From the NCBI GenBank assembly GCA_902779865.1, contig CACZDG010000022.1, positions 1 through 54,842 on the forward strand: DNA of 54,842 nt, in the 5' to 3' direction. Below are positions 1 to 54,842 of the stretch, one piece after another. The notes under the pieces were generated by a model, which worked only from the letters and a program-made list of their open reading frames with translations, made no database searches and was not told the origin of the DNA. Position 1 is the stretch's first letter, and each line of letters starts with the position of its first letter. A program made the position numbers and the translations under genes. Source of the stretch: an uncultured bacterium (GTDB taxonomy: Bacteria; Verrucomicrobiota; Kiritimatiellia; RFP12; UBA1067).

Positions 1-82
1 CCCATCCCGAACACGGAAGTCAAGGGCCTCTTCGCCGAGGGTACTGCGGGACTCGCCCGCGGGAGAGTAGGGCGCCGCCGGC
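1..82 (+). rRNA. rrf: 5S ribosomal RNA, 3' part (truncated by the window edge)
   Basis: The first bases match the conserved 5S rRNA core (CCCATCCCGAACACGGAAG), followed by the GAGAGTAGGGCGCCGCC segment typical of the 5S 3' half. The 5' end lies outside the window, so the closing helix cannot be paired and the exact 3' end is approximate. A T-run follows directly. It is probably the end of an rRNA operon, though a lone 5S gene cannot be excluded. Confidence 0.9.
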
Positions 83-95
83 TCTTTTTTTTTGT
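75..95 (+). terminator. Probable intrinsic terminator after 5S rRNA
   Basis: A GC-rich 5S 3' end (GCCGCCGGC) is followed by nine consecutive T residues. The stem is presumably formed by the 5S terminal helix, whose other strand lies outside the window, so only the T-tract is directly visible. Confidence 0.55.
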
Positions 96-114
96 TTCCG
101 ACTCTTAACCGTGC

Positions 115-143
115 TTGATTTGTGCGCGGAAAAAGAGTATAAT
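115..143 (+). promoter_or_regulatory. Promoter of the V-ATPase D-I-K genes
   Basis: TTGATT (115-120) and a consensus TATAAT (138-143) are separated by exactly 17 bases. The predicted start site near 150 leaves a leader of about 22 bases before the ATG at 172. Confidence 0.7.
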
Positions 144-171
144 ACGTTCAGTTTTTGACGGCAAACTAGAA

Positions 172-780
172 ATGGCCAAGATTAAATTGACGAAGACGGA
201 GCTGAAGGCTCAAACGGACGCACTCAAGCGGTTCCTGCGCTTTCTCCCCATGTTGCAGTTGAAGAAACAGCAACTACAGGGCGAAATCGCAGGAATTGTT
301 GCGAAGGCGGATGCCGTTGTCGCTCGCGAAAAGGAAGCACGCACACGGCTTGACCATTGGGTTTCGCTGTTCGCAACTGGCGGTGATCTGCTTGATGGGC
401 TCGTGAACGTCAAGGCCGTACGTACGTCGAAGGCGAACATCGCCGGCGTCGAAATCCCCGTTTTCGACGGAATCGACGCGGATGTGAGGCCGATTGACCT
501 TTGGAAAACTCCGGCGTGGCTGGACGATGCCGTAACCGCCTTGACCAACATACTTTCCCTTCAAGGGGAACGCGCCGTCCTTGAAGAACAGCGCCGTCGC
601 ATTACCGAGGAACTGCGAACCACTTCGCAGCGTGTAAACCTTTTTGAGAAGGTGAAGATTCCCGCTTGCAGGGAAAACATCCGTGTAATAAAGATCGCCA
701 TCGGCGACGAGCAGACGGCTGCCGTCACTCGCGGCAAGATTGCAAAGAGTCGGTCGCCGGGTGAGGGGGAGGTCGCATGA
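172..780 (+). CDS. atpD: V-type ATP synthase subunit D
   Basis: Subunit D is the central rotor stalk of the V/A-type ATPase and couples ATP turnover in the A3B3 head to rotation of the membrane ring. The 202-residue product from the ATG at 172 begins MAKIKLTKTELK and continues with a Lys/Leu-rich helix (RFLPMLQLKKQQLQ), the hallmark N-terminal coiled coil of the family; a second long helix lies near the C-terminus. An upstream in-frame ATG at 115 falls inside the promoter -35, so 172 is preferred. It overlaps the next gene by four bases (ATGA), showing translational coupling with subunit I. Genes for subunits A, B and E are not visible between the 5S gene and this one. Confidence 0.88.
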   Translation: MAKIKLTKTELKAQTDALKRFLRFLPMLQLKKQQLQGEIAGIVAKADAVVAREKEARTRLDHWVSLFATGGDLLDGLVNVKAVRTSKANIAGVEIPVFDGIDADVRPIDLWKTPAWLDDAVTALTNILSLQGERAVLEEQRRRITEELRTTSQRVNLFEKVKIPACRENIRVIKIAIGDEQTAAVTRGKIAKSRSPGEGEVA

Positions 781-2540
781 TCGTCGAGATGAAGCATCTT
801 ACGCTCTTGTGCATGGCGAAGGATGGCGTGAAGGCGCTTGAATCGCTGCGCGAGATTGGATGCGTCCATGTTGACCTTTCATCCGCCGACTCTTCGGACT
901 TTTCGTCCGCCAAGGATGAGCTTGCCGACGCCGAACGCGCAGAGCGCATTCTCGCGAAGGCCGTGCGCACCGCCGCAAATGGAACAGTTTCTGTAGATGG
1001 CGATAATCCCGAAACTCAGATTCTCTCAAACGCCAAGAGCGCGACGCTTGTCGACGCGGTGTTGAAGGTGGATTCCGATAGGCAATCCGCTGAGGAAGAG
1101 GCGGAGTCGCTGCGTAGCGTCATTCGCACATACGAGCCGTTTGGTGACTTCGACCCCGCGCTTGCGGAGTCGCTTCGCGCCGCAGGCGTACCAGTGCGCA
1201 TAGCCATTGATGGCGGGCGTCCACCGCAGGGCAAGGCATTCTTCAATGGTGAAGTGCCGGAAGGGTGGACGGAGATTCCGCTGCCTTCCGAACGCCTTTC
1301 CGCAACAAAGGCGAAACTCGCCGTGGCGGAGTCTCGTGCAGCCGCTTGCACGGCGGCGCTTGCCGAGGCCGGCGGGCGTATTTCGACGATAAGGGACAGG
1401 TATCCTGGCCTAAAGGACCAGGTCGCTTTCGCTGCGGCATGTGACGTGTTGTCCACACAGGGCGAGATTTCGTGGATAGAGGGATGGGTGCCAGTTGACG
1501 CCGTCCCGAAAGTGCGTGCGAAGGCTGTGTCTTGCGGATGGGGCATACTAATGCGCGAAGCGCGTGAGGGCGAAACACCACCCACATTGATACGTCCGCC
1601 GAAGCTTTTCCGTCCAGTTGCCGCGCTTTTTTCCGGACTTGGCATCGCGCCCGCATACGACGAGGCGGATGTCTCAGTGCCGTTCCTGTGTTATTTCTCG
1701 CTTTTCTTCGCAATGCTCGTGGGCGATGGTGGATATGGTGCGATAATCCTTGCGCTCACCATTTGGGGATGGATCAAGACGCGTCCTAGCGCTGAGGTTC
1801 GGCATCGTCCTGTTGTGGTGCGCAGCTGGCTCACGCTGCTTACCGTTTTTTCGTCGGCTACGGTTATATGGGGATTCCTCTCCAACACCTGGTTCGGGGC
1901 TGGGCTGCCGTTCGCGAAGGACTGGCCAACTGTCACATGGCTTGCGGATGCGACCTACAACAATATGATGTTGCTGTGCTTCACGATCGGCGCATCGCAC
2001 CTGATCCTTGCGCGCGTGTGGAGCGGCATATCGATGATAAACGACCGCGTTTGCCTCAGTCAGTTCGGATGGGCGGGCATAGTGTTCTTCATGTACTGGG
2101 TCACATGTTCCATCGTGGGCATCTTCTCTTCGTTCCCGAAGTGGCTTTACTGGGAGTTCGGCGTGTCGCTTGCGCTCGTGTTCGGGTTTACGTTGAAGGG
2201 GAGTGAACTGAAGAGCCGTGGCATCGAGCTTGGAATGCTGCCTTTGAACATCATGAGCTGCCTTGGCGACATTATTTCCTACGTACGCCTGTTCGCGGTT
2301 GGTCTCGCTTCCGTCAAGGTGGCGCAGAACTTCAACGACATGGCGATAGGTCTTGATCTGCCATTGTACATCAAGTGGATTCCGCTCGTGCTGATTCTGC
2401 TCGTGGGCCACGGACTCAACTTTGCCATGGCGGGGTTGTCGATTCTCGTCCACGCCGTGCGTCTCAACACGCTCGAGTTTTCCAACCACAAAGGCATATC
2501 CTGGGCGGGATATGCGTTCTCACCGTTTAAAAAGCATTAA
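777..2540 (+). CDS. atpI: V-type ATP synthase subunit I (membrane stator)
   Basis: Subunit I (the NtpI or subunit a equivalent) anchors the stator stalk and forms the ion half-channels against the proteolipid ring. The 587-residue product has a soluble N-terminal half (about residues 1-300) rich in Glu, Ala and Ser with coiled-coil character. Its C-terminal half has about seven hydrophobic helices, starting near the segment VPFLCYFSLFFAMLVGDGGY, a motif conserved in this family. Length is slightly short but within the bacterial V-type range. The start overlaps the subunit D stop by ATGA, and subunit K follows after 14 bases. Confidence 0.9.
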   Translation: MIVEMKHLTLLCMAKDGVKALESLREIGCVHVDLSSADSSDFSSAKDELADAERAERILAKAVRTAANGTVSVDGDNPETQILSNAKSATLVDAVLKVDSDRQSAEEEAESLRSVIRTYEPFGDFDPALAESLRAAGVPVRIAIDGGRPPQGKAFFNGEVPEGWTEIPLPSERLSATKAKLAVAESRAAACTAALAEAGGRISTIRDRYPGLKDQVAFAAACDVLSTQGEISWIEGWVPVDAVPKVRAKAVSCGWGILMREAREGETPPTLIRPPKLFRPVAALFSGLGIAPAYDEADVSVPFLCYFSLFFAMLVGDGGYGAIILALTIWGWIKTRPSAEVRHRPVVVRSWLTLLTVFSSATVIWGFLSNTWFGAGLPFAKDWPTVTWLADATYNNMMLLCFTIGASHLILARVWSGISMINDRVCLSQFGWAGIVFFMYWVTCSIVGIFSSFPKWLYWEFGVSLALVFGFTLKGSELKSRGIELGMLPLNIMSCLGDIISYVRLFAVGLASVKVAQNFNDMAIGLDLPLYIKWIPLVLILLVGHGLNFAMAGLSILVHAVRLNTLEFSNHKGISWAGYAFSPFKKH

Positions 2541-2554
2541 AAAGGAGTAATGAA

Positions 2555-3001
2555 ATGGATCCAATGATTGTTGCGGGCGCGATTGCCTGCTTGGGTTTGA
2601 GCGCGGCGGGTTCCGCGTTCGGTACGGGCTTCGCGGCGTCCGCCGCCGTGGGCGCGTGGAAGAAGTGCTACGCCGCGAACAAGCCGGCGCCGTTCATCCT
2701 TCTCGGACTCGTCGGCGCGCCGATCACGCAGACGCTCTACGGCATGATCCTGATGTTCATCATGCTTGGCAAGACGGGCGTCTCGGGTGCTGGCCTTGCC
2801 TGTGTGCTTCTGGGCATCTTCGCCGGTCTCGGTATCGGCCTTTCCGCGCTCTTCCAGGGGCGTGCGGCGGCTGCGGCGTGCGACGCGCAGGCCGAGACGG
2901 GACAGGGCCTCACCAACTACTTCGGCGCGCTCGGCATCGTCGAGACGGTGGCCATCTTCACGATGGTGTTCACCATCATCGCGCTTGGCGCTGTCAAGTA
3001 A
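2555..3001 (+). CDS. atpK: V-type ATP synthase subunit K (proteolipid ring)
   Basis: The 148-residue product is a double-hairpin proteolipid of four transmembrane helices that builds the rotating ion-carrying ring. Helix 2 carries PITQTLYG (T58, Q59), the turn before helix 3/4 carries FQGRAA (Q101), and helix 4 carries the essential carboxylate E130 in GIVETVAIF. This T/Q/Q/E pattern matches the Na+-ligand set described for Enterococcus hirae NtpK, so Na+ coupling is plausible; this is inference from motif alignment by eye. A clear AAGGAG ribosome-binding site precedes the ATG. As in NtpK, only one of the two hairpins keeps the carboxylate. Confidence 0.9.
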   Translation: MDPMIVAGAIACLGLSAAGSAFGTGFAASAAVGAWKKCYAANKPAPFILLGLVGAPITQTLYGMILMFIMLGKTGVSGAGLACVLLGIFAGLGIGLSALFQGRAAAAACDAQAETGQGLTNYFGALGIVETVAIFTMVFTIIALGAVK

Positions 3002-3016
3002 CGGCCTTGCGCCGCC

Positions 3017-3544
3017 ATGGCAGCCGACGTAAATGGCGGCGCGGCAACGGGCCGCACGTGGTACGTGCTGCACGTCAAGCCGCGCACCGAGAAGAAGGTG
3101 ATGGGCTACCTCACCCTCTCTCACGGGTTCCGTCATCTTCCGCTGTACGTCAAGATCACCAAGGTTCAGCGGCGCAAGGTACGCAGGGAACTGCCGCTTT
3201 TCCCGGGCTACGTATTCGCGCATCTCTCTCCGGAAGAACGTCTTTCGGTGCTGAAATCCAACTTGCTGGTACGCACAATCATCGTGCCGAATCCGCGCGA
3301 GATGATCCACCAGCTCCGACAGGTGGCGCGTGCGGCTCGAGTGGCGGAGGGAAAGCTACGTCCCGCGAACCCGTTTAAGGTTGGTGACTACGTGCGCGTG
3401 AAGTACGGACCGATGCGCGGCACTGAGGGCTACGTGAAGCGCGAAGGCGCACACGCCTCGATCTGCTTGAATGTGGATATCCTCGGTACCGCCGTGGAGG
3501 TGTCCATTTCCCCGGAGGACGTCGAGAAGGCGGAAAAAGATTGA
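3017..3544 (+). CDS. NusG/RfaH-family transcription elongation factor
   Basis: The 175-residue product has a NusG N-terminal domain (TWYVLHVKPRTEKKVMGYL at about residues 13-31, then LPLFPGYVFAHL) and a C-terminal KOW domain (FKVGDYVRVKYGPMRGTEGYV, about residues 115-135). NusG-like proteins bind RNA polymerase through the N-terminal domain and modify pausing and termination. The FPGYVFAH segment and the separation from rplK/rplA genes make a specialised paralogue of the RfaH/UpxY/LoaP kind more likely than housekeeping NusG. It starts 15 bases after subunit K and its end overlaps the upstream-extended frame of the following gene. Targets cannot be read from the sequence. Confidence 0.75.
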   Translation: MAADVNGGAATGRTWYVLHVKPRTEKKVMGYLTLSHGFRHLPLYVKITKVQRRKVRRELPLFPGYVFAHLSPEERLSVLKSNLLVRTIIVPNPREMIHQLRQVARAARVAEGKLRPANPFKVGDYVRVKYGPMRGTEGYVKREGAHASICLNVDILGTAVEVSISPEDVEKAEKD

Positions 3545-3573
3545 TTTTTGAAAACCAAAAAGAAAGGAAAAAC

Positions 3574-4896
3574 ATGCAAAACAGAAGAAGCTTCATCAAG
3601 AACGCGACGGCATTGTCGCTGTTCTCCATCGCGCCCTCGCGGGTGCTTTTCGGCGCTAATACGCCGTCCAACCAGCTCACCCGCGCATTGATCGGTTTCG
3701 GCGGCATCGCCCATTCCGAGAACCACCTCCCGTACAAGGGGTCGCGTCTGATCGGACTCTGCGATCCCGACCAGCTGCGCGTGAAGGGCGGACTCGCCGC
3801 CGCCGCGAAGTGCGGCTGGGGTCAGATCAAGGCGTACAAGGACTTCATCGAGCTGCTCGCAGACAAGGACGTGGACATCGTCCACATCTGCACGCCGCCG
3901 CACTGGCACGGCTGCATGAGCGTGATGGCCGCGAACGCAGGCAAGGATATCTGGTGCGAGAAGCCAATGACGCGCACCGTTGGTGAGGGCAAGCGTGTGA
4001 TGGAGGTCGTCAAGGCAAAGGGACGTATCTTCCGTCTCAACACGTGGTTCCGCTTCCATGGTAATTTCTACGGCTTTGGCACCACGGTCAAGCCCATCCG
4101 CCAGGTCGTCGAGAGCGGTCTCCTCGGCAAGGGCCCGATCAAGTGTACATTCGGTGGCGGACAGGGCTTCAGCTGGAAGTTCTTCTGGTCCGGCCGCGTG
4201 AACCTACCCGTGCAGGAAGTTCCGAAGACGTTCGATTGGAATATGTGGCTCGGCCCTGCACCGTGGAAGCCCTACAACCGCCACCGCACTCACGGCACGT
4301 TCCGCGGCTACTGGGACTACGACGGCGGCGGTCTCGGCGACATGGCGCAGCACTACCTCGATCCGCTCCAGTATCTCCTCTGCAAGGACGATACGAGCCC
4401 GGTCAAGGTTGACTACATCGGTCCGAAACAGCATCCCGACGTGGTCGGCCGCTTCGACCGCTTCGTACTCACCTACGCCGACGGCACTGAGGTGATTCTC
4501 GACGGCGACAACTCCCTCAAGAACGAACCGCTCCTGCGCGGTTCCAACGGCGTGTGCGTGTACAAGAAGTCGAAGGAGTCCACGACGCTCCGCATCAAGG
4601 ACAAGAACGGCTGGTGGCCGGACGCGAAGGTCGTGAATTTTCTCAAGGATCTTCCCGAGCCCGCACCGCAGATCACGGACTTCATGGAGAGCGTCCGTAT
4701 GCGCAAGCCGTTCGCGCTCAACGAAACGAACGGTTTCCGTTCTTGCACTATGTTCAACCTCGCAATCGTCGCCGAACGCCTCGGCCGCGGGTTCCGGTTC
4801 GACCCCGTGACGCTCCGCGCCGTCAACGACGAAGCCGCCGATCGCTTCCTCTACCAGTCCATGCGTCAGCCGTGGGCGAAGGAGATGTGGGGCTGA
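3574..4896 (+). CDS. Tat-exported Gfo/Idh/MocA-family oxidoreductase
   Basis: The start at 3574 gives MQNRRSFIKN, a twin-arginine signal (RRSFIK) followed by a hydrophobic stretch, and is preceded by an AGAAAGGA ribosome-binding site. The mature part has a Rossmann N-domain (ALIGFGGIAHSENHL), the CEKPMTRT motif that in this family carries the catalytic Lys of the EKP signature, and a C-terminal alpha/beta domain with YWDYDGGGLGDMAQHY, common in secreted members. Such proteins are NAD(P)-dependent sugar dehydrogenases or, in some secreted lineages, glycosidases acting by NAD-dependent oxidation. The substrate is unknown. It is 440 residues long, and a small secreted protein follows. Confidence 0.8.
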   Translation: MQNRRSFIKNATALSLFSIAPSRVLFGANTPSNQLTRALIGFGGIAHSENHLPYKGSRLIGLCDPDQLRVKGGLAAAAKCGWGQIKAYKDFIELLADKDVDIVHICTPPHWHGCMSVMAANAGKDIWCEKPMTRTVGEGKRVMEVVKAKGRIFRLNTWFRFHGNFYGFGTTVKPIRQVVESGLLGKGPIKCTFGGGQGFSWKFFWSGRVNLPVQEVPKTFDWNMWLGPAPWKPYNRHRTHGTFRGYWDYDGGGLGDMAQHYLDPLQYLLCKDDTSPVKVDYIGPKQHPDVVGRFDRFVLTYADGTEVILDGDNSLKNEPLLRGSNGVCVYKKSKESTTLRIKDKNGWWPDAKVVNFLKDLPEPAPQITDFMESVRMRKPFALNETNGFRSCTMFNLAIVAERLGRGFRFDPVTLRAVNDEAADRFLYQSMRQPWAKEMWG

Positions 4897-4945
4897 GGGA
4901 GAGTGTTAAGTGTAAAGAGAAAAGTGTAAAGTTGAGGATAAGATC

Positions 4946-5485
4946 ATGAAGAAGATTTTTATTGTTGCGGTGCTTGCAGCGATGACGTGTTTCGCGGCGG
5001 GCAAGAAAAAGGATGCCTACGACATCAAGCCCGGGGCGGCGAAAGCCTCTGATGCACCGGCTGCTGAGAAGTGGCAGGCACAGAACCGCGCCAAGCTCGC
5101 GGAAGCAACGAAGGACGAGGTCCTCGCGGCGTTCGTGAAAGACGCTGCGTCCGCCTCCGCGCTCCTCGCCGAGGTGAAGACCGGATTCCAGACGAATCCC
5201 GTTAAGGCGTTCCAGATCGCCGCCGTCACGCAGTACGTGATGCTGCCGGGCAAGGAGGGACGCGCTCTCTGGACCGACCAGCTCCTTATGTTCGCGGAGA
5301 AGGCGGAGCAGCCTGACGTCAAGATGTTCTACATCGACCAGCTCCGCTGGTGTGGACTCAAGGCCCAGGCGGGGAAGGTCGTCGAGATCGGTAAGGCGTC
5401 TGGCAAGAAGTGCGTGCAGGAGTTTGCCGAACAGGTCGCTACCGAACTCAGCGGCGAGGCAATGTCCAAGATGCTTGGAAAGTAA
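4946..5485 (+). CDS. Small secreted protein of unknown function
   Basis: This 179-residue product starts with a typical signal peptide (MKKIFIVAVLAAMTCFAAG) and continues as an Ala/Lys/Glu-rich, probably all-helical domain with no catalytic motif that I recognise; two cysteines (in RWCGLK and KKCVQE) lie in the last third. It follows the Tat-exported Gfo/Idh gene by 49 bases. That gap contains the 10-base sequence AAGTGTAAAG twice (4908 and 4922), so it may be co-transcribed. A helical-repeat or chaperone-like accessory role is possible but unsupported. Confidence 0.6.
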   Translation: MKKIFIVAVLAAMTCFAAGKKKDAYDIKPGAAKASDAPAAEKWQAQNRAKLAEATKDEVLAAFVKDAASASALLAEVKTGFQTNPVKAFQIAAVTQYVMLPGKEGRALWTDQLLMFAEKAEQPDVKMFYIDQLRWCGLKAQAGKVVEIGKASGKKCVQEFAEQVATELSGEAMSKMLGK

Positions 5486-5515
5486 CGGAACGGACGTGGC
5501 GCGAAGATAAAGGCG

Positions 5516-6631
5516 TTAAAGACACGCTTCAATTCGCACGAGGTTCTTTGGGGTGAGTCCGGCGCCGGAAGGCAGACACAACCCCCGGTTAAACAGGTCT
5601 TCCGCAACGTCGCCGCCGTAAACGCGGCACTTGCGGAAGACTGGCTGTAGATGGAGCGGCTTCCATACGGGGCGCGACTCGATGTTCGCCGCCGAGAGAC
5701 GTGCGGCAAGGGCGTCTCGCATGGTCGCCGTCGGGAAGGTGAACACGCTGAGCCAGTGCGATGAATCCTTTGGCGATGCGCACGGGAAGGGCTTTGCACC
5801 AAGTTTGGGACGTGCTGCAAATGCGTTTTTGTAGAACTCGAAGATGCGCCGTTTGCGCCGGAGAATCTTAGGCAGCCTATCCAGCTGCGCACATCCTATT
5901 GCGCCGAGGAGATTGCTCATACGGTAGTTGAACCCGACTTCGCGGTGCTCGTACCACGGCACGGGTTCGCGGGACTGTTGGGCGCGCCAGCGCGCCCGCT
6001 CGACGATTCCCGGATCGCGAGAAAGAACCGCTCCGCCGCCAGACGTGGTGATGATCTTGTTGCCGTTGAAGGAGTATAACGCTGCTGCGCCGGCGAGTCC
6101 TGCGGGACGGCCCTTGTACACGGCACCCACGGACTCCGCCGCATCCACAATGAGTGGAACGTCGTATTCGGCGCAAAGGGCTTCAATTGCGTCGTAGTCG
6201 CAGCACTGTCCGTAGAGATCGACGGCGATTACGCATTTGACCCGGCGGGTATTGCGCAGGGCCTTGCGCAGGAGCGGGATGGAGATCAACCCCGTCGCGG
6301 GGTCGGAGTCCACGAACACCGGCGTCGCGCCCCGGTGCAAGGCGGGGCCGACCGTGGCCACGAACGTGAGTGACGAGGCGATTACCCTGTCGCCCGGGCC
6401 CACGTTGAATTCCTGCATGAGCAAATCCAAGGCTGCGGTGCCGGAGGCGACGGCGGCGGCATGCTGTCCGGAAAGGTCGGCAAGGCGCTTGTCGAAGGCA
6501 TCAACCATTGGCCCGCATGGTGCCACGTAACCGCTATCCATCGCGCGGCGTAGTGCCGCGCGCTCTTGTTCTCCCGTCCATGGCGGGGAAAGATATATGC
6601 GGGACGTCCCGCGCTGCGCTTGTATGGACAT
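5516..6631 (-). CDS. DegT/DnrJ/EryC1/StrS-family PLP aminotransferase
   Basis: The 371-residue product is a fold-type I PLP enzyme that normally aminates nucleotide-linked keto-sugars for polysaccharide or glycoprotein sugars. Visible landmarks are SGTAALDLLMQ (cofactor phosphate region), DAAESVGAVYKG with the cofactor-contacting Asp at 163, and SFNGNKIITTSGGG in which K192 should form the Schiff base. The C-terminus has SHWLSVFTF and the RPVWKPLHLQPVF segment typical of sugar aminotransferases. It is the only reverse-strand gene in the first 39 kb and is convergent with the preceding gene. A TATACT box lies nine bases upstream of its ATG. No other nucleotide-sugar genes are adjacent. Confidence 0.88.
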   Translation of the reverse strand: MSIQAQRGTSRIYLSPPWTGEQERAALRRAMDSGYVAPCGPMVDAFDKRLADLSGQHAAAVASGTAALDLLMQEFNVGPGDRVIASSLTFVATVGPALHRGATPVFVDSDPATGLISIPLLRKALRNTRRVKCVIAVDLYGQCCDYDAIEALCAEYDVPLIVDAAESVGAVYKGRPAGLAGAAALYSFNGNKIITTSGGGAVLSRDPGIVERARWRAQQSREPVPWYEHREVGFNYRMSNLLGAIGCAQLDRLPKILRRKRRIFEFYKNAFAARPKLGAKPFPCASPKDSSHWLSVFTFPTATMRDALAARLSAANIESRPVWKPLHLQPVFRKCRVYGGDVAEDLFNRGLCLPSGAGLTPKNLVRIEACL

Positions 6632-6640
6632 GACGCGAAC

Positions 6641-6649
6641 AGTATATCA
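6641..6649 (-). promoter_or_regulatory. Extended -10 promoter element for the DegT-family gene
   Basis: On the reverse strand the sequence reads TGATATACTG, an extended -10 (TGnTATACT). No good -35 is seen at 17 bases. The expected start site is only two or three bases before the ATG at 6631, implying an almost leaderless message. Confidence 0.45.
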
Positions 6650-6737
6650 CATTTCACGGTCATTGGGACAGATGGCAGCGGCAAAAGACGAATGATCGTT
6701 TTCGTGCCTTCATGCAGTCTGGTATTAGAGTCTGAAA

Positions 6738-6748
6738 TATGATAAACT
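6738..6748 (+). promoter_or_regulatory. Probable -10 element upstream of queH
   Basis: The sequence TATGATAAACT resembles the TGATAnACT boxes upstream of several other genes here. It lies about 90 bases before the preferred queH start. No convincing -35 was found. Confidence 0.35.
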
Positions 6749-6835
6749 AACGCCTCAAAAGACAACCATGAGTTGAGTAAACCGAGAATGGATGTGGCAG
6801 AGGTGATCGAGTCGCACAGAAAAGACGAGAAAAAG

Positions 6836-7432
6836 ATGGCTAAGGTTTTGCTACATGTATGCTGTGGGCCGTGCGCGAGCGCGTGCGAGCCAGCGCTGCG
6901 CGACCTCGGAAACGAGGTCGTCATGTTCTTCTCTAACTCCAACATCGACACTGAAGATGAATACGAGAAGCGCCTTGCCAACGCACGCGCATTGGGCGCG
7001 GCGGACGGCGTGGAGGTGGTCGCTGACGCCTACGACCACGCCGACTGGCTTGAGAAGGTTGCGAAGGGACTGGAGGACGAGCCGGAGAAGGGAAGCCGCT
7101 GCGCGAGGTGTTTTCGCTACAACCTTTCCCGTGCGGCGGCATACGCCGCCGAACACGGCTACGACGCGTTCACGACGTCGCTCACGGTCTCTCCGCACAA
7201 GGTAAGCCGCATGGTGTTCGATGCGGGCGCGGACGCTGCATGGGGCGTTTCCGCAAAAGAGTGCGGCGGCTCGGCGGCACCGTCGCCGAAGTTCCTCGAA
7301 ATCGACTTCAAGAAGCGCGACGGATTCCTGAAATCGCTGCGCCGTTCCGCTGAACTAGGGCTTTACCGGCAACCATATTGCGGCTGCGAATTCTCGCGGC
7401 GTGGCGCGGATGAGGAAAATGTGGTAAAATAA
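6836..7432 (+). CDS. queH: Epoxyqueuosine reductase QueH
   Basis: QueH reduces epoxyqueuosine to queuosine in tRNA, replacing the cobalamin enzyme QueG. The 198-residue product begins MAKVLLHVCCGPCAS with the paired cysteines C9-C10, has SRCARCFRYNL in the middle and ends with YCGCEFS; these cysteines supply the [4Fe-4S] cluster and metal sites of the family. In-frame upstream starts exist at 6773 (TTG) and 6788 (ATG), but the conserved family N-terminus begins at 6836. queD and queE occur near 51.5 kb, so the pathway is split in this genome. ridA follows after about 30 bases. Confidence 0.88.
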   Translation: MAKVLLHVCCGPCASACEPALRDLGNEVVMFFSNSNIDTEDEYEKRLANARALGAADGVEVVADAYDHADWLEKVAKGLEDEPEKGSRCARCFRYNLSRAAAYAAEHGYDAFTTSLTVSPHKVSRMVFDAGADAAWGVSAKECGGSAAPSPKFLEIDFKKRDGFLKSLRRSAELGLYRQPYCGCEFSRRGADEENVVK

Positions 7433-7463
7433 TGACGTTTTGCATCAACAAGGAATGAGCAAC

Positions 7464-7838
7464 ATGGAAATAGTATCTACAGAGAAGGCGCCCAAGGCGC
7501 TTGGACCGTACAGCCAGGCAATCAAGTCCGGCGGCTTCATCTTCTGCTCCGGGCAGATTCCAATCGATCCGGCCGCCAACGCCGTGGTCGCAACGACGAT
7601 CGAGGACCAGACGCGCCAGGCGATCACCAACCTCGGAAACGTGCTGAAGGCAGCCGGGTCCAGTCTTGCCAAGGTCGTGAAGACCACGGTGTTCATCAGC
7701 GACATGAACGACTTCTCCGTGCTCAACGGCGTCTATGCTGAGCTGTTCGGCGATACTAAGCCTGCGCGCAGCTGCGTTCAGGTGGCGCGTCTCCCGAAGG
7801 ATGTAAAGCTCGAAATCGAGGCGATAGCCGAAGCGTGA
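7464..7838 (+). CDS. ridA: RidA-family enamine/imine deaminase
   Basis: RidA hydrolyses reactive 2-aminoacrylate and related imines released by PLP enzymes, protecting other PLP enzymes from damage. The 124-residue product contains the family signatures APKALGPYSQAI, FCSGQIPIDP and the C-terminal ARSCVQVARLPKD, in which the Arg of ARSC binds the substrate carboxylate. The ATG at 7464 is preferred over TTG 7440 and ATG 7455 because an AAGGA lies about ten bases upstream of it. The stop overlaps the GTG start of rsmB (GTGA). Confidence 0.9.
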   Translation: MEIVSTEKAPKALGPYSQAIKSGGFIFCSGQIPIDPAANAVVATTIEDQTRQAITNLGNVLKAAGSSLAKVVKTTVFISDMNDFSVLNGVYAELFGDTKPARSCVQVARLPKDVKLEIEAIAEA

Positions 7839-9007
7839 ACAGTCGTCGCACAGCAGCTTTCATAGTCGCCCGCTGGCTGGCGACGCACGATTTCCCGAAC
7901 GAGATGCTGCCGAAGGACGGCCCCGACCGCGCGTTCGTGCAGGATCTCGTCTATACGACGGTGCGCATGTTCCGTCCGCTCCGCTCCGTGCTGGGCGAGC
8001 TGTTGGAGAAATGGCCGAAGGGCGAACTGGAGGCGCTGCTCCTTGTGGGCGCGGCGCAGATACTCTACATGCCGGACGTGCCGGATTTCGCCGCCGTGAA
8101 CGAAACCGTCGCCGCCTCGAAGGCGAACGCCCGAGGGCGGCGTCTCGACCGCGTTGTGAACGGCGTGCTGCGCAACCTCCTTCGGAGGCGTGAAGAGTTC
8201 GAGTCGAAGCTCGCCGCCGCGTCGCTTGCGGTGCGCGAGTCGTATCCCGACGCGCTCGTCGCGCGATGGACGGCGCGGTACGGCGCTGACGGCGCGGAGA
8301 AGCTCGCGCGTTGGCACAACATGCCGGCCGAGACGTGGCTGGCCCGTCCCGACGGCTCTTTCGAGAAACTGCCGCGCGGCGTGAAGGTTTCGGACCAGCC
8401 AGGGTTTGCGGAAGGGGCGTTCATCGTGCAGGATCCCGCCACGGCTTGCGCCGTTGACCTGCTCGACGTCGCGCCGGGGATGGCGGTGCTTGATTACTGC
8501 GCCGCGCCTGGCGGCAAAGCCGTGCAGATCGCATGGAGGCTGAACGGTTCTGGAAGCGTTGTGGCGCAGGAGGTGAACCCGAAGCGGCTACGTCGTCTGG
8601 AGGAGAACTTTGCGCGTATGAGGCTTGGAACGGTCTCCGCCGTCCAGAAGGTGGAGCCGGGCACGCTTTTCGACCGTGTGCTTGTTGACGCGCCATGTTC
8701 GAATACGGGCGTGATTCGCCGTCGCCCCGATGTCCGCTGGCGCTTGAACGCCAGCCACATAGCACAGCTTGCCGATCTCCAGCGGCAGATACTCGATGCG
8801 GCTGCGGCGCACGTGAAACCTGGCGGACGCCTTGTCTATTCAACATGCTCCAATGAGCCGGAGGAGAACGCGGAGCAGATAACTGCGTTTCTTGCAGCGC
8901 ATCCTGATTTCACCGAGGCGGCACTACGCGAGTCCGTGCCGTTTGAGACCGAGCATGACGGCGCGTTTGCCTGTGCGCTCGTGCGGAGCGGGAAAGAAGT
9001 AAGTTAA
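7835..9007 (+). CDS. rsmB: 16S rRNA m5C967-type methyltransferase (RsmB/NOL1/NOP2/sun family)
   Basis: This 390-residue protein has an N-terminal NusB-like helical RNA-binding domain (about residues 1-135, including FVQDLVYTTVRMFRPL) and a C-terminal SAM-dependent Rossmann domain. The SAM site is DYCAAPGGKAVQIAW. The two catalytic cysteines of this class are in VDAPCSNTGVIRRRPD (motif IV) and YSTCSNEPEEN (motif VI). It is predicted to make m5C in 16S rRNA. It begins at a GTG overlapping the ridA stop, so the pair is translationally coupled. Confidence 0.87.
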   Translation: MNSRRTAAFIVARWLATHDFPNEMLPKDGPDRAFVQDLVYTTVRMFRPLRSVLGELLEKWPKGELEALLLVGAAQILYMPDVPDFAAVNETVAASKANARGRRLDRVVNGVLRNLLRRREEFESKLAAASLAVRESYPDALVARWTARYGADGAEKLARWHNMPAETWLARPDGSFEKLPRGVKVSDQPGFAEGAFIVQDPATACAVDLLDVAPGMAVLDYCAAPGGKAVQIAWRLNGSGSVVAQEVNPKRLRRLEENFARMRLGTVSAVQKVEPGTLFDRVLVDAPCSNTGVIRRRPDVRWRLNASHIAQLADLQRQILDAAAAHVKPGGRLVYSTCSNEPEENAEQITAFLAAHPDFTEAALRESVPFETEHDGAFACALVRSGKEVS

Positions 9008-9014
9008 TTTTATG

Positions 9015-9043
9015 TTTGCGATAGTCCCTATTGCATGGTAGAA
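9015..9043 (+). promoter_or_regulatory. Promoter of the HU/zinc-ribbon gene
   Basis: TTGCGA (9015-9020) and TAGAAT (9038-9043) are 17 bases apart, in the 107-base gap after rsmB. The gene starts 72 bases further on, after an AGGAG ribosome-binding site. Confidence 0.55.
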
Positions 9044-9114
9044 TATAAACCGAAACGAAAGAGCACAACAAACAGATCAGAGGAATCAAAAGAGAAAATG
9101 AGAGGAGCGCATAG

Positions 9115-10179
9115 ATGAACAAGCCACGTCCTGTCTATACAAAGAGTCGGCTTATCAAGGAGCTCGCCTTCCGCGCCGGCATTACGAAAGTGGCCTCTCG
9201 CCAGATACTCGAGACGCTTGCCGAGATCATCAAGCGCGAGACGCCGAACGGTCCGTTCATATTGCCCGGCCTATGCAAGTTCGAGGTCGTGCCGCGCAAG
9301 GCACGGCGTCTCCGAAACCCGCGCACTGGCGAGGCTCTTATCCTGCCGCCTCAGAATGCGCTCAAGCTCACTGCCGCGCGCTCGGCGAAGCTAGCCATCG
9401 CGCCGCGTATTCCAGCAGTGCCAGCGGCGGAGTATAAGCCGGAGCCCGAGCCGGCGCCGGAACCGGAGAAACCAGAAACTCCGGCAGCCTTGGCAACTCC
9501 GGCTACCCCTGAAACCCCGGCAACTCCGGCTACCCCGGAAACTCCTGAAAAAACGGAAGCCCCGGAAACCCCGGCAACCACGGAAGCTCCGGCTACTCCG
9601 GCAACCACGGAAGCCCCGGAAACTCCGGTAACCCCTGAACCCCTGCCAGAGGCTATTTCGTTCAAGTGCCCTGGCTGCGGACAGGAAATCGAGGCGCCGT
9701 CCGATGCAATCGGTCTTGATGCGGAATGTCCGATGTGCGGACGAATCGTCGTGGTTCCGGCGAAGTCCGAACCTGGTACGATGTATGGCCCTACTGTGGG
9801 CGATGCTCCAAAGTCAGTTGAACCGGTCGTTTCGTCGAAGGAGGCCGAGGCGATGGACCCCGCAAAGCTGAAGAACCGCACGATCCGCATCGATGCGGAG
9901 GCTCTTGGCTTCGGTGACGCGGCCCCGGAGAGGAAGCCGCAGGTGGAGGAGAGGCTGATTTCGTTCTTCTGTCCCAACTGCAAGCAGGAGATCGAGGCGA
10001 CGAGCGACATGGCCGGCACGCCGGCGGAGTGCCCCAACTGCGGGCTCACCTTCGAGGTGCCGTTCTTCTCCGAGGCCGGCTCCATCCACGACGAGCACCG
10101 TCAGGAGACGGAAACGAAGGCACAGGCAGCTGCCCAGAAGGGCAAGACGATGCGCATTGACCTCCCTGACGACTTCTAA
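9115..10179 (+). CDS. HU/IHF-like DNA-binding protein fused to two zinc ribbons
   Basis: Residues 1 to about 97 form a bacterial HU/IHF-type domain (TKSRLIKELAFRAGITK, then a beta-arm segment with RKARRLRNPRTGE). About residues 105-180 form a low-complexity linker built from ATPATPETP-like repeats. Two zinc-ribbon modules follow: CPGCG and CPMCG near residues 185-208, and CPNCK and CPNCG near residues 286-310, both with the same QEIEA core, which indicates an internal duplication. The C-terminus ends TMRIDLPDDF, echoing an internal NRTIRIDAEALGF. It probably binds or bends DNA with an added protein- or nucleic-acid-binding tail. Function is unknown; it is monocistronic and stands just before dnaB. 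Confidence 0.75.
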   Translation: MNKPRPVYTKSRLIKELAFRAGITKVASRQILETLAEIIKRETPNGPFILPGLCKFEVVPRKARRLRNPRTGEALILPPQNALKLTAARSAKLAIAPRIPAVPAAEYKPEPEPAPEPEKPETPAALATPATPETPATPATPETPEKTEAPETPATTEAPATPATTEAPETPVTPEPLPEAISFKCPGCGQEIEAPSDAIGLDAECPMCGRIVVVPAKSEPGTMYGPTVGDAPKSVEPVVSSKEAEAMDPAKLKNRTIRIDAEALGFGDAAPERKPQVEERLISFFCPNCKQEIEATSDMAGTPAECPNCGLTFEVPFFSEAGSIHDEHRQETETKAQAAAQKGKTMRIDLPDDF

Positions 10180-10225
10180 TCCGGTTCACAACCTGTTCAT
10201 AACTTTTAGACATCGTTTCACAACG

Positions 10226-10247
10226 CGGCCGCCAAATTTGGCGGCCG
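10226..10247. repeat. Perfect 22-bp palindrome between the HU-like gene and dnaB
   Basis: CGGCCGCCAAA is followed directly by its reverse complement. It could be a terminator for the upstream gene, although no T-run follows. It could also be an operator, since it covers the place where the -35 of the dnaB promoter would be. Its core GCCGCCA/TGGCGGC recurs at 13429 and 33115. Confidence 0.7.
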
Positions 10248-10250
10248 TTA

Positions 10251-10259
10251 TGCTATACT
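10251..10259 (+). promoter_or_regulatory. Extended -10 promoter element for dnaB
   Basis: TGCTATACT is an extended -10 placed 11 bases before the dnaB ATG, so the transcript would have a leader of about four bases. No -35 match is present; a perfect palindrome occupies that position. Confidence 0.45.
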
Positions 10260-10270
10260 TTTCACCCGTC

Positions 10271-11821
10271 ATGTCAGAACAACTCAAAACGCTGCCGCAC
10301 AGTGCGGAGGCAGAACGCGGGATAATCGGATCTATCCTGCTCGACGCCACGATGGGCGACGACTCCCGCGTGCTGGACTTGTGTCAGTCGCGTGGGCTAA
10401 CGCCCGAATCCTTCTATGAGCCACGCAACCGTGTGCTGTTCGAGACGTTCCGCGAGATGAGCGGAACTTCCGTGCCGCTCGACGCAGTCACGCTCACGAA
10501 CCATCTCCGCGCCACTGGACGCCTTGAGCAGGTTGGCGGCGTCGCCGCGATACAGGCCCTCGTGGACAACACGCCCACATCCGCCCATGCCGAATACTAC
10601 ATCGACATCGTCCGCCAGAAGCACCTTCTTCGCAAGATAATACAGTGTTCCAGGGATGCTGAGAAACACTGCATTGACGATGCTGACTCCGTGAACGCCG
10701 ACATCCTCCTCGGCGAAGTGGAGAAGAACTTCCTCGACATTGGCGGCTCGAACAGCGTGCGCATGGATTGGAAGGTCGCCGTCGAGAACACACTCAAGGC
10801 AATGGACCGCCTCTTCGACGGCGGCGCGGGGAAGTTCGACGGACTTTCCACCGGGTTCAAGTATCTCGACGAGAAGCTGATGGGCCTCAAGGGCGGCGAC
10901 ATGATCGTCGTCGCTGCGCGTCCTTCCGTCGGCAAGACCTCCCTCGCCATGAACATTGCGGAGTGCATCGCGATGGGGCAGGACATCAACGGAATGCCCA
11001 CTCGCTGCGACAACGGCAAGAAACACCCCGTGCTCATCTTCTCGCTCGAAATGAGCACCGAGTCGCTCGCGAAGCGAATGCTCGCCGGACGCGCCGGAAT
11101 AAACACGTGGCGCCTCCAGCGAGGATTGATGGCGCGCGAGGAGCGCATCGACGCGAGCCAGCGACTGATGTCTGCGGCGAATGCATTGCGCGACGCGCGG
11201 ATATACATCGACGACACCGGCTCCCTCGACGTCTCGGACATGCGCGCCCGCGCACGTCGCATGAAGCGGACGCACGGCATAGAGCTGATCGTGATCGACT
11301 ACCTCCAACTCTGCAACTGCCGCGAGTACGCCCGTCAGGGACGCCAGCTCGAAACTTCGCGAATCTCCGGACAGATCAAGGCGATGGCGAAGGAGCTGAA
11401 CGTGCCGGTGATCGTCCTCTCGCAGCTCTCACGCGGCAACGAACAGCGCAACGACAAGGACGAGGTTCCAAAGCTTTCCGACCTGCGCGACTCCGGCGCA
11501 ATCGAACAGGACGCCGACGTCGTGTTCCTGCTGAGGCGTCCGTGCCGGTCGAAGACCGCCCAGTGGCACGACGACGAACTGCTCGCGATTGTTGACGTTG
11601 CGAAGCACCGCAACGGCGAGACGGGCGAGGTGGACCTCAACTTCTTCAAGGAGGGAACTCGCTTCGGCGACCGCAAGCCCGGCACTCGCGGACAGGCCCA
11701 GACCGACGCGGACACCGCCGAGGCCGACGTCGCCACGTCCGAAGAGGTCGTTGAGCCGCCGACCGATGCGCCGTTCGTGGATTCCGCGCCGGTTTCACTC
11801 ATTCAGGAATTGAATATCTAG
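10271..11821 (+). CDS. dnaB: Replicative DNA helicase DnaB
   Basis: DnaB is the hexameric 5'-3' helicase at the replication fork. The 516-residue product has the N-terminal primase-interacting helical domain (PHSAEAERGIIGSILLD) and a RecA-like motor. Walker A is ARPSVGKTSLAMN (about residue 215), Walker B lies in IELIVIDYLQL, and the DnaB-specific VIVLSQLSRGNEQRNDKDEV and DLRDSGAIEQDADVV motifs are intact. A short extra segment (GQDINGMPTRCDNGKKHP) lies between Walker A and the SLEM motif. The ATG at 10271 is chosen because the family N-terminus begins there; the longer frame from 10157 overlaps the upstream gene. The last 45 residues are an acidic, Thr/Ala-rich tail. Confidence 0.92.
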   Translation: MSEQLKTLPHSAEAERGIIGSILLDATMGDDSRVLDLCQSRGLTPESFYEPRNRVLFETFREMSGTSVPLDAVTLTNHLRATGRLEQVGGVAAIQALVDNTPTSAHAEYYIDIVRQKHLLRKIIQCSRDAEKHCIDDADSVNADILLGEVEKNFLDIGGSNSVRMDWKVAVENTLKAMDRLFDGGAGKFDGLSTGFKYLDEKLMGLKGGDMIVVAARPSVGKTSLAMNIAECIAMGQDINGMPTRCDNGKKHPVLIFSLEMSTESLAKRMLAGRAGINTWRLQRGLMAREERIDASQRLMSAANALRDARIYIDDTGSLDVSDMRARARRMKRTHGIELIVIDYLQLCNCREYARQGRQLETSRISGQIKAMAKELNVPVIVLSQLSRGNEQRNDKDEVPKLSDLRDSGAIEQDADVVFLLRRPCRSKTAQWHDDELLAIVDVAKHRNGETGEVDLNFFKEGTRFGDRKPGTRGQAQTDADTAEADVATSEEVVEPPTDAPFVDSAPVSLIQELNI

Positions 11822-11847
11822 CCATGAAAGAAACGGAGAAAAAGGAA

Positions 11848-12900
11848 ATGAAGAAAACAGCGATTGCGCTCGCGTGCGCGGCGATGGTCGCGACGGCCGG
11901 AGCCAAGGCGAAGGGCGGCAAGCAGAACGAGCCGTTCGGCAACGAACTGCTCGTGCAGGTGAAGTCGTCGCTTGACGGAACGATGCAGCCATGCTGGTTC
12001 TGGGCACCGGAAAAGGCGAAGACCGAGGCGGTGCCGCTCATCGTGGGACTGCACACGTGGAGCCCCGACTACCGCACCAAGGCCAACTACGCGCCGGCGT
12101 TCAAATACGCGAAGGAGCACGGCTGGGCGATGGTGGGGCCGAACTTCCGCGGCCCGAACCAGACCCCGCCAGCGTGTGGCGGCGACCCCGCCGTGCAGGA
12201 CATCGTCGATGCCGTCAACTACGCGAAGTCCCACACTAAGATTGACGCGAAGCGAGTCTATATCGCCGGCGGATCGGGCGGCGGACACATGACCCTCCTG
12301 ATGGCCGGACGCCATCCCGAAATCTGGGCTGGATGCGTGGCGTTCTGTCCCATCACGGACCTCGCCCGCTGGCATGCCGACTCTATCCTCAACCATCCCG
12401 GAAGGGGAAAGCGCTACGCGACGATGATGGAAGGCGCGTGCGGTGGAAAGCCTTCTGAAAAGCCGGAGGAATACCGCCACCGCTCTCCGCTCACGTGGAT
12501 AGACAACGCGGCGAAGGCCGGAGTGCCGATATACATCGCAACGGGAATCCACGACGGTTGGCGCGGGTCGGTCCCAGTAGGACATGCCATCCGTGCGTAC
12601 AACGCCCTTGCGGAAGAGAAAGACCGCATCGCAGAATCCGATATCAAGGCAATCGAGGACACCCAGAAAGTGCCTGACGCCCTCAAGTACGACGGCCCCA
12701 AGGATCCGTTCTACGATTCGCGCAACAGAATACATCTGCGCCGCACGTCGAGGAACGTACGTTTCACGCTGTTCGAGGGAGGCCATGCCGGCAACTATCC
12801 CGCAGGGTTTGATTTCCTCTCGCGCCAGGTGAAGGGCAAGCCGGCCGATTTCACGCTTCCGACCAAAGGCAGGGGAGACCAATCCGCACTCACAAAGTGA
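11848..12900 (+). CDS. Secreted alpha/beta-hydrolase (esterase/prolyl-oligopeptidase-like)
   Basis: The 350-residue product starts with a signal peptide (MKKTAIALACAAMVATAGA) and has an alpha/beta-hydrolase fold: PLIVGLHTWSPDY (oxyanion region), the nucleophile elbow GGSGGGH with S143, and a late GGHAG segment that should supply the catalytic His. Such secreted enzymes in glycan degraders often remove acetyl or feruloyl esters from polysaccharides, but peptidase activity is also possible. Start 11848 has GGAG eight bases upstream; an ATG at 11824 would add an unusual Glu/Lys-rich leader. It lies 26 bases after dnaB and is probably an independent gene. A tandem-repeat array begins about 45 bases beyond its stop. 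Confidence 0.75.
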   Translation: MKKTAIALACAAMVATAGAKAKGGKQNEPFGNELLVQVKSSLDGTMQPCWFWAPEKAKTEAVPLIVGLHTWSPDYRTKANYAPAFKYAKEHGWAMVGPNFRGPNQTPPACGGDPAVQDIVDAVNYAKSHTKIDAKRVYIAGGSGGGHMTLLMAGRHPEIWAGCVAFCPITDLARWHADSILNHPGRGKRYATMMEGACGGKPSEKPEEYRHRSPLTWIDNAAKAGVPIYIATGIHDGWRGSVPVGHAIRAYNALAEEKDRIAESDIKAIEDTQKVPDALKYDGPKDPFYDSRNRIHLRRTSRNVRFTLFEGGHAGNYPAGFDFLSRQVKGKPADFTLPTKGRGDQSALTK

Positions 12901-12943
12901 AACGTCAATGCCGTTTTAAACCCCACTAATACCTAGGCAACTC

Positions 12944-13104
12944 CTACCCCAGTCCACAGGTGCGTTACACCCCAGTCTAATAGTGCTTTACACCCCAGTC
13001 TAAAAGCCTCGTACACCCCAGTCTAAAAGGGCTTTACACCCCAGTCTAAGAGCCTTGTACACCCCAGTCCACGAGGGCTCAACACTCCGGTCTATCGCGT
13101 TCGT
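12944..13104. repeat. Tandem array: seven units of 23 bp
   Basis: Seven units start at 12944, 12967, 12990, 13013, 13036, 13059 and 13082, exactly 23 bases apart, with core ACACCCCAGTCTAAAAG. The middle units are best conserved and the outer ones are degenerate. The region has no convincing gene. The layout recalls the multiple subterminal transposase-binding sites at ends of IS21-type elements, but no transposase gene is present, so this identity is inference. Confidence 0.85.
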
Positions 13105-13112
13105 GGTGTTTA

Positions 13113-13121
13113 TGCTATACT
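13113..13121 (+). promoter_or_regulatory. Extended -10-like element before the AAA ATPase remnant
   Basis: ATGCTATACT is the same box type that precedes dnaB. It lies between the 23-bp array and a decayed gene, so it may be a relic or a promoter belonging to the repeat element. Confidence 0.3.
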
Positions 13122-13131
13122 ACCCCTTCAG

Positions 13132-13397
13132 GGCGGACTCTACAATCGTGTCACGGACCGGATTCATCTGGAGCCGTTTTCGCTTGGCGAGTGCCGTGAA
13201 TTGTGCCGTTCAATGAGGCTGTCGCTGCCAGACAGCGACATAGCCGAGCTATTCATGGTATTTGGAGGAGTGCCATACTACTGGAAGTTCCTTGAAAGGG
13301 GAAAAGCGTCGCGCAGGACATCGATGCATTGTGCTTTGCGAAGGATGGCCAGCTGCGGCATGAGTTCGAAGACATGTTTTATCCGGAGGACTGCTGA
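13132..13397 (+). pseudogene. Remnant of an AAA-family ATPase (DUF234/DUF4143-like), frameshifted and 5'-truncated
   Basis: Translation from 13132 gives GGLYNRVTDRIHLEPFSLGE and continues to ELFMVFGGVPYYWKFLERGK. This is the segment just after the ATPase core in the widespread predicted-ATPase family (typically GGVPYYL... then SLAQNID). Near 13303 the frame must shift by one base to continue as SVAQDIDALCFAKDGQLRHE, ending DMFYPEDC and a stop at 13397. The Walker A/B half is missing and the 23-bp array stands where it should be. It is non-functional. Confidence 0.7.
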
Positions 13398-13428
13398 CCA
13401 CATATATTTATGAGGTCTATCACTCAAA

Positions 13429-13445
13429 GCCGCCAAGATGGCGGC
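13429..13445. repeat. Short hairpin GCCGCCA-AGA-TGGCGGC
   Basis: This is a perfect 7-bp inverted repeat with a 3-base loop, between the ATPase remnant and the large glycosidase gene. The same sequence occurs in the opposite orientation at 33115-33130. It may be a terminator stem or a small dispersed repeat. The rest of 13398-13551 holds only a candidate -10 near 13502. Confidence 0.6.
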
Positions 13446-13551
13446 ATTCCCAGTCCCCGTGTACGTTCCGCACCATAATCGCAGTTACGTCGGTGGAAAA
13501 ATATGATACACTAATGGCGCACGACAATGAATCGCCAAGAAAGAGCATAAG

Positions 13552-16500
13552 ATGAAAACGAGAATACTTATTGCATCCGCAGGACTTGCGGTATCTACGT
13601 TCGCGTACGCGCCGGCGCCGATTGTGTTCGACACGCCTGCAGCAGACGAGAAGGGCATGATGGTTCTCGGCAACGGCGAGGTCGGCGCGATGGCGTGGCT
13701 GGACGCCGCCGGTACGCTGCACACCGTACTTCAGAACTCCGATTCGTGGAACGAGGGCGGACGCCACGTGAAGACTGGCGCGATTGACTACGAGACGAAG
13801 TCGCCCGTCGATGAGGGATCGTACCGGCAGGAACTCTCGATGGAACGCGGCGAGTTCGAGGCGTCGTGGAAGAGCGGCGGGCGGGCGGTGTCGCTGCGAT
13901 ACCGCATCCAGCAGGGGACGGATTCGATTGCGGTGTGCGATGTGAAGGGCGCGCCGGACGTCGAGGCGAAAGTCGTCAACTGGCGTCTCTACCCCGGCGG
14001 CGAGAAGGAGTGCGGCGGAAGAGAACTCGACAACCAGTTCGGCGGCGCGACCGAGAACGGCAAGCCGATCACGTTCACGATCAACGCCGACCGTCTCGTG
14101 CCGGGCGGGTGGTGCCATGTGAACCGGAACGAGACGGTCGCGAAGATGATGAAGTATTACGACTACTATCAGGCGACGGGCAATCTCGGAAAACCTGATC
14201 TGCTCTCGAACCGAGTCTTCGGTGGCGTGACGAGGAAGATCGTGGGGAAGACAGCAAGCGTACAACAACAAGGTGGCGACCTTGCTGTTGTACGCTTGTT
14301 GTCATTCGACGTACCTTCACGTACCCTCTTCCTCACCGCGATCACGTGCCTGCACCCGTGCAAGGACGAGGCCGAATGGCTGCGTCGCACGAACGACATG
14401 CTCGACCGCGACGGCTGGACCATCGACGACGAGGAGGCAAAGCGCGCCGCGCATATCGCCGCCTGGCGCGCGTTCTGGGGCCGCAGCCACATCGACGTGA
14501 CGCCGTCCGACGCGGCGAAGAACGCGCCGCGCAAGCCGTATGCGCTGCCGACCAACGACAAGCTGCCGCTGAGCCTTGGCGTAGATTCCAAGGGCGGGAA
14601 CCGCTTCCTCGGCACGTTCGTGTCCGCCGAGGTTGAGCTCGACGGGAATGTGCTGTATTCGGGCGTGCCCAAGGCAGGCGATACGGTAGGGCGGTCGCCC
14701 CGCGACCGCCGCGACGGCAACGCCTTCCGCTTTGCGTGCACGTTCTCGACGGATCGTTTCGAGAAGCCGCAGCGGCTTCTCGACAACGTGACGCCGGGGA
14801 GGGGCGACGGATTCCTCGTTGACGTACTCAACGGTCAGATACGCCTTGTCGCCGGGCATAACTGGTTCGTACATCCGACGAAACTCCGCGCGGGACGCAA
14901 GACCGCGATCGAGGTCGTCGTGTCGCGAAACGGCATCGCGAAGATCGTCGTCAATGGCGTGCCTCTGGAACGCTCCTTCGGCGCGGCGAGCGTCACGGAC
15001 GAGTGTGCGGCCATCACGCTGCGCTACGCCGCGCAGCGCTACCTCAACGGGTGCACGGGACGCGGACGCCTCCCGATCCGCTTCAACGGGTCGCTCTTCA
15101 CGATGACCCACAAGGGCGATCCCGACTACCGCCAATGGGGACATGGCTACTGGTGGCAGAACACGCGCCTGCCTTACTACACGATGTTTGCGTCCGGCGA
15201 CCTCGACATGCTCCAGCCGCTGTTCAACATGTACTGCGGCCTCATCGACTTCAACATGAAGCGCACGCGCAAGTACCTCGGCCACGGCGGCGCGTACTTC
15301 CCGGAGTGCATGCAGCCGTGGGGCGACCACTTCCTGAGCGTGTACAGCGCCAATCGCTTTTTGCAGTACGAGAAGGGTGCGTGGAAGGACCGCACGGACA
15401 AGCTCCAGCTGAGCGGCTGGCACAAGTACGAATGGGTGGGGCAGCTGGAACTTTCGCTGATGCTTCTCCGCTACTACGCCTTCACGCAAGACGACGCATG
15501 GCTCAAGACGAAGGCCCTGCCGTCCGTCCGCGAGTACGTGCGCTACTTCGACGAGCACTACAAGCTTGACGCGAACGGACGCTACCTGATGCATCCCGCG
15601 CAGGCGACGGAGATGTGGTGGAACTGCACGAACCCGATGCCGGAGATCGCGGGCCTGACGTGCGTGACGGAGATGCTGCTCGCGCTGCCGAAGGGCGTCC
15701 TTTCCGAGGACGACCGCGCGCTCTTCGCGAAGATCCGCGCGCGCATCCCCGAGCTGCCCACGCGCAAGCTCGGCGACAAGGTCGCGTTCGCGCCGGCGGA
15801 CAAATTCGCGAGCCGGCACAACTTGGAGACGCCGGAGCTCTACTGCGTGTTCCCGTTCCGGCTCTGCTCGTTCGAGAAGCCGAACGTGGAGATCGGACGG
15901 CACTCGTACCGCGAGGGACGCATGTACAAGCTCTACCACGGCTGGGCGCAGGACGAGGTGAACGCGGCGTATCTCGGCATGACGGAGGAGGCGCGGGTGC
16001 ATATCGCGGGCCGCGCGCTCACGCACTCGAAGAACATCTACCGCTGGCCGGCGTACTGGGGCCCGAACTTCAACTGGTGTCCGGACCAGGACGAGGGCGG
16101 AATCTTCCTGAGCACGATCCAGTCGATGCTCATGCAGTACGAAGGCGACAAGATCTTCCTCCTGCCCGCGTGGCCGAAGGACTGGAACTGCGACTTCAAG
16201 CTCCACGCGCCGAAGAACACCACCATTGAGGGCCGCGTGGAGAACGGCGAGCTGAAGGACCTCGTCGTCACGCCCGCGTCGCGCAGGAAGGATGTGCTGA
16301 TCATGCGGGACAATTATGACGGCGAGTCGCTTCTCGACCTCGTCGCCCCCGTGTCCTCGTGGGACGATGGCATTCCGCTGGGAAACGGCAGCGCTGGCGC
16401 GCTTATCTGGGGTGGCGGCAATACGCTCAATGTCACTCTCGACCGTGCGGACTTCTGGCATAACATCTGGCCTACATGCTGCGACTCTCCCAATTTCACA

Positions 16501-19500
16501 TGGGATATGCTCGTTGACACGGTGATGAAGAAGGATGACGGTCGGCGCAAGGAGATTTTCGACAAGGGGGATTCAGCGACGAAGCTTCCTGGCGTGCGTT
16601 TCGTACTGAAGCTCGGCAAGGGACAGTCTCTACGGCGTTTCAGGCTCGACGGCTCGACCGCCTCCGCGACGGTGACCGTGGCGACGCCGTCCGGCGACCG
16701 GGACATTGTCGCATGGTTCGACGACGGCGATACGCTCCTTTCCATGCGTGTCCCTGACGGCGTCACGTTTGACTCCAAGGAGTTCGTGGAGAATCCGTCA
16801 TTCGCCGAGCTCGGTGGCTATCCTGAGCCCGAAATCGCCATCGACGACGGCAAGGCGGTTTACAGGCGGTTGCGGCGCAAGGGCGCGGGCAACAGGTTCG
16901 ACAGGGACTTCGAGTCCGGCGTGAGGTTCCGTCCCGCATGTGATGCTCCGCGTTCCGCTTTCTGGCCGAAGTTCAATGCGGAGAGCGAAGTGTCCATCCC
17001 CGACCCGAAATTGCAGCGCCTCTACGACTTCGCAATCTATCTCTACGGGGCCGGCGCGCGCGCCGGATGTGCCCCGCTCGCGCTTCAGGGCCTGTGGACT
17101 GCGGACGACGGGAAGCTTCCGCCGTGGCATGGCGACTACCACAACGACCTCAACACCGAAATGACGTACTGGGCGGCGGGGCCGGCCGGATGTGTCGAAG
17201 CGCTTGAGGCGTTTGCGGACTTCTACATCGAGCGGCTTCCCGAGTGCCGTGAGTTCTGCCGCAAGATATTCAAGGGAGGCGACGGCGCCGTCATACCACC
17301 GACGATGGGATACGCGGCGCAGCCTATTCTCGGCTGGACCGCCTATACGCTGCCGCCGATTCACGGCATCTGGGCGTTCAACACCTTTTGCGATGCATGG
17401 GACTACGACCCGACGCCCGAGAAGGCCGCGAAGTACCTCGCGTTCGGACGCGAACTGGCAGCAGGACTCGAGCACTCGTGGAAGGTCGTCGATGGCGTGA
17501 GGAAGCTCACCCTGTCATGTTCGCCGGAGTTCGGAGGCAACGGCAACTCGTGCTTCCTCAACGCGAACTCCAGTTATGAAAGGGCGATACTCGACAGTTT
17601 CTACGTGTGGCTCTCGCGCCTCGCCGAGGCGTGCGGGAACGCGGACGAGACGGTGAAGTGGAGGTCATACGTCGGTACGTTCGGTCCGCCTAACGTCACG
17701 AAGGACGGTACGCTCGAAATCTCCGCGGGAAACCCGCTCAAGGACTCGCATCGGCATCCGTCGCACCTCATTCAGGTGTTTCCGCTGACGAACGTCCCGT
17801 GCGAGAACGGTGTGGACTTCGTGAAGTCGGTGGAATGGTGGGAGGGTCTCGGCACTGGATTGTGGGTCGGTTTCTCGTTTCCATGGGCGGGGTGTTTCGA
17901 GGCTCGGCTTGGACGCGGTGACAGGGCGTATCGCTACTTGAAGGATTTCGCCCGTGCGTTCACCGCGCGAAACGGGTTCAACGTGAACGGAGACCAGTTG
18001 AAGTGCGGCCTTTCCAGATTTACGTACCGCCCGTTTACATTGGAGGCGAACTTCGGCTATGCGCGCGGTATACAGGAAATGCTGCTGTCATACGATCCCC
18101 ACTCGAACACTTATCGTCTCTTCCCTGCGCTCCCGAAGGAGTGGGATGGCAAGGAGGTCTCGTTCCGCAACCTACGCCTGCCCGGCGGACATCGCGTGAG
18201 CGCGAAACGTGCGGCCGACGGAACAATCACGCATGAAATCGTGCCGAATCCAAGGGCGAGGTCCGTCCCACGGCTCGACGCCGCAATATCGGCTGCGGCA
18301 ATGTGCATGGCATCTTTAACGGCGCCCGGCGCAGGGTGGCGCGTGGCGGAACTGAACGGCGCACCGGGGCTGTACCACGACGGGAAACCCGTTGCGGCAA
18401 TGATGTTCTGGCAATGGGAGCCGCAGGAGAAGGACACAAAGGACATGTCGGCCGCCGGCATGGAGCTGTTTGCGATGTTCGGCTCGTTTCCGCACTACCG
18501 GCATCCGTACTGGCGCAAGGACGGATCGTTCGGGATGACGTACCAGGACGCCCACATCGACAACCTTCTCTCGTGGGCGCCGAAGGCCGCGTTTCTCCCG
18601 CGTGTCTTCTACACCGCGCCGGACTGGTGGAGCGCCGCGAATCCGTCTGAACGGCACGTATATGCTCCGGGGCGGAAGGGAATGCAGGTGCGCGAGTCGT
18701 TTGCGTCGCTCACGTGCCGCGAGGAGCTTTCGCCGTACTACCGCAAGGCCGTGCGCCATCTTCTCGACCGCTACGGCGACCACCTGATGGGAATACACGT
18801 GGCGAGCGGTCCGTGCGGTGAGCATTTCAGCTGGGATGTGTGGGGGCACGAGCCCAGCAGCGCCTGGGGAGACCTCTCCGAGCCGATGCGGCAGGCGTTC
18901 GTACGCTATCTTCGCAGAAAATATGGCAACGACGTCGGTCGTCTCCGCGAGGCGTTCAAGGACCCGAAGGCCGATTTCGTGTCCGTCATGCTGCCCGGCA
19001 AAGAGGAACGGTGCAAAAACCAGGACGGGTGGCGCGATCCGGCGAAGGGACGCCGCGTGCTGGACTACCTCGAATGCTGCAACGAGGTGACGGTGGAGAT
19101 GATCGACCACTACTGCGGCATCGTGAAAGACGAGGCGAAGGGCGCTCTTCCCACGCTTGCGTTCTACGGCTATGTGGCCGAGGATACGTGGGCTAACGAG
19201 AACGACCACCGCGGCACGGCCAAGATGTACCTCTCCAAGAACCTCGACATGCTCTCCGCGCCACACTCGTACAGGCGCCGCAGGCTAGGCGAGGACGGCA
19301 TGCAGCGGCAGTACCTCGCGAGTGCGGCCCTGCACGGCAAGCTCTTCATCGACGAAGGCGACGACATGACGCACCTCGAAAAGCGGAAGAAGCGCCCCGA
19401 CCGCCGTTGCACCGTGACCACGATGGAAGAGTCGCTTGCGCTCCTCTACCGCGAGTTCGGCATGACCGTCACGCACGGCACGGGACTCTGGTACATGGAC

Positions 19501-20223
19501 CTTACGCGCGGCACGTTCCGCGACCCGCAGCTGGTGGATGCCGTGGGCCGTATGAGGAAGTGGGCCGAGGTGGCGCTCCGGCACGACCGCTCGCATCATT
19601 CGGAGGTCGCCGTCGTCTCCCAGCCACAGAGCGGATTCTACACCGGACATGGCGGCAAGTTCGCCGACACCGTGACTGAGAAGTTGTACGTCAAGCAGAT
19701 GGGCGAGTTCTACCGCGCCGGCGCACCGTTCGACTGGTATCTGGCCGAAGACCTCGACGCCGTCGTGAAGGGCAAGGCGAAGGTCATCGCGTTTCTCGAC
19801 TGCCAGTACCTCTCCGACGAACAGTACGCGCTTGCGCTCAAGCTGAAGGAGCAGGGGCGCACGCTCGTGTTCTTCCATGCGCCCGCATACGCGAGCCAGA
19901 CTGCGCTTTCGTGGGAGCGCGTGAAGCGCCTCACCGGCGGCGAGACGTACGAGACGCTGAAGATGAAGAGCGCGGACGAGCTACGCGCCATCTACAAGAC
20001 AGCGGGCGTCCATGTCTATACGGATTCCGACGTCGTCCTTTCGGCAAACTCCGCGTGGCTCATGCTCCACACGCGCGAGGCGGGCGACTACGAGATCGCG
20101 CTGCCGCGCAGGGCGCGGAAGATTACGGAGATCACGACGGAAAAGCCGGTGGCCGAAAACACCGACCGCTTCACCTGGAAGCTGCCGAAGCATTCCACGG
20201 CAGTGTTCCTCCTTGAACATTGA
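13552..20223 (+). CDS. Giant secreted glycosidase fusion: DUF5703-type + GH95 + GH42-like modules
   Basis: The 2,223-residue product starts with a signal peptide (MKTRILIASAGLAVSTFAYA). Module 1 (to about 917) has the DUF5703-like N-terminus LGNGEVGAMAW...SDSWNEGGRH, a concanavalin-like insert at about 330-500 and an (alpha/alpha)6 barrel. Module 2 (about 918-1575) is GH95: PLGNGSAGAL, DLNTEMTYW (D1199, N1201), SPEF (candidate acid E1326) and HRHPSHL (H1400). Module 3 (about 1590-2223) is a clan-A, GH42-like barrel with E1757 (CGEHF) and E1935 (IDEGDD) as candidate catalytic pair, then a trimerisation-like Rossmann domain near 2016. A hydrophobic stretch at 1574-1592 looks like a buried former signal peptide. 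GH95 enzymes cleave alpha-L-fucosides or galactosides. Two palindromic inserts lie in module 1. Confidence 0.82.
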   Translation: MKTRILIASAGLAVSTFAYAPAPIVFDTPAADEKGMMVLGNGEVGAMAWLDAAGTLHTVLQNSDSWNEGGRHVKTGAIDYETKSPVDEGSYRQELSMERGEFEASWKSGGRAVSLRYRIQQGTDSIAVCDVKGAPDVEAKVVNWRLYPGGEKECGGRELDNQFGGATENGKPITFTINADRLVPGGWCHVNRNETVAKMMKYYDYYQATGNLGKPDLLSNRVFGGVTRKIVGKTASVQQQGGDLAVVRLLSFDVPSRTLFLTAITCLHPCKDEAEWLRRTNDMLDRDGWTIDDEEAKRAAHIAAWRAFWGRSHIDVTPSDAAKNAPRKPYALPTNDKLPLSLGVDSKGGNRFLGTFVSAEVELDGNVLYSGVPKAGDTVGRSPRDRRDGNAFRFACTFSTDRFEKPQRLLDNVTPGRGDGFLVDVLNGQIRLVAGHNWFVHPTKLRAGRKTAIEVVVSRNGIAKIVVNGVPLERSFGAASVTDECAAITLRYAAQRYLNGCTGRGRLPIRFNGSLFTMTHKGDPDYRQWGHGYWWQNTRLPYYTMFASGDLDMLQPLFNMYCGLIDFNMKRTRKYLGHGGAYFPECMQPWGDHFLSVYSANRFLQYEKGAWKDRTDKLQLSGWHKYEWVGQLELSLMLLRYYAFTQDDAWLKTKALPSVREYVRYFDEHYKLDANGRYLMHPAQATEMWWNCTNPMPEIAGLTCVTEMLLALPKGVLSEDDRALFAKIRARIPELPTRKLGDKVAFAPADKFASRHNLETPELYCVFPFRLCSFEKPNVEIGRHSYREGRMYKLYHGWAQDEVNAAYLGMTEEARVHIAGRALTHSKNIYRWPAYWGPNFNWCPDQDEGGIFLSTIQSMLMQYEGDKIFLLPAWPKDWNCDFKLHAPKNTTIEGRVENGELKDLVVTPASRRKDVLIMRDNYDGESLLDLVAPVSSWDDGIPLGNGSAGALIWGGGNTLNVTLDRADFWHNIWPTCCDSPNFTWDMLVDTVMKKDDGRRKEIFDKGDSATKLPGVRFVLKLGKGQSLRRFRLDGSTASATVTVATPSGDRDIVAWFDDGDTLLSMRVPDGVTFDSKEFVENPSFAELGGYPEPEIAIDDGKAVYRRLRRKGAGNRFDRDFESGVRFRPACDAPRSAFWPKFNAESEVSIPDPKLQRLYDFAIYLYGAGARAGCAPLALQGLWTADDGKLPPWHGDYHNDLNTEMTYWAAGPAGCVEALEAFADFYIERLPECREFCRKIFKGGDGAVIPPTMGYAAQPILGWTAYTLPPIHGIWAFNTFCDAWDYDPTPEKAAKYLAFGRELAAGLEHSWKVVDGVRKLTLSCSPEFGGNGNSCFLNANSSYERAILDSFYVWLSRLAEACGNADETVKWRSYVGTFGPPNVTKDGTLEISAGNPLKDSHRHPSHLIQVFPLTNVPCENGVDFVKSVEWWEGLGTGLWVGFSFPWAGCFEARLGRGDRAYRYLKDFARAFTARNGFNVNGDQLKCGLSRFTYRPFTLEANFGYARGIQEMLLSYDPHSNTYRLFPALPKEWDGKEVSFRNLRLPGGHRVSAKRAADGTITHEIVPNPRARSVPRLDAAISAAAMCMASLTAPGAGWRVAELNGAPGLYHDGKPVAAMMFWQWEPQEKDTKDMSAAGMELFAMFGSFPHYRHPYWRKDGSFGMTYQDAHIDNLLSWAPKAAFLPRVFYTAPDWWSAANPSERHVYAPGRKGMQVRESFASLTCREELSPYYRKAVRHLLDRYGDHLMGIHVASGPCGEHFSWDVWGHEPSSAWGDLSEPMRQAFVRYLRRKYGNDVGRLREAFKDPKADFVSVMLPGKEERCKNQDGWRDPAKGRRVLDYLECCNEVTVEMIDHYCGIVKDEAKGALPTLAFYGYVAEDTWANENDHRGTAKMYLSKNLDMLSAPHSYRRRRLGEDGMQRQYLASAALHGKLFIDEGDDMTHLEKRKKRPDRRCTVTTMEESLALLYREFGMTVTHGTGLWYMDLTRGTFRDPQLVDAVGRMRKWAEVALRHDRSHHSEVAVVSQPQSGFYTGHGGKFADTVTEKLYVKQMGEFYRAGAPFDWYLAEDLDAVVKGKAKVIAFLDCQYLSDEQYALALKLKEQGRTLVFFHAPAYASQTALSWERVKRLTGGETYETLKMKSADELRAIYKTAGVHVYTDSDVVLSANSAWLMLHTREAGDYEIALPRRARKITEITTEKPVAENTDRFTWKLPKHSTAVFLLEH
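14251..14302. repeat. Intragenic 52-nt palindromic element (complete copy)
   Basis: A 22-nt arm (starting ACAGCAAGCGTACAAC) at 14251-14272, an 8-base loop, and the near-perfect inverse arm at 14281-14302 (20 of 22 positions pair). It is read in frame as TASVQQQGGDLAVVRLL inside module 1 of the giant glycosidase. The same arm occurs at 32268, 35100 and 49674, and in diverged form near 33584. Confidence 0.85.
14690..14710. repeat. Intragenic 9-bp perfect hairpin
   Basis: GGCGGTCGC, loop CCC, GCGACCGCC, read in frame as part of VGRSPRDRRDG inside the concanavalin-like insert of the giant glycosidase. The Arg-rich peptide is out of character with its surroundings, which suggests an inserted palindrome. 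Confidence 0.6.
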
Positions 20224-20283
20224 CAGGGACAAAAGCCCAAGAGGCTCATGATGGTTGTTCGTGTTAGATTGAAAGGATAAACA

Positions 20284-20512
20284 ATGAAAACGAGAATACT
20301 TATTGTATCCGCAGGACTTGCAGCATCTGCGTTCGCGTACGCGCCGGCGCCGATTGTGTTCGACACGCCTGCCGAAGTACTGGAACTGCGACTTCAAGCT
20401 CCACGCGCCGAAGAACACCACCATTGAAGGCTGCGTGGTGAACGGCGAGCTGAAGGACCTTGTCGTCACGCCCGACGCTCGCCGTGCCGACGTGCGAAAA
20501 ATGACGAGGTGA
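20284..20512 (+). pseudogene. Deletion remnant of a paralogue of the giant glycosidase's first module
   Basis: The first about 88 bases nearly repeat 13552-13640, encoding the signal peptide MKTRILIVSAGLAASAFAYA and then IVFDTPA. They then join, through a GC microhomology at 20370-20372, to sequence nearly identical to 16173-16285 (WNCDFKLHAPKNTTIEG in another frame). About 2.5 kb relative to the intact gene is missing. The joined frame stops at 20427. The second frame continues to a stop at 20512 after VRKMTR, at the point where the intact gene instead runs on into its GH95 module. It probably records the end of the unfused ancestor. Confidence 0.8.
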
Positions 20513-20562
20513 GGAGCCATTGTGGCTTTTCACACGCTTTTTATGCACTGTTTGCGGAAATG

Positions 20563-20571
20563 TGATATACT
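20563..20571 (+). promoter_or_regulatory. Extended -10 promoter element for tRNA-Leu
   Basis: TGATATACT lies 13 bases before the mature tRNA 5' end. No strong -35 is present at 17 bases. Confidence 0.5.
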
Positions 20572-20584
20572 ATGCGTCGTTTCC

Positions 20585-20668
20585 GGGCGCGTGGTGGAAT
20601 GGCAGACACGCTGGATTTAGGTTCCAGTTCCGAAAGGAGTGGGGGTTCAAGTCCCCCCGCGCCCACCA
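20585..20668 (+). tRNA. tRNA-Leu (anticodon UAG)
   Basis: Acceptor stem GGGCGCG pairs with CGCGCCC, followed by A and an encoded CCA. The anticodon arm is CTGGA, loop TTTAGGT, TCCAG, giving anticodon TAG at 20618-20620. The long variable arm (TTCCGAAAGGAGT) is typical of leucine tRNAs, and the T-arm has GGGGGTTCAAGTCCCCC. It should read CUN codons. A GtrA-like gene begins ten bases downstream. Confidence 0.96.
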
Positions 20669-20678
20669 GTTATAGATC

Positions 20679-21200
20679 ATGCAACAGGAAAACGACATAT
20701 CTGAATCGCGTCCTGCGTGGCGCAGGTTCCTTTCGAACGACAGCGGGCCGTTCGCGCAGTTCGTCAAGTACGGCGCGATAGGCGTGGCTTCTACCCTTGT
20801 GCAGATGGCCGTGTTTTACGTTCTCGCCTCTACGTGCTGCCGGTGTCTCGGCGCGGATGACTGGGCGGTGAAGTGGTTCGGTCTTCCGTCCGTTGAGCTT
20901 TCGCGCTTTGCGCGCGGTTTCCGTTTCGCGGTGGACACGGCAATCGGCTTTTCCGTCGCGAACGTCTTCTGCTGGCTGATGAACCGTGCGTTCGTGTTCC
21001 GTCCCGGCAAGTTCGCGTGGTACAAGGAGTTCGGGATGTTCTTCGGCGCGGCGGCGGGGGCGATGGCGCTTGCGACTGGCATCTCCTGGATGCTCATCCA
21101 CCTCGCGGGGCTTCAGACCACCATTGCGCTGTTTATCGAGGTGGCGGTGTCGTTCCTCGTGAACTTCATCGCGCGTAAATTCTTCATCTTCAAAGGTTAA
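20679..21200 (+). CDS. GtrA-like membrane protein
   Basis: The 173-residue product has four predicted transmembrane helices and the GtrA signatures FVKYGAIGVASTLVQMAVFY near the N-terminus, FSVANVFCWLMNRAFVF in the middle and VAVSFLVNFIARKFFIF at the end. GtrA proteins are thought to flip or position polyprenyl-linked sugars for surface polysaccharide modification. It is slightly longer than the usual 120-150 residues because of an insertion after helix 2 (about residues 50-80). It begins ten bases after the tRNA and precedes a secreted galactose mutarotase by 23 bases. Confidence 0.82.
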   Translation: MQQENDISESRPAWRRFLSNDSGPFAQFVKYGAIGVASTLVQMAVFYVLASTCCRCLGADDWAVKWFGLPSVELSRFARGFRFAVDTAIGFSVANVFCWLMNRAFVFRPGKFAWYKEFGMFFGAAAGAMALATGISWMLIHLAGLQTTIALFIEVAVSFLVNFIARKFFIFKG

Positions 21201-21223
21201 CCACAAAAACAAAGGAAAAAATC

Positions 21224-22516
21224 ATGAAGAAACTTCTCATAGCAACAGCCTGCGCGATGTGCGCGGGTCTCGTTCCGGCGCAGGACGCTCCTGCCGCCGC
21301 AAAGGACGCTGCCAAACCGAACGCACCTGCGGTTGTAAAGGACGCCGCCAAACCGAACGCCCCTGCGGCAAGGCGTTTGGCTCGCCATGATCGCATGCAG
21401 GGCAGGTTCGCCCGCGCACGTTCCATCGAGGCAAAGCCGTTCGGCAAGCTAGCTGACGGCACGGAGACGAAGATATACCGTCTCCAGAGTCCGGACGGTC
21501 TCATTATCGACGTGTCCGACTACGGCGGGCGTCTCGTGCGCTGCTACGCCCCCGACAAGTTCGGCAACCTCGCCGACGTGACGCTTGGCTGGAACACGCC
21601 CGGCGAGTACGAAAAGAACGGCTTTTCAATGGGCACGCTCATCGGCCGCTACGGCAACCGCATCGCGGAGGGCAAGTTCACGCTCGACGGCAAGGAATAC
21701 AAGCTGCCGATCAACGAGGACAAGAAGACCGAGGCCACGCAGCGCCACTGCACGCTCCATGGCGGTCCCGATGGCTGGGACAAGAAGGTGTGGAAGGCAA
21801 CTCCCATGATGAGCCGCGGCCCCGTGCAGGGCATCGTGTTCACTTACGTCTCTGCGGACGGCGAGATGGGCTTCCCCGGAAAGGTGACCTGCCGCGTCAC
21901 GTACAAGGTGCTCCCTGGCAACATCTGGTCGGTTGACTACTACGCCACCACCGACAAGCCCACGGTGATCAACCCCACGCACCACTCCTACTGGAACCTC
22001 GCGGGCGAGTCCAGCGGTAACGTCCTCGGCCAGGAGCTCCAGATCTTCGCCGACGAGTACACGAAGACCACTGTGGGCCTCATCCCCACGAAGAACGTTC
22101 CCGTGAAGGGCTCGGGCTTCGACTTCACGACCCTCCGCGCGATTGGTGCGAAGGCCGACCTCATGAAGGCGGACAAGTCGCTTGCCCCTATGGACAACTG
22201 GTACGACCACAATTTCGTGCTCCGTGGGAAAATTGGAGAACTCAAGCAAGCGGTCCTCATGCGTGATCCAGTATCGGGCCGCACGATGGAGATATGGACC
22301 ACCGAGCCCTGCATGCAGATGTATGGTGCGCAGAACATGACAACTGAGCTGCCGGCGAAGGCGGCAGGCAAGCACCTCTGCCAGTTCGCCGGTGTTGCGC
22401 TTGAGACGCAGCACGCCCCTGACTCGCCAAACCGTCCGGACTTCCCGTCCACGGAGCTCCGCCCCGGCCAGGTGTTCCGTTCGCACACCGAGTACCGCTT
22501 TGGAGTGAGCAAGTAG
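21224..22516 (+). CDS. galM: Secreted aldose 1-epimerase (galactose mutarotase)
   Basis: Mutarotases interconvert alpha and beta anomers of galactose or glucose. The 430-residue product has a signal peptide (MKKLLIATACAMCAGLVPAQ) and a short repeat of AAAKDAAKPNAPA/VVKDAAKPNAPA (about residues 24-48) that probably serves as a spacer. The catalytic domain starts near residue 65. Family motifs are GGRLVRCYAPD, GRYGNRIAEGKF (substrate Arg/Asn), NPTHHSYWNLAG with the catalytic His, and GVALETQHAPDSPN with the catalytic Glu. Being secreted fits the extracellular glycan degradation encoded nearby. An AAAGGAAAAAATC ribosome-binding region precedes the ATG. Confidence 0.9.
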   Translation: MKKLLIATACAMCAGLVPAQDAPAAAKDAAKPNAPAVVKDAAKPNAPAARRLARHDRMQGRFARARSIEAKPFGKLADGTETKIYRLQSPDGLIIDVSDYGGRLVRCYAPDKFGNLADVTLGWNTPGEYEKNGFSMGTLIGRYGNRIAEGKFTLDGKEYKLPINEDKKTEATQRHCTLHGGPDGWDKKVWKATPMMSRGPVQGIVFTYVSADGEMGFPGKVTCRVTYKVLPGNIWSVDYYATTDKPTVINPTHHSYWNLAGESSGNVLGQELQIFADEYTKTTVGLIPTKNVPVKGSGFDFTTLRAIGAKADLMKADKSLAPMDNWYDHNFVLRGKIGELKQAVLMRDPVSGRTMEIWTTEPCMQMYGAQNMTTELPAKAAGKHLCQFAGVALETQHAPDSPNRPDFPSTELRPGQVFRSHTEYRFGVSK

Positions 22517-22518
22517 CC

Positions 22519-23325
22519 ATGCGTGTCGTCGTCTGCGTGAAGCAGGTGCCGGACACCACGAACGTCCGGATCAACCCCAAGACCAACACCCTGATGCGAG
22601 AGGGCGTGGAGTCGATCGTCAACCCGTTCGACGAATATGCCCTTGAGGAGGCGCTGCGGCTGAAGGATTCCAACGGTGCGCACGTCACGGTGATCTCCAT
22701 GGGGCCGCCGCAGGCGACGGCCGTTCTCCGCGAGGCGCTCGCCCGCGGCGCGGACGACGCGTTTCTCGTGTCGTCTCGCGCCTTCGGCGGTGCGGACACC
22801 CTCGCGACAAGTTACACGCTGTCGCAGGCCATCAAGAAGGCCTGCGGCGGCGCAAAGCCCGACCTCGTCCTATTCGGCAAACAGGCGATCGACGGCGACA
22901 CCGCCCAGGTCGGCCCTGGCGTGAGCGAGTTTCTCGACATGCCGTTGGTGACGTACGTGAAGAAACTGGATGTGGCTGACGGGCGTTTTACGGTTGAATC
23001 CCTCATGGATGACGGTACGGCAGTCATTGAGGGCGCTCTCCCCGCCGTGATGACTGTGGTGAAGGAGGCCTCTACGCCGCGCTTCGCATCGCTTGTCGGA
23101 TGGATGGACGCAGCGAAGGCACAGGTCACGATACTGGATGAAAAGGCGATAGACGCGAATCCCCTCTGGATCGGTCTCACCGGTTCTCCTACGAAGGTCG
23201 TGACGATTTTCCCGCCGCCGACGAAGGGTGGTGGAAACAAGATCGATGCTCGCGGCGACGCATCCGCCGGCGCGCGTGAAATAGCCGGATTCCTCAAGCA
23301 GAAAGGCCTGGTGAAAAATGGCTGA
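22519..23325 (+). CDS. etfB: Electron transfer flavoprotein subunit beta
   Basis: The 268-residue product begins MRVVVCVKQVPDTTNVRI and contains NPFDEYALEEALRLKD, the TDLVLFGKQ-like segment PDLVLFGKQAIDGDTAQVGP and YVKKLDV, all conserved in EtfB. With EtfA it makes an FAD-containing heterodimer that passes electrons between dehydrogenases and carriers. It starts two bases after the mutarotase stop and overlaps etfA by eight bases, so the pair is translationally coupled. No acyl-CoA dehydrogenase or FixC-like gene lies nearby, so the redox partner is unknown. Confidence 0.92.
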   Translation: MRVVVCVKQVPDTTNVRINPKTNTLMREGVESIVNPFDEYALEEALRLKDSNGAHVTVISMGPPQATAVLREALARGADDAFLVSSRAFGGADTLATSYTLSQAIKKACGGAKPDLVLFGKQAIDGDTAQVGPGVSEFLDMPLVTYVKKLDVADGRFTVESLMDDGTAVIEGALPAVMTVVKEASTPRFASLVGWMDAAKAQVTILDEKAIDANPLWIGLTGSPTKVVTIFPPPTKGGGNKIDARGDASAGAREIAGFLKQKGLVKNG

Positions 23326-24562
23326 CGCTCCAATCTTCATCGACCCGGCCAAGTGCAAGGGCTGCGGCAAGTGCGTGAAGGGCTGCGGCTTCGGTGCCCT
23401 TTCGATGGTGGACAAACCTGGCGCGAACAAGGTCGGCAAGCTAGCTGTTGTGGACGCGAGTGCCTGCAAGGCGTGTTCCGCATGCGTGAAGTCGTGTCCG
23501 TTCAACGCCATCACGGAAGTGAAGCAGAGGGTTTACGGCACGGCGAACATCGAATCGTACAAGGACATCTGGGTGTTCGCGGAGCAGCACGGAGGCGTCG
23601 TTGCGGATGTCGCTTTCGAGCTTCTCGCGAAGGCGCAGGAGCTGAAGACCCAGCGCGGCAGCGGCGCGAAGGTTTGCGCAGTGCTGCTTGGAAGCGGACT
23701 TCCCGCCGAAGCGGAAAAGTCGCTCGTCGCCGCCGGCGCGGACGTCGTTTACAAGGTGGACAACCCCAACCTCGCCGACTACGAGGCAAACGTCTATGTG
23801 GACGCCGTCGCGCAGCTCGTCGAGAAGCACAAGCCGGAGGTCGTTCTTGCCGGTGCCACCGCCGTTGGACGCGCCTTCTTCGCGCGCGTTGCGGTGAAGG
23901 TTCGCACCGGCCTCACGGCTGATTGCACGATGCTCAAGATCGAGGAGACGAGGAACAAGGATACGGGCGCGATGCAGATGCTCCTGCACCAGACGCGTCC
24001 AGCGTTCGGCGGCAACATCATGGCCACCATCATGACGCCGAACCACCGTCCGCAGATGGCCACCGTGCGTCCCAAGGTTTTCAAGAAGGGCGAGATCGAC
24101 CCAAAGCACAAGGGTACGGTGCTCGCGGAGGCGCTGAAGCTGATCGCGCCGCAGACGAAGCTCGTGAAGACCGTGCGCGATCCGGACGCGGTGGACATCG
24201 CCGCGTACGACGTGCTCGTATCGGGCGGACGCGGCCTCAAGAGCGCGGAGAACTTCAAGTTGCTCGCGCGCCTCGCCGAGTTGCTTGGCGGTGAAGTCTC
24301 CTGCTCGCGCGCGTGCGTCGATGCCGGATGGTGTCCCGCCACGCGCCAGGTGGGCCAGACCGGTAAGACCGTGGCCCCGAAGCTCTATCTCTGTTTCGGC
24401 ATCTCAGGGGCCATCCAGCATCTGGAGGGAATCCGTGGCGCTGATACGATCATTGCCGTCAACACCGATCCTAACGCTCCGATATTCGGCGTGGCGGATC
24501 TAGGCATAGTCGGCGATGCGCTTGAAATCATCCCACGCTTGATAGAGCAGTTGGAAAAGTAG
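23318..24562 (+). CDS. etfA: Electron transfer flavoprotein subunit alpha with N-terminal 2[4Fe-4S] ferredoxin domain
   Basis: Residues 1-65 form a two-cluster ferredoxin: C13, C16, C19, C23 and C50, C53, C56, C60, each with CX2CX2CX3C spacing. The remainder is EtfA, with the FAD-binding C-terminal domain showing VSGGRGLKSAENF, ATRQVGQTGKTVAPKLYL and GISGAIQHLEGIRGADTIIAVN. The total of 414 residues exceeds ordinary EtfA (about 310-330) by the ferredoxin extension, an arrangement seen in anaerobes and in some electron-bifurcating Etf complexes. It is the second gene of the etfBA pair. Whether this Etf bifurcates cannot be decided here. Confidence 0.92.
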   Translation: MADAPIFIDPAKCKGCGKCVKGCGFGALSMVDKPGANKVGKLAVVDASACKACSACVKSCPFNAITEVKQRVYGTANIESYKDIWVFAEQHGGVVADVAFELLAKAQELKTQRGSGAKVCAVLLGSGLPAEAEKSLVAAGADVVYKVDNPNLADYEANVYVDAVAQLVEKHKPEVVLAGATAVGRAFFARVAVKVRTGLTADCTMLKIEETRNKDTGAMQMLLHQTRPAFGGNIMATIMTPNHRPQMATVRPKVFKKGEIDPKHKGTVLAEALKLIAPQTKLVKTVRDPDAVDIAAYDVLVSGGRGLKSAENFKLLARLAELLGGEVSCSRACVDAGWCPATRQVGQTGKTVAPKLYLCFGISGAIQHLEGIRGADTIIAVNTDPNAPIFGVADLGIVGDALEIIPRLIEQLEK

Positions 24563-24579
24563 TATTTGGAGAATGGAAT

Positions 24580-25164
24580 ATGTTCATAAAGCTTACAAAG
24601 AGCGACGGTTTGCCCGTGTGGCTGAATCCCGAATTCATAATGCGCATCGAGGCATGGAAGACGGGATCCGCCGTGGCAGTGGCCGGAGACGGGGATTTCG
24701 AGGTGCGCGAAACGCCATCAGCCGTCATCGCCTTGTGTACGCCACCTCCGCCTCCAGCTCCCGCAGAAGAGCCGCCGAAGCCAAAGACGCGCGGACGCCG
24801 CAAGAAGACTGAGGCACCTCCGGCAGAAGTTCCGCCGGTGACGGAGTCGCCGGTGGCGACGCCTCCTGCCGAGGAGCCTGTTGCCGTCGTCGAGGAACAG
24901 AAGCCCGAGCCTGCGCCGAAGGAAGTTCCAGAGCCTGTGCCCGCCCAGCCGGCGGAAACACTGTTCCCGGATACGCCGGACGAGCTGTCCAGCGCGGCCG
25001 CTTTCCTGAAGAAGCAGCGTTGCCGTTCGCGGAAGCGGATAGTGAACACGCTCAAGAGCCGCGATCCGAAAATCTCGATGGAAGAGGCGCATAGGATGCT
25101 GGAACAGATGGAGGCGCTTGGATTCGTCTCGATCGACTCGCAGGGACACGCCGTGTTCAACTGA
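24580..25164 (+). CDS. FlbD-like N-domain with Pro-rich linker and C-terminal helical domain
   Basis: Residues 1 to about 50 (MFIKLTKSDGLPVWLNPEFI...FEVRETPSAVIAL) resemble the small beta-rich FlbD family found in flagellar operons. Residues 52-140 are a Pro/Glu/Ala-rich linker with a basic KTRGRRKK patch. The last about 50 residues (FLKKQRCRSRKRIVNTLKSRDPKISMEEAHRMLEQMEALGFVSID, shown in part by its basic start) look like a winged-helix or small helical domain. No flagellar gene is visible nearby, so a flagellar role is unsupported. It starts 17 bases after etfA, and its 3' end is close to the ABC ATPase gene. Confidence 0.55.
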   Translation: MFIKLTKSDGLPVWLNPEFIMRIEAWKTGSAVAVAGDGDFEVRETPSAVIALCTPPPPPAPAEEPPKPKTRGRRKKTEAPPAEVPPVTESPVATPPAEEPVAVVEEQKPEPAPKEVPEPVPAQPAETLFPDTPDELSSAAAFLKKQRCRSRKRIVNTLKSRDPKISMEEAHRMLEQMEALGFVSIDSQGHAVFN

Positions 25165-25180
25165 CTGGGACTTTGCGGCA

Positions 25181-26191
25181 ATGCAGGAATCTCGCCAGAC
25201 GGGTGTTTCCTTCGCCCACGTTTGCAAGATCTACGCAAAGGGACAGAAACCAGCAGTTGAAGACTTCACTTTTGAGGTGCGTCCTGGCGAGTTTCTGGTG
25301 CTGGTGGGGCCGAGTGGATGCGGCAAGTCCACGACTCTGCGCATGGTCGCCGGGCTTGAGCTGTCCACGTCGGGGCGCATCGAGATCGGCGGGCGCGACG
25401 TGACGAACCTGCCGCCGAAAGACCGCGACATCGCGATGGTGTTCCAGAACTACGCTCTCTATCCGCACATGACCGTGCGCGAGAACATGAGTTTCGCGTT
25501 GCGTCTGCGGCACGTTCCGAAGGATGAAATCGCGCGGCGCGTGGATGCGGCGGCGGAGACGCTTGGCCTTGGCGCATACCTTGACCGCTTGCCCAAGGCG
25601 CTTTCCGGTGGACAGCGCCAGCGCGTGGCCGTAGGGCGCGCGATTGTGCGCGAGCCGGCGGTGTTCCTCTTCGATGAGCCTCTTTCCAACCTCGATGCGA
25701 AGATGCGCGTTGAGATGCGCGCGGAGATCGTGCGCCTTCACCACCGCCTCGGCGCAACGATGATATACGTTACGCACGACCAGACCGAGGCGATGACGAT
25801 GGGCGACCGCATCGTTGTGATGGAGAGCGGGCGCATTCAGCAGGCAGCGCCGCCGCTTGAGGTTTACGACCGTCCCGCGAACAAGTTCGTGGCGTCGTTC
25901 ATCGGCACGCCGCCGATGAACCTGTTCCCGCCGGGAGTGCTTGATCTAGGACGCACGGCAGGGGTGCGCCCAGAACATATCAGACTACTCCCTGCGGAAG
26001 GGGCTCCGAAGGATGCCCTGACGGCGACGGTGGACATCGTCGAGCCGCTTGGCGCGGAGACGCTTGTACATGTAATCCTCGACGGACGCCAGACGCACGT
26101 CGTCGTCCGCGCCCCGGGCGACTCGCGCCTGCGACACGGCGACCATATCGCGCTCGTACCAGATCCGGTGAAGACGATGTTTTTCGACTGA
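25181..26191 (+). CDS. MalK/UgpC-type ABC transporter ATP-binding protein
   Basis: The 336-residue product from the ATG at 25181 is an importer ATPase for carbohydrates: Walker A GPSGCGKSTT, Q-loop MVFQNYALYPHMTV, signature LSGGQRQRVAVGRA, Walker B VFLFDEPLSNLDAKM and switch His in YVTHDQTEAMT. The C-terminal OB-type regulatory domain (TAGVRPEHIRLLP) marks the MalK/UgpC/MsmK class. No permease or solute-binding genes accompany it, so it may be a shared ATPase serving several sugar importers, as MsmK does. It follows the FlbD-like gene by 16 bases and precedes the amidohydrolase by 18 bases. Confidence 0.9.
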   Translation: MQESRQTGVSFAHVCKIYAKGQKPAVEDFTFEVRPGEFLVLVGPSGCGKSTTLRMVAGLELSTSGRIEIGGRDVTNLPPKDRDIAMVFQNYALYPHMTVRENMSFALRLRHVPKDEIARRVDAAAETLGLGAYLDRLPKALSGGQRQRVAVGRAIVREPAVFLFDEPLSNLDAKMRVEMRAEIVRLHHRLGATMIYVTHDQTEAMTMGDRIVVMESGRIQQAAPPLEVYDRPANKFVASFIGTPPMNLFPPGVLDLGRTAGVRPEHIRLLPAEGAPKDALTATVDIVEPLGAETLVHVILDGRQTHVVVRAPGDSRLRHGDHIALVPDPVKTMFFD

Positions 26192-26209
26192 CCATAAGGA
26201 AGGCAACAC

Positions 26210-27451
26210 ATGCAGACATCATTCAAGAATCTCGAACTTGACGGCAACGCGGTGGATATCGCGGTGGAGAACGGGCGCATCGCGTCAATCACGCCGTCAG
26301 AACCGTCGCAGTCGCGTCCGCGTCCCGTCGTGCCCGCGTTCTACAACTGCCACACGCACCTCGCTATGAGCCTTCTGCGTGGCTACGCGGACGACCTTGA
26401 GCTTATGCCATGGTTGCAGGAACACATCTGGCCGGCGGAGGCGCACCTTACGGACGAAATCGTTTACGCCGGTACGCGCCTCGCGATTCTGGAACTGATA
26501 CGTTCCGGCACCGTGTTCGCGAATGATATGTACTGGTACGCTCCGGCCGTTGCGCGCGCCGCCGAGGAGATGGGAATCCGCTGTGCGGTGTCGATGCAGA
26601 CGATTGAGATAGGTGGCCTCGGCCACAACGACCCAAAGAACGTGGCCGCCAACGCCGCGCTCGCCGGTTTGCCGCGCGACGCTTCCAGCCGCGTATTCGC
26701 GACGCTCGCTCCGCACGCGATCTACACCGTGTGCGAACAGTCCCTGCGCGACATCGCCGCGCGCGCGAAGGCGGAGGACACTTTCATCCACGTACATGTG
26801 GCGGAGACGCGCTTCGAGGTTGAGACTTGCATGAAGGAACATGGCGGGCGCACGCCCGTCGCCTACTTGAACGACATCGGGCTGCTAGGCCCCAAGACGG
26901 TGATGGCGCATTGCGTCCATTTGACAGACGACGACATTCGCATCATCGCGGACACGGGCGCGGTGATCTGCGAGAACCAGCAGTCGAACATGAAGCTTGT
27001 ATCGGGGCTCTTCCCGTTCAAGCGCGCGGTCGAGATGGGCGGATGCCGCGCTTCAATCGGCACCGACGGAGCTTCTTCGAACAACTCCCTCTCGATGTTC
27101 GCGGAAATGAAGTGCGCGGCGCTTGCTGCGAAGATAGAGAGCGGCGACCCTACATGCGCTTCCGCCAAGACGATATACGACCTTGCAACTCGCGGCGGCG
27201 CTCAGGCGTTTGGCCTCGACGCGGGCGAAGTCCGCGTTGGCGCGGAGGCTGATTTCGTGATACTCGATCCTGGCCGCTTGCCGCTGGTGCCGGGATTCAA
27301 CCGCACTAGCGACCTTGTTTACGCGGCAGACCCGTCGTGCGTTGACACGGTGGTGTGCGCTGGTCGAATGCTGATGGAAGGTGGCGTAATACCGGGCGAA
27401 GAGGAAATCATCGCCGCAGCCCGTTCCGCCGCCGAAATACTCACCAAATAG
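26210..27451 (+). CDS. Amidohydrolase, 5'-methylthioadenosine/S-adenosylhomocysteine deaminase-like
   Basis: The 413-residue product belongs to the TrzA/AtzA/MtaD branch of metal-dependent deaminases. Metal ligands appear as NCHTHLAMSLLRG, HVHVAETRFEVE and AHCVHLTDDDI, and the late Asp is in SIGTDGASSNNSLSMF; LMPWLQEHIWPAE is typical of MTA/SAH deaminases, which convert SAH to S-inosylhomocysteine. A related guanine- or cytosine-type substrate is possible. Its position immediately before a methyltransferase gene (12 bases) fits a link to methyl-group metabolism. A GGAAGG ribosome-binding site precedes the ATG. Confidence 0.82.
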   Translation: MQTSFKNLELDGNAVDIAVENGRIASITPSEPSQSRPRPVVPAFYNCHTHLAMSLLRGYADDLELMPWLQEHIWPAEAHLTDEIVYAGTRLAILELIRSGTVFANDMYWYAPAVARAAEEMGIRCAVSMQTIEIGGLGHNDPKNVAANAALAGLPRDASSRVFATLAPHAIYTVCEQSLRDIAARAKAEDTFIHVHVAETRFEVETCMKEHGGRTPVAYLNDIGLLGPKTVMAHCVHLTDDDIRIIADTGAVICENQQSNMKLVSGLFPFKRAVEMGGCRASIGTDGASSNNSLSMFAEMKCAALAAKIESGDPTCASAKTIYDLATRGGAQAFGLDAGEVRVGAEADFVILDPGRLPLVPGFNRTSDLVYAADPSCVDTVVCAGRMLMEGGVIPGEEEIIAAARSAAEILTK

Positions 27452-27462
27452 GAGATGCTGAA

Positions 27463-28488
27463 ATGGGCGAAAGAATAGAGTTGGTAAAGAGGGCGTTCGC
27501 GGGAGAGATTGTCGAGCGCATTCCCGTGATGGCGCACAACTTCCTGATGGCAGTGCGCGAGGCGGGCTTCACGCAGAAGCAGTTCCGCGAGAGTCCCGAC
27601 GTGATGGTGAAGGCCATGACCGAGGCGACGATGAAGTATGACCTCGACTGCGTGTTGCTGGACGTCGATACGGCGTTACTCGCCTCGGCGTGCGGGGCGG
27701 ACGTGATGTACCCCGACGACCTTGCAGCCGTAGCGAAGGGAACACAGCCCGTTCCGCTTGAGGAGCTGCCGGACAAGGTGAATGAGGTTGACCTCCTCGC
27801 GTCGCCGCGTGTCCGCCACTATCTTGAAGCCGCCGAGCGCCTCGTGCAGTGGGGCAACGAGAACGACCGCTTCATCCGCATCAACGCGGACCAAGGCGCG
27901 TTCTCGCTCGCGTGCATCCTCACGGGCATGGACGAGTTCATGATGGACCTCCTCGACGAGGACTATGAGGAAGACATCAACCGACTCCTCGACGCCACGT
28001 ACTCCGTCGCGCTCAAGATGCACGAGCTGTGCTTCGCCACGGGAGCGCACATGACGAGCTACGGTAACAGCTCCGAGGGATGCAGCGTCATATCCCCCGC
28101 ATGTTTCCGTCAGTTCGCGAAGGAACGCGAAACGCGCCTCGCGGCAGATTTGAAGGCGCGCGGCATCCCGTACCTCTGCCACATCTGCGGCGACGTGAAC
28201 CCGATTCTCCCAGATCTCGTGGAGACCGGGTGCCCCGCCTACGAGCTCGACTGGAAAACGGACGCCAACCGCGTGTTCGAGATTGCGCACGGGAAGTTCA
28301 CGCTCTCCGGCAACGTCGATCCCGCGCTCTTCGTGACGGGCACGCCCGACGAGGTGTATGCGGCGGCGCGGAAGGTGTGCGATATTTTCCGCGGCAAGGG
28401 TGGACTTGTCCTCTGCTCCGGCTGCGCGCTTGGTCCGCAGACGAAGAGCGAGAACCTTGAGGCATTCGTCCGCGCCGCGCGAGACTGA
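27463..28488 (+). CDS. UroD/MtaA-family zinc-dependent methyltransferase (first copy)
   Basis: This 341-residue protein belongs to the uroporphyrinogen-decarboxylase superfamily, in the MtaA/CmuA branch that moves methyl groups to or from corrinoid proteins. The zinc-binding residues of that branch are recognisable in LCHICGDVNP (His-X-Cys) and LCSGCALGP (Cys). The true haem enzyme UroD lacks this Cys pattern, so haem synthesis is unlikely. The ATG at 27463, with AGGAG upstream, is chosen; a longer frame overlaps the amidohydrolase. A corrinoid protein gene lies at 32400 and a second member at 36131. The methyl donor is unknown. Confidence 0.85.
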   Translation: MGERIELVKRAFAGEIVERIPVMAHNFLMAVREAGFTQKQFRESPDVMVKAMTEATMKYDLDCVLLDVDTALLASACGADVMYPDDLAAVAKGTQPVPLEELPDKVNEVDLLASPRVRHYLEAAERLVQWGNENDRFIRINADQGAFSLACILTGMDEFMMDLLDEDYEEDINRLLDATYSVALKMHELCFATGAHMTSYGNSSEGCSVISPACFRQFAKERETRLAADLKARGIPYLCHICGDVNPILPDLVETGCPAYELDWKTDANRVFEIAHGKFTLSGNVDPALFVTGTPDEVYAAARKVCDIFRGKGGLVLCSGCALGPQTKSENLEAFVRAARD

Positions 28489-28532
28489 TGTGGGAAACAA
28501 CAGAAAACACGTACCTTTGAAAGGATGATTCA

Positions 28533-30062
28533 ATGAAAAATCTCCTCACTACCAGAGTTACGTTGGTCGCGACGGGCATTCTGTCGATGTCGCTTGTGGC
28601 GTTTGCCGCACCGCCGCCGACCGCCACCATCATACCCGCGCCGCAGGAAATGCGCGTGACGGGCGGCGAGTACTGGGCGACGAAGCCGCCGAAGATGGAG
28701 AAGGTCGATGGCATCCCACCGGAGGGGTACGAGCTTTCCATCAAGCCGGACGGCATGACGATCCGCTACTCCGACGATGCTGGCGCGTACTACGCGAAGA
28801 TGACGCTCTTCCACATGGGGCGGACGGACGCGCAGAAGAAGTGCCATGTCTATCCGTGTGTGGAGATCAAGGACGCGCCGAAGTTCAAGTGGCGCGGCGT
28901 CCACTTCGACGACGCGCGCCACTTCTTCGGCAAGGAGGTTGTTAAGCGCACGCTTGAGCAGATGTCGTGGTTCAAGTTCAACGTGTTCCACTGGCACATC
29001 ACGGACGACCAGTCGTGGACGCTGGAGATACCCGAGTTCCCCGAGCTCGTGAAGTACGGCGACGAGTGGGTGACGCGCAAGGGACAGAAACCGCGTTCAT
29101 TTGGCGAGAAGGTGGGGCCGTTCTACTACACCGCGAACGACGTGAAGGAGATTCTCGCCTACGCGAAGGCGCGGCACATCACCGTGGTGCCGGAGATCGA
29201 GTTCCCCGGACACTTCCTCTGCGCGCTCTGCGCGTATCCCGAACTGAGCTGCGATCCCAACGACATCCTAAAACACGGACGCCAGCCGCTGTCGCGCGGA
29301 GTCCTCAACAGCGTGATGTGCGTGGGCAATCCCGACGCCATCCGCTTCGTCGAGAAGGTACTGGACTACGTGTGCGAGCTGTTCCCCTCAGAGGTCATCC
29401 ACATCGGCGGCGACGAGTGTCCCCGCCGCGCGTGGACGAAGTGTGCGAAGTGCCAGGCGTTTATCAAGGAGAAGGGGCTGAAGGGTGTGGAGGACATCCA
29501 GCCGTGGCTCACGCGCCACTTCGTGGAATACCTCGCGAAGAAGGGGCGCCGCACGATCGGGTGGGACGAGATATTCGTCGATTCCAAGAACCAGAACGCC
29601 AAGGGCGATGCATTCACGTCCATGCTCCCGAAGACGACAATGGGCATGTGCTGGCGCAACCACGGCGCGGGCGCGCTCGCGGCGAACAAGGGCTACGAAA
29701 TCGTGCGTTGTCCCACGTCGCACTGCTACTTCGACTACAGGCAGGGGCTCCCGGAGGACCCCTACATCTACATCGGCGGGATGCTCCCCCTCGCGCGCGT
29801 CTATCAGTTCGATCCGTTCGTGGGCGTCGAGCCGGAGGCGCGCAAGAACGTGGTGGGCGGACAGTGCTGCAACTGGACGTCGCACACGTGGAACCGCTAC
29901 GACATGGAGTGGAAGCTCTGGCCACGCGGGTTTGCGATGGCGGAGGTGCTGTGGACGTATCCCGATCCGGCGAAACGCGATTTCAATGAATTCACGGAGC
30001 GCGCGGCGGAGTACCGTCGGCGTTTGATCCACTCTCACGTCAACTGCGCCCCGCTGAAGTAG
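28533..30062 (+). CDS. Secreted GH20 beta-N-acetylhexosaminidase
   Basis: The 509-residue product carries a signal peptide (MKNLLTTRVTLVATGILSM, cleavage near AFA-AP) and a GH20b-like N-domain. The catalytic TIM barrel follows: KWRGVHFDDARHFF, NVFHWHITDDQSW, PEIEFPGH and the hallmark VIHIGGDECP, in which D294 and E295 are the substrate-assisted catalytic pair. A conserved Trp-containing SHTWNRYDMEWKLWPRG lies near the end. It removes terminal beta-linked GlcNAc or GalNAc from glycans outside the cytoplasm. It starts 44 bases after the first methyltransferase gene and 10 bases before the next glycosidase, consistent with one operon. Confidence 0.93.
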   Translation: MKNLLTTRVTLVATGILSMSLVAFAAPPPTATIIPAPQEMRVTGGEYWATKPPKMEKVDGIPPEGYELSIKPDGMTIRYSDDAGAYYAKMTLFHMGRTDAQKKCHVYPCVEIKDAPKFKWRGVHFDDARHFFGKEVVKRTLEQMSWFKFNVFHWHITDDQSWTLEIPEFPELVKYGDEWVTRKGQKPRSFGEKVGPFYYTANDVKEILAYAKARHITVVPEIEFPGHFLCALCAYPELSCDPNDILKHGRQPLSRGVLNSVMCVGNPDAIRFVEKVLDYVCELFPSEVIHIGGDECPRRAWTKCAKCQAFIKEKGLKGVEDIQPWLTRHFVEYLAKKGRRTIGWDEIFVDSKNQNAKGDAFTSMLPKTTMGMCWRNHGAGALAANKGYEIVRCPTSHCYFDYRQGLPEDPYIYIGGMLPLARVYQFDPFVGVEPEARKNVVGGQCCNWTSHTWNRYDMEWKLWPRGFAMAEVLWTYPDPAKRDFNEFTERAAEYRRRLIHSHVNCAPLK

Positions 30063-30072
30063 GAGAACTGCC

Positions 30073-32388
30073 ATGGCAACAGGAAAAACAGTGAATGTCT
30101 TCCTTGCGGCGACGGTCGCGGTGTGTGCGATCTTGCCGGCGGCGGAGTTCCCGGATCCGTCCGCCTTCAACCCGACGTGGGAGAGTGCGAAACCTGGTAC
30201 TTCGTACAGCACCGACCTCCCGACGGCGGCTCTGCTCGGCAACGGCTCGCTCGGCGCGGTCAACGGCGGCGACGGCAACCACAAGAAGTTCGTGCTGACG
30301 CGCGGCGACCTCTGGAGCTGCGGCGACTTCACGTGTGGCGGCACCGACAACAACATCCGCCCGATCTCCTTCGCCGACTTCAGCATCGGTCCGGGAATGT
30401 ACAGCGTCACGTCCACGGACACGCTCGACCTGCCCGCTGCGATGCTCCGCACCGAGGGCGGATTCGGCAAGGGGCGCGTGAAGATTGAGACCTACGTGGC
30501 GTCCACGGAGGACCTGCTTGTGATGGTCGGCGTCTCCGACGCGGACGACAGCTGGGCCGTTCACCTGGAGGTGCACAGAGAGAGGAAGTCATTCCCGGTC
30601 GAGGTGAAGGCGTCGAAGGAGGCGTTCTACGTGCGCCGCTCGACGATCAACCGGCTTCCGCCGGGCGATCCACGGGGCTGGACGACGAACGCCACCGCCG
30701 CTTTGAGCGTACTCGGCACGGAGCTTGAGAACTTCTCGGTAGCGGGCGAAGGGCACGTGATGACATGGGCGAAGATACGCGCCAACGTGCCCTTTGCGTT
30801 TGTCATCTCGTCCAACCCCTCTCGCCGCTTCACATGGGATGAGCTCGCAAATCTCAAGAGCGCCCACAACGCCTGGTGGAAGGAATGGTGGGGCCGCAGC
30901 CGCGTCACGACGGGTGATGCAGATCTCGACCGCTTCTATCACGGTCAGGTCTATCTGCTCGGCGCGGGCGTGCGTTCGGGCAAGTTTCCGCCCGGACTCT
31001 ATGGCATTTGGGTGACGACCGACAACGCGAAGTGGCACAACGACTTCCACATGAACTACAACTATGTGGGCACGTACTACGGCTGCTTTGCCGCGAACCG
31101 CTGCGAGGTGGCGGACGCCCTGCCGGACCCGCTCATCGACTATCTGCCGCAGGCGATTCGCAACGCGAAGGAGGTGCTGCCGCATCTCGACAGGTGCAAG
31201 GGCCGGTTCTACAAGAACACGCGCGCCTATTTGAACAGCCGTCCTGATGTCGCAAACGGCATCGACGATGCGGCGTTCTACCCCGTGGCGCTCGGTCCGT
31301 GGGGCACGAGCGCGGAAGGACATGACAGCTACTGGAGCCAGATTTCCGACGGCGCGTTCCAGTGCGCCGTGATGTGTACGCACTGGGAATACACGCTCGA
31401 CCGTGACTACCTGAAGAAGGTGTGGCCGGTTCTCGACAAGACGGCAAACTTCTTCCTCAAGTGGTGCGAGAAGGAGGCGACGCCGGATGGCGGATACCGC
31501 TACAACGTGTGGGATTCGCACTGGGAGGGGAGCGGCCTTGCGAAGAACAGCGCGCCCGCGCTCGGCTGCGTGAAGCATCTCTTCGAGACGCTTGTGGATG
31601 TCGCGCCGGTCCTGCGCGAGATGGGGATTGATGTGCCGGCGGCGAAACTTGCCGCGTGGAAGGACATGCACGAGCACCTCTCCCCGCTCGCCGTCGGCGT
31701 GTATTCGATCAACGGCAAGCCGGTGAAGATGCTCTCGGGCGTGGAGAACGCGGACGGCTCCGCGAACCCGTCTGGCGGCAACGCGCTCAACCTTGAAAGC
31801 GTGATTCCCGGCGAGCAGTTCGCGTTCGACGTGATGCCGGAATTCCGCGCGCTGGCCGTCGGTGCGGTGGACGGCAACATCGCCATCGGGAAGGGGCATG
31901 CGTGGTCCGGCATCAACCAGACGCCGAAGCTCTTCGCGACGGCGATCCGCGCGGGATATCCCGCACAGGCCGTCATCGACGCGTTCAAGAAGCACCAGCT
32001 CAGCATCATGCAGAAGAACTTCCACATCCACGACGGCGTGCATGGAGTCGAGAAGATCGGCGCGATGGAGTTCGTACAGTCGATGCTCATCCAGTGCGAC
32101 CACGGGTTCGTGAAGGTGTTCCCCAACTGGACGGGCGCGGACGCGAAGTTCGAGAACCTGCGCGCGAAGGGCTGCTTCCTCGTCTCCGCCGAGATGAAGG
32201 ACGGCAAGGTCGTGCGCGTGGAGGTGAAGAGCGAGAAGGGCGGACGGTTTAGGTTGGTGGATCCGAGACAGCAAGCGTACAACAGCAAGTTGCCGGCGGG
32301 CTGGACGCGCGGCAGGACGCGCAACAGCGGCGAGGCGACGCTCGAGCGCGACTTCAAGCCCGGCGATACCGTTGTGCTGAATCCTTAG
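30073..32388 (+). CDS. Secreted GH95-like (alpha/alpha)6-barrel glycosidase
   Basis: The 771-residue product has an N-terminal hydrophobic signal (VNVFLAATVAVCAILPAA) and a GH95-type N-domain with AALLGNGSLGAVNGGDG. The helical barrel shows GIWVTTDNAKWHNDFHMNYN, VWDSHWEGSG and a late GVEKIGAMEFVQSMLIQCDHG. This order matches the GH95/GH65 clan, but the canonical NTEMNYW and HRHxSHL motifs are replaced, so activity may differ from fucosidase. The C-terminal beta-domain contains a copy of the 22-nt repeat, read as RQQAYNSK. It is between the GH20 and corrinoid-protein genes with gaps of about 10 bases on each side. Confidence 0.75.
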   Translation: MATGKTVNVFLAATVAVCAILPAAEFPDPSAFNPTWESAKPGTSYSTDLPTAALLGNGSLGAVNGGDGNHKKFVLTRGDLWSCGDFTCGGTDNNIRPISFADFSIGPGMYSVTSTDTLDLPAAMLRTEGGFGKGRVKIETYVASTEDLLVMVGVSDADDSWAVHLEVHRERKSFPVEVKASKEAFYVRRSTINRLPPGDPRGWTTNATAALSVLGTELENFSVAGEGHVMTWAKIRANVPFAFVISSNPSRRFTWDELANLKSAHNAWWKEWWGRSRVTTGDADLDRFYHGQVYLLGAGVRSGKFPPGLYGIWVTTDNAKWHNDFHMNYNYVGTYYGCFAANRCEVADALPDPLIDYLPQAIRNAKEVLPHLDRCKGRFYKNTRAYLNSRPDVANGIDDAAFYPVALGPWGTSAEGHDSYWSQISDGAFQCAVMCTHWEYTLDRDYLKKVWPVLDKTANFFLKWCEKEATPDGGYRYNVWDSHWEGSGLAKNSAPALGCVKHLFETLVDVAPVLREMGIDVPAAKLAAWKDMHEHLSPLAVGVYSINGKPVKMLSGVENADGSANPSGGNALNLESVIPGEQFAFDVMPEFRALAVGAVDGNIAIGKGHAWSGINQTPKLFATAIRAGYPAQAVIDAFKKHQLSIMQKNFHIHDGVHGVEKIGAMEFVQSMLIQCDHGFVKVFPNWTGADAKFENLRAKGCFLVSAEMKDGKVVRVEVKSEKGGRFRLVDPRQQAYNSKLPAGWTRGRTRNSGEATLERDFKPGDTVVLNP
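32268..32289. repeat. Intragenic 22-nt repeat copy (one arm)
   Basis: It matches the 14251 arm at 21 of 22 bases but is read one frame away, as RQQAYNSK rather than TASVQQQ. The similarity is therefore at DNA level and does not reflect protein homology. No inverse arm follows. Confidence 0.85.
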
Positions 32389-32399
32389 GAGGTCGAGGG

Positions 32400-33050
32400 A
32401 TGGAACTTTCGCTCATATCGGAGAAACTTCAGGCGGGTCGTGCCAAGGAAGTTGTTGCCCTCGTGCAGCAGGCGCTGGACGAGGGGATGAGCGCGCAATC
32501 CATCTTGCAGGACGGCCTCATGGCCGGAATGGCCGTGGTGGGCGTTCGTTTCAAAAACGGCGAGGCGTTCGTCCCGGAGGTGCTCGTGGCCGCGCGCGCG
32601 ATGAACAAAGGTGCGGCGGTGCTTAAGCCGCACCTTGCGGCGGAAGGCGCGAAGGCGACGGGGCGGGTGTGTCTCGGAACGGTGCAGGGCGACTACCACG
32701 ACGTCGGCAAGAATCTCGTCAAGATGATGCTCGAGTCGAAGGGGCTTGAAGTGATCGACCTCGGCACGGACGTTCCGCCGGACGCCTTCATCAAGACCGC
32801 GCAGGAACAGAACTGCGCCGTGATCTGCTGTTCCGCGCTTCTCACCACCACGATGGAGGTGATGCGTGACGTGGTGAAGGCGGCGGAGGTGGCTGGCATC
32901 CGCGACAAGGTGAAGATCATGATCGGCGGTGCGCCGATTACCGAGGCGTTCTGCAAGGAAGTGGGCGCTGACTACTACACGTCCGACGCCGCCCGCTGCG
33001 CCGACGTTGCAGCCGAGATCTGCCGTGCTGGAGTGAATATAAAAGACTAA
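32400..33050 (+). CDS. Corrinoid (cobalamin-binding) methyltransferase protein, MtbC/MtmC-like
   Basis: The 216-residue product has the two-domain layout of methyl-carrying corrinoid proteins: a helical cap (residues 1-85, LVQQALDEGMSAQSIL and FVPEVLVAARAM) and a Rossmann B12-binding domain. Its GDYHDVGKNLV (H100) matches the D-X-H-X-D-G-class signature in which His coordinates cobalt. It should shuttle methyl groups between a substrate-specific methyltransferase and an acceptor. An AGGAGG ribosome-binding site overlaps the end of the upstream glycosidase. Two UroD-type methyltransferases and an activase sit in the same cluster. It lacks the homocysteine and SAM domains of MetH. Confidence 0.92.
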   Translation: MELSLISEKLQAGRAKEVVALVQQALDEGMSAQSILQDGLMAGMAVVGVRFKNGEAFVPEVLVAARAMNKGAAVLKPHLAAEGAKATGRVCLGTVQGDYHDVGKNLVKMMLESKGLEVIDLGTDVPPDAFIKTAQEQNCAVICCSALLTTTMEVMRDVVKAAEVAGIRDKVKIMIGGAPITEAFCKEVGADYYTSDAARCADVAAEICRAGVNIKD

Positions 33051-33114
33051 TCAGGGAAAAGGCTGGGTTGAAACTGTATTTAACGTGATTTGAATGGCGC
33101 ATTGATTGGGACCT

Positions 33115-33130
33115 CCGCCATCTTGGCGGC
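33115..33130. repeat. Short hairpin CCGCCA-TCT-TGGCGG
   Basis: A 6-bp inverted repeat with a 3-base loop, followed by C. The 16-base sequence is the reverse complement of the core of the hairpin at 13429-13445, so both may be copies of one small dispersed element. It lies about 65 bases after the corrinoid-protein stop and could act as a weak terminator. Confidence 0.55.
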
Positions 33131-33258
33131 ACCCCAACTTGGTGTCCCGCCGAGCCGCCTCTGTCATTTCGCCGCCCCACATCCACCCATTTCGCCAACC
33201 TAAACCTCCGTTCCGCGCCGTAATATTAGAGTTCGGCCGGCAAAAGCAACCTGCTCAA

Positions 33259-33396
33259 ACCCTAAAGGGAACGGGGGGATTACTCTCCAAGTGAGTCGCG
33301 AACGACCCTCCAAGTGACCCGCAAATTTGTCTTCAAGAGAAGCGAAACATACTCTTCAAGAGAAGCCCGGAATACCCTTGAGGACACAGTCATTTT
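33259..33396. repeat. Second tandem array: six degenerate units of 23 bp
   Basis: Units start at 33259, 33282, 33305, 33328, 33351 and 33374, exactly 23 bases apart, with a loose consensus ACYCTYCAAGWGAASCG. The phase is kept although units differ by several bases. The sequence differs from the array at 12944 except for the shared start ACnCyC-CA, but the period is identical. Confidence 0.75.
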
Positions 33397-33417
33397 CACA
33401 AAAAACCGCCGTGGGGA

Positions 33418-33447
33418 TTGACAAGTCATGGAATGGTGTGCTATCAT
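33418..33447 (+). promoter_or_regulatory. Promoter upstream of the GH127 gene
   Basis: A perfect TTGACA (33418-33423) and TATCAT (33442-33447) are separated by 18 bases. It lies directly after the 23-bp array and would give a leader of about 210 bases. It suggests that the GH127-methyltransferase-activase genes form their own transcription unit. Confidence 0.65.
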
Positions 33448-33548
33448 ACAACCATCTTCCATTGGGAGCCCAACAACTTTGAACGGTAAAACGCAAATGA
33501 CGTCATGGCGGAGGCATAGAACGGCATCGGAAACGACGCCGGGTACAT

Positions 33549-33605
33549 CTTGTTGTCGTAAGCTTGTTGTTTTATCGCGCACGGTAGCAAATGTACAACA
33601 GCAGG
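33549..33605. repeat. Diverged inverted pair of the 22-nt repeat in the GH127 leader
   Basis: Positions 33549-33570 (starting CTTGTTGTCGTAAGC) match the inverse arm of the 14251 element at 19 of 22 bases. Positions 33584-33605 match the forward arm of the 32268 copy at 17 of 22. The order is reversed relative to 14251 (inverse arm first), with a 13-base loop. Confidence 0.6.
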
Positions 33606-33662
33606 AGTTTCACAAATCAAATCTTTAACAATGGATATAATGGGAATGGTATGGAGACAAAT

Positions 33663-36134
33663 ATGATTCGTACCGCGATTGCAACAGCCTTCGTGGCGGC
33701 GGCGTTGCCGTCGTTGGCGGGGGGCTATCCGTATTCGCCTGCGGCGCTGAATGACGTGAGGGTGACGGGTGGGTTCTGGCTGCCGCGCGTCGAGACGAAC
33801 AGGCTCGTGACCGTCAAGACCGACTTCCGTAAGTGCGAGGAGACCGGGCGCATCGCGAACTTCGAGAAGGCCGCGCGGCGCGAGAAGGGCGGATTCAATG
33901 GCGTGCCGTGGGACGACTCCGATGTGTTCAAGGTGATCGAGGGCGCGGCCTACACGCTCGCCCAGCATCCCGACGAGGAACTCGACCGCTACCTAGACAA
34001 CCTCATCGCACAGATTGCCGGCGCCCAGGAGCCGGACGGCTACCTTTACACCGCCCGCACGCTCGGACACAAGGAGAAGATGATGGGCCCGAAGCCGTTC
34101 AGCCAAAACCGCGACGCCTGCGAGCTCTACAATGTGGGCCACCTCTACGAGGCCGCCGTGGCGCACTACGAGGTGACGGGCAAGCGTACGCTCCTCGACG
34201 TCGCGATCAAGAACGCCGACCTCGTCGCAAAGACGTTCGGCCTCTGTGAGGGGCAGAACCGCGAAGTGCCCGGCCACGAGGAAATTGAGATCGGCCTCTG
34301 CCGTCTCTACCAGGCGACGGGCGACGCGAAGTACCTCAAGCTCGCGCAGTATTTCATCGACATGCGTGGACGCAAGGACCTCAGGCCCATCTGGGGTGCG
34401 GCCTACCAGGACCACAAGCCGGTGCTGGAGCAGAAGGAGGCGCTCGGACACGCCGTCCGCGCCGCGTACCTCTACGCCGGCATGGCCGATGTCGCGGCGC
34501 TCACGGGCAACACGGCGTATGTTGAAGCGATCGACGTGCTCTGGGAGAACGTCGTTGGACGAAAGCTCCACCTCAACGGTGGAATCGGCGCAAGGCGTCA
34601 TGTCAAGTACCGCGACCCCGCGCTCGGCAGTGCGCACGAGGCGTTTGGCGACGAGTACGACCTGCAGAATCTCGACGCCTACCTCGAAACGTGCGCGGCG
34701 ATCGGCAACGCGCTCTGGAACGAGCGCATGTTCCTCCTGCACGGCGACGCGAAGTACATCGACGTGATGGAGCGCACGCTCTACAACGGACTCATCAGCG
34801 GCGTCTCCATCGGCGGCGACGAGTTCTTCTATCCGAATCCGTTGGCGTCGAAGGGCGGATACAAGCGCTCGAAGTGGTTCGGGTGTAGTTGCTGTCCCGT
34901 GAACGTGGTGCGCTTCATTCCGCAGATCGGACGCTTCGCCTACGCGATGAAGGGGAACGCCGCGTATGTGAACCTGTTCGTGGAAAGCAAGGCGACGCTA
35001 CGTCTCGCCAGTGGCGAGGTAAGGCTCGCACAGAAGACGGCGTACCCGTGGAAGGGCGGCGTGCGGATCGAGGTGGAGCCGGGTTGTGGCGCGGGAGAGA
35101 CAGCAAGCGTACAACAACAAGTCGTGCGACCCGAGACACAAAACTTCACGCTTAACATCCGTGTGCCGGGATGGTGTGTGGGGCGGCCGGTGCCGAGCGA
35201 TCTCTACGAACAGGTCGTGCCAGGCACGCTGGAAGACTTCCGCGTGACGGTGAACTGTGCGGCGGTGAAGGTCACGCCCGTGAAGGGCTACTGCGTGCTC
35301 GACCGCGCATGGAAGGCGGGCGACGTGGTGGAGGTCGCGATGAACATGCCGGTTCGCCGCGTCAAGGCGAATGACAAGGTCGCGGCGGATCGTGGACGGG
35401 CCGCAGTGGAGTGCGGTCCGATTGTCTTCTGTGCCGAGGGGATAGACAACGGCGGCAAGGTGCTGGATGCCTGCCTGCCGCTGAACACCACATTCACCGA
35501 AGGCGAGATCGAGATCGCTTCGACGCGGATGGTGTCGCTCACGGGCGGCGGGCTGACGCTCGTGCCGTACTTCGCGTGGTGCCATCGCGGCGCGGGCGAG
35601 ATGCAGACGTGGTTTGCCGAAAGCGCGGAGGCGGTCATGGAGAAGGTGCGCGACGCGCGCGTCCAGGCGTCGTACTGCAACGCCACCGATTCCGTGTGTG
35701 CGGTGTGGGACGGCATTCTTCCGAAGTCGTCCGACGACCTCGAGCCGCCGCGTCTCACGTTTTGGAACCATCTCGGGACGGAGGAGTGGGTGCATGTCAA
35801 GTTCGACACGCCTCGGACGATACGGTGCGTCGAGGTGTACTGGTTCGACGACTATGCCACGCGTCGGGCCGGCTGTGCGTTGCCGGAGACATGGGCGGTG
35901 CAGTTTCGCGACGATGCGGCGTCCCCGTGGCGTGACAAGATCGACGCCGACTACACAACGGTGTTGAACGGCTTTTCTCAGGCGCTTTTCGCGAAGCCAG
36001 CCACCGCGACGGAATTTCGCATTCGTCTCAAGAGCCGTCCAAAGAAATCTGCCGGTATCATCGAGATCCGCGTGCGCCGAAAGGGTTCCTGTAGAACATT
36101 CAAACGGACAAATGAAAAGGAGATAGTAAAATGA
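33663..36134 (+). CDS. Secreted GH127 (DUF1680) glycosidase with C-terminal discoidin-like domain
   Basis: GH127 enzymes such as HypBA1 cleave beta-L-arabinofuranosides using a zinc-bound cysteine nucleophile. This 823-residue product has a signal peptide (MIRTAIATAFVAAALPSLAG) and an (alpha/alpha)6 domain. It shows the zinc site: E342 and C344 in LETCAAIG, and GCSCCPVNVVRF with C408, C410 and C411. A beta-sandwich with FTLNIRVPGW follows, and the last about 110 residues (WVHVKFDTPRTIRCVEVYWF onward) look like an F5/8 carbohydrate-binding module. Start 33663 is preferred over 33651 because GGAGA lies eight bases upstream. It contains a 22-nt repeat insert at 35100 and overlaps the next gene by four bases. 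Confidence 0.88.
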   Translation: MIRTAIATAFVAAALPSLAGGYPYSPAALNDVRVTGGFWLPRVETNRLVTVKTDFRKCEETGRIANFEKAARREKGGFNGVPWDDSDVFKVIEGAAYTLAQHPDEELDRYLDNLIAQIAGAQEPDGYLYTARTLGHKEKMMGPKPFSQNRDACELYNVGHLYEAAVAHYEVTGKRTLLDVAIKNADLVAKTFGLCEGQNREVPGHEEIEIGLCRLYQATGDAKYLKLAQYFIDMRGRKDLRPIWGAAYQDHKPVLEQKEALGHAVRAAYLYAGMADVAALTGNTAYVEAIDVLWENVVGRKLHLNGGIGARRHVKYRDPALGSAHEAFGDEYDLQNLDAYLETCAAIGNALWNERMFLLHGDAKYIDVMERTLYNGLISGVSIGGDEFFYPNPLASKGGYKRSKWFGCSCCPVNVVRFIPQIGRFAYAMKGNAAYVNLFVESKATLRLASGEVRLAQKTAYPWKGGVRIEVEPGCGAGETASVQQQVVRPETQNFTLNIRVPGWCVGRPVPSDLYEQVVPGTLEDFRVTVNCAAVKVTPVKGYCVLDRAWKAGDVVEVAMNMPVRRVKANDKVAADRGRAAVECGPIVFCAEGIDNGGKVLDACLPLNTTFTEGEIEIASTRMVSLTGGGLTLVPYFAWCHRGAGEMQTWFAESAEAVMEKVRDARVQASYCNATDSVCAVWDGILPKSSDDLEPPRLTFWNHLGTEEWVHVKFDTPRTIRCVEVYWFDDYATRRAGCALPETWAVQFRDDAASPWRDKIDADYTTVLNGFSQALFAKPATATEFRIRLKSRPKKSAGIIEIRVRRKGSCRTFKRTNEKEIVK
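35100..35121. repeat. Intragenic 22-nt repeat copy (one arm)
   Basis: It is identical to the 14251 forward arm over all 22 bases and read as TASVQQQ in the loop before the conserved FTLNIRVPGW strand of the GH127 protein. No inverse arm follows. Confidence 0.88.
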
Positions 36135-37075
36135 AGTTCATACCAGTTCTTTCCTTCCCGGTTGCAAGGAAGCTCGGACATTCCGTTGGTGAGTTCGTGA
36201 AGTCCGCTGACCTCCAGGTAGAGACGATGGCGTGGATTGCGCGTAATACGCCTGTTGACGCGGTACTCGGGCCGATGGATTTGTCCGTTGAGGCCGAGGC
36301 GTTCGGCGCGAACGTGCGCTTCAGTGACAACGAGGTGCCGGTCGTGACGGGGCAGCTTGTCGGTGACGAGGACGCCGTTGCTGAACTCGCCGTGCCGCCG
36401 CCGGATGTCGGACGTTGCTCGATGACTGTTTCGGCGGTCGCGAAGGTGAAGGCGATGGACGTCGGCAAGCCCGTATTCGGCGGGATGATAGGTCCGTTCT
36501 CGCTTGCGGGCCGTCTCGCAGACGTGAACGAGATGATGTTCCTCATCATGGACGAGCCGGAGACTGTTCACGCGCTTCTCGAGAAGACGACGGAGTTCCT
36601 AATCTCCTACGCCAAGGCGTTCAAGGCGGCGGGAGCGGACGGCGTGTTCATGGCCGAGCCGCTTGCGGGCGTGATTTCGCCAGCTGCGCTCGAGGAGTTC
36701 TCGGCACCGTATGTGCGTCGCATCATCGAGGCGGTCCAGGATGAATCATTCCCTCTCGTGTACCACAACTGCGGCAACAGCGTGGTGAAGGCGGCGGACG
36801 CCATCTTCGCGCAAGGGGCGGCGGGGTGCCACTTCGGTAACGCCGTCGATTTGGCTGAGATGCTTGCAAAGGCACCGGCAAAGACTCTCGTGATGGGCAA
36901 CGTCGATCCTGTTTCCGTTCTCGCGCAAGGCAACCCTGACGCCATCCGCGAGGCTGTGAGCGCACTCGTCGCAAAGTGCGGATCGTATCCGAACTTCGTC
37001 CTTTCGTCTGGCTGCGACATTCCGGCCTCTACGTCGTGGGAGAACCTTGAGGCGCTATTTGAGGCCGCGCGATGA
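36131..37075 (+). CDS. UroD/MtaA-family zinc-dependent methyltransferase (second copy)
   Basis: The 314-residue product belongs to the same superfamily as the 27463 gene but is only distantly similar to it. Zinc-site residues are in LVYHNCGNSV (His-X-Cys) and LSSGCDIPAST (Cys). The segments FGGMIGPFSLAGRL and VMGNVDPVSVLAQGNPD are typical of MtaA-type proteins. It should transfer methyl groups to or from the corrinoid protein at 32400. It is coupled to the GH127 gene upstream (ATGA overlap) and to the activase downstream (overlap at 37072-37075), so these three are one translational unit. Confidence 0.87.
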   Translation: MKFIPVLSFPVARKLGHSVGEFVKSADLQVETMAWIARNTPVDAVLGPMDLSVEAEAFGANVRFSDNEVPVVTGQLVGDEDAVAELAVPPPDVGRCSMTVSAVAKVKAMDVGKPVFGGMIGPFSLAGRLADVNEMMFLIMDEPETVHALLEKTTEFLISYAKAFKAAGADGVFMAEPLAGVISPAALEEFSAPYVRRIIEAVQDESFPLVYHNCGNSVVKAADAIFAQGAAGCHFGNAVDLAEMLAKAPAKTLVMGNVDPVSVLAQGNPDAIREAVSALVAKCGSYPNFVLSSGCDIPASTSWENLEALFEAAR

Positions 37076-38223
37076 GATGCGCTGTCTGCACAAGATGCGG
37101 AAGATGCGGGCTTTATCCGTCGGCGCCGATAAACGAATCGGGCGTCACGGAACTTCCTCGCCTTGTGCCGCGTGATGGATTGGGCGCGGCTGTTGACATC
37201 GGCAGTACCACGATCGTCGTGCGTGTTTACAACCTTGCAACAGGCGAGCTGGTACACAGGGCGTCCACCTTCAATCCGCAGAGAAAGATCGCCGCCGACG
37301 TGATGGGGCGCATATCCGCCGCGATGGAAGGGCGTCTCGACGAACTGCGCGATCTCGTGCGCGGGGCGGTGCGCGATTGCCTTGGCGGCGCGCTCGGTGA
37401 TCGCGCCCTACCGGCGTGCGGCGGGTTACGAGTGCGTGAGGCGGTGGTCGTGGGGAACACTACAATGCTTCATCTGTTCGCGGGGGCGAGTCCAGCATCC
37501 TACGCCACGGCACCGTTCAAGGCGGAGCGGTTGTTCGGCGAGAAGATGGAAGTGGACGGCGTGGAGGTGCGCCTTCCGCGCTGTGCGCACGGGTTCTTCG
37601 GTGCGGACGCTGTCGCGGCGGTGCGCATGTCGGGAATGTGCGGACGTGGCGGCTGTGAGCTGCTGGCAGACATTGGCACGAACGGCGAGATCGCGCTGTG
37701 GCGTGGCGACAGGCGCGAGTTGACAATCGCGTCCGTCGCGGCCGGTCCTGCGTTCGAGCGACCAGGCATCACCGGCTCGCAGATAATCTCCGCGCTCGCC
37801 GATGCGCTTGACAGCGGGGCGGTTGACGTGACCGGCCGTGTAGAAGGGGAACTCCCCGGCGGACTCACGCAGGACGACGTCCGCGCCGTGCAGCTCGCCA
37901 AGGCCGCGGTCAAGGCTGGGCTCGACACGCTCCTCACGAAGGCCGGCGTAGAGTACGGCGACGTGACTCGCTTCTCGCTTGCCGGCGGGTTCGGTTCGGG
38001 GCTTGATGTAGCGAAGGCAGCGCGAATTGGGCTTTTCGCGGGCGAGCTTCAACCAGTCGCAACCGTATGCGGAAACCTGGCGATAGAGGGCGCGGCGGCG
38101 GCTCTTTTCGACCCGTCGTTCGGCGACGAGACAGACAAAATCGCGCACGAAGCGCGTCATGTGGAGCTAGGAGGCGACCCGGAATTCTCCGACGCCTTTA
38201 TCGAGGCAATTGGATTTACATGA
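37072..38223 (+). CDS. RACo-like reductive activase of corrinoid proteins (ASKHA/DUF4445)
   Basis: Activases of this family use ATP to reduce the oxidised Co(II) cofactor of corrinoid proteins back to Co(I). The 383-residue product has an actin-like ATPase domain (AAVDIGSTTIVVRVYNL, VVVGNTTMLHLFAG, LLADIGTNGEIAL, SLAGGFGSGLD) matching RACo's C-terminal part. The usual N-terminal [2Fe-2S] ferredoxin and linker (roughly 200 residues) are absent. In their place is a 12-residue start, MRCAVCTRCGRC, with cysteines at 3, 6, 9 and 12. That CX2CX2CX2C could hold a [4Fe-4S] cluster. It overlaps the methyltransferase stop by four bases and ends the cluster. Confidence 0.85.
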   Translation: MRCAVCTRCGRCGLYPSAPINESGVTELPRLVPRDGLGAAVDIGSTTIVVRVYNLATGELVHRASTFNPQRKIAADVMGRISAAMEGRLDELRDLVRGAVRDCLGGALGDRALPACGGLRVREAVVVGNTTMLHLFAGASPASYATAPFKAERLFGEKMEVDGVEVRLPRCAHGFFGADAVAAVRMSGMCGRGGCELLADIGTNGEIALWRGDRRELTIASVAAGPAFERPGITGSQIISALADALDSGAVDVTGRVEGELPGGLTQDDVRAVQLAKAAVKAGLDTLLTKAGVEYGDVTRFSLAGGFGSGLDVAKAARIGLFAGELQPVATVCGNLAIEGAAAALFDPSFGDETDKIAHEARHVELGGDPEFSDAFIEAIGFT

Positions 38224-38232
38224 ATTTCGTAG

Positions 38233-38261
38233 TTTACATGTTGGGAAAATTATCGTATTAT
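38233..38261 (+). promoter_or_regulatory. Promoter of thiM
   Basis: TTTACA (38233-38238) and TATTAT (38256-38261) are 17 bases apart in the short gap after the activase. An AGGAGGA ribosome-binding site precedes the ATG at 38291. No TPP riboswitch is present in the 67-base gap. Confidence 0.6.
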
Positions 38262-38290
38262 ATCGCTGCGGACCTAATAGGAGGAATGCT

Positions 38291-39208
38291 ATGAACGAAA
38301 ATGAAAACTTGGTAATAGACGATGATTTCTCTCCCGATGAGATGATCATCCGCAGGAAAAGAGAGCCCGAAGTGCGCACGGGCGTCACGGTTTCCGCCGT
38401 CTTGAAGACGGCGGCGGAGTCGTTTGAGTCGCTTCGCGCGAAGAACCCTTTGGTTGAATGCATAACTAGCCACGCTGGCGCGGCTCCTGCCGCGAACGCG
38501 CTGTTCGCCGCAGGTGCGTCGCCGATGGTGTTGGAGGATATGGGCGAGGCGACTGAGTTCGCGCACACCACCGACAGCCTTCTGGTGAACATGGGCACGG
38601 TGACCAAGGCGCAGACCGATGCGATGCGCGCGGCGGTGTCGCATGCGAACAACGCCGTGCGTCCGTGGGCGCTTGTGCCGTCTGGTATCGGTACCCTGCC
38701 GCTGCGCACATTCGCGACGAAGGAACTTATGCGCCGCTTCCCTGCGATCATTCGTGGCAATGGATCGGAGATCATGTTCCTTGCGGGCTCGCCGTCGGGC
38801 GGACGCGGAAGCGAGTCGCTTGTCTCCAGCGAGGAGGCAGTGCCTGGAGCACAGCGTCTTGCCGGCGTGACGCGCGCGGTGGTCGTGGTCGCCGGAGATT
38901 CCGATTTCGTCGCGGCGGAGGGTACGCCGACCGTTTGCGTGCAACACGGAGCTTTGCCGCGTTTCGCTGGATCGGGCAGCATCCACGGCGCGTTGTGCGC
39001 GGCGTTCCTTGGGACGCTCGGAACGCGCGGGCGTTGGGAGGCCGCAGTTTCGGCGACGGTCGTGATGTCCGTCGCGAGCGAGAAGGCGCTGAAGGCGTCG
39101 AAGGGACCAGGTTCGTTCCTGCCAGCGTTCATCGACGCACTTGCCGCGTTGACACCGGCAGAAATCCAGAAACTCGGTAAGGTCAAGGTGCTGAACGCCG
39201 CAGACTGA
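38291..39208 (+). CDS. thiM: Hydroxyethylthiazole kinase-like protein
   Basis: ThiM phosphorylates 4-methyl-5-hydroxyethylthiazole for thiamine salvage. The 305-residue product has the family landmarks NPLVECITSHAGAAPAANAL, AAGASPMVLED, NMGTVTKAQTDAM, PSGIGTLPLRT, IRGNGSEI and GRGSESL. It carries an N-terminal extension of about 45 acidic/basic residues before the domain. In the P-loop-like motif usually written TGTGC, this protein has GSGSIHGAL, so the usual catalytic-site Cys is Ser. Activity may be altered or merely slower. It starts at 38291 because AGGAGGA is placed correctly; no thiE or thiD is adjacent. Confidence 0.8.
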   Translation: MNENENLVIDDDFSPDEMIIRRKREPEVRTGVTVSAVLKTAAESFESLRAKNPLVECITSHAGAAPAANALFAAGASPMVLEDMGEATEFAHTTDSLLVNMGTVTKAQTDAMRAAVSHANNAVRPWALVPSGIGTLPLRTFATKELMRRFPAIIRGNGSEIMFLAGSPSGGRGSESLVSSEEAVPGAQRLAGVTRAVVVVAGDSDFVAAEGTPTVCVQHGALPRFAGSGSIHGALCAAFLGTLGTRGRWEAAVSATVVMSVASEKALKASKGPGSFLPAFIDALAALTPAEIQKLGKVKVLNAAD

Positions 39209-39214
39209 AACGAC

Positions 39215-40177
39215 CTAGCGGAGGATCTGCACTTGGAAGGCCGTGCGTGAAAGACGCGCGGCCATTTCCTTTGTGGCGAGTATGGAAGGGCTTTCCGGCG
39301 TATCTGGAATCCACAGAACTTGCGCCGCGCCGTATGCTTCCGCGTGTTCGCGAAGGAATCGCATTCCTTCTTCGGGACCCATCACGAACAGCGTTGTGGA
39401 AAGCCCGTCCGCAAGCGTGGCGCCGAGTGCTGCGGGCGTGACCACCGTGACGCCCGCGATGCCTGTGACGGGTTCGCCGGTGCGTCCGTCAAGGATGTGA
39501 GAATAACGTATGCCGTCGCGCACTACGAAGCGTTCGTAGTTGCCGCTTGTCGCAACCGACTCTCCTTCGGCGAGGACGAGCGTTGCGGCGAGTCCGTCGC
39601 CGAACGGATTGCGTACGCCAGTGCGCCATTCTCCGCGAACTGCACGTAGGTTGCCGCCAAGATCGATGAGCAGACCATTGAATGGAAGGTCGTGCGGAAT
39701 GGCGTTGCATGCGGTATCCACTGCGAAACCCTTGGCAATAGCCCCAAGGTCGAAGTCGCAGAAAGCCTTTCCTTGACTGAAGCCGAGTTCGCGCATTCGT
39801 GCGCCAATGCGCGGATTGAAGGCGTTGCCGGATGCTGCTGCGAGGTCGAGCGCTGCCTGATAGCAGGGCAGTACATCTGTCGAGGCGCGCGCAAATGCGT
39901 TTGTGTCGCTTTCGCGCGCGAGGCGGCATAGTTCCGATTCTGGATTCCATGCGGAGAGCAGTGCATTCAGGTGCGAGTATGTCTGCTGCACAGATTCGCG
40001 AATTGCGTCTTGTGCGGCGGCGTCTCCGCCACGGAAGGCTATGCCGGCGATTGTGCCCATTATCGGCCATTCAACGCGGCGCGGCGTTTTGCCCGTATTG
40101 CGCCGCACGACGAAGATCGCCGCGCCTGTTGCGAGGGCGGCAAGCGTCAGACATGTGGCTGTATGGCGAATCGACAT
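39215..40177 (-). CDS. apbE: FAD:protein FMN transferase (ApbE family)
   Basis: ApbE attaches FMN covalently to Thr residues of electron-transport proteins such as Rnf and Nqr subunits. The 320-residue product starts MSIRHTATCLTLAALATGAA with a single membrane anchor or uncleaved signal, then shows MGTIAGIAF, LSAWNPESELCRL, DFDLGAIAKGFAVD, LIDLGGNLRAV, and TSGNYERF with YSHILDGRTGEPV, all ApbE motifs. It is convergent with thiM and divergent from ileS. Its -10 (TATAAT) lies only six bases before the ATG, so its message should be leaderless. The target flavoproteins are not in this window. Confidence 0.9.
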   Translation of the reverse strand: MSIRHTATCLTLAALATGAAIFVVRRNTGKTPRRVEWPIMGTIAGIAFRGGDAAAQDAIRESVQQTYSHLNALLSAWNPESELCRLARESDTNAFARASTDVLPCYQAALDLAAASGNAFNPRIGARMRELGFSQGKAFCDFDLGAIAKGFAVDTACNAIPHDLPFNGLLIDLGGNLRAVRGEWRTGVRNPFGDGLAATLVLAEGESVATSGNYERFVVRDGIRYSHILDGRTGEPVTGIAGVTVVTPAALGATLADGLSTTLFVMGPEEGMRFLREHAEAYGAAQVLWIPDTPESPSILATKEMAARLSRTAFQVQILR

Positions 40178-40183
40178 GGAGAA

Positions 40184-40189
40184 ATTATA
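40184..40189 (-). promoter_or_regulatory. -10 element of apbE (leaderless arrangement)
   Basis: The reverse strand reads TGGTATAATTTCTCC followed by ATG. The consensus TATAAT with an upstream TG leaves only six bases before the start codon. The -35 position holds a weak TTCAAC. Confidence 0.55.
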
Positions 40190-40253
40190 CCATATTCTGC
40201 GGCAAAGTTGAATTTCCCCATTTGCCGCGAAAGCAAATGTGGCTGAATACCCG

Positions 40254-40282
40254 TTGAGAATGAGACCTCGTTTTGATATACT
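40254..40282 (+). promoter_or_regulatory. Promoter of ileS
   Basis: TTGAGA (40254-40259) and TATACT (40277-40282) are separated by 17 bases, and the -10 has an upstream TG. It gives a leader of about 28 bases with GGAG before the ATG at 40317. No T-box leader is seen. Confidence 0.7.
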
Positions 40283-40316
40283 ATACGCCGTTTTTGCAGA
40301 AGAGACGGAGTTGCAG

Positions 40317-43300
40317 ATGTTCAAACCGGTATCGAATAAAGTCAACTTTCCCCAAATGGAGGAAGGCGTTCTCGCGTATTGGGCCGAGGGCGATGTGTTC
40401 AAGAAGTCCCTCGCGCGTAACGCGGGCGGGCAGCGTTACACGTTCTACGACGGTCCTCCGTTCGCAACGGGACTTCCGCATTACGGCCACCTCCTCGCCG
40501 GCGTAATCAAGGATATCGTCCCCCGCTACCAGACCATGCGCGGCAAGTACGTGGCGCGCCGCTTTGGCTGGGATACGCACGGTCTCCCGATCGAGGCTCT
40601 CGCGCAAGACGCGTTGGGCATCGCCGGCGCGCACGAGATCAAGGCTTACGGCATCGACAAGTTCAACGAGCAGTGTCGCTCGATGGTGCTCAAGTACGTG
40701 GGCGAGTGGCGCAAGACAGTCACGCGCATGGGCCGCTGGGTCGATTTCGACAACGACTACAAGACCATGAACCCCGACTTCATGGAGACGATCTGGTGGG
40801 TGTTCAAGCAACTCTGGGACCAGGGCCGCGTTTACAGGAGCCACCGCATTATGCCGTACTCTTGGAAACTCTCCACCCCGCTTTCCAACTTCGAGGCAGG
40901 CAGCAACTACAAAGACGTGCAGGATCCGACCGTGACGGTGCGTGTGAGGACGATAGGCATTCCCGGAGATTCCGGATTGTCCGGAATCTCCGGAAGCGAT
41001 GTTTACCTCCTGATCTGGACCACCACCCCTTGGACACTGCCGGAAAACCTCGCGATCTGTGCCGGTGCGAACATCGACTACGTGGCCGTGCGCGATCTCA
41101 CGGACGACGCGCGCCCGATTTACGTTATGGCCAAGGCTCGCCTGACGCACATCTTCAAGAAGGAGGAGCAGTACGAGGTAGTTGCCGAGTTCAAGGGCAG
41201 TGCGCTGAAGGGCGTAGAGTACGAACCGATGTTCCCGTACTTCGCGGAGAAGCGCAAAGAGGGCGCGTTCCGTGTGTTGAACGACGACTACGTGACGACG
41301 GACGACGGCGTTGGCCTCGTACACATCGCCCCCGCGTACGGCGAAGACGACTTCCGCGTTTGCCAGGAAGCCGGCATAAAGGCATTTGCCGACCCGCTCG
41401 ACTCTTCCTGCAACTTCACGGACGAGGTGCCGGAATACGCAGGGCGTTTCTGCAAGGACTGTGACAAGGACATCATCAAGCGACTGAAGGCCGAGGGCAA
41501 GCTCGTACACCAGGCCACGATCACCCACTCCTATCCGTTCTGCGACCGTACCGACACGCCTCTCATCTACCGCGCCATCGACGCATGGTATGTGAAGGTG
41601 GAGGATCTCCACGACAAGCTCGCCGCCAATAACGCGACGGTGCACTGGATGCCGGAGTACGTGGGCGACAAGCGTTTCGGCAACTGGATCAAGGACGCTC
41701 GCGACTGGAACATCAGCCGCAACCGCTTCTGGGGTAGCTGCATCCCGGTGTGGGTCAACGACGACGACCCGTCCGACATGATCTGCGTCGGATCCATCGC
41801 GGAGCTTGAGCAGCTGAGCGGCGAGCGCGTGAGCGACCTCCACAAGCATTTCGTTGACAAGGTCGTGATCCGCAAGGACGGCAAGACCTACCACCGCACG
41901 CCCGAAGTGCTCGACTGCTGGTTTGAAAGCGGTTCCATGCCGTATGCGCAGCAGCACTACATGGGAGATGGCGATCCGTCGGCGTTCTTCCCCGCCGACT
42001 TCATCGCCGAGGGCCTCGACCAGACGCGCGGCTGGTTCTATACGCTCATGTTGCTCGGCACGATGCTCTTCGGCAAGTCCCCGTACCGCAACGTGGTGGT
42101 GAACGGGCTCGTGCTTGCCGAGGACGGCAAGAAGATGTCCAAGCGCCTGAAGAACTACCCCGACCCCACGAAGATGCTCGACCTCTACGGCGCGGACGCC
42201 ATCCGCCTGTACATGATCTACTCGCCCGTGGTGCGCGCCGAAAACCTCAAGTTCTCGGAGAACGGCGTGAAGCAGGTCCTGCGCGACCTCCTGATTCCGT
42301 GGTGGAACGCATACTCGTTCTTCGTCACCTACGCGAACGTGGATGGCTTCAACGACAGCGAAGTCCAGATGTCCGAACTGCGTTCGGACAACGTGCTCGA
42401 CCGCTGGATCGTCTCGTCGCTCGAAACGCTCGTGAACGATGTTACGGAGGCGATGGACAACTACGACCTCCAGCGTTCCGTGCGCCCGTTCGTCGCATTC
42501 GTCGAAGACCTCACAAACTGGTACATCCGCCGCAGCCGCCGCCGTTTCTGGAAATCGCAGAACGATGGGGACAAGCTCAATGCCTACCGCACGCTCCGTT
42601 ACGTGCTCGTGCAGCTCTGCAAGGTGGCCGCGCCGTTCACGCCGTTCATCGCCGAGGAAATCTACCGCAATCTCAAGGGCGCAGGAGATCCCGAATCGGT
42701 ACACCTCTGCGACTTCCCCACTGCGAACGCCGGCGCGCGCGACCTCGCGCTCGAACGCGACATGGCCGCAGTCCAGACTATCGTCAAACTGGGACGTCAG
42801 CTGCGCGTGGACAACAACCTCAAGGTGCGCCAGCCGCTCGCTAAGATACGCGTGGCGGGTGCGAACACGCGTCTCGACGACCTCATCCTCGACGAGCTCA
42901 ACATCAAGGAAGTCGAATACGTCGCTGACGAGACGACGCTCTGCGACGTTTCCTTCAAGGCGAACTTCAAGACGCTCGGACGCAAGTGCGGCCCGAAGAT
43001 GAAGGCCGTCGCCGCGGCCATCGCGGCCATGAAGGGCTTCTCGGCTCCGCAGACCGTTGAAGGCGTGGAGCTGACAGACGAGGACGTGCTTGTGACGCGT
43101 ACGCCGAAGGCCGGCATGGTCGTCGCATCCGAGGGCGCGATCGTCGTTGGCCTCGAAACCACCCTTACGCCCGAGCTCGTCGCAGAAGGCAACGCCCGCG
43201 AGTTCGTGAGCCACGTGCAGTCCATGCGCAAGGACGCTGACTTCGAGGTGACGCAGCGCATCTCCGTTACTGTCGAGGCCGACGACGAAATGAAGGCCGC

Positions 43301-43436
43301 GATCGAGGCGCACCGCGACTACGTGACTGCGGAGACGCTTGCGACATCGCTTGAATTCGCTACTTGCGGCGATGCGGCCGCCGTCGATCTCAACGGACAC
43401 TCCACGAAAATCCGCGTGGAGAAAACCGTGGCGTAA
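40317..43436 (+). CDS. ileS: Isoleucyl-tRNA synthetase, eukaryotic-like (type 2)
   Basis: This class I synthetase charges tRNA-Ile. The 1,039-residue product has GPPFATGLPHYGHLLAG (HIGH motif as HYGH, 55-58), the eukaryotic-type RRFGWDTHGLPIE, an editing domain with LIWTTTPWTLPENLA, KMSKR near residue 607 and a long C-terminal anticodon-binding part. The spelling of the HIGH region and the length match type 2 enzymes, known for natural mupirocin tolerance. A perfect 14-bp inverted repeat (40963-40993) is read in frame as PGDSGLSGISG just before the editing motif and looks like an insertion. The ATG at 40317 has GGAG upstream; hisH follows after 19 bases. Confidence 0.95.
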   Translation: MFKPVSNKVNFPQMEEGVLAYWAEGDVFKKSLARNAGGQRYTFYDGPPFATGLPHYGHLLAGVIKDIVPRYQTMRGKYVARRFGWDTHGLPIEALAQDALGIAGAHEIKAYGIDKFNEQCRSMVLKYVGEWRKTVTRMGRWVDFDNDYKTMNPDFMETIWWVFKQLWDQGRVYRSHRIMPYSWKLSTPLSNFEAGSNYKDVQDPTVTVRVRTIGIPGDSGLSGISGSDVYLLIWTTTPWTLPENLAICAGANIDYVAVRDLTDDARPIYVMAKARLTHIFKKEEQYEVVAEFKGSALKGVEYEPMFPYFAEKRKEGAFRVLNDDYVTTDDGVGLVHIAPAYGEDDFRVCQEAGIKAFADPLDSSCNFTDEVPEYAGRFCKDCDKDIIKRLKAEGKLVHQATITHSYPFCDRTDTPLIYRAIDAWYVKVEDLHDKLAANNATVHWMPEYVGDKRFGNWIKDARDWNISRNRFWGSCIPVWVNDDDPSDMICVGSIAELEQLSGERVSDLHKHFVDKVVIRKDGKTYHRTPEVLDCWFESGSMPYAQQHYMGDGDPSAFFPADFIAEGLDQTRGWFYTLMLLGTMLFGKSPYRNVVVNGLVLAEDGKKMSKRLKNYPDPTKMLDLYGADAIRLYMIYSPVVRAENLKFSENGVKQVLRDLLIPWWNAYSFFVTYANVDGFNDSEVQMSELRSDNVLDRWIVSSLETLVNDVTEAMDNYDLQRSVRPFVAFVEDLTNWYIRRSRRRFWKSQNDGDKLNAYRTLRYVLVQLCKVAAPFTPFIAEEIYRNLKGAGDPESVHLCDFPTANAGARDLALERDMAAVQTIVKLGRQLRVDNNLKVRQPLAKIRVAGANTRLDDLILDELNIKEVEYVADETTLCDVSFKANFKTLGRKCGPKMKAVAAAIAAMKGFSAPQTVEGVELTDEDVLVTRTPKAGMVVASEGAIVVGLETTLTPELVAEGNAREFVSHVQSMRKDADFEVTQRISVTVEADDEMKAAIEAHRDYVTAETLATSLEFATCGDAAAVDLNGHSTKIRVEKTVA
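40963..40993. repeat. Perfect 14-bp inverted repeat inside ileS
   Basis: CCGGAGATTCCGGA, a TTG loop, and the exact reverse complement. It encodes PGDSGLSGISG, a Gly/Ser-rich segment between two conserved parts of the synthetase (about residues 216-226). It looks like a palindromic element accommodated in frame. Confidence 0.85.
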
Positions 43437-43455
43437 AGCGTAAAGAAAGGCTTTT

Positions 43456-44022
43456 ATGACGGCCATTGTCGATTACCGCGCTGGCAACCTAACGAGCGTC
43501 AAGCTCGCGTTCGCCGCCATCGGCGAGCCGGTGGAGGTGACGAGCGATCCGGCTAGGGTGCGTTCGGCGGAGCGAGTGGTGTTTCCCGGCGTTGGGGCGG
43601 CTCGTAGCGCGATGGAGAACCTGCTCGAACTCGGTCTTGTCGATGTGGTGAAGGAGGCGGCGACGGACGGGCGCCTGTTCCTTGGCATCTGCCTTGGAAT
43701 GCAGATACTCTTTGAGCACAGCGACGAGGACGGCGGCGTTGATACGCTTGGCGTTTTGCCGGGGCGCGTGCGCCGGTTCCCGAACGTGCCCGGCTGCAAG
43801 GTGCCCGAGATCGGCTGGAACCAGGTGAATGGCGGCGCTGAATACTATTTCGTACACAGCTACTACGCGGAACTCGGGCCGTGGACGTTTGGCAAAACCG
43901 AATACGCCGGAGTTGAATTTACTTCAATGGTGAAGAAGGGGAAGCTGTGGGCGTGCCAGTTCCATCCGGAAAAATCAGGACGCGTTGGGCTTGAACTGCT
44001 GAAAGGTTGGTTGGCATGTTGA
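43456..44022 (+). CDS. hisH: Imidazole glycerol phosphate synthase, glutaminase subunit
   Basis: HisH releases ammonia from glutamine and channels it to HisF for histidine and AICAR formation. The 188-residue product is a class I glutamine amidotransferase with IVDYRAGNLTSV at the start, the nucleophile elbow GICLGMQILFE with C79, and QFHPEKSG supplying the His and Glu of the triad. GWNQVNGG and YFVHSYYAE are further HisH motifs. It overlaps hisF by seven bases. No other his genes are in the window. Confidence 0.95.
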   Translation: MTAIVDYRAGNLTSVKLAFAAIGEPVEVTSDPARVRSAERVVFPGVGAARSAMENLLELGLVDVVKEAATDGRLFLGICLGMQILFEHSDEDGGVDTLGVLPGRVRRFPNVPGCKVPEIGWNQVNGGAEYYFVHSYYAELGPWTFGKTEYAGVEFTSMVKKGKLWACQFHPEKSGRVGLELLKGWLAC

Positions 44023-44792
44023 CGAAACGCATTATTCCCTGTCTCGACGTCCGCGGCGGACGTGTGACGAAGGGCGTCAAGTTCAAGAACAACATCGACC
44101 TGGGCGATCCCGTGGAGATGGCGGTGGCTTATTCCAACGGCGGCGCGGACGAGTTGGTGTTCTACGACATCACGGCATCGGCGGAGCGCCGCCCGATCGA
44201 CATCGGCATGGTGGCCGCGGTTGCGGAGACGATCCGCATCCCGTTCGCAGTCGGCGGCGGCATATCGGACGTCTCGGACATGGAGCGCGTTATTCTCGCG
44301 GGTGCGGAGAAGGTTAGCGTCAATTCCCTCGCAGTGCGTAACCCGCAGATAATATCCGACGGGGCCCGGGCGTTCGGCGCACAGTGCGTGGTGCTAGGCA
44401 TGGATCCCGTGAAGAGCGACAACCCGAAGTGCCCCAGCGGTTACGAAATCACCACGCGCGGATTCCGCGAGTTCACGGGGATGGACGCCGTGGAGTGGGC
44501 GAAGCGCGCGGCAGACCTTGGAGCGGGCGAAATCGTGGTCAACAGCGTTGATGCGGATGGAACGCGCTGTGGTTTTGAATTGACCATCACGCGCCTTATT
44601 GCGGAGGCTGTGCCCGTGCCTGTGGTCGCGTCCGGCGGTGCCGGAAATCCATCCCACCTTGCCGACGCCTTCAACGTCGCCCATGCCGACGCCGCGATAG
44701 TGGCGGGGATGGTTCACACCGGCGAATGGACGATTGCCCAAATCAAGGCCGACCTCGCCGCCGCAAACGTGCCCGTGCGCAAGGTCTGGTAA
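44016..44792 (+). CDS. hisF: Imidazole glycerol phosphate synthase, cyclase subunit
   Basis: HisF is the (beta/alpha)8 cyclase that uses HisH-derived ammonia to make IGP and AICAR. The 258-residue product begins MLTKRIIPCLDVRGGRVTKG with the catalytic D11, and the second catalytic Asp is in VLGMDPVKSD near residue 130. Phosphate-binding loops AVGGGISDVSD and ASGGAGNPSHL are intact. The ATG at 44016 is the family start; a TTG at 44007 is less likely. It overlaps hisH, consistent with the 1:1 complex. Confidence 0.96.
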   Translation: MLTKRIIPCLDVRGGRVTKGVKFKNNIDLGDPVEMAVAYSNGGADELVFYDITASAERRPIDIGMVAAVAETIRIPFAVGGGISDVSDMERVILAGAEKVSVNSLAVRNPQIISDGARAFGAQCVVLGMDPVKSDNPKCPSGYEITTRGFREFTGMDAVEWAKRAADLGAGEIVVNSVDADGTRCGFELTITRLIAEAVPVPVVASGGAGNPSHLADAFNVAHADAAIVAGMVHTGEWTIAQIKADLAAANVPVRKVW

Positions 44793-44878
44793 AGCTACGC
44801 GTCCGTACGATCTAGGCTGGGCCAACGGCATGACTGATTACCTTACCAGTGGCGACATGAAGTTGAAAGGAAAATAAC

Positions 44879-45820
44879 GTGCGCAACTGGCTTATCGTCT
44901 GGGGCGTAATCATCGTCTGGGGCATAACGTTCGTGAACACGCGGGCGCTGCTTGCCGATTTCTCTTCCTTTGAAATAATGGTGCTGCGCTTTGTCCTCGC
45001 GTTTGCGACGCTGTGCGCGATCGAACGGGTGATGCGTCCTCCGAAGTACCGTGAGAAGGTTTCCGAGTGGATTTTCGCTGCCATGGGCTTCACGGGATTT
45101 CTGGCGTACCATTTCCTGGAGAACTGCGCGATATACTACACCAATGCGAGCAACGTGGCCATTCTAACGTCGTTTGCGCCTGTGGCGACGGCGATCTTGG
45201 CGCGCGTCTGCACGAAAAACAGGCAGGTTTCATTCGGTCTTTTTGTCGGTTCGTTTATCGCCATTGGAGGAGTGGCGCTCGTGAGTTTGAACGGCGAGCG
45301 TGCGCTGGAGCTGCGTCCGATTGGGGACGTGATGGCGATTTGCTCGATGGTGTCGTGGGCGTTTTACTCCATACTCATCGACATCGTGAACGGGCAAGGG
45401 GTGTCACCGCTTGTCGCGGTGCGGAAGGCGTTGGGGTGGTCGCTTGCCATGATAGTTCCGCTTGCCGTATTTGGAGCGACGGAACTCGGTTCGCATGCGT
45501 TGGACGGTTCGTTCGTGGTAAACTTTGATATGGCTGCAAATGCGCGGAGATTTGCAAATCCACTCAATTGGGTGAATCTCGCAATGCTTGGGATTCTGGC
45601 GTCCGCCGCCTGTTTCGTGCTTTGGAGCGTGGCGTGCAAGGCGCTCGGTATCGTGAAAACCTCCATCGCGTTGTACATCATTCCCGTGGTGGGCGTCGTA
45701 TTTGCCATGATCGCACTCGGCGAGAGAGTGACGCTCCTGGAAGTCGCGGGTGGATGTGTCATCCTCATTGGAATGGCCATTGCCGAAAAGCGATGCCACG
45801 ATGATTTGGTAGTTGATTGA
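44879..45820 (+). CDS. EamA/DMT-family transporter
   Basis: The 313-residue product has about ten hydrophobic helices in two EamA repeats, with typical openings WGVIIVWGITFVNTRALLA in the first and MAICSMVSWAFYSILIDIV in the second. Such permeases export or import amino acids, nucleotide sugars or other metabolites; the substrate cannot be inferred. The start is a GTG (44879) following a GAAAGGA ribosome-binding site. It has an 86-base gap after hisF with no clear promoter. The last residues (EKRCHDDLVVD) form a short cytosolic tail. Confidence 0.83.
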   Translation: MRNWLIVWGVIIVWGITFVNTRALLADFSSFEIMVLRFVLAFATLCAIERVMRPPKYREKVSEWIFAAMGFTGFLAYHFLENCAIYYTNASNVAILTSFAPVATAILARVCTKNRQVSFGLFVGSFIAIGGVALVSLNGERALELRPIGDVMAICSMVSWAFYSILIDIVNGQGVSPLVAVRKALGWSLAMIVPLAVFGATELGSHALDGSFVVNFDMAANARRFANPLNWVNLAMLGILASAACFVLWSVACKALGIVKTSIALYIIPVVGVVFAMIALGERVTLLEVAGGCVILIGMAIAEKRCHDDLVVD

Positions 45821-45867
45821 AGAACGGTGTGGCGTTGCTGCTGCGGCTCGTCGGTATCGCTCGGGCT

Positions 45868-45896
45868 TTGCAAAACAGGGGGGATTATGGTATAAT
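45868..45896 (+). promoter_or_regulatory. Promoter of the TIM-barrel isomerase-Gfo/Idh-GH127 cluster
   Basis: TTGCAA (45868-45873) and a consensus TATAAT (45891-45896) are 17 bases apart; a TG precedes the -10. The first gene starts at 45939 after an AAGGAG ribosome-binding site. Confidence 0.7.
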
Positions 45897-45938
45897 GGCG
45901 GTGTCTTTTGAACAACAATAAAAACAAGGAGATACCAA

Positions 45939-46931
45939 ATGGCGAGAAAAGTGACGATCTGTTCGCTCCAGTGGGGTGACGTGCCCCTGAAGAAACTGTG
46001 CGAGACGATTGGGGAGATTGGCTACGACGGCATTGAGCTCGGCGTGGTGCCAAACCACTTTGACGTGGAGAAGGCGGCGAAGTCGAAGTCTTACTGCGAT
46101 GACGTGCGTGGCACGCTCGCGGAGCACGGCCTCGGTTGCTGGGCAATATCCGCTCACCTTCAGGGACAACTAGTGTGCGACGTCCTCGATGAGCGCCACG
46201 CCGGTTTCGCGCCCAAAGCGTTGCGCAAGGATCCGAAGGCGATGCGCGCCTGGGCTGTGAAGATGATGAAGTTCTCCGCCAAGGCCGCCCGCAATCTCGG
46301 CGTGGGCGTCGTGAACGGTTTCACCGGCTCGCCAATCTGGCACATGCTTTATTCTTTCCCGCCGGTGACGCGCGAGATGGTGGCGGAAGGCTACCGGGCC
46401 GTCGCGAAGGCGTGGAAGCCCATCCTCGACGTATTCAAGGACGAGGGCGTTAAGTTTGCGCTTGAAGTGCATCCGACGGAGATCGCGTTCGACATTGCGT
46501 CCGCCCAGCGCACGCTGGAGGCGCTGGATGGCCATCCGGCGTTCGGCTTCAACTACGATCCGTCGCACCTCGGCTACCAGGGCGTTGACTACGTGAAGTT
46601 CATCAGGATGTTCGGCGACAGGATATTCCACGTACACGTCAAGGACGCCTGGTGGGGCCATGGCGACGGCACGGTGGGCGTGTTCGGCGGACACGTCGAT
46701 TTCGGTGATCCCCGCCGTTACTGGGACTTCCGTTCGCCGGGACGCGGCGACGTGAACTTCGAGGAGATCATTGTGGCGCTCAACGACGTTGGCTACAGCG
46801 GCCCTCTTTCCGTCGAATGGGAGGATTCGCGCATGGATCGTCTGCACGGCGCGCGCGAGTCGCTGGATTTTGTCCGCCGTCTCGACTTCTCGCCGTCCGC
46901 TGCGGCGTTCGACTCGACTTTCGGCAAGTAA
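45939..46931 (+). CDS. Sugar phosphate isomerase/epimerase (xylose-isomerase-like TIM barrel)
   Basis: The 330-residue product belongs to the AP-endonuclease-2/IolE-like TIM-barrel family, which isomerises or epimerises sugars and inososes. Metal-site residues are seen in [15 protein letters not shown] (Glu), [12 protein letters not shown] (Asp, His), [12 protein letters not shown] (His) and [14 protein letters not shown] (Glu). It starts after a strong AAGGAG site. A Gfo/Idh dehydrogenase follows after 32 bases, a pairing common in catabolism of inositol, keto-sugars and rare sugars. No signal peptide is present, so it acts in the cytoplasm. Confidence 0.87.
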
Positions 46932-46963
46932 TCTGAACATCATCAACTAAGGAGAACTAAGAA

Positions 46964-48118
46964 ATGAAGAAGCTTAAAATGGGCATGGTGGGCGGCGGCA
47001 TCGGCGCCTTCATCGGAGAAGTACACCGCAAGGCGGCGCGCATGGACGGCGGAGTGGAGTTCGTCGCGGGCGCGTTTGACGTTGATCCCGAGAAGTCGCT
47101 CGAACAGGGGCGCATCCTCGGCGTCGATCCGAAGCGCACCTACCGCACCTACGACGAGATGATCAAGGCGGAGCTCGCTCTCCCCAAGGGCGAGCGCATT
47201 GACTTCGTCTCGATCTGTACGCCCAACCACACGCATTTCCCGATCGCCAAGGCATTCCTCGAGGCTGGTTTCAACGTGATGTGCGAGAAGCCCATGACCC
47301 TAACGGTCGCACAGGCGCTCGAACTCGATGCGCTCGTGAAGAAGACGAAGCTCACCTTCGGCCTCATGCACACCTACACCGGCTATCCGATGGTGAAGCT
47401 CGCGCGCGACATGGTGAAGGCCGGCGATCTCGGCAAGATCCGCAAGGTCGTGGTGCAGTATCCGCAGGGCTGGCTCTTCAAGCTCACCGGCAAGGAGAAC
47501 ATGCAGGCGTCGTGGCGCACCGACCCGAAGCGTTCCGGGCGCGCTGGCTGCATGGGCGATATCGGCACCCACGCCGCAAACCTCGCCGAGTTTGTGACTG
47601 GGCTCAAGATCACGGAAGTGCTGGCGGACCTCACGATCTTCGTGAAGGGGCGCAAGCTCGACGACGACGGCAACGTGCTCTTCCACATGGAGAAGGGCGC
47701 GAAGGGCGTCCTCACCGCGTCCCAGATCGCCCCGGGCGAGGAGAACGACCTGCACATCTGGGTGTATGGCGAGAAGAAGGCGCTCGCATGGTATCAGGAG
47801 AACCCCAACTACCTGCGCGTATTCGACCAGGAGGCGCCGGAGCAGGTGTGGAAGCGCGGCAACGGGTACGTGGGGACGAAGTCCGCAGCCGCCGTCAGGT
47901 GCACGCGTACCCCGAGCGGGCACCCCGAGGCGTTCCTCGAGGCGTTCGCGAACAACTACTGCAACTTCTGCGACACGATCCGCGCGAAGATGGCCGGAAG
48001 GAAGCCCACGGCGCTTGAGCTCGACTTCCCCGGAATCATCGACGGCGTGCGCGGCATGAAGTTCATAGACGCCGTGTGCGACTCGTCCGAGCAGGGCAAC
48101 GTCTGGAAAAAAATCTAG
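46964..48118 (+). CDS. Cytoplasmic Gfo/Idh/MocA-family dehydrogenase
   Basis: The 384-residue product has a Rossmann start GMVGGGIGAFIGEVHRKAA, the family motif MCEKPMTLTVAQALELD with the catalytic Lys, and a C-domain with GRAGCMGDIGTHAANLAEF in which the His/Asp pair usually contacts the sugar. Unlike the Tat-exported relative at 3574 it has no signal peptide. Together with the upstream isomerase it probably oxidises and rearranges a sugar released by the GH127 enzyme encoded next. The exact sugar is unknown. Confidence 0.9.
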   Translation: MKKLKMGMVGGGIGAFIGEVHRKAARMDGGVEFVAGAFDVDPEKSLEQGRILGVDPKRTYRTYDEMIKAELALPKGERIDFVSICTPNHTHFPIAKAFLEAGFNVMCEKPMTLTVAQALELDALVKKTKLTFGLMHTYTGYPMVKLARDMVKAGDLGKIRKVVVQYPQGWLFKLTGKENMQASWRTDPKRSGRAGCMGDIGTHAANLAEFVTGLKITEVLADLTIFVKGRKLDDDGNVLFHMEKGAKGVLTASQIAPGEENDLHIWVYGEKKALAWYQENPNYLRVFDQEAPEQVWKRGNGYVGTKSAAAVRCTRTPSGHPEAFLEAFANNYCNFCDTIRAKMAGRKPTALELDFPGIIDGVRGMKFIDAVCDSSEQGNVWKKI

Positions 48119-48137
48119 GTATATGCCGGAGTTGACG

Positions 48138-50609
48138 ATGATGAGGCGCTTGGTATTGCGGCTTGCAGCCGGCCTTTTGTCCACAGGTGTGCCGTGCATG
48201 GCTTGCGCGGGCGGCGAAATGCCGCTCGCGCAGAAGGAATGCCTGTTTCCACTTTCACAGGTCCGCCTTGTCGGCGGACCGCTCAAGTGGCAGCAGGAGC
48301 AGAACAGGGAGTATCTGCTCAGGCTCGATCCCGATCGCCTTTTGAGCCGCTTCCGCCTCGAGGCCGGACTGAAGCCGAAGGCCGAGCCGTACAACGGCTG
48401 GGAATCGCCTAAGAACTGGCTCGACCTAGCCGGGCACATCCTCGGCTTCTACATGGCGGGCGCGGCGATGACCGTGGAGGCGACGGGCGACGAGGAACTG
48501 AGGCGACGGCTCCTCTACATCGTAGATGAGCTCGACGCCGTCCAGAACGCGCACGGCGACGGCTACGCGCTCGCCGCGCGGGACGGGCGTAAGGTGTTCG
48601 ACGAGATCGCGTCGGGGAAGATCGACGTCAAGATCAACCCCAAGACGGAATACGGCGCGTTCATCAACAACCGCTTCGAGCCGATCTACACGCTGAACAA
48701 GGTGCTGATCGGCCTCTGGCGCATCCACGTGGCGACGGGCAGCGACAAGGCGAAGCGCGTGTTCCTGCGCCTCTCCGACTGGTTCGGCAACGCAGTCGTC
48801 GAGAAGCTGGACGACGCGCAGCTGCAGAAGGTACTCGACTGCGAACACGCCTCCCTGCCCGAGACGTTCGCGGTCGCCTTCACGATGACCGGCGACGGGA
48901 AGTACAGGCGGTGGGCGCGCCGCCTCTGCCACGAGCGGATGTTGGCGCCGTTGGCGGACGGCAACGCCGCGCACCTCTGCTTCCACCACGGGAACAACGA
49001 GATTCCGAAGTACACCGGTTTCGAGCGAGTCTATCGCATCACGGGCGAGGAGAGGCTGCACCGCGCGATGGTCAACGCCAACCGCGCGTTCATCTGCGAC
49101 CACGCATGGGCGTTCGGCGGCAACTCGCATCGTGAACACCTCTTCCCCAAGGCCGATTTCGAGAAGAAGCTCTTCATGACCGGAGGCCCGGAATCGTGCA
49201 ATTCCGTGAACATGCTGCGCCAGACCGAGGCGCTGTTCGAGACGGAGCCGTCGTCCGACAAGATCGACTTCTACGAGCGCGTGCTCTTCAACCACCTCCT
49301 CTCCACGCACGACCCGATACGCGGGCGCACCATCTACTACACCCCTGCGATGCCCGGTGCGTCGCGCACGTACTCGGACGAGTTCGACTCCATGTGGTGC
49401 TGCACCGGCACGGGATTCGAGGCTCCGGGTAAGTACGGGCAGATGGTGTTCACCCACGCGCCCGACGAGAGCGCCGTGAGCGTGCAGCTCTTCGCGCCCG
49501 CCACGCTAGACTGGAAGGCGCGCGGCGTTAAGCTCCGCCAGGAGACGGCGTTCCCCTATGGTGAGACCTCATGCGTGAAGGTGGAGTCCGTCGGGAAGAA
49601 TCAGACGTTCACGGTGAACGTGAGACGCCCGTCGTGGGCGGGCCGGGCGTTCAGGGTGTACGTGAACGGGGAGACGGCAAGCGTACAACGGCAAGATGGT
49701 AGGGTACGTTGTCCTCAACGCGCCGCAGATGGCAATTACGTTTCAATCACCCGCGAGTGGAAGGCGGGCGACCGCATCGACGTGGAGTTCCCGATGTCGT
49801 TGAGCGCGGAGTTCCTGCCCGGCTCGAAGAAGTACGTCGCGTTCTTCTACGGCCCCACGCTGCTGGTTGGGGACATGAGAAGCGACGGATTGAAGCAGAG
49901 CGACTACTTCGCCCATCCGCCTGCTAGCAACACCTCAAGCTGGAGGTTGGGTGGCCCAATCGGCATCGTGGACGTTCCTGCGTCCGCCGCGACCGACCCC
50001 GCGTCGTGCCTCGAGAGGACGGCGTTTGGCGCGATCGCGTTTCGCCTGAAGGATAGCGACATTGTCCTAAAGCCGCTGTACGATCTCCATTTCAGCAGGT
50101 ACAACATGTACTGGCGCCTGCCTGACCCAGAGGAACAGAAGGCGTTTGACGATGCCGCAGCCAAGGAGGCGGAGCTTGCCAGGCGCGCGGTCGATTCTGT
50201 CAAGATCGGCGATGCCGCGAGCGAGAAGGCGCATGGCCTTGCGGGAGAGAAAACCGAATCCGGCCCGGGGCTTTATGGCGAACACAACGAATATCGTTGG
50301 CGCCACGCCAAGAGCGGCGGTTTCTTCGCATACCGCCTCGCGGTGGGCGATGCGCCTGGCGGACGCACGCTTGTGGCGAAGTACTTCGCCCGTGAGCGCG
50401 GGGCGCGCACGTTCGACGTGCTGGTGGACGGCGTGAAGATACGCGCTGAAAACCTCATTGACAACCACAAGCCAGCGTTCGTGTTCACCGAGATGCCGAT
50501 TCCCGCCGGACTGCTTGCCGGAAAGAAGCATGTAGAGGTGCGATTCGTGCCGAAGCCGGGCAACACCGCAGGCGGATTGTTCGGGCTGACAATGGTCGCG
50601 GCCGAGTAA
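48138..50609 (+). CDS. Secreted GH127-family (DUF1680) glycosidase, second type
   Basis: From the ATG at 48138 (GGAG six bases upstream) the 823-residue product starts with MMRRLVLRLAAGLLS, a plausible signal peptide; the ATG at 48123 would add an acidic leader. The helical domain holds the zinc-site motifs GPESCNSVNMLR (Glu-X-Cys) and DSMWCCTGTGFEAP (two Cys). A beta-sandwich with TVNVRRPSWAGRAF and ITREWKAGDRIDVEFP follows. The C-terminal about 140 residues (ESGPGLYGEHNEYRWRHA onward) form another beta-rich module. It is 19 bases after the Gfo/Idh gene. It differs clearly from the 33663 paralogue, so the substrate may differ. Confidence 0.87.
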   Translation: MMRRLVLRLAAGLLSTGVPCMACAGGEMPLAQKECLFPLSQVRLVGGPLKWQQEQNREYLLRLDPDRLLSRFRLEAGLKPKAEPYNGWESPKNWLDLAGHILGFYMAGAAMTVEATGDEELRRRLLYIVDELDAVQNAHGDGYALAARDGRKVFDEIASGKIDVKINPKTEYGAFINNRFEPIYTLNKVLIGLWRIHVATGSDKAKRVFLRLSDWFGNAVVEKLDDAQLQKVLDCEHASLPETFAVAFTMTGDGKYRRWARRLCHERMLAPLADGNAAHLCFHHGNNEIPKYTGFERVYRITGEERLHRAMVNANRAFICDHAWAFGGNSHREHLFPKADFEKKLFMTGGPESCNSVNMLRQTEALFETEPSSDKIDFYERVLFNHLLSTHDPIRGRTIYYTPAMPGASRTYSDEFDSMWCCTGTGFEAPGKYGQMVFTHAPDESAVSVQLFAPATLDWKARGVKLRQETAFPYGETSCVKVESVGKNQTFTVNVRRPSWAGRAFRVYVNGETASVQRQDGRVRCPQRAADGNYVSITREWKAGDRIDVEFPMSLSAEFLPGSKKYVAFFYGPTLLVGDMRSDGLKQSDYFAHPPASNTSSWRLGGPIGIVDVPASAATDPASCLERTAFGAIAFRLKDSDIVLKPLYDLHFSRYNMYWRLPDPEEQKAFDDAAAKEAELARRAVDSVKIGDAASEKAHGLAGEKTESGPGLYGEHNEYRWRHAKSGGFFAYRLAVGDAPGGRTLVAKYFARERGARTFDVLVDGVKIRAENLIDNHKPAFVFTEMPIPAGLLAGKKHVEVRFVPKPGNTAGGLFGLTMVAAE
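49674..49695. repeat. Intragenic 22-nt repeat copy (one arm)
   Basis: It matches the 14251 arm at 19 of 22 bases and is read as TASVQRQ directly after VNGE, inside a loop of the second GH127 protein that is longer than usual (to about DGNYVSI). No clear inverse arm follows. Confidence 0.8.
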
Positions 50610-50637
50610 ACCCCGGTGGAGGCGGGTGCCTTAGTAA

Positions 50638-51339
50638 GTGAGCGCAATAATACCGGTAACCGATCCCACGAAGCCGCTGGAGTGTCCAGCGCTGTACGAC
50701 CTCGCGCGTCCGCTCGAGGTCGAGGTCGGCTGCGGACGCGGACGCTTCCTTACGGGCCGCGCCTCGCGGATGCCGGATTGCGAGTTTCTAGGCATCGAGC
50801 GCATGAAGGAGCGAGTTAACGTGTTCGCCTCGAAGGTGCGTCGCCTCGGACTCGCCAATGCGCACGTTCTGCGGCTTGAGGCGCTTTACACGTTCCACTA
50901 CCTGTTGCCAGAGCATCACGCACGTCGCGTGTATGTATTCTTCCCCGATCCGTGGCCAAAGCGGAAGCACCATTCGCACCGACTCTTCGGTCCGCTTTTC
51001 CTAAACGCCCTTTGGAAACGGCTTGAGGTCGGGGGACGCCTTGAGTTCGCGACGGACCATGCGGAGTATTTCCACGTCGTCGAGGAGCGTTTCGCTTCCA
51101 ATGCGCGGTTCCGTCGCGTCGAGCCGATGGAACGAGGACCGGAAGAGTGGACTGAATTCGAGACGATGTTCCGTGGACAGGGTCTGCCGATAAACTCCGC
51201 AGCGTGGGAATCGCTTCCTGCGGACGACTCCCCGCTTGCACCGCTCACTATCGCGCCTGAGGATGAGCCGAGGGAAGGCGTTGTCCGCCGCGACAGCCAT
51301 GGAAAGGAATGGAGGGAAGAACATGCTGACGGTGACTAA
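50638..51339 (+). CDS. trmB: tRNA (guanine-N7-)-methyltransferase
   Basis: TrmB makes m7G46 in tRNA variable loops. The 233-residue product has the SAM site LEVEVGCGRGRFLT, FLGIERMKERV, the conserved RRVYVFFPDPWPKRKHHSHRL and GGRLEFATDHAEY, and ends with EFETMFRGQGLPIN. The start is a GTG at 50638, with GGAGG upstream, 28 bases after the GH127 stop. Its last 17 bases overlap queD, so the two tRNA/deazapurine genes are coupled. The last about 40 residues are a charged extension. Confidence 0.92.
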   Translation: MSAIIPVTDPTKPLECPALYDLARPLEVEVGCGRGRFLTGRASRMPDCEFLGIERMKERVNVFASKVRRLGLANAHVLRLEALYTFHYLLPEHHARRVYVFFPDPWPKRKHHSHRLFGPLFLNALWKRLEVGGRLEFATDHAEYFHVVEERFASNARFRRVEPMERGPEEWTEFETMFRGQGLPINSAAWESLPADDSPLAPLTIAPEDEPREGVVRRDSHGKEWREEHADGD

Positions 51340-51739
51340 ATCCATAAAGTTTGATGCCGCGCACATACTCACGAACCACCAGGGACTGTGCAAGAATCTG
51401 CACGGCCACACGTACCGTGTGGAGGTGGGTGTGATGCAGTCGCCTGACGATACGTCCGACATGGTGATAGACTTCAAGGACCTCAAGCGTCTCGGAGAAG
51501 AGGTCATCGTTTCGCATTTCGACCATGCGTTCATGTACGACAGCACATCTCCCGGTGAAAGCGAAATCGCGGCCGTGGTGGAGAAGCACGGGATGCGTAC
51601 GGCCGCGCTTCCGTTCCGTTCCACGGCCGAGAATCTTGCAAGACATTTCTTCAACTTGCTTTCTCCTCATCTGGATGGACTCCGGTTCATTCGCGTATGG
51701 GAAACGCAGGATTCCTGTGCAGAGTATTCAAAAGGATAA
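51323..51739 (+). CDS. queD: 6-carboxytetrahydropterin synthase (queuosine pathway)
   Basis: QueD converts dihydroneopterin triphosphate to 6-carboxytetrahydropterin. The 138-residue product shows zinc ligands H14 (FDAAHIL), H27 and H29 (NLHGHTYRVEV), the catalytic C23, DFKDLKR, DHAFMYD and WETQDSCAEY at the end. The ATG at 51323 matches the family N-terminus and has GGAGGG upstream; it overlaps trmB by 17 bases. queE follows after four bases. Confidence 0.92.
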   Translation: MLTVTKSIKFDAAHILTNHQGLCKNLHGHTYRVEVGVMQSPDDTSDMVIDFKDLKRLGEEVIVSHFDHAFMYDSTSPGESEIAAVVEKHGMRTAALPFRSTAENLARHFFNLLSPHLDGLRFIRVWETQDSCAEYSKG

Positions 51740-51743
51740 AACA

Positions 51744-52370
51744 ATGGCAAATTACCACATACACAGAATATTTTCCTCCATCCAGGGAGAAGGGCGCAAC
51801 GTTGGGCGTCCGGTGACGTTCATTCGTTTTGCGGGATGCAACCTCGCATGTCGGTGGTGCGACACCCATAAGGACGAGCGTATGTTGTTGACCGAAGACC
51901 AGATATTGAACAGAATACTCTTCTACGGCAACAAGAGCGTCATCCTAACGGGCGGCGAGCCGACGATACAGCACGAGCTCGGAGTCTTGGTGCAAAAATT
52001 GAAAGACGCGGGAATGTGGGTGGCGTTGGAGACGAATGGCATTAAGGCACCGTCTTGCCAGGAATTATTTGACTATATAGCCGTGTCGCCAAAGTCGCAC
52101 TATTTATCGCGTTACCTTGACAACATCATGATCCATAAGGCGAATGAAGTACGGATCGTGGCGGAAACCGACGAAATCACGGCGTTCTGCAAGACCATGC
52201 GATCCCGCATTGAGGCGGAGAACTATTACATATCGCCTCTTCACAGCGATGGACGCATCCATTATCGTCGTGCGTTAAGGCTTCTCACGAAGGTGAACAA
52301 GATAATGTCCGACGTGATGCCGCCGTGGTGTCTCTCCATCCAGATGCACAAGATAATCGGAGTGCGCTGA
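51744..52370 (+). CDS. queE: 7-carboxy-7-deazaguanine synthase (radical SAM)
   Basis: QueE rearranges 6-carboxytetrahydropterin to 7-carboxy-7-deazaguanine. The 208-residue product begins IHRIFSSIQGEGRNVGRPVTF and carries the radical-SAM cluster motif CNLACRWCD (C32, C36, C39; CX3CX2C), followed by VILTGGEPTIQ. The start at 51744, with AAAAGGA upstream, is the family start; longer upstream frames overlap queD. It directly follows queD and precedes the PBP gene by 13 bases. queC and queF are not in the window; queH is at 6.8 kb. Confidence 0.92.
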   Translation: MANYHIHRIFSSIQGEGRNVGRPVTFIRFAGCNLACRWCDTHKDERMLLTEDQILNRILFYGNKSVILTGGEPTIQHELGVLVQKLKDAGMWVALETNGIKAPSCQELFDYIAVSPKSHYLSRYLDNIMIHKANEVRIVAETDEITAFCKTMRSRIEAENYYISPLHSDGRIHYRRALRLLTKVNKIMSDVMPPWCLSIQMHKIIGVR

Positions 52371-52383
52371 CGGAGGCGGCGGG

Positions 52384-53616
52384 GTGGTGCGCCTTTGGGC
52401 ATTGGGCATTGCCGCCTTGGCCGCATTAGTCGGGCTGGTGGCTGTACACGCGTGCTGGATCGTGCAGGGGCCGCGTGACCCGCGCTTTGTGCGTTTCATG
52501 CGCCGATACAATCACCGCGCAAACGCAGACGACGTAATCCCCGAGCACGGGGCGTCCATTGACATGCACGGGCGTCCTTTCGCAATGGCCGCGTCGGGAT
52601 CAACTTTCGAGAAAGTGCTGGACGAACTACAGCTCGCGTCCGGCAAACCGGTCCCGCTTACGATAGATGCCGACCTCCAGTCGAAGGCGGTCGAGCTGAT
52701 GGAGAGGAAGTTTGGCGCGGTCGTAGTGATGGAGCCGACGTCGGGGCGCATCCGTGCGCTCGTGAGCGCTCCGCACGTAGCCTATCTCAACAGGGCACTT
52801 AACGGGCTTTATCCGCCTGGATCGACGTTCAAGGTGTTCATGGCGGCTGCGGCATTGTCGGAGAACGTATCGCCAGTGTTCGACTGCCCTGCGGCGGGAT
52901 GGCGGCCGAACCGTTCGACTGCGCCGATCCGTGATTCGGAGGTGGCGGATTTCGCGCGGCGGAAAAAGCAGTGGAAGGGCTTTGGAAAAATCGGCATGGG
53001 TGAGGCGTTGCTGCACTCAGCCAACACGTATTTTGCGCAGCTCGGCTGCGAACTAGGCACGGAGCGTTTCGACGCTGCCGTGGCCGCAGCGCGGCTGCGG
53101 GATTCGGTTACGGTGTTGCCCGCGCGCACGATATCGCTTTCGGGGGCAGGCGGTGGAGTGCCAGAAGGCGTGTCGAAGAACGCGCTCGCGCCGATTGCGA
53201 TAGGACAGGGCGCACTTCAGCTCACGCCTCTCTCCGTTGCGATGATTACGGCTGCGGTAGCGGATGACGGTTTGATGATAGCGCCTACGCTCTCCGCCGA
53301 GGCGAAGCCGACGCTGCGCGCTCGGCCGTTCTCCATCGCGGCATCCAGGCGCGTCAGGAAAATGATGCGGGAGGCCGTAAGGCGCGGCACGGGGCGTCCG
53401 TGCGAAATCGCTGGGTTGGGCGTGTGCGGCAAAACGGGAACGGCGCAGGTGGGCACTGGCGCGGACCACGCCTGGTTCACGTGCTTTGCGCCCGAGGAGT
53501 CGCCGCGACTCGTCGTCACAGTGCTGGTGGAACGTGGCGGATTCGGGGCGAAGTCGGCGATTCCCGTCGCCCGGGAGATCCTTCTTGAAGCACGTCGTCT
53601 GGGGTATTTCAAATGA
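52384..53616 (+). CDS. Short penicillin-binding transpeptidase (class B-like)
   Basis: The 410-residue product has one N-terminal membrane helix (LWALGIAALAALVGLVAVHA) and a transpeptidase domain with all three signature motifs: S147-TFK, S212-A-N and K350-TG. It cross-links peptidoglycan in the periplasm. It is much shorter than FtsI or PBP2 (about 570-650), since the N-terminal dimerisation/pedestal part is reduced to about 60 residues, as in PbpA-like proteins. The start is a GTG (52384). It overlaps the SEDS gene by four bases, implying a glycosyltransferase-transpeptidase pair for elongation or division. Confidence 0.88.
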   Translation: MVRLWALGIAALAALVGLVAVHACWIVQGPRDPRFVRFMRRYNHRANADDVIPEHGASIDMHGRPFAMAASGSTFEKVLDELQLASGKPVPLTIDADLQSKAVELMERKFGAVVVMEPTSGRIRALVSAPHVAYLNRALNGLYPPGSTFKVFMAAAALSENVSPVFDCPAAGWRPNRSTAPIRDSEVADFARRKKQWKGFGKIGMGEALLHSANTYFAQLGCELGTERFDAAVAAARLRDSVTVLPARTISLSGAGGGVPEGVSKNALAPIAIGQGALQLTPLSVAMITAAVADDGLMIAPTLSAEAKPTLRARPFSIAASRRVRKMMREAVRRGTGRPCEIAGLGVCGKTGTAQVGTGADHAWFTCFAPEESPRLVVTVLVERGGFGAKSAIPVAREILLEARRLGYFK

Positions 53617-54668
53617 AGCGTATGGACGGTTGGTTGGTTGCGGCGGTGTGTACGCTTACGGGAATCGGGGTGTTCGTACAGCTCAGATTGTCCAATACAC
53701 AGCCCGGCGGCGGCTTCTTCGCACCTTACGCGCTTGGCGCGGTATGCGGGATTAGTGCGATGTTCGTCTTTAGCTCGATGTTTGTATTTTCATGCGAGCG
53801 AGAGGAATTGCTGCGAAAAGGCCGTTGGATAGCGCTTGGGGTGGCGCTCGCGATGCTTGCGGCGCTGCTTGTGTTCGGGAGACGCTACAGGGGCGGATTG
53901 TATTTGCCGGGAAGACTCAACCCGTCCGAACTTGTGAAGCTCTGCATGGTGGCGTTCGCCGCAGGGACGCTGTCCGATGGCCGCGTGTCGATGCGCAGCC
54001 TTTTGGAGCTTGGAGCGGGCTATGGCGCCGTGGCGCTCGCCGTCGCTGTGGCGGGGGACTTCGGCTTGGTTGCGCAGCTGGCCGTGACTGGAGCGGCGGT
54101 GCTGTTCGCCGTTTCGTGGCTCTGGGGCCTTGCATCTTTCGCCTGCATCGCAGGTGGTGCGGCGTTCATGTTCGCCGGAGCTAAGGGGCATCTTGCCACT
54201 CGGCTTGCGGTGTGGAGAGATCCGCTTGCGGACGCGACGGGCGCTGGATGGCAGACGCTTCAGGGCCTTACCGCCGTGGTGAGCGGTGGCTGGACTGGCG
54301 TAGGGGCCAGGATGGGTGACGTCGAAAGCGTGCCGATCGTTGCAAGCGACTTCGTTTACACTGCCCTTGCGGAAGAGGGCGGATTCATAGTATGCATAGC
54401 CGTATTGGCGCTGTACGGCATAGTCGTAGTCCGTGGACTCGTTGCTTCGGCTCGTCTTATGAAGGAGGAAATGTACGGAGGTGCTCTTCTTGCGGCTGGA
54501 ATCACTGCAAGCATTGCCGTGCAGGCGCTCTTGAACGTCGGCGGGGTGTTGAACGCGGTTCCTATGACGGGAATCCCGCTACCGCTCATCTCGCTTGGCG
54601 GCAGCTCGCTCACGGTGACGCTTGTTTCGCTTGGTATCCTCATTGGTCTCGCCACCAGGCATGAATGA
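53613..54668 (+). CDS. SEDS-family peptidoglycan polymerase (FtsW/RodA/SpoVE)
   Basis: SEDS proteins polymerise lipid II into glycan strands with a partner class B PBP. The 351-residue product has about nine or ten membrane helices. It ends with the family signature NAVPMTGIPLPLISLGGSSL followed by TVTLVSLGILIGL. GGLYLPGRLNPSELVKLCMV corresponds to the conserved segment RRWI..FQPSE..K of FtsW/RodA. The partner PBP overlaps by ATGA. No ftsI, murG or mre genes flank, so FtsW and RodA cannot be told apart. Confidence 0.9.
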   Translation: MKRMDGWLVAAVCTLTGIGVFVQLRLSNTQPGGGFFAPYALGAVCGISAMFVFSSMFVFSCEREELLRKGRWIALGVALAMLAALLVFGRRYRGGLYLPGRLNPSELVKLCMVAFAAGTLSDGRVSMRSLLELGAGYGAVALAVAVAGDFGLVAQLAVTGAAVLFAVSWLWGLASFACIAGGAAFMFAGAKGHLATRLAVWRDPLADATGAGWQTLQGLTAVVSGGWTGVGARMGDVESVPIVASDFVYTALAEEGGFIVCIAVLALYGIVVVRGLVASARLMKEEMYGGALLAAGITASIAVQALLNVGGVLNAVPMTGIPLPLISLGGSSLTVTLVSLGILIGLATRHE

Positions 54669-54842
54669 AGGGCCTGTTGCTAACCTACTTTCCTCAACGC
54701 GATTTGATTCGGTTCACTGGAAGTTTCCAAAGTTGAAAAACCGCGTAGCGCGCGAAAGTAAACGCACCATCGCGAAAGTAAACGTACCAGTTCTGCCTGA
54801 CTTTTGACAACGCGACGACGTTCCGGCGTGTGGCTTTGAGGT
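54669..54842. other. Intergenic tail with repeats, cut by the window end
   Basis: No gene is evident. The stretch contains two 20-bp direct repeats at 54751-54790 and a possible third related segment at 54719-54742. Whether they belong to a mobile element extending beyond the window cannot be seen. Confidence 0.5.
54751..54790. repeat. Two 20-bp tandem repeats
   Basis: CGCGAAAGTAAACGCACCAT is followed directly by the same unit with two changes (CGTACCAG at its end). Such adjacent GAAAGTnAACnnACC units resemble subterminal repeats of IS21-type transposons. No transposase is visible. Confidence 0.65.

Follow-up and report, generated by a model that had tools for sequence, protein, structure and literature searches.

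In the 54,842-nucleotide stretch of DNA analysed here (the window), from a bacterium of the Kiritimatiellae type with relatives in the rumen, four predicted components of a corrinoid-dependent methyl-transfer system are encoded in one operon with glycosidases. I propose that this system is built into an operon for glycan use and that one of its two zinc methyltransferases, U1, demethylates, independently of oxygen, a sugar derived from the glycan, a candidate substrate to which I give somewhat less than an even chance.

All genes of the block at 25181..38223 are on the plus strand. The first encodes an ABC ATPase of the UgpC/MalK type, known from carbohydrate importers (25181..26191; NCBIfam UgpC, 437 bits against a cut-off of 432), and is followed by an amidohydrolase of the SAH/MTA/5'-deoxyadenosine-deaminase type (26210..27451; Amidohydro_1, PF01979, 219 bits) and by U1 (UroD1), a UroD-type zinc methyltransferase and candidate MT-I (27463..28488; PF01208, 158 bits). 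Next come a hexosaminidase-type GH20 enzyme (28533..30062; PF00728, 330 bits) and a GH95-like enzyme (30073..32388; catalytic domain PF22124, 71 bits against a cut-off of 27), both with an N-terminus that looks signal-like by eye, and Corr, a corrinoid (B12-binding) methyl-carrier protein with the motif GDYHDVGKN (32400..33050; PF02607 and PF02310 above cut-off), whose nearest NCBIfam models, of the MtgC and MtbC types, both score under their cut-offs. The last three genes encode a GH127 enzyme (33591..36134; PF07944, 358 bits), in which a signal-like sequence is seen by eye past an internal Met, U2 (UroD2), a second UroD-type zinc methyltransferase and candidate MT-II-like protein (36131..37075; PF01208, 212 bits), and a short RACo-like reductive activase (37072..38223; PF14574 and PF17651, the C-terminal and middle RACo domains, above cut-off). 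With 453 bits against a cut-off of 950 for the aceric acid hydrolase model, the GH127 protein falls outside that family. In the activase, comparison of N-termini shows the motif CxxCxxCxxC, and Pfam gives no match to a [2Fe-2S] domain.

The genes from UgpC to Corr are separated by 18, 11, 44, 10 and 11 bp, and a gap of 600 bp lies between Corr and GH127. GH127 and U2, as well as U2 and the activase, overlap by the four bases ATGA, as an earlier note on this DNA had stated; its description of a same-strand block in which the UroDs (27463 and 36131), Corr (32400) and the RACo-like protein (37072) stand among GH20, GH95-like and GH127 enzymes is borne out by Pfam. By sequence, the parts of a corrinoid system are thus present as a carrier, two zinc-type methyltransferases and a putative ATP-dependent reductive activase. 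Of the glycosidase and transport genes that a polysaccharide utilization locus would combine, the block holds three glycoside hydrolase genes and one UgpC ATPase, and no SusC/D-type pair was found among the 29 window proteins scanned. A search of the assembly (92% complete) with the URO-D profile, PF01208, gave matches at 27463 and 36131 only.

Judged by gene neighbourhoods, it is U1 that carries the sugar link, which is deep; I assign it to U1 because the Clostridial orthologues of U2 are without glycosidases and homologues in the U1 clade lie with sugar genes. Of 11 Kiritimatiellae loci inspected, eight have a glycosidase directly next to U1: five a GH20, two a GH101-like enzyme, and RUG14528 a GH123, with the gene order U1-GH123-Corr-unknown-U2-RACo. 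U1 and its distant homologues form one clade in the second of two trees (support 100/99), and a predicted sugar context extends over much of this clade. Among the distant homologues (31-41% identity), 5/11 have Pfam-confirmed sugar genes at most four genes away, namely PL8 and GH20 in G416, GH38 and PfkB in G454, GH38 and GH92 in G041, GH20 in G577, and hexokinase and a NagB-type gene beside the first U1 copy of G130. By eye, further sugar neighbours occur beyond these five; the sole sugar-related neighbour in G520 is a sulfatase four genes away, and neither U1 copy of G580 has a clear sugar gene beside it. Several U1 homologues in sugar-catabolic loci come from other classes of the phylum, and one from an Oscillospiraceae genome. 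U1 is nevertheless scarce, with 10/288 genomes of the window's phylum above cut-off and 1/197 genomes in the order of G130.

U2 shows a different pattern. Its orthologues in gut Clostridia adjoin a corrinoid protein and an activase, and their neighbours (117/176 eligible ORFs scanned; control 118/131) include AraC and PocR regulators and not glycosidases, so that U2 as the sugar enzyme was ruled out; a glycosidase link of U2 was not found outside the Kiritimatiellae. A single one of these 117 is a Pterin_bind protein, and a folate partner is therefore possible at such loci. Among 35 non-Kiritimatiellae genomes with U2, G130 alone has a U1 homologue of more than 35% identity, and from this rarity U2 would usually work without U1.

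Across 98 genomes, U1 and U2 occur together in 10, singly in 1 and 1, and are both missing from 86 (Fisher p 8.6e-12); the corresponding counts are 9, 2, 1 and 86 for U1 and Corr (p 3.4e-10), 10, 1, 0 and 87 for U2 and Corr (p 7.9e-13), and 11, 1, 2 and 84 for either UroD and the GH20 orthologue (p 8.2e-12), where the counts cover close orthologues only, take short fragments in G011, G014 and G049 as present, and Fisher's test ignores the phylogeny of genomes that are related to each other. Within the genus, the GH20 orthologue is found in 8/8 genomes with the system and 0/9 without it, at an identity limit of 83% chosen after the identities were known (G012 has an 81% paralogue), and it accompanies the system even without being its neighbour. 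The operon is often broken, with U1, Corr and U2 spread over separate contigs in several relatives; in G032 the three are contiguous. The pairs U1-GH20 and GH95-Corr survive such rearrangements, the GH95-like orthologue adjoining Corr in G010, G012 and G014. The absence of a glycosidase linkage from sister genomes, which would have spoken against the earlier note, was thus not seen in this limited set. Its proposal that methyl groups of O-methylated sugars are the substrate stands in part: the glycosidase link recurs at U1, in the co-occurring GH20 orthologue and around distant U1 homologues, but it does not hold for U2 outside the Kiritimatiellae.

As to the methyl acceptor, a dedicated folate acceptor of the Pterin_bind type appears to be absent: over the assembly, PF00809 matches nothing beyond FolP-like and MetH-like proteins, which extends to the assembly the earlier remark that no folate acceptor was visible and counts against such an acceptor. 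This census of methyltransferases covers PF01208 and PF00809, with MttB (PF06253), MtaB (PF12176) and MtrH (PF02007) outside it. The MetH-like match is an 832-aa frame with PF00809 and a B12 domain, and with such a protein in the genome a methionine route is not needed from the system; methionine synthase as its main role was ruled out, as the MetH-like frame is also present in relatives that lack the system.

The mechanism that I propose would run as follows. Secreted glycosidases would trim a glycan bearing methylated sugars, and the methylated sugar or a derivative would be imported. In the cytoplasm, U1 would use its methyl group to methylate the corrinoid protein in the Co(I) state and, to judge from the gene neighbourhoods, free the sugar for normal catabolism. 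U2 would then transfer the methyl group from Corr to a thiol, with homocysteine or some other small thiol as the likeliest acceptor; this is suggested by the MtaA-like zinc site of U2 together with the lack of a folate-type MT-II. By homology, the RACo-like protein should re-reduce inactivated Co(II) at the expense of ATP.

The main evidence against a sugar ether is the His-Cys-Cys zinc site of both UroDs (in U1 with the candidate ligands H240, C242 and C321, from the alignment to U2 and MtaA), present also in 10/10 aligned U1 homologues and in 94/94 U2-orthologous ORFs. However, the Zn(Cys2His) site of alcohol dehydrogenases binds alcohols, and the objection to O substrates is therefore not decisive. 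The objection derives from Kountz and Balskus (PMC10418091), who tie the His-Cys-Cys site to S and Se substrates and carboxylate ligands to O substrates. Their type 1 mlp clusters are the closest published system, and the locus could be such a cluster or a near cousin; both UroDs would then act on methyl-S or methyl-Se compounds, so as to recycle selenide or salvage methionine, and the glycosidases would be bystanders. The likeness, as PMC10418091 describes these clusters, consists of at least two UroDs with more than 25% identity to SCMT (to MtaA, U1 has 25.6% and U2 29.7% across the aligned part), a corrinoid protein and a Ram-type activase on the same strand, without a folate methylase, and in the window a deaminase of the SAH/MTA type adjoins U1. 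I nevertheless regard this explanation as rather unlikely. The core genes of type 1 mlp clusters are described as at most 2 kb apart, whereas U1 and Corr are here separated by 3.9 kb and Corr and U2 by 3.1 kb, and here glycosidases lie inside the operon. The genome itself has no selenium trait, judged by SelD (selenophosphate synthase), which is not found above cut-off, and no match to MarHDK-like or nitrogenase-like proteins, which counts against a type 1 mlp cluster in its proposed roles. Of 60 genomes, five, all outside the genus, have SelD above cut-off, and two have nitrogenase-like proteins above cut-off (G038 and G049 being outside the 60). For these reasons a selenium route, including the scavenging of methylseleno-sugars, and methionine salvage with MarHDK were both ruled out. 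The deaminase, which the earlier note had connected with the methyl system, is not conserved beside it, with no best-hit homologue above 30% in the annotated loci of relatives (L033-L152, L205-L212), and was dropped as a member. Furthermore, both trees place U1 and U2 in separate clades, each without any characterised protein of the limited set compared and each distinct from MtaA and from the proteins of the Acetoanaerobium cluster, an unverified proxy for the reference Mlps (Mlp2 and Mlp3 references are outside both trees). MtaA and the Acetoanaerobium proteins group together with support 95/83 in the first tree and only 80/53 in the second, which omits three long rows of the first. Finally, the sugar neighbourhoods around U1 homologues fit the proposed sugar demethylase better than a role in sulfur or selenium metabolism.

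Alternatively, the operon may be a chance product of a fast-rearranging genome dense in glycosidases, its two functions being unrelated, which I consider unlikely. The separate contigs of Corr, U1 and U2 in several genomes agree with it, as do flanks that also hold tRNA synthetases, CstA and, by eye, a PlsY type, the many GH20 paralogues (38/98 genomes pass) and GH20 on random contigs of the same genomes (2/103 ORFs). However, chance would not be expected to keep the U1-GH20 and GH95-Corr pairs through rearrangements, to yield the second interleaved operon of RUG14528 with its GH123 gene, to repeat the sugar context at U1 homologues elsewhere, or to let the GH20 orthologue co-occur without adjacency. 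Very unlikely is a role of U1 as MT-I for aryl methyl ethers or haloalkanes among plant-derived compounds of the rumen. The O-demethylases OdmB, VdmB and MtvB and the CdmBCA system (PMC13222342) resemble the present set in a UroD-superfamily MT-I, a corrinoid protein and an activating enzyme, but these systems are described with an MT-II and with aryl ether or haloalkane substrates, and the search of the present assembly gave no dedicated MT-II of the PF00809 family. The nearby proteins scanned include none of an aromatic or halide pathway, and CmuA is not close to U1 in the second tree (OdmB, VdmB, MtvB and MecE being outside both trees). MtgC and MtgD (PMC12478193) likewise combine a corrinoid protein with demethylation and methionine synthesis, but with glycine betaine as substrate and in aerobic bacteria, and the abstract does not name MtgD a UroD protein.

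Glycans of plants, algae, invertebrates and microbes contain methyl ethers of sugars, which should impede the usual catabolism of sugars. Among the matches listed in a search of open-access literature by titles and abstract starts, with subscription papers mostly outside, corrinoid-dependent sugar demethylation was not found. The sugar demethylation that I did find described, that of 6-O-methyl-D-galactose in marine Flavobacteriia (PMC10033563), likewise removes a sugar methyl group with genes inside a polysaccharide locus, but by a P450 monooxygenase that yields formaldehyde and with enzymes unrelated to this set, which leaves room for another, anaerobic way of handling such sugars in guts, rumens and sediments. 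Should U1 prove to be a sugar demethylase, the enzyme family responsible would be identified, a direct assay would be available, a methyl route that bypasses folate would be added, and a reason could be offered for the expansions of UroDs in this order.

More tentatively, and with a lower probability than for U1 itself, the U1 clade as a whole may consist of anaerobic sugar demethylases, and the Kiritimatiellae and their relatives may run a modular, folate-free methyl economy, in which several to many UroDs, many of them in glycan loci, charge a shared corrinoid protein from methylated sugars and a second UroD, U2 or a UroD-CobW variant, discharges it to a thiol. In favour of the main proposal too, around 20 hand-picked loci of UroD paralogues in other genomes of the same family and order, 60 neighbours include Gfo/Idh (5), LacI-type binding domains (4), and rhamnosidase, GH38, sugar transporter and FGGY kinase (2 each), where the tally holds the 25 commonest Pfam families and hides most one-member families; none of those families reaches two members in the control. 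Against the main proposal, Gfo/Idh is as common on random contigs of the window's lineage (4/103) as near the system itself (3/96). The glycans may contain N-acetylhexosamine, as the recurring GH20, GH123, GH101, PL8 and NagB-type neighbours point to methylated glycans of this kind, such as the mucin-type glycans of invertebrates, in which fucose or galactose can be O-methylated.

All nine genes between positions 25181 and 38223 lie on the + strand, in the order UgpC-type ABC ATPase, amidohydrolase, U1 (a UroD-type zinc methyltransferase, 27463), GH20, GH95-like, Corr (the corrinoid carrier protein, 32400), GH127, U2 (the second UroD-type enzyme, 36131) and RACo-like activase. They form the same-strand block that the earlier note had described, and it is tightly spaced: from 5' to 3' the first six genes are 18, 11, 44, 10 and 11 bp apart, and Corr and GH127 600 bp. 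The four-base overlaps that the note reported for GH127, U2 and the activase are found as 4-bp ATGA overlaps at the last two junctions. The translated GH20, GH95-like and GH127 products have signal-like N-termini, as judged by eye. A PF01208 search of the own assembly (92% complete) returned two matches only, U1 and U2. The module of U1, U2, Corr and activase very probably serves corrinoid-dependent methyl transfer. The genome has no HemE-like PF01208 protein; both matches lie in the operon and score higher with MtaA-type models than with hemE.

Among 98 relatives, U1 (at least 86% identity) and U2 (at least 71%) were each found in 10 genomes and Corr (at least 75%) in 9, each with one fragment in addition, a short one for U2. 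The methyl-transfer genes travel together: U1, U2 and Corr are carried by nearly the same genomes (U1/U2: both 10, single 1 and 1, neither 86; U1/Corr: 9, 2 and 1, 86; U2/Corr: 10, 1 and 0, 87), with the reservation that Fisher tests on these counts ignore relatedness. The counts also exclude more distant proteins, namely U2-clade members at 42-52% (G030, G043, G047, G067, G079), Corr-like ones at 43-53%, which many genomes have, and U1 homologues at 36-37% (G031, G041). G032 has the order U1-Corr-U2 with 4-nt overlaps and without a glycosidase between. In G016 and G002 Corr is the gene immediately after U1, and in G013 it comes before U2. The activase has a patchier distribution, with orthologues of 84-92% besides the window in G002, G010 and G012 only, a 39-45% type in several other relatives, and none detected in G014 and G032.

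The window activase (37072-38223) is a short form, common to G012, G002 and RUG14528, with a CxxCxxCxxC start and no [2Fe-2S] domain match; G016 has another short type, which begins with a different Cys cluster. In G038 a single chain (L056:8614-10428) joins a corrinoid protein to an HCH-type UroD, carrier plus methyltransferase, and loci L066, L067 and L072 (G028, G031, G041) hold a variant constant module of corrinoid protein, FCC UroD (F replacing the first zinc ligand) and a CobW-like GTPase, the last identified by eye.

Among the best 80 of 533 confirmed U2 matches, the closest titled ones are RUG10619 (95%) and RUG14821 (94%), which I take from their prefix to be rumen assemblies, together with Kiritimatiellae MAGs whose sources are the rumen of yak and water buffalo, roe deer omasum and sheep rectum. 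Another 72 of the 80, at 48-59% identity, come from outside the Kiritimatiellae; most of these are from gut Clostridia, the others including Coriobacteriia-type assemblies and Flexilinea. Since the U2 of this lineage nests with Clostridial U2 (support 99/99 in the first tree, 100/99 in the second), horizontal transfer between the two is suggested, its direction being unsettled because U2-clade proteins from genomes of the same family or order (G047, G067 and G079) fall outside this group. The fetched flanks of the 72 loci contain a corrinoid protein in 50, an activase in 35, both in 33 and another UroD in 38. The zinc ligands H, C and C are invariant in 94 of 94 U2 orthologous ORFs (some from duplicate contigs) and align in none of the 62 other UroD ORFs of these 72 loci, which are of the HCH, DDH or GC type in 39 cases and have a gap in at least one of the three ligand columns in 15. 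U2 thus seems to be the invariable partner, and the other UroDs seem to be MT-I enzymes that vary. A small Cys-rich CPPD-motif protein, presumably DUF2284-like, was found by motif search in 23 of the 72 loci (L081-L152), often between U2 and activase.

The link to glycosidases drawn in the earlier note differs between the two enzymes. Of 117 genes at most three from U2 in the 72 outside loci, 16 are AraC and 10 PocR regulators, whereas a cellulase, a beta-galactosidase chain and a Pterin_bind protein are each listed once; U2 therefore carries no glycan link of its own. For U1 the link stands, as a glycosidase lies directly beside it in 8 of 11 Kiritimatiellae loci (not counting a contig-edge fragment of G011): GH20 in G000 (the own genome), G012, G014, G024 and G032, GH101-like in G016 and G038, and GH123 in RUG14528, where a second interleaved operon reads U1-GH123-Corr-protein without Pfam match-U2-RACo. 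None was seen beside U1 in G010, G002 and G013, where neighbours were partly scanned one by one. In G000, G010, G012 and G014, Corr has the GH95-like gene as its direct neighbour. The GH20 orthologue (at least 83%, a limit chosen after the identities were seen) occurs in 11 of 12 genomes with U1 or U2 versus 2 of 86 others, co-occurring even from another contig. Within the genus all 8 genomes that have the system carry it, and none of the 9 that lack the system does. The near genes in Kiritimatiellae (96 ORFs of 22 loci, five long ones given in part, with orthologous loci repeated and entries hence not independent) include GH95 6, GH20 5, GH101 2, beta-helix 3 and Gfo/Idh 3, against GH20 2 and Gfo/Idh 4 in random contigs (103 of 149 ORFs).

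Eleven distant U1 homologues (31-41% identity) have Pfam-confirmed sugar neighbours in G416 (PL8, GH20), G454 (GH38, PfkB kinase), G041 (GH38, GH92), G577 (GH20-like protein) and at the first G130 copy (hexokinase, NagB-type protein). By eye, I found a ribose-type sugar ABC transporter at this same copy, an aldose epimerase at the second, a sugar porter in G031, GH32-like and MFS genes in G490 and a sulfatase four genes off in G520, and no clear sugar gene near either G580 copy. In the UroD tree proposed as a check against MtaA and CmuA, U1 and these homologues form one clade (16 rows, 100/99 in the second tree), apart from both and from U2 and the non-HCC UroDs. U1 is rare elsewhere: a homologue above 35% was found in 1 of 35 non-Kiritimatiellae U2 genomes searched (G130), and matches above the search cut-off in 1 of 197 genomes in the order to which G130 belongs and, in the phylum of the window, in 10 of 288.

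Twenty loci, hand-picked in further genomes of this family and order, hold 25 UroDs, one a U1 homologue; their neighbours (60 of 61) include AraC 6, Gfo/Idh 5, LacI-type binding domain 4, and rhamnosidase, GH38, sugar transporter and FGGY kinase 2 each, and the control (60 of 88 random-contig ORFs) showed none of these families with at least two members. On a Peptoclostridium acidaminophilum plasmid (L154), one run holds a sugar ABC transporter that includes UgpC, a DUF4091 gene, which I assume to be GH123-type, a corrinoid protein and a UroD in which HxC and a Cys further along can be seen by eye.

A glycan-derived methyl donor for U1 is the best-supported reading, with a chance that I put at about even. 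The HCC zinc site, present in 10 of 10 aligned U1 homologues, is the strongest argument against such a donor, because Kountz and Balskus (PMC10418091) link HCC to S/Se substrates. The earlier note saw no methyl-tetrahydrofolate acceptor, and for the PF00809 type this is borne out: the own genome has FolP-like and MetH-like matches only, the same pair as relatives without the system, and no dedicated folate MT-II of this type was found. According to the same paper, type 1 mlp clusters share this lack of a folate MT-II, and a thiol acceptor is proposed for them (PMC10418091). The two physiological settings described there go with selenium use or with MarHDK-like genes; the window's genome has neither SelD (above cut-off in 5 of 60 genomes, none in the genus) nor a nitrogenase-like protein above cut-off (2 of 60). 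The full path to a thiol acceptor, which I infer, is at best slightly less probable than the glycan-derived donor.

Upstream of the block, at 22519-24562, lie EtfB and an EtfA that has two 4Fe-4S stretches; they might supply the activase with electrons. The frame at 13552-20223 encodes 2223 aa and contains a DUF5703 domain and a GH95 catalytic domain.
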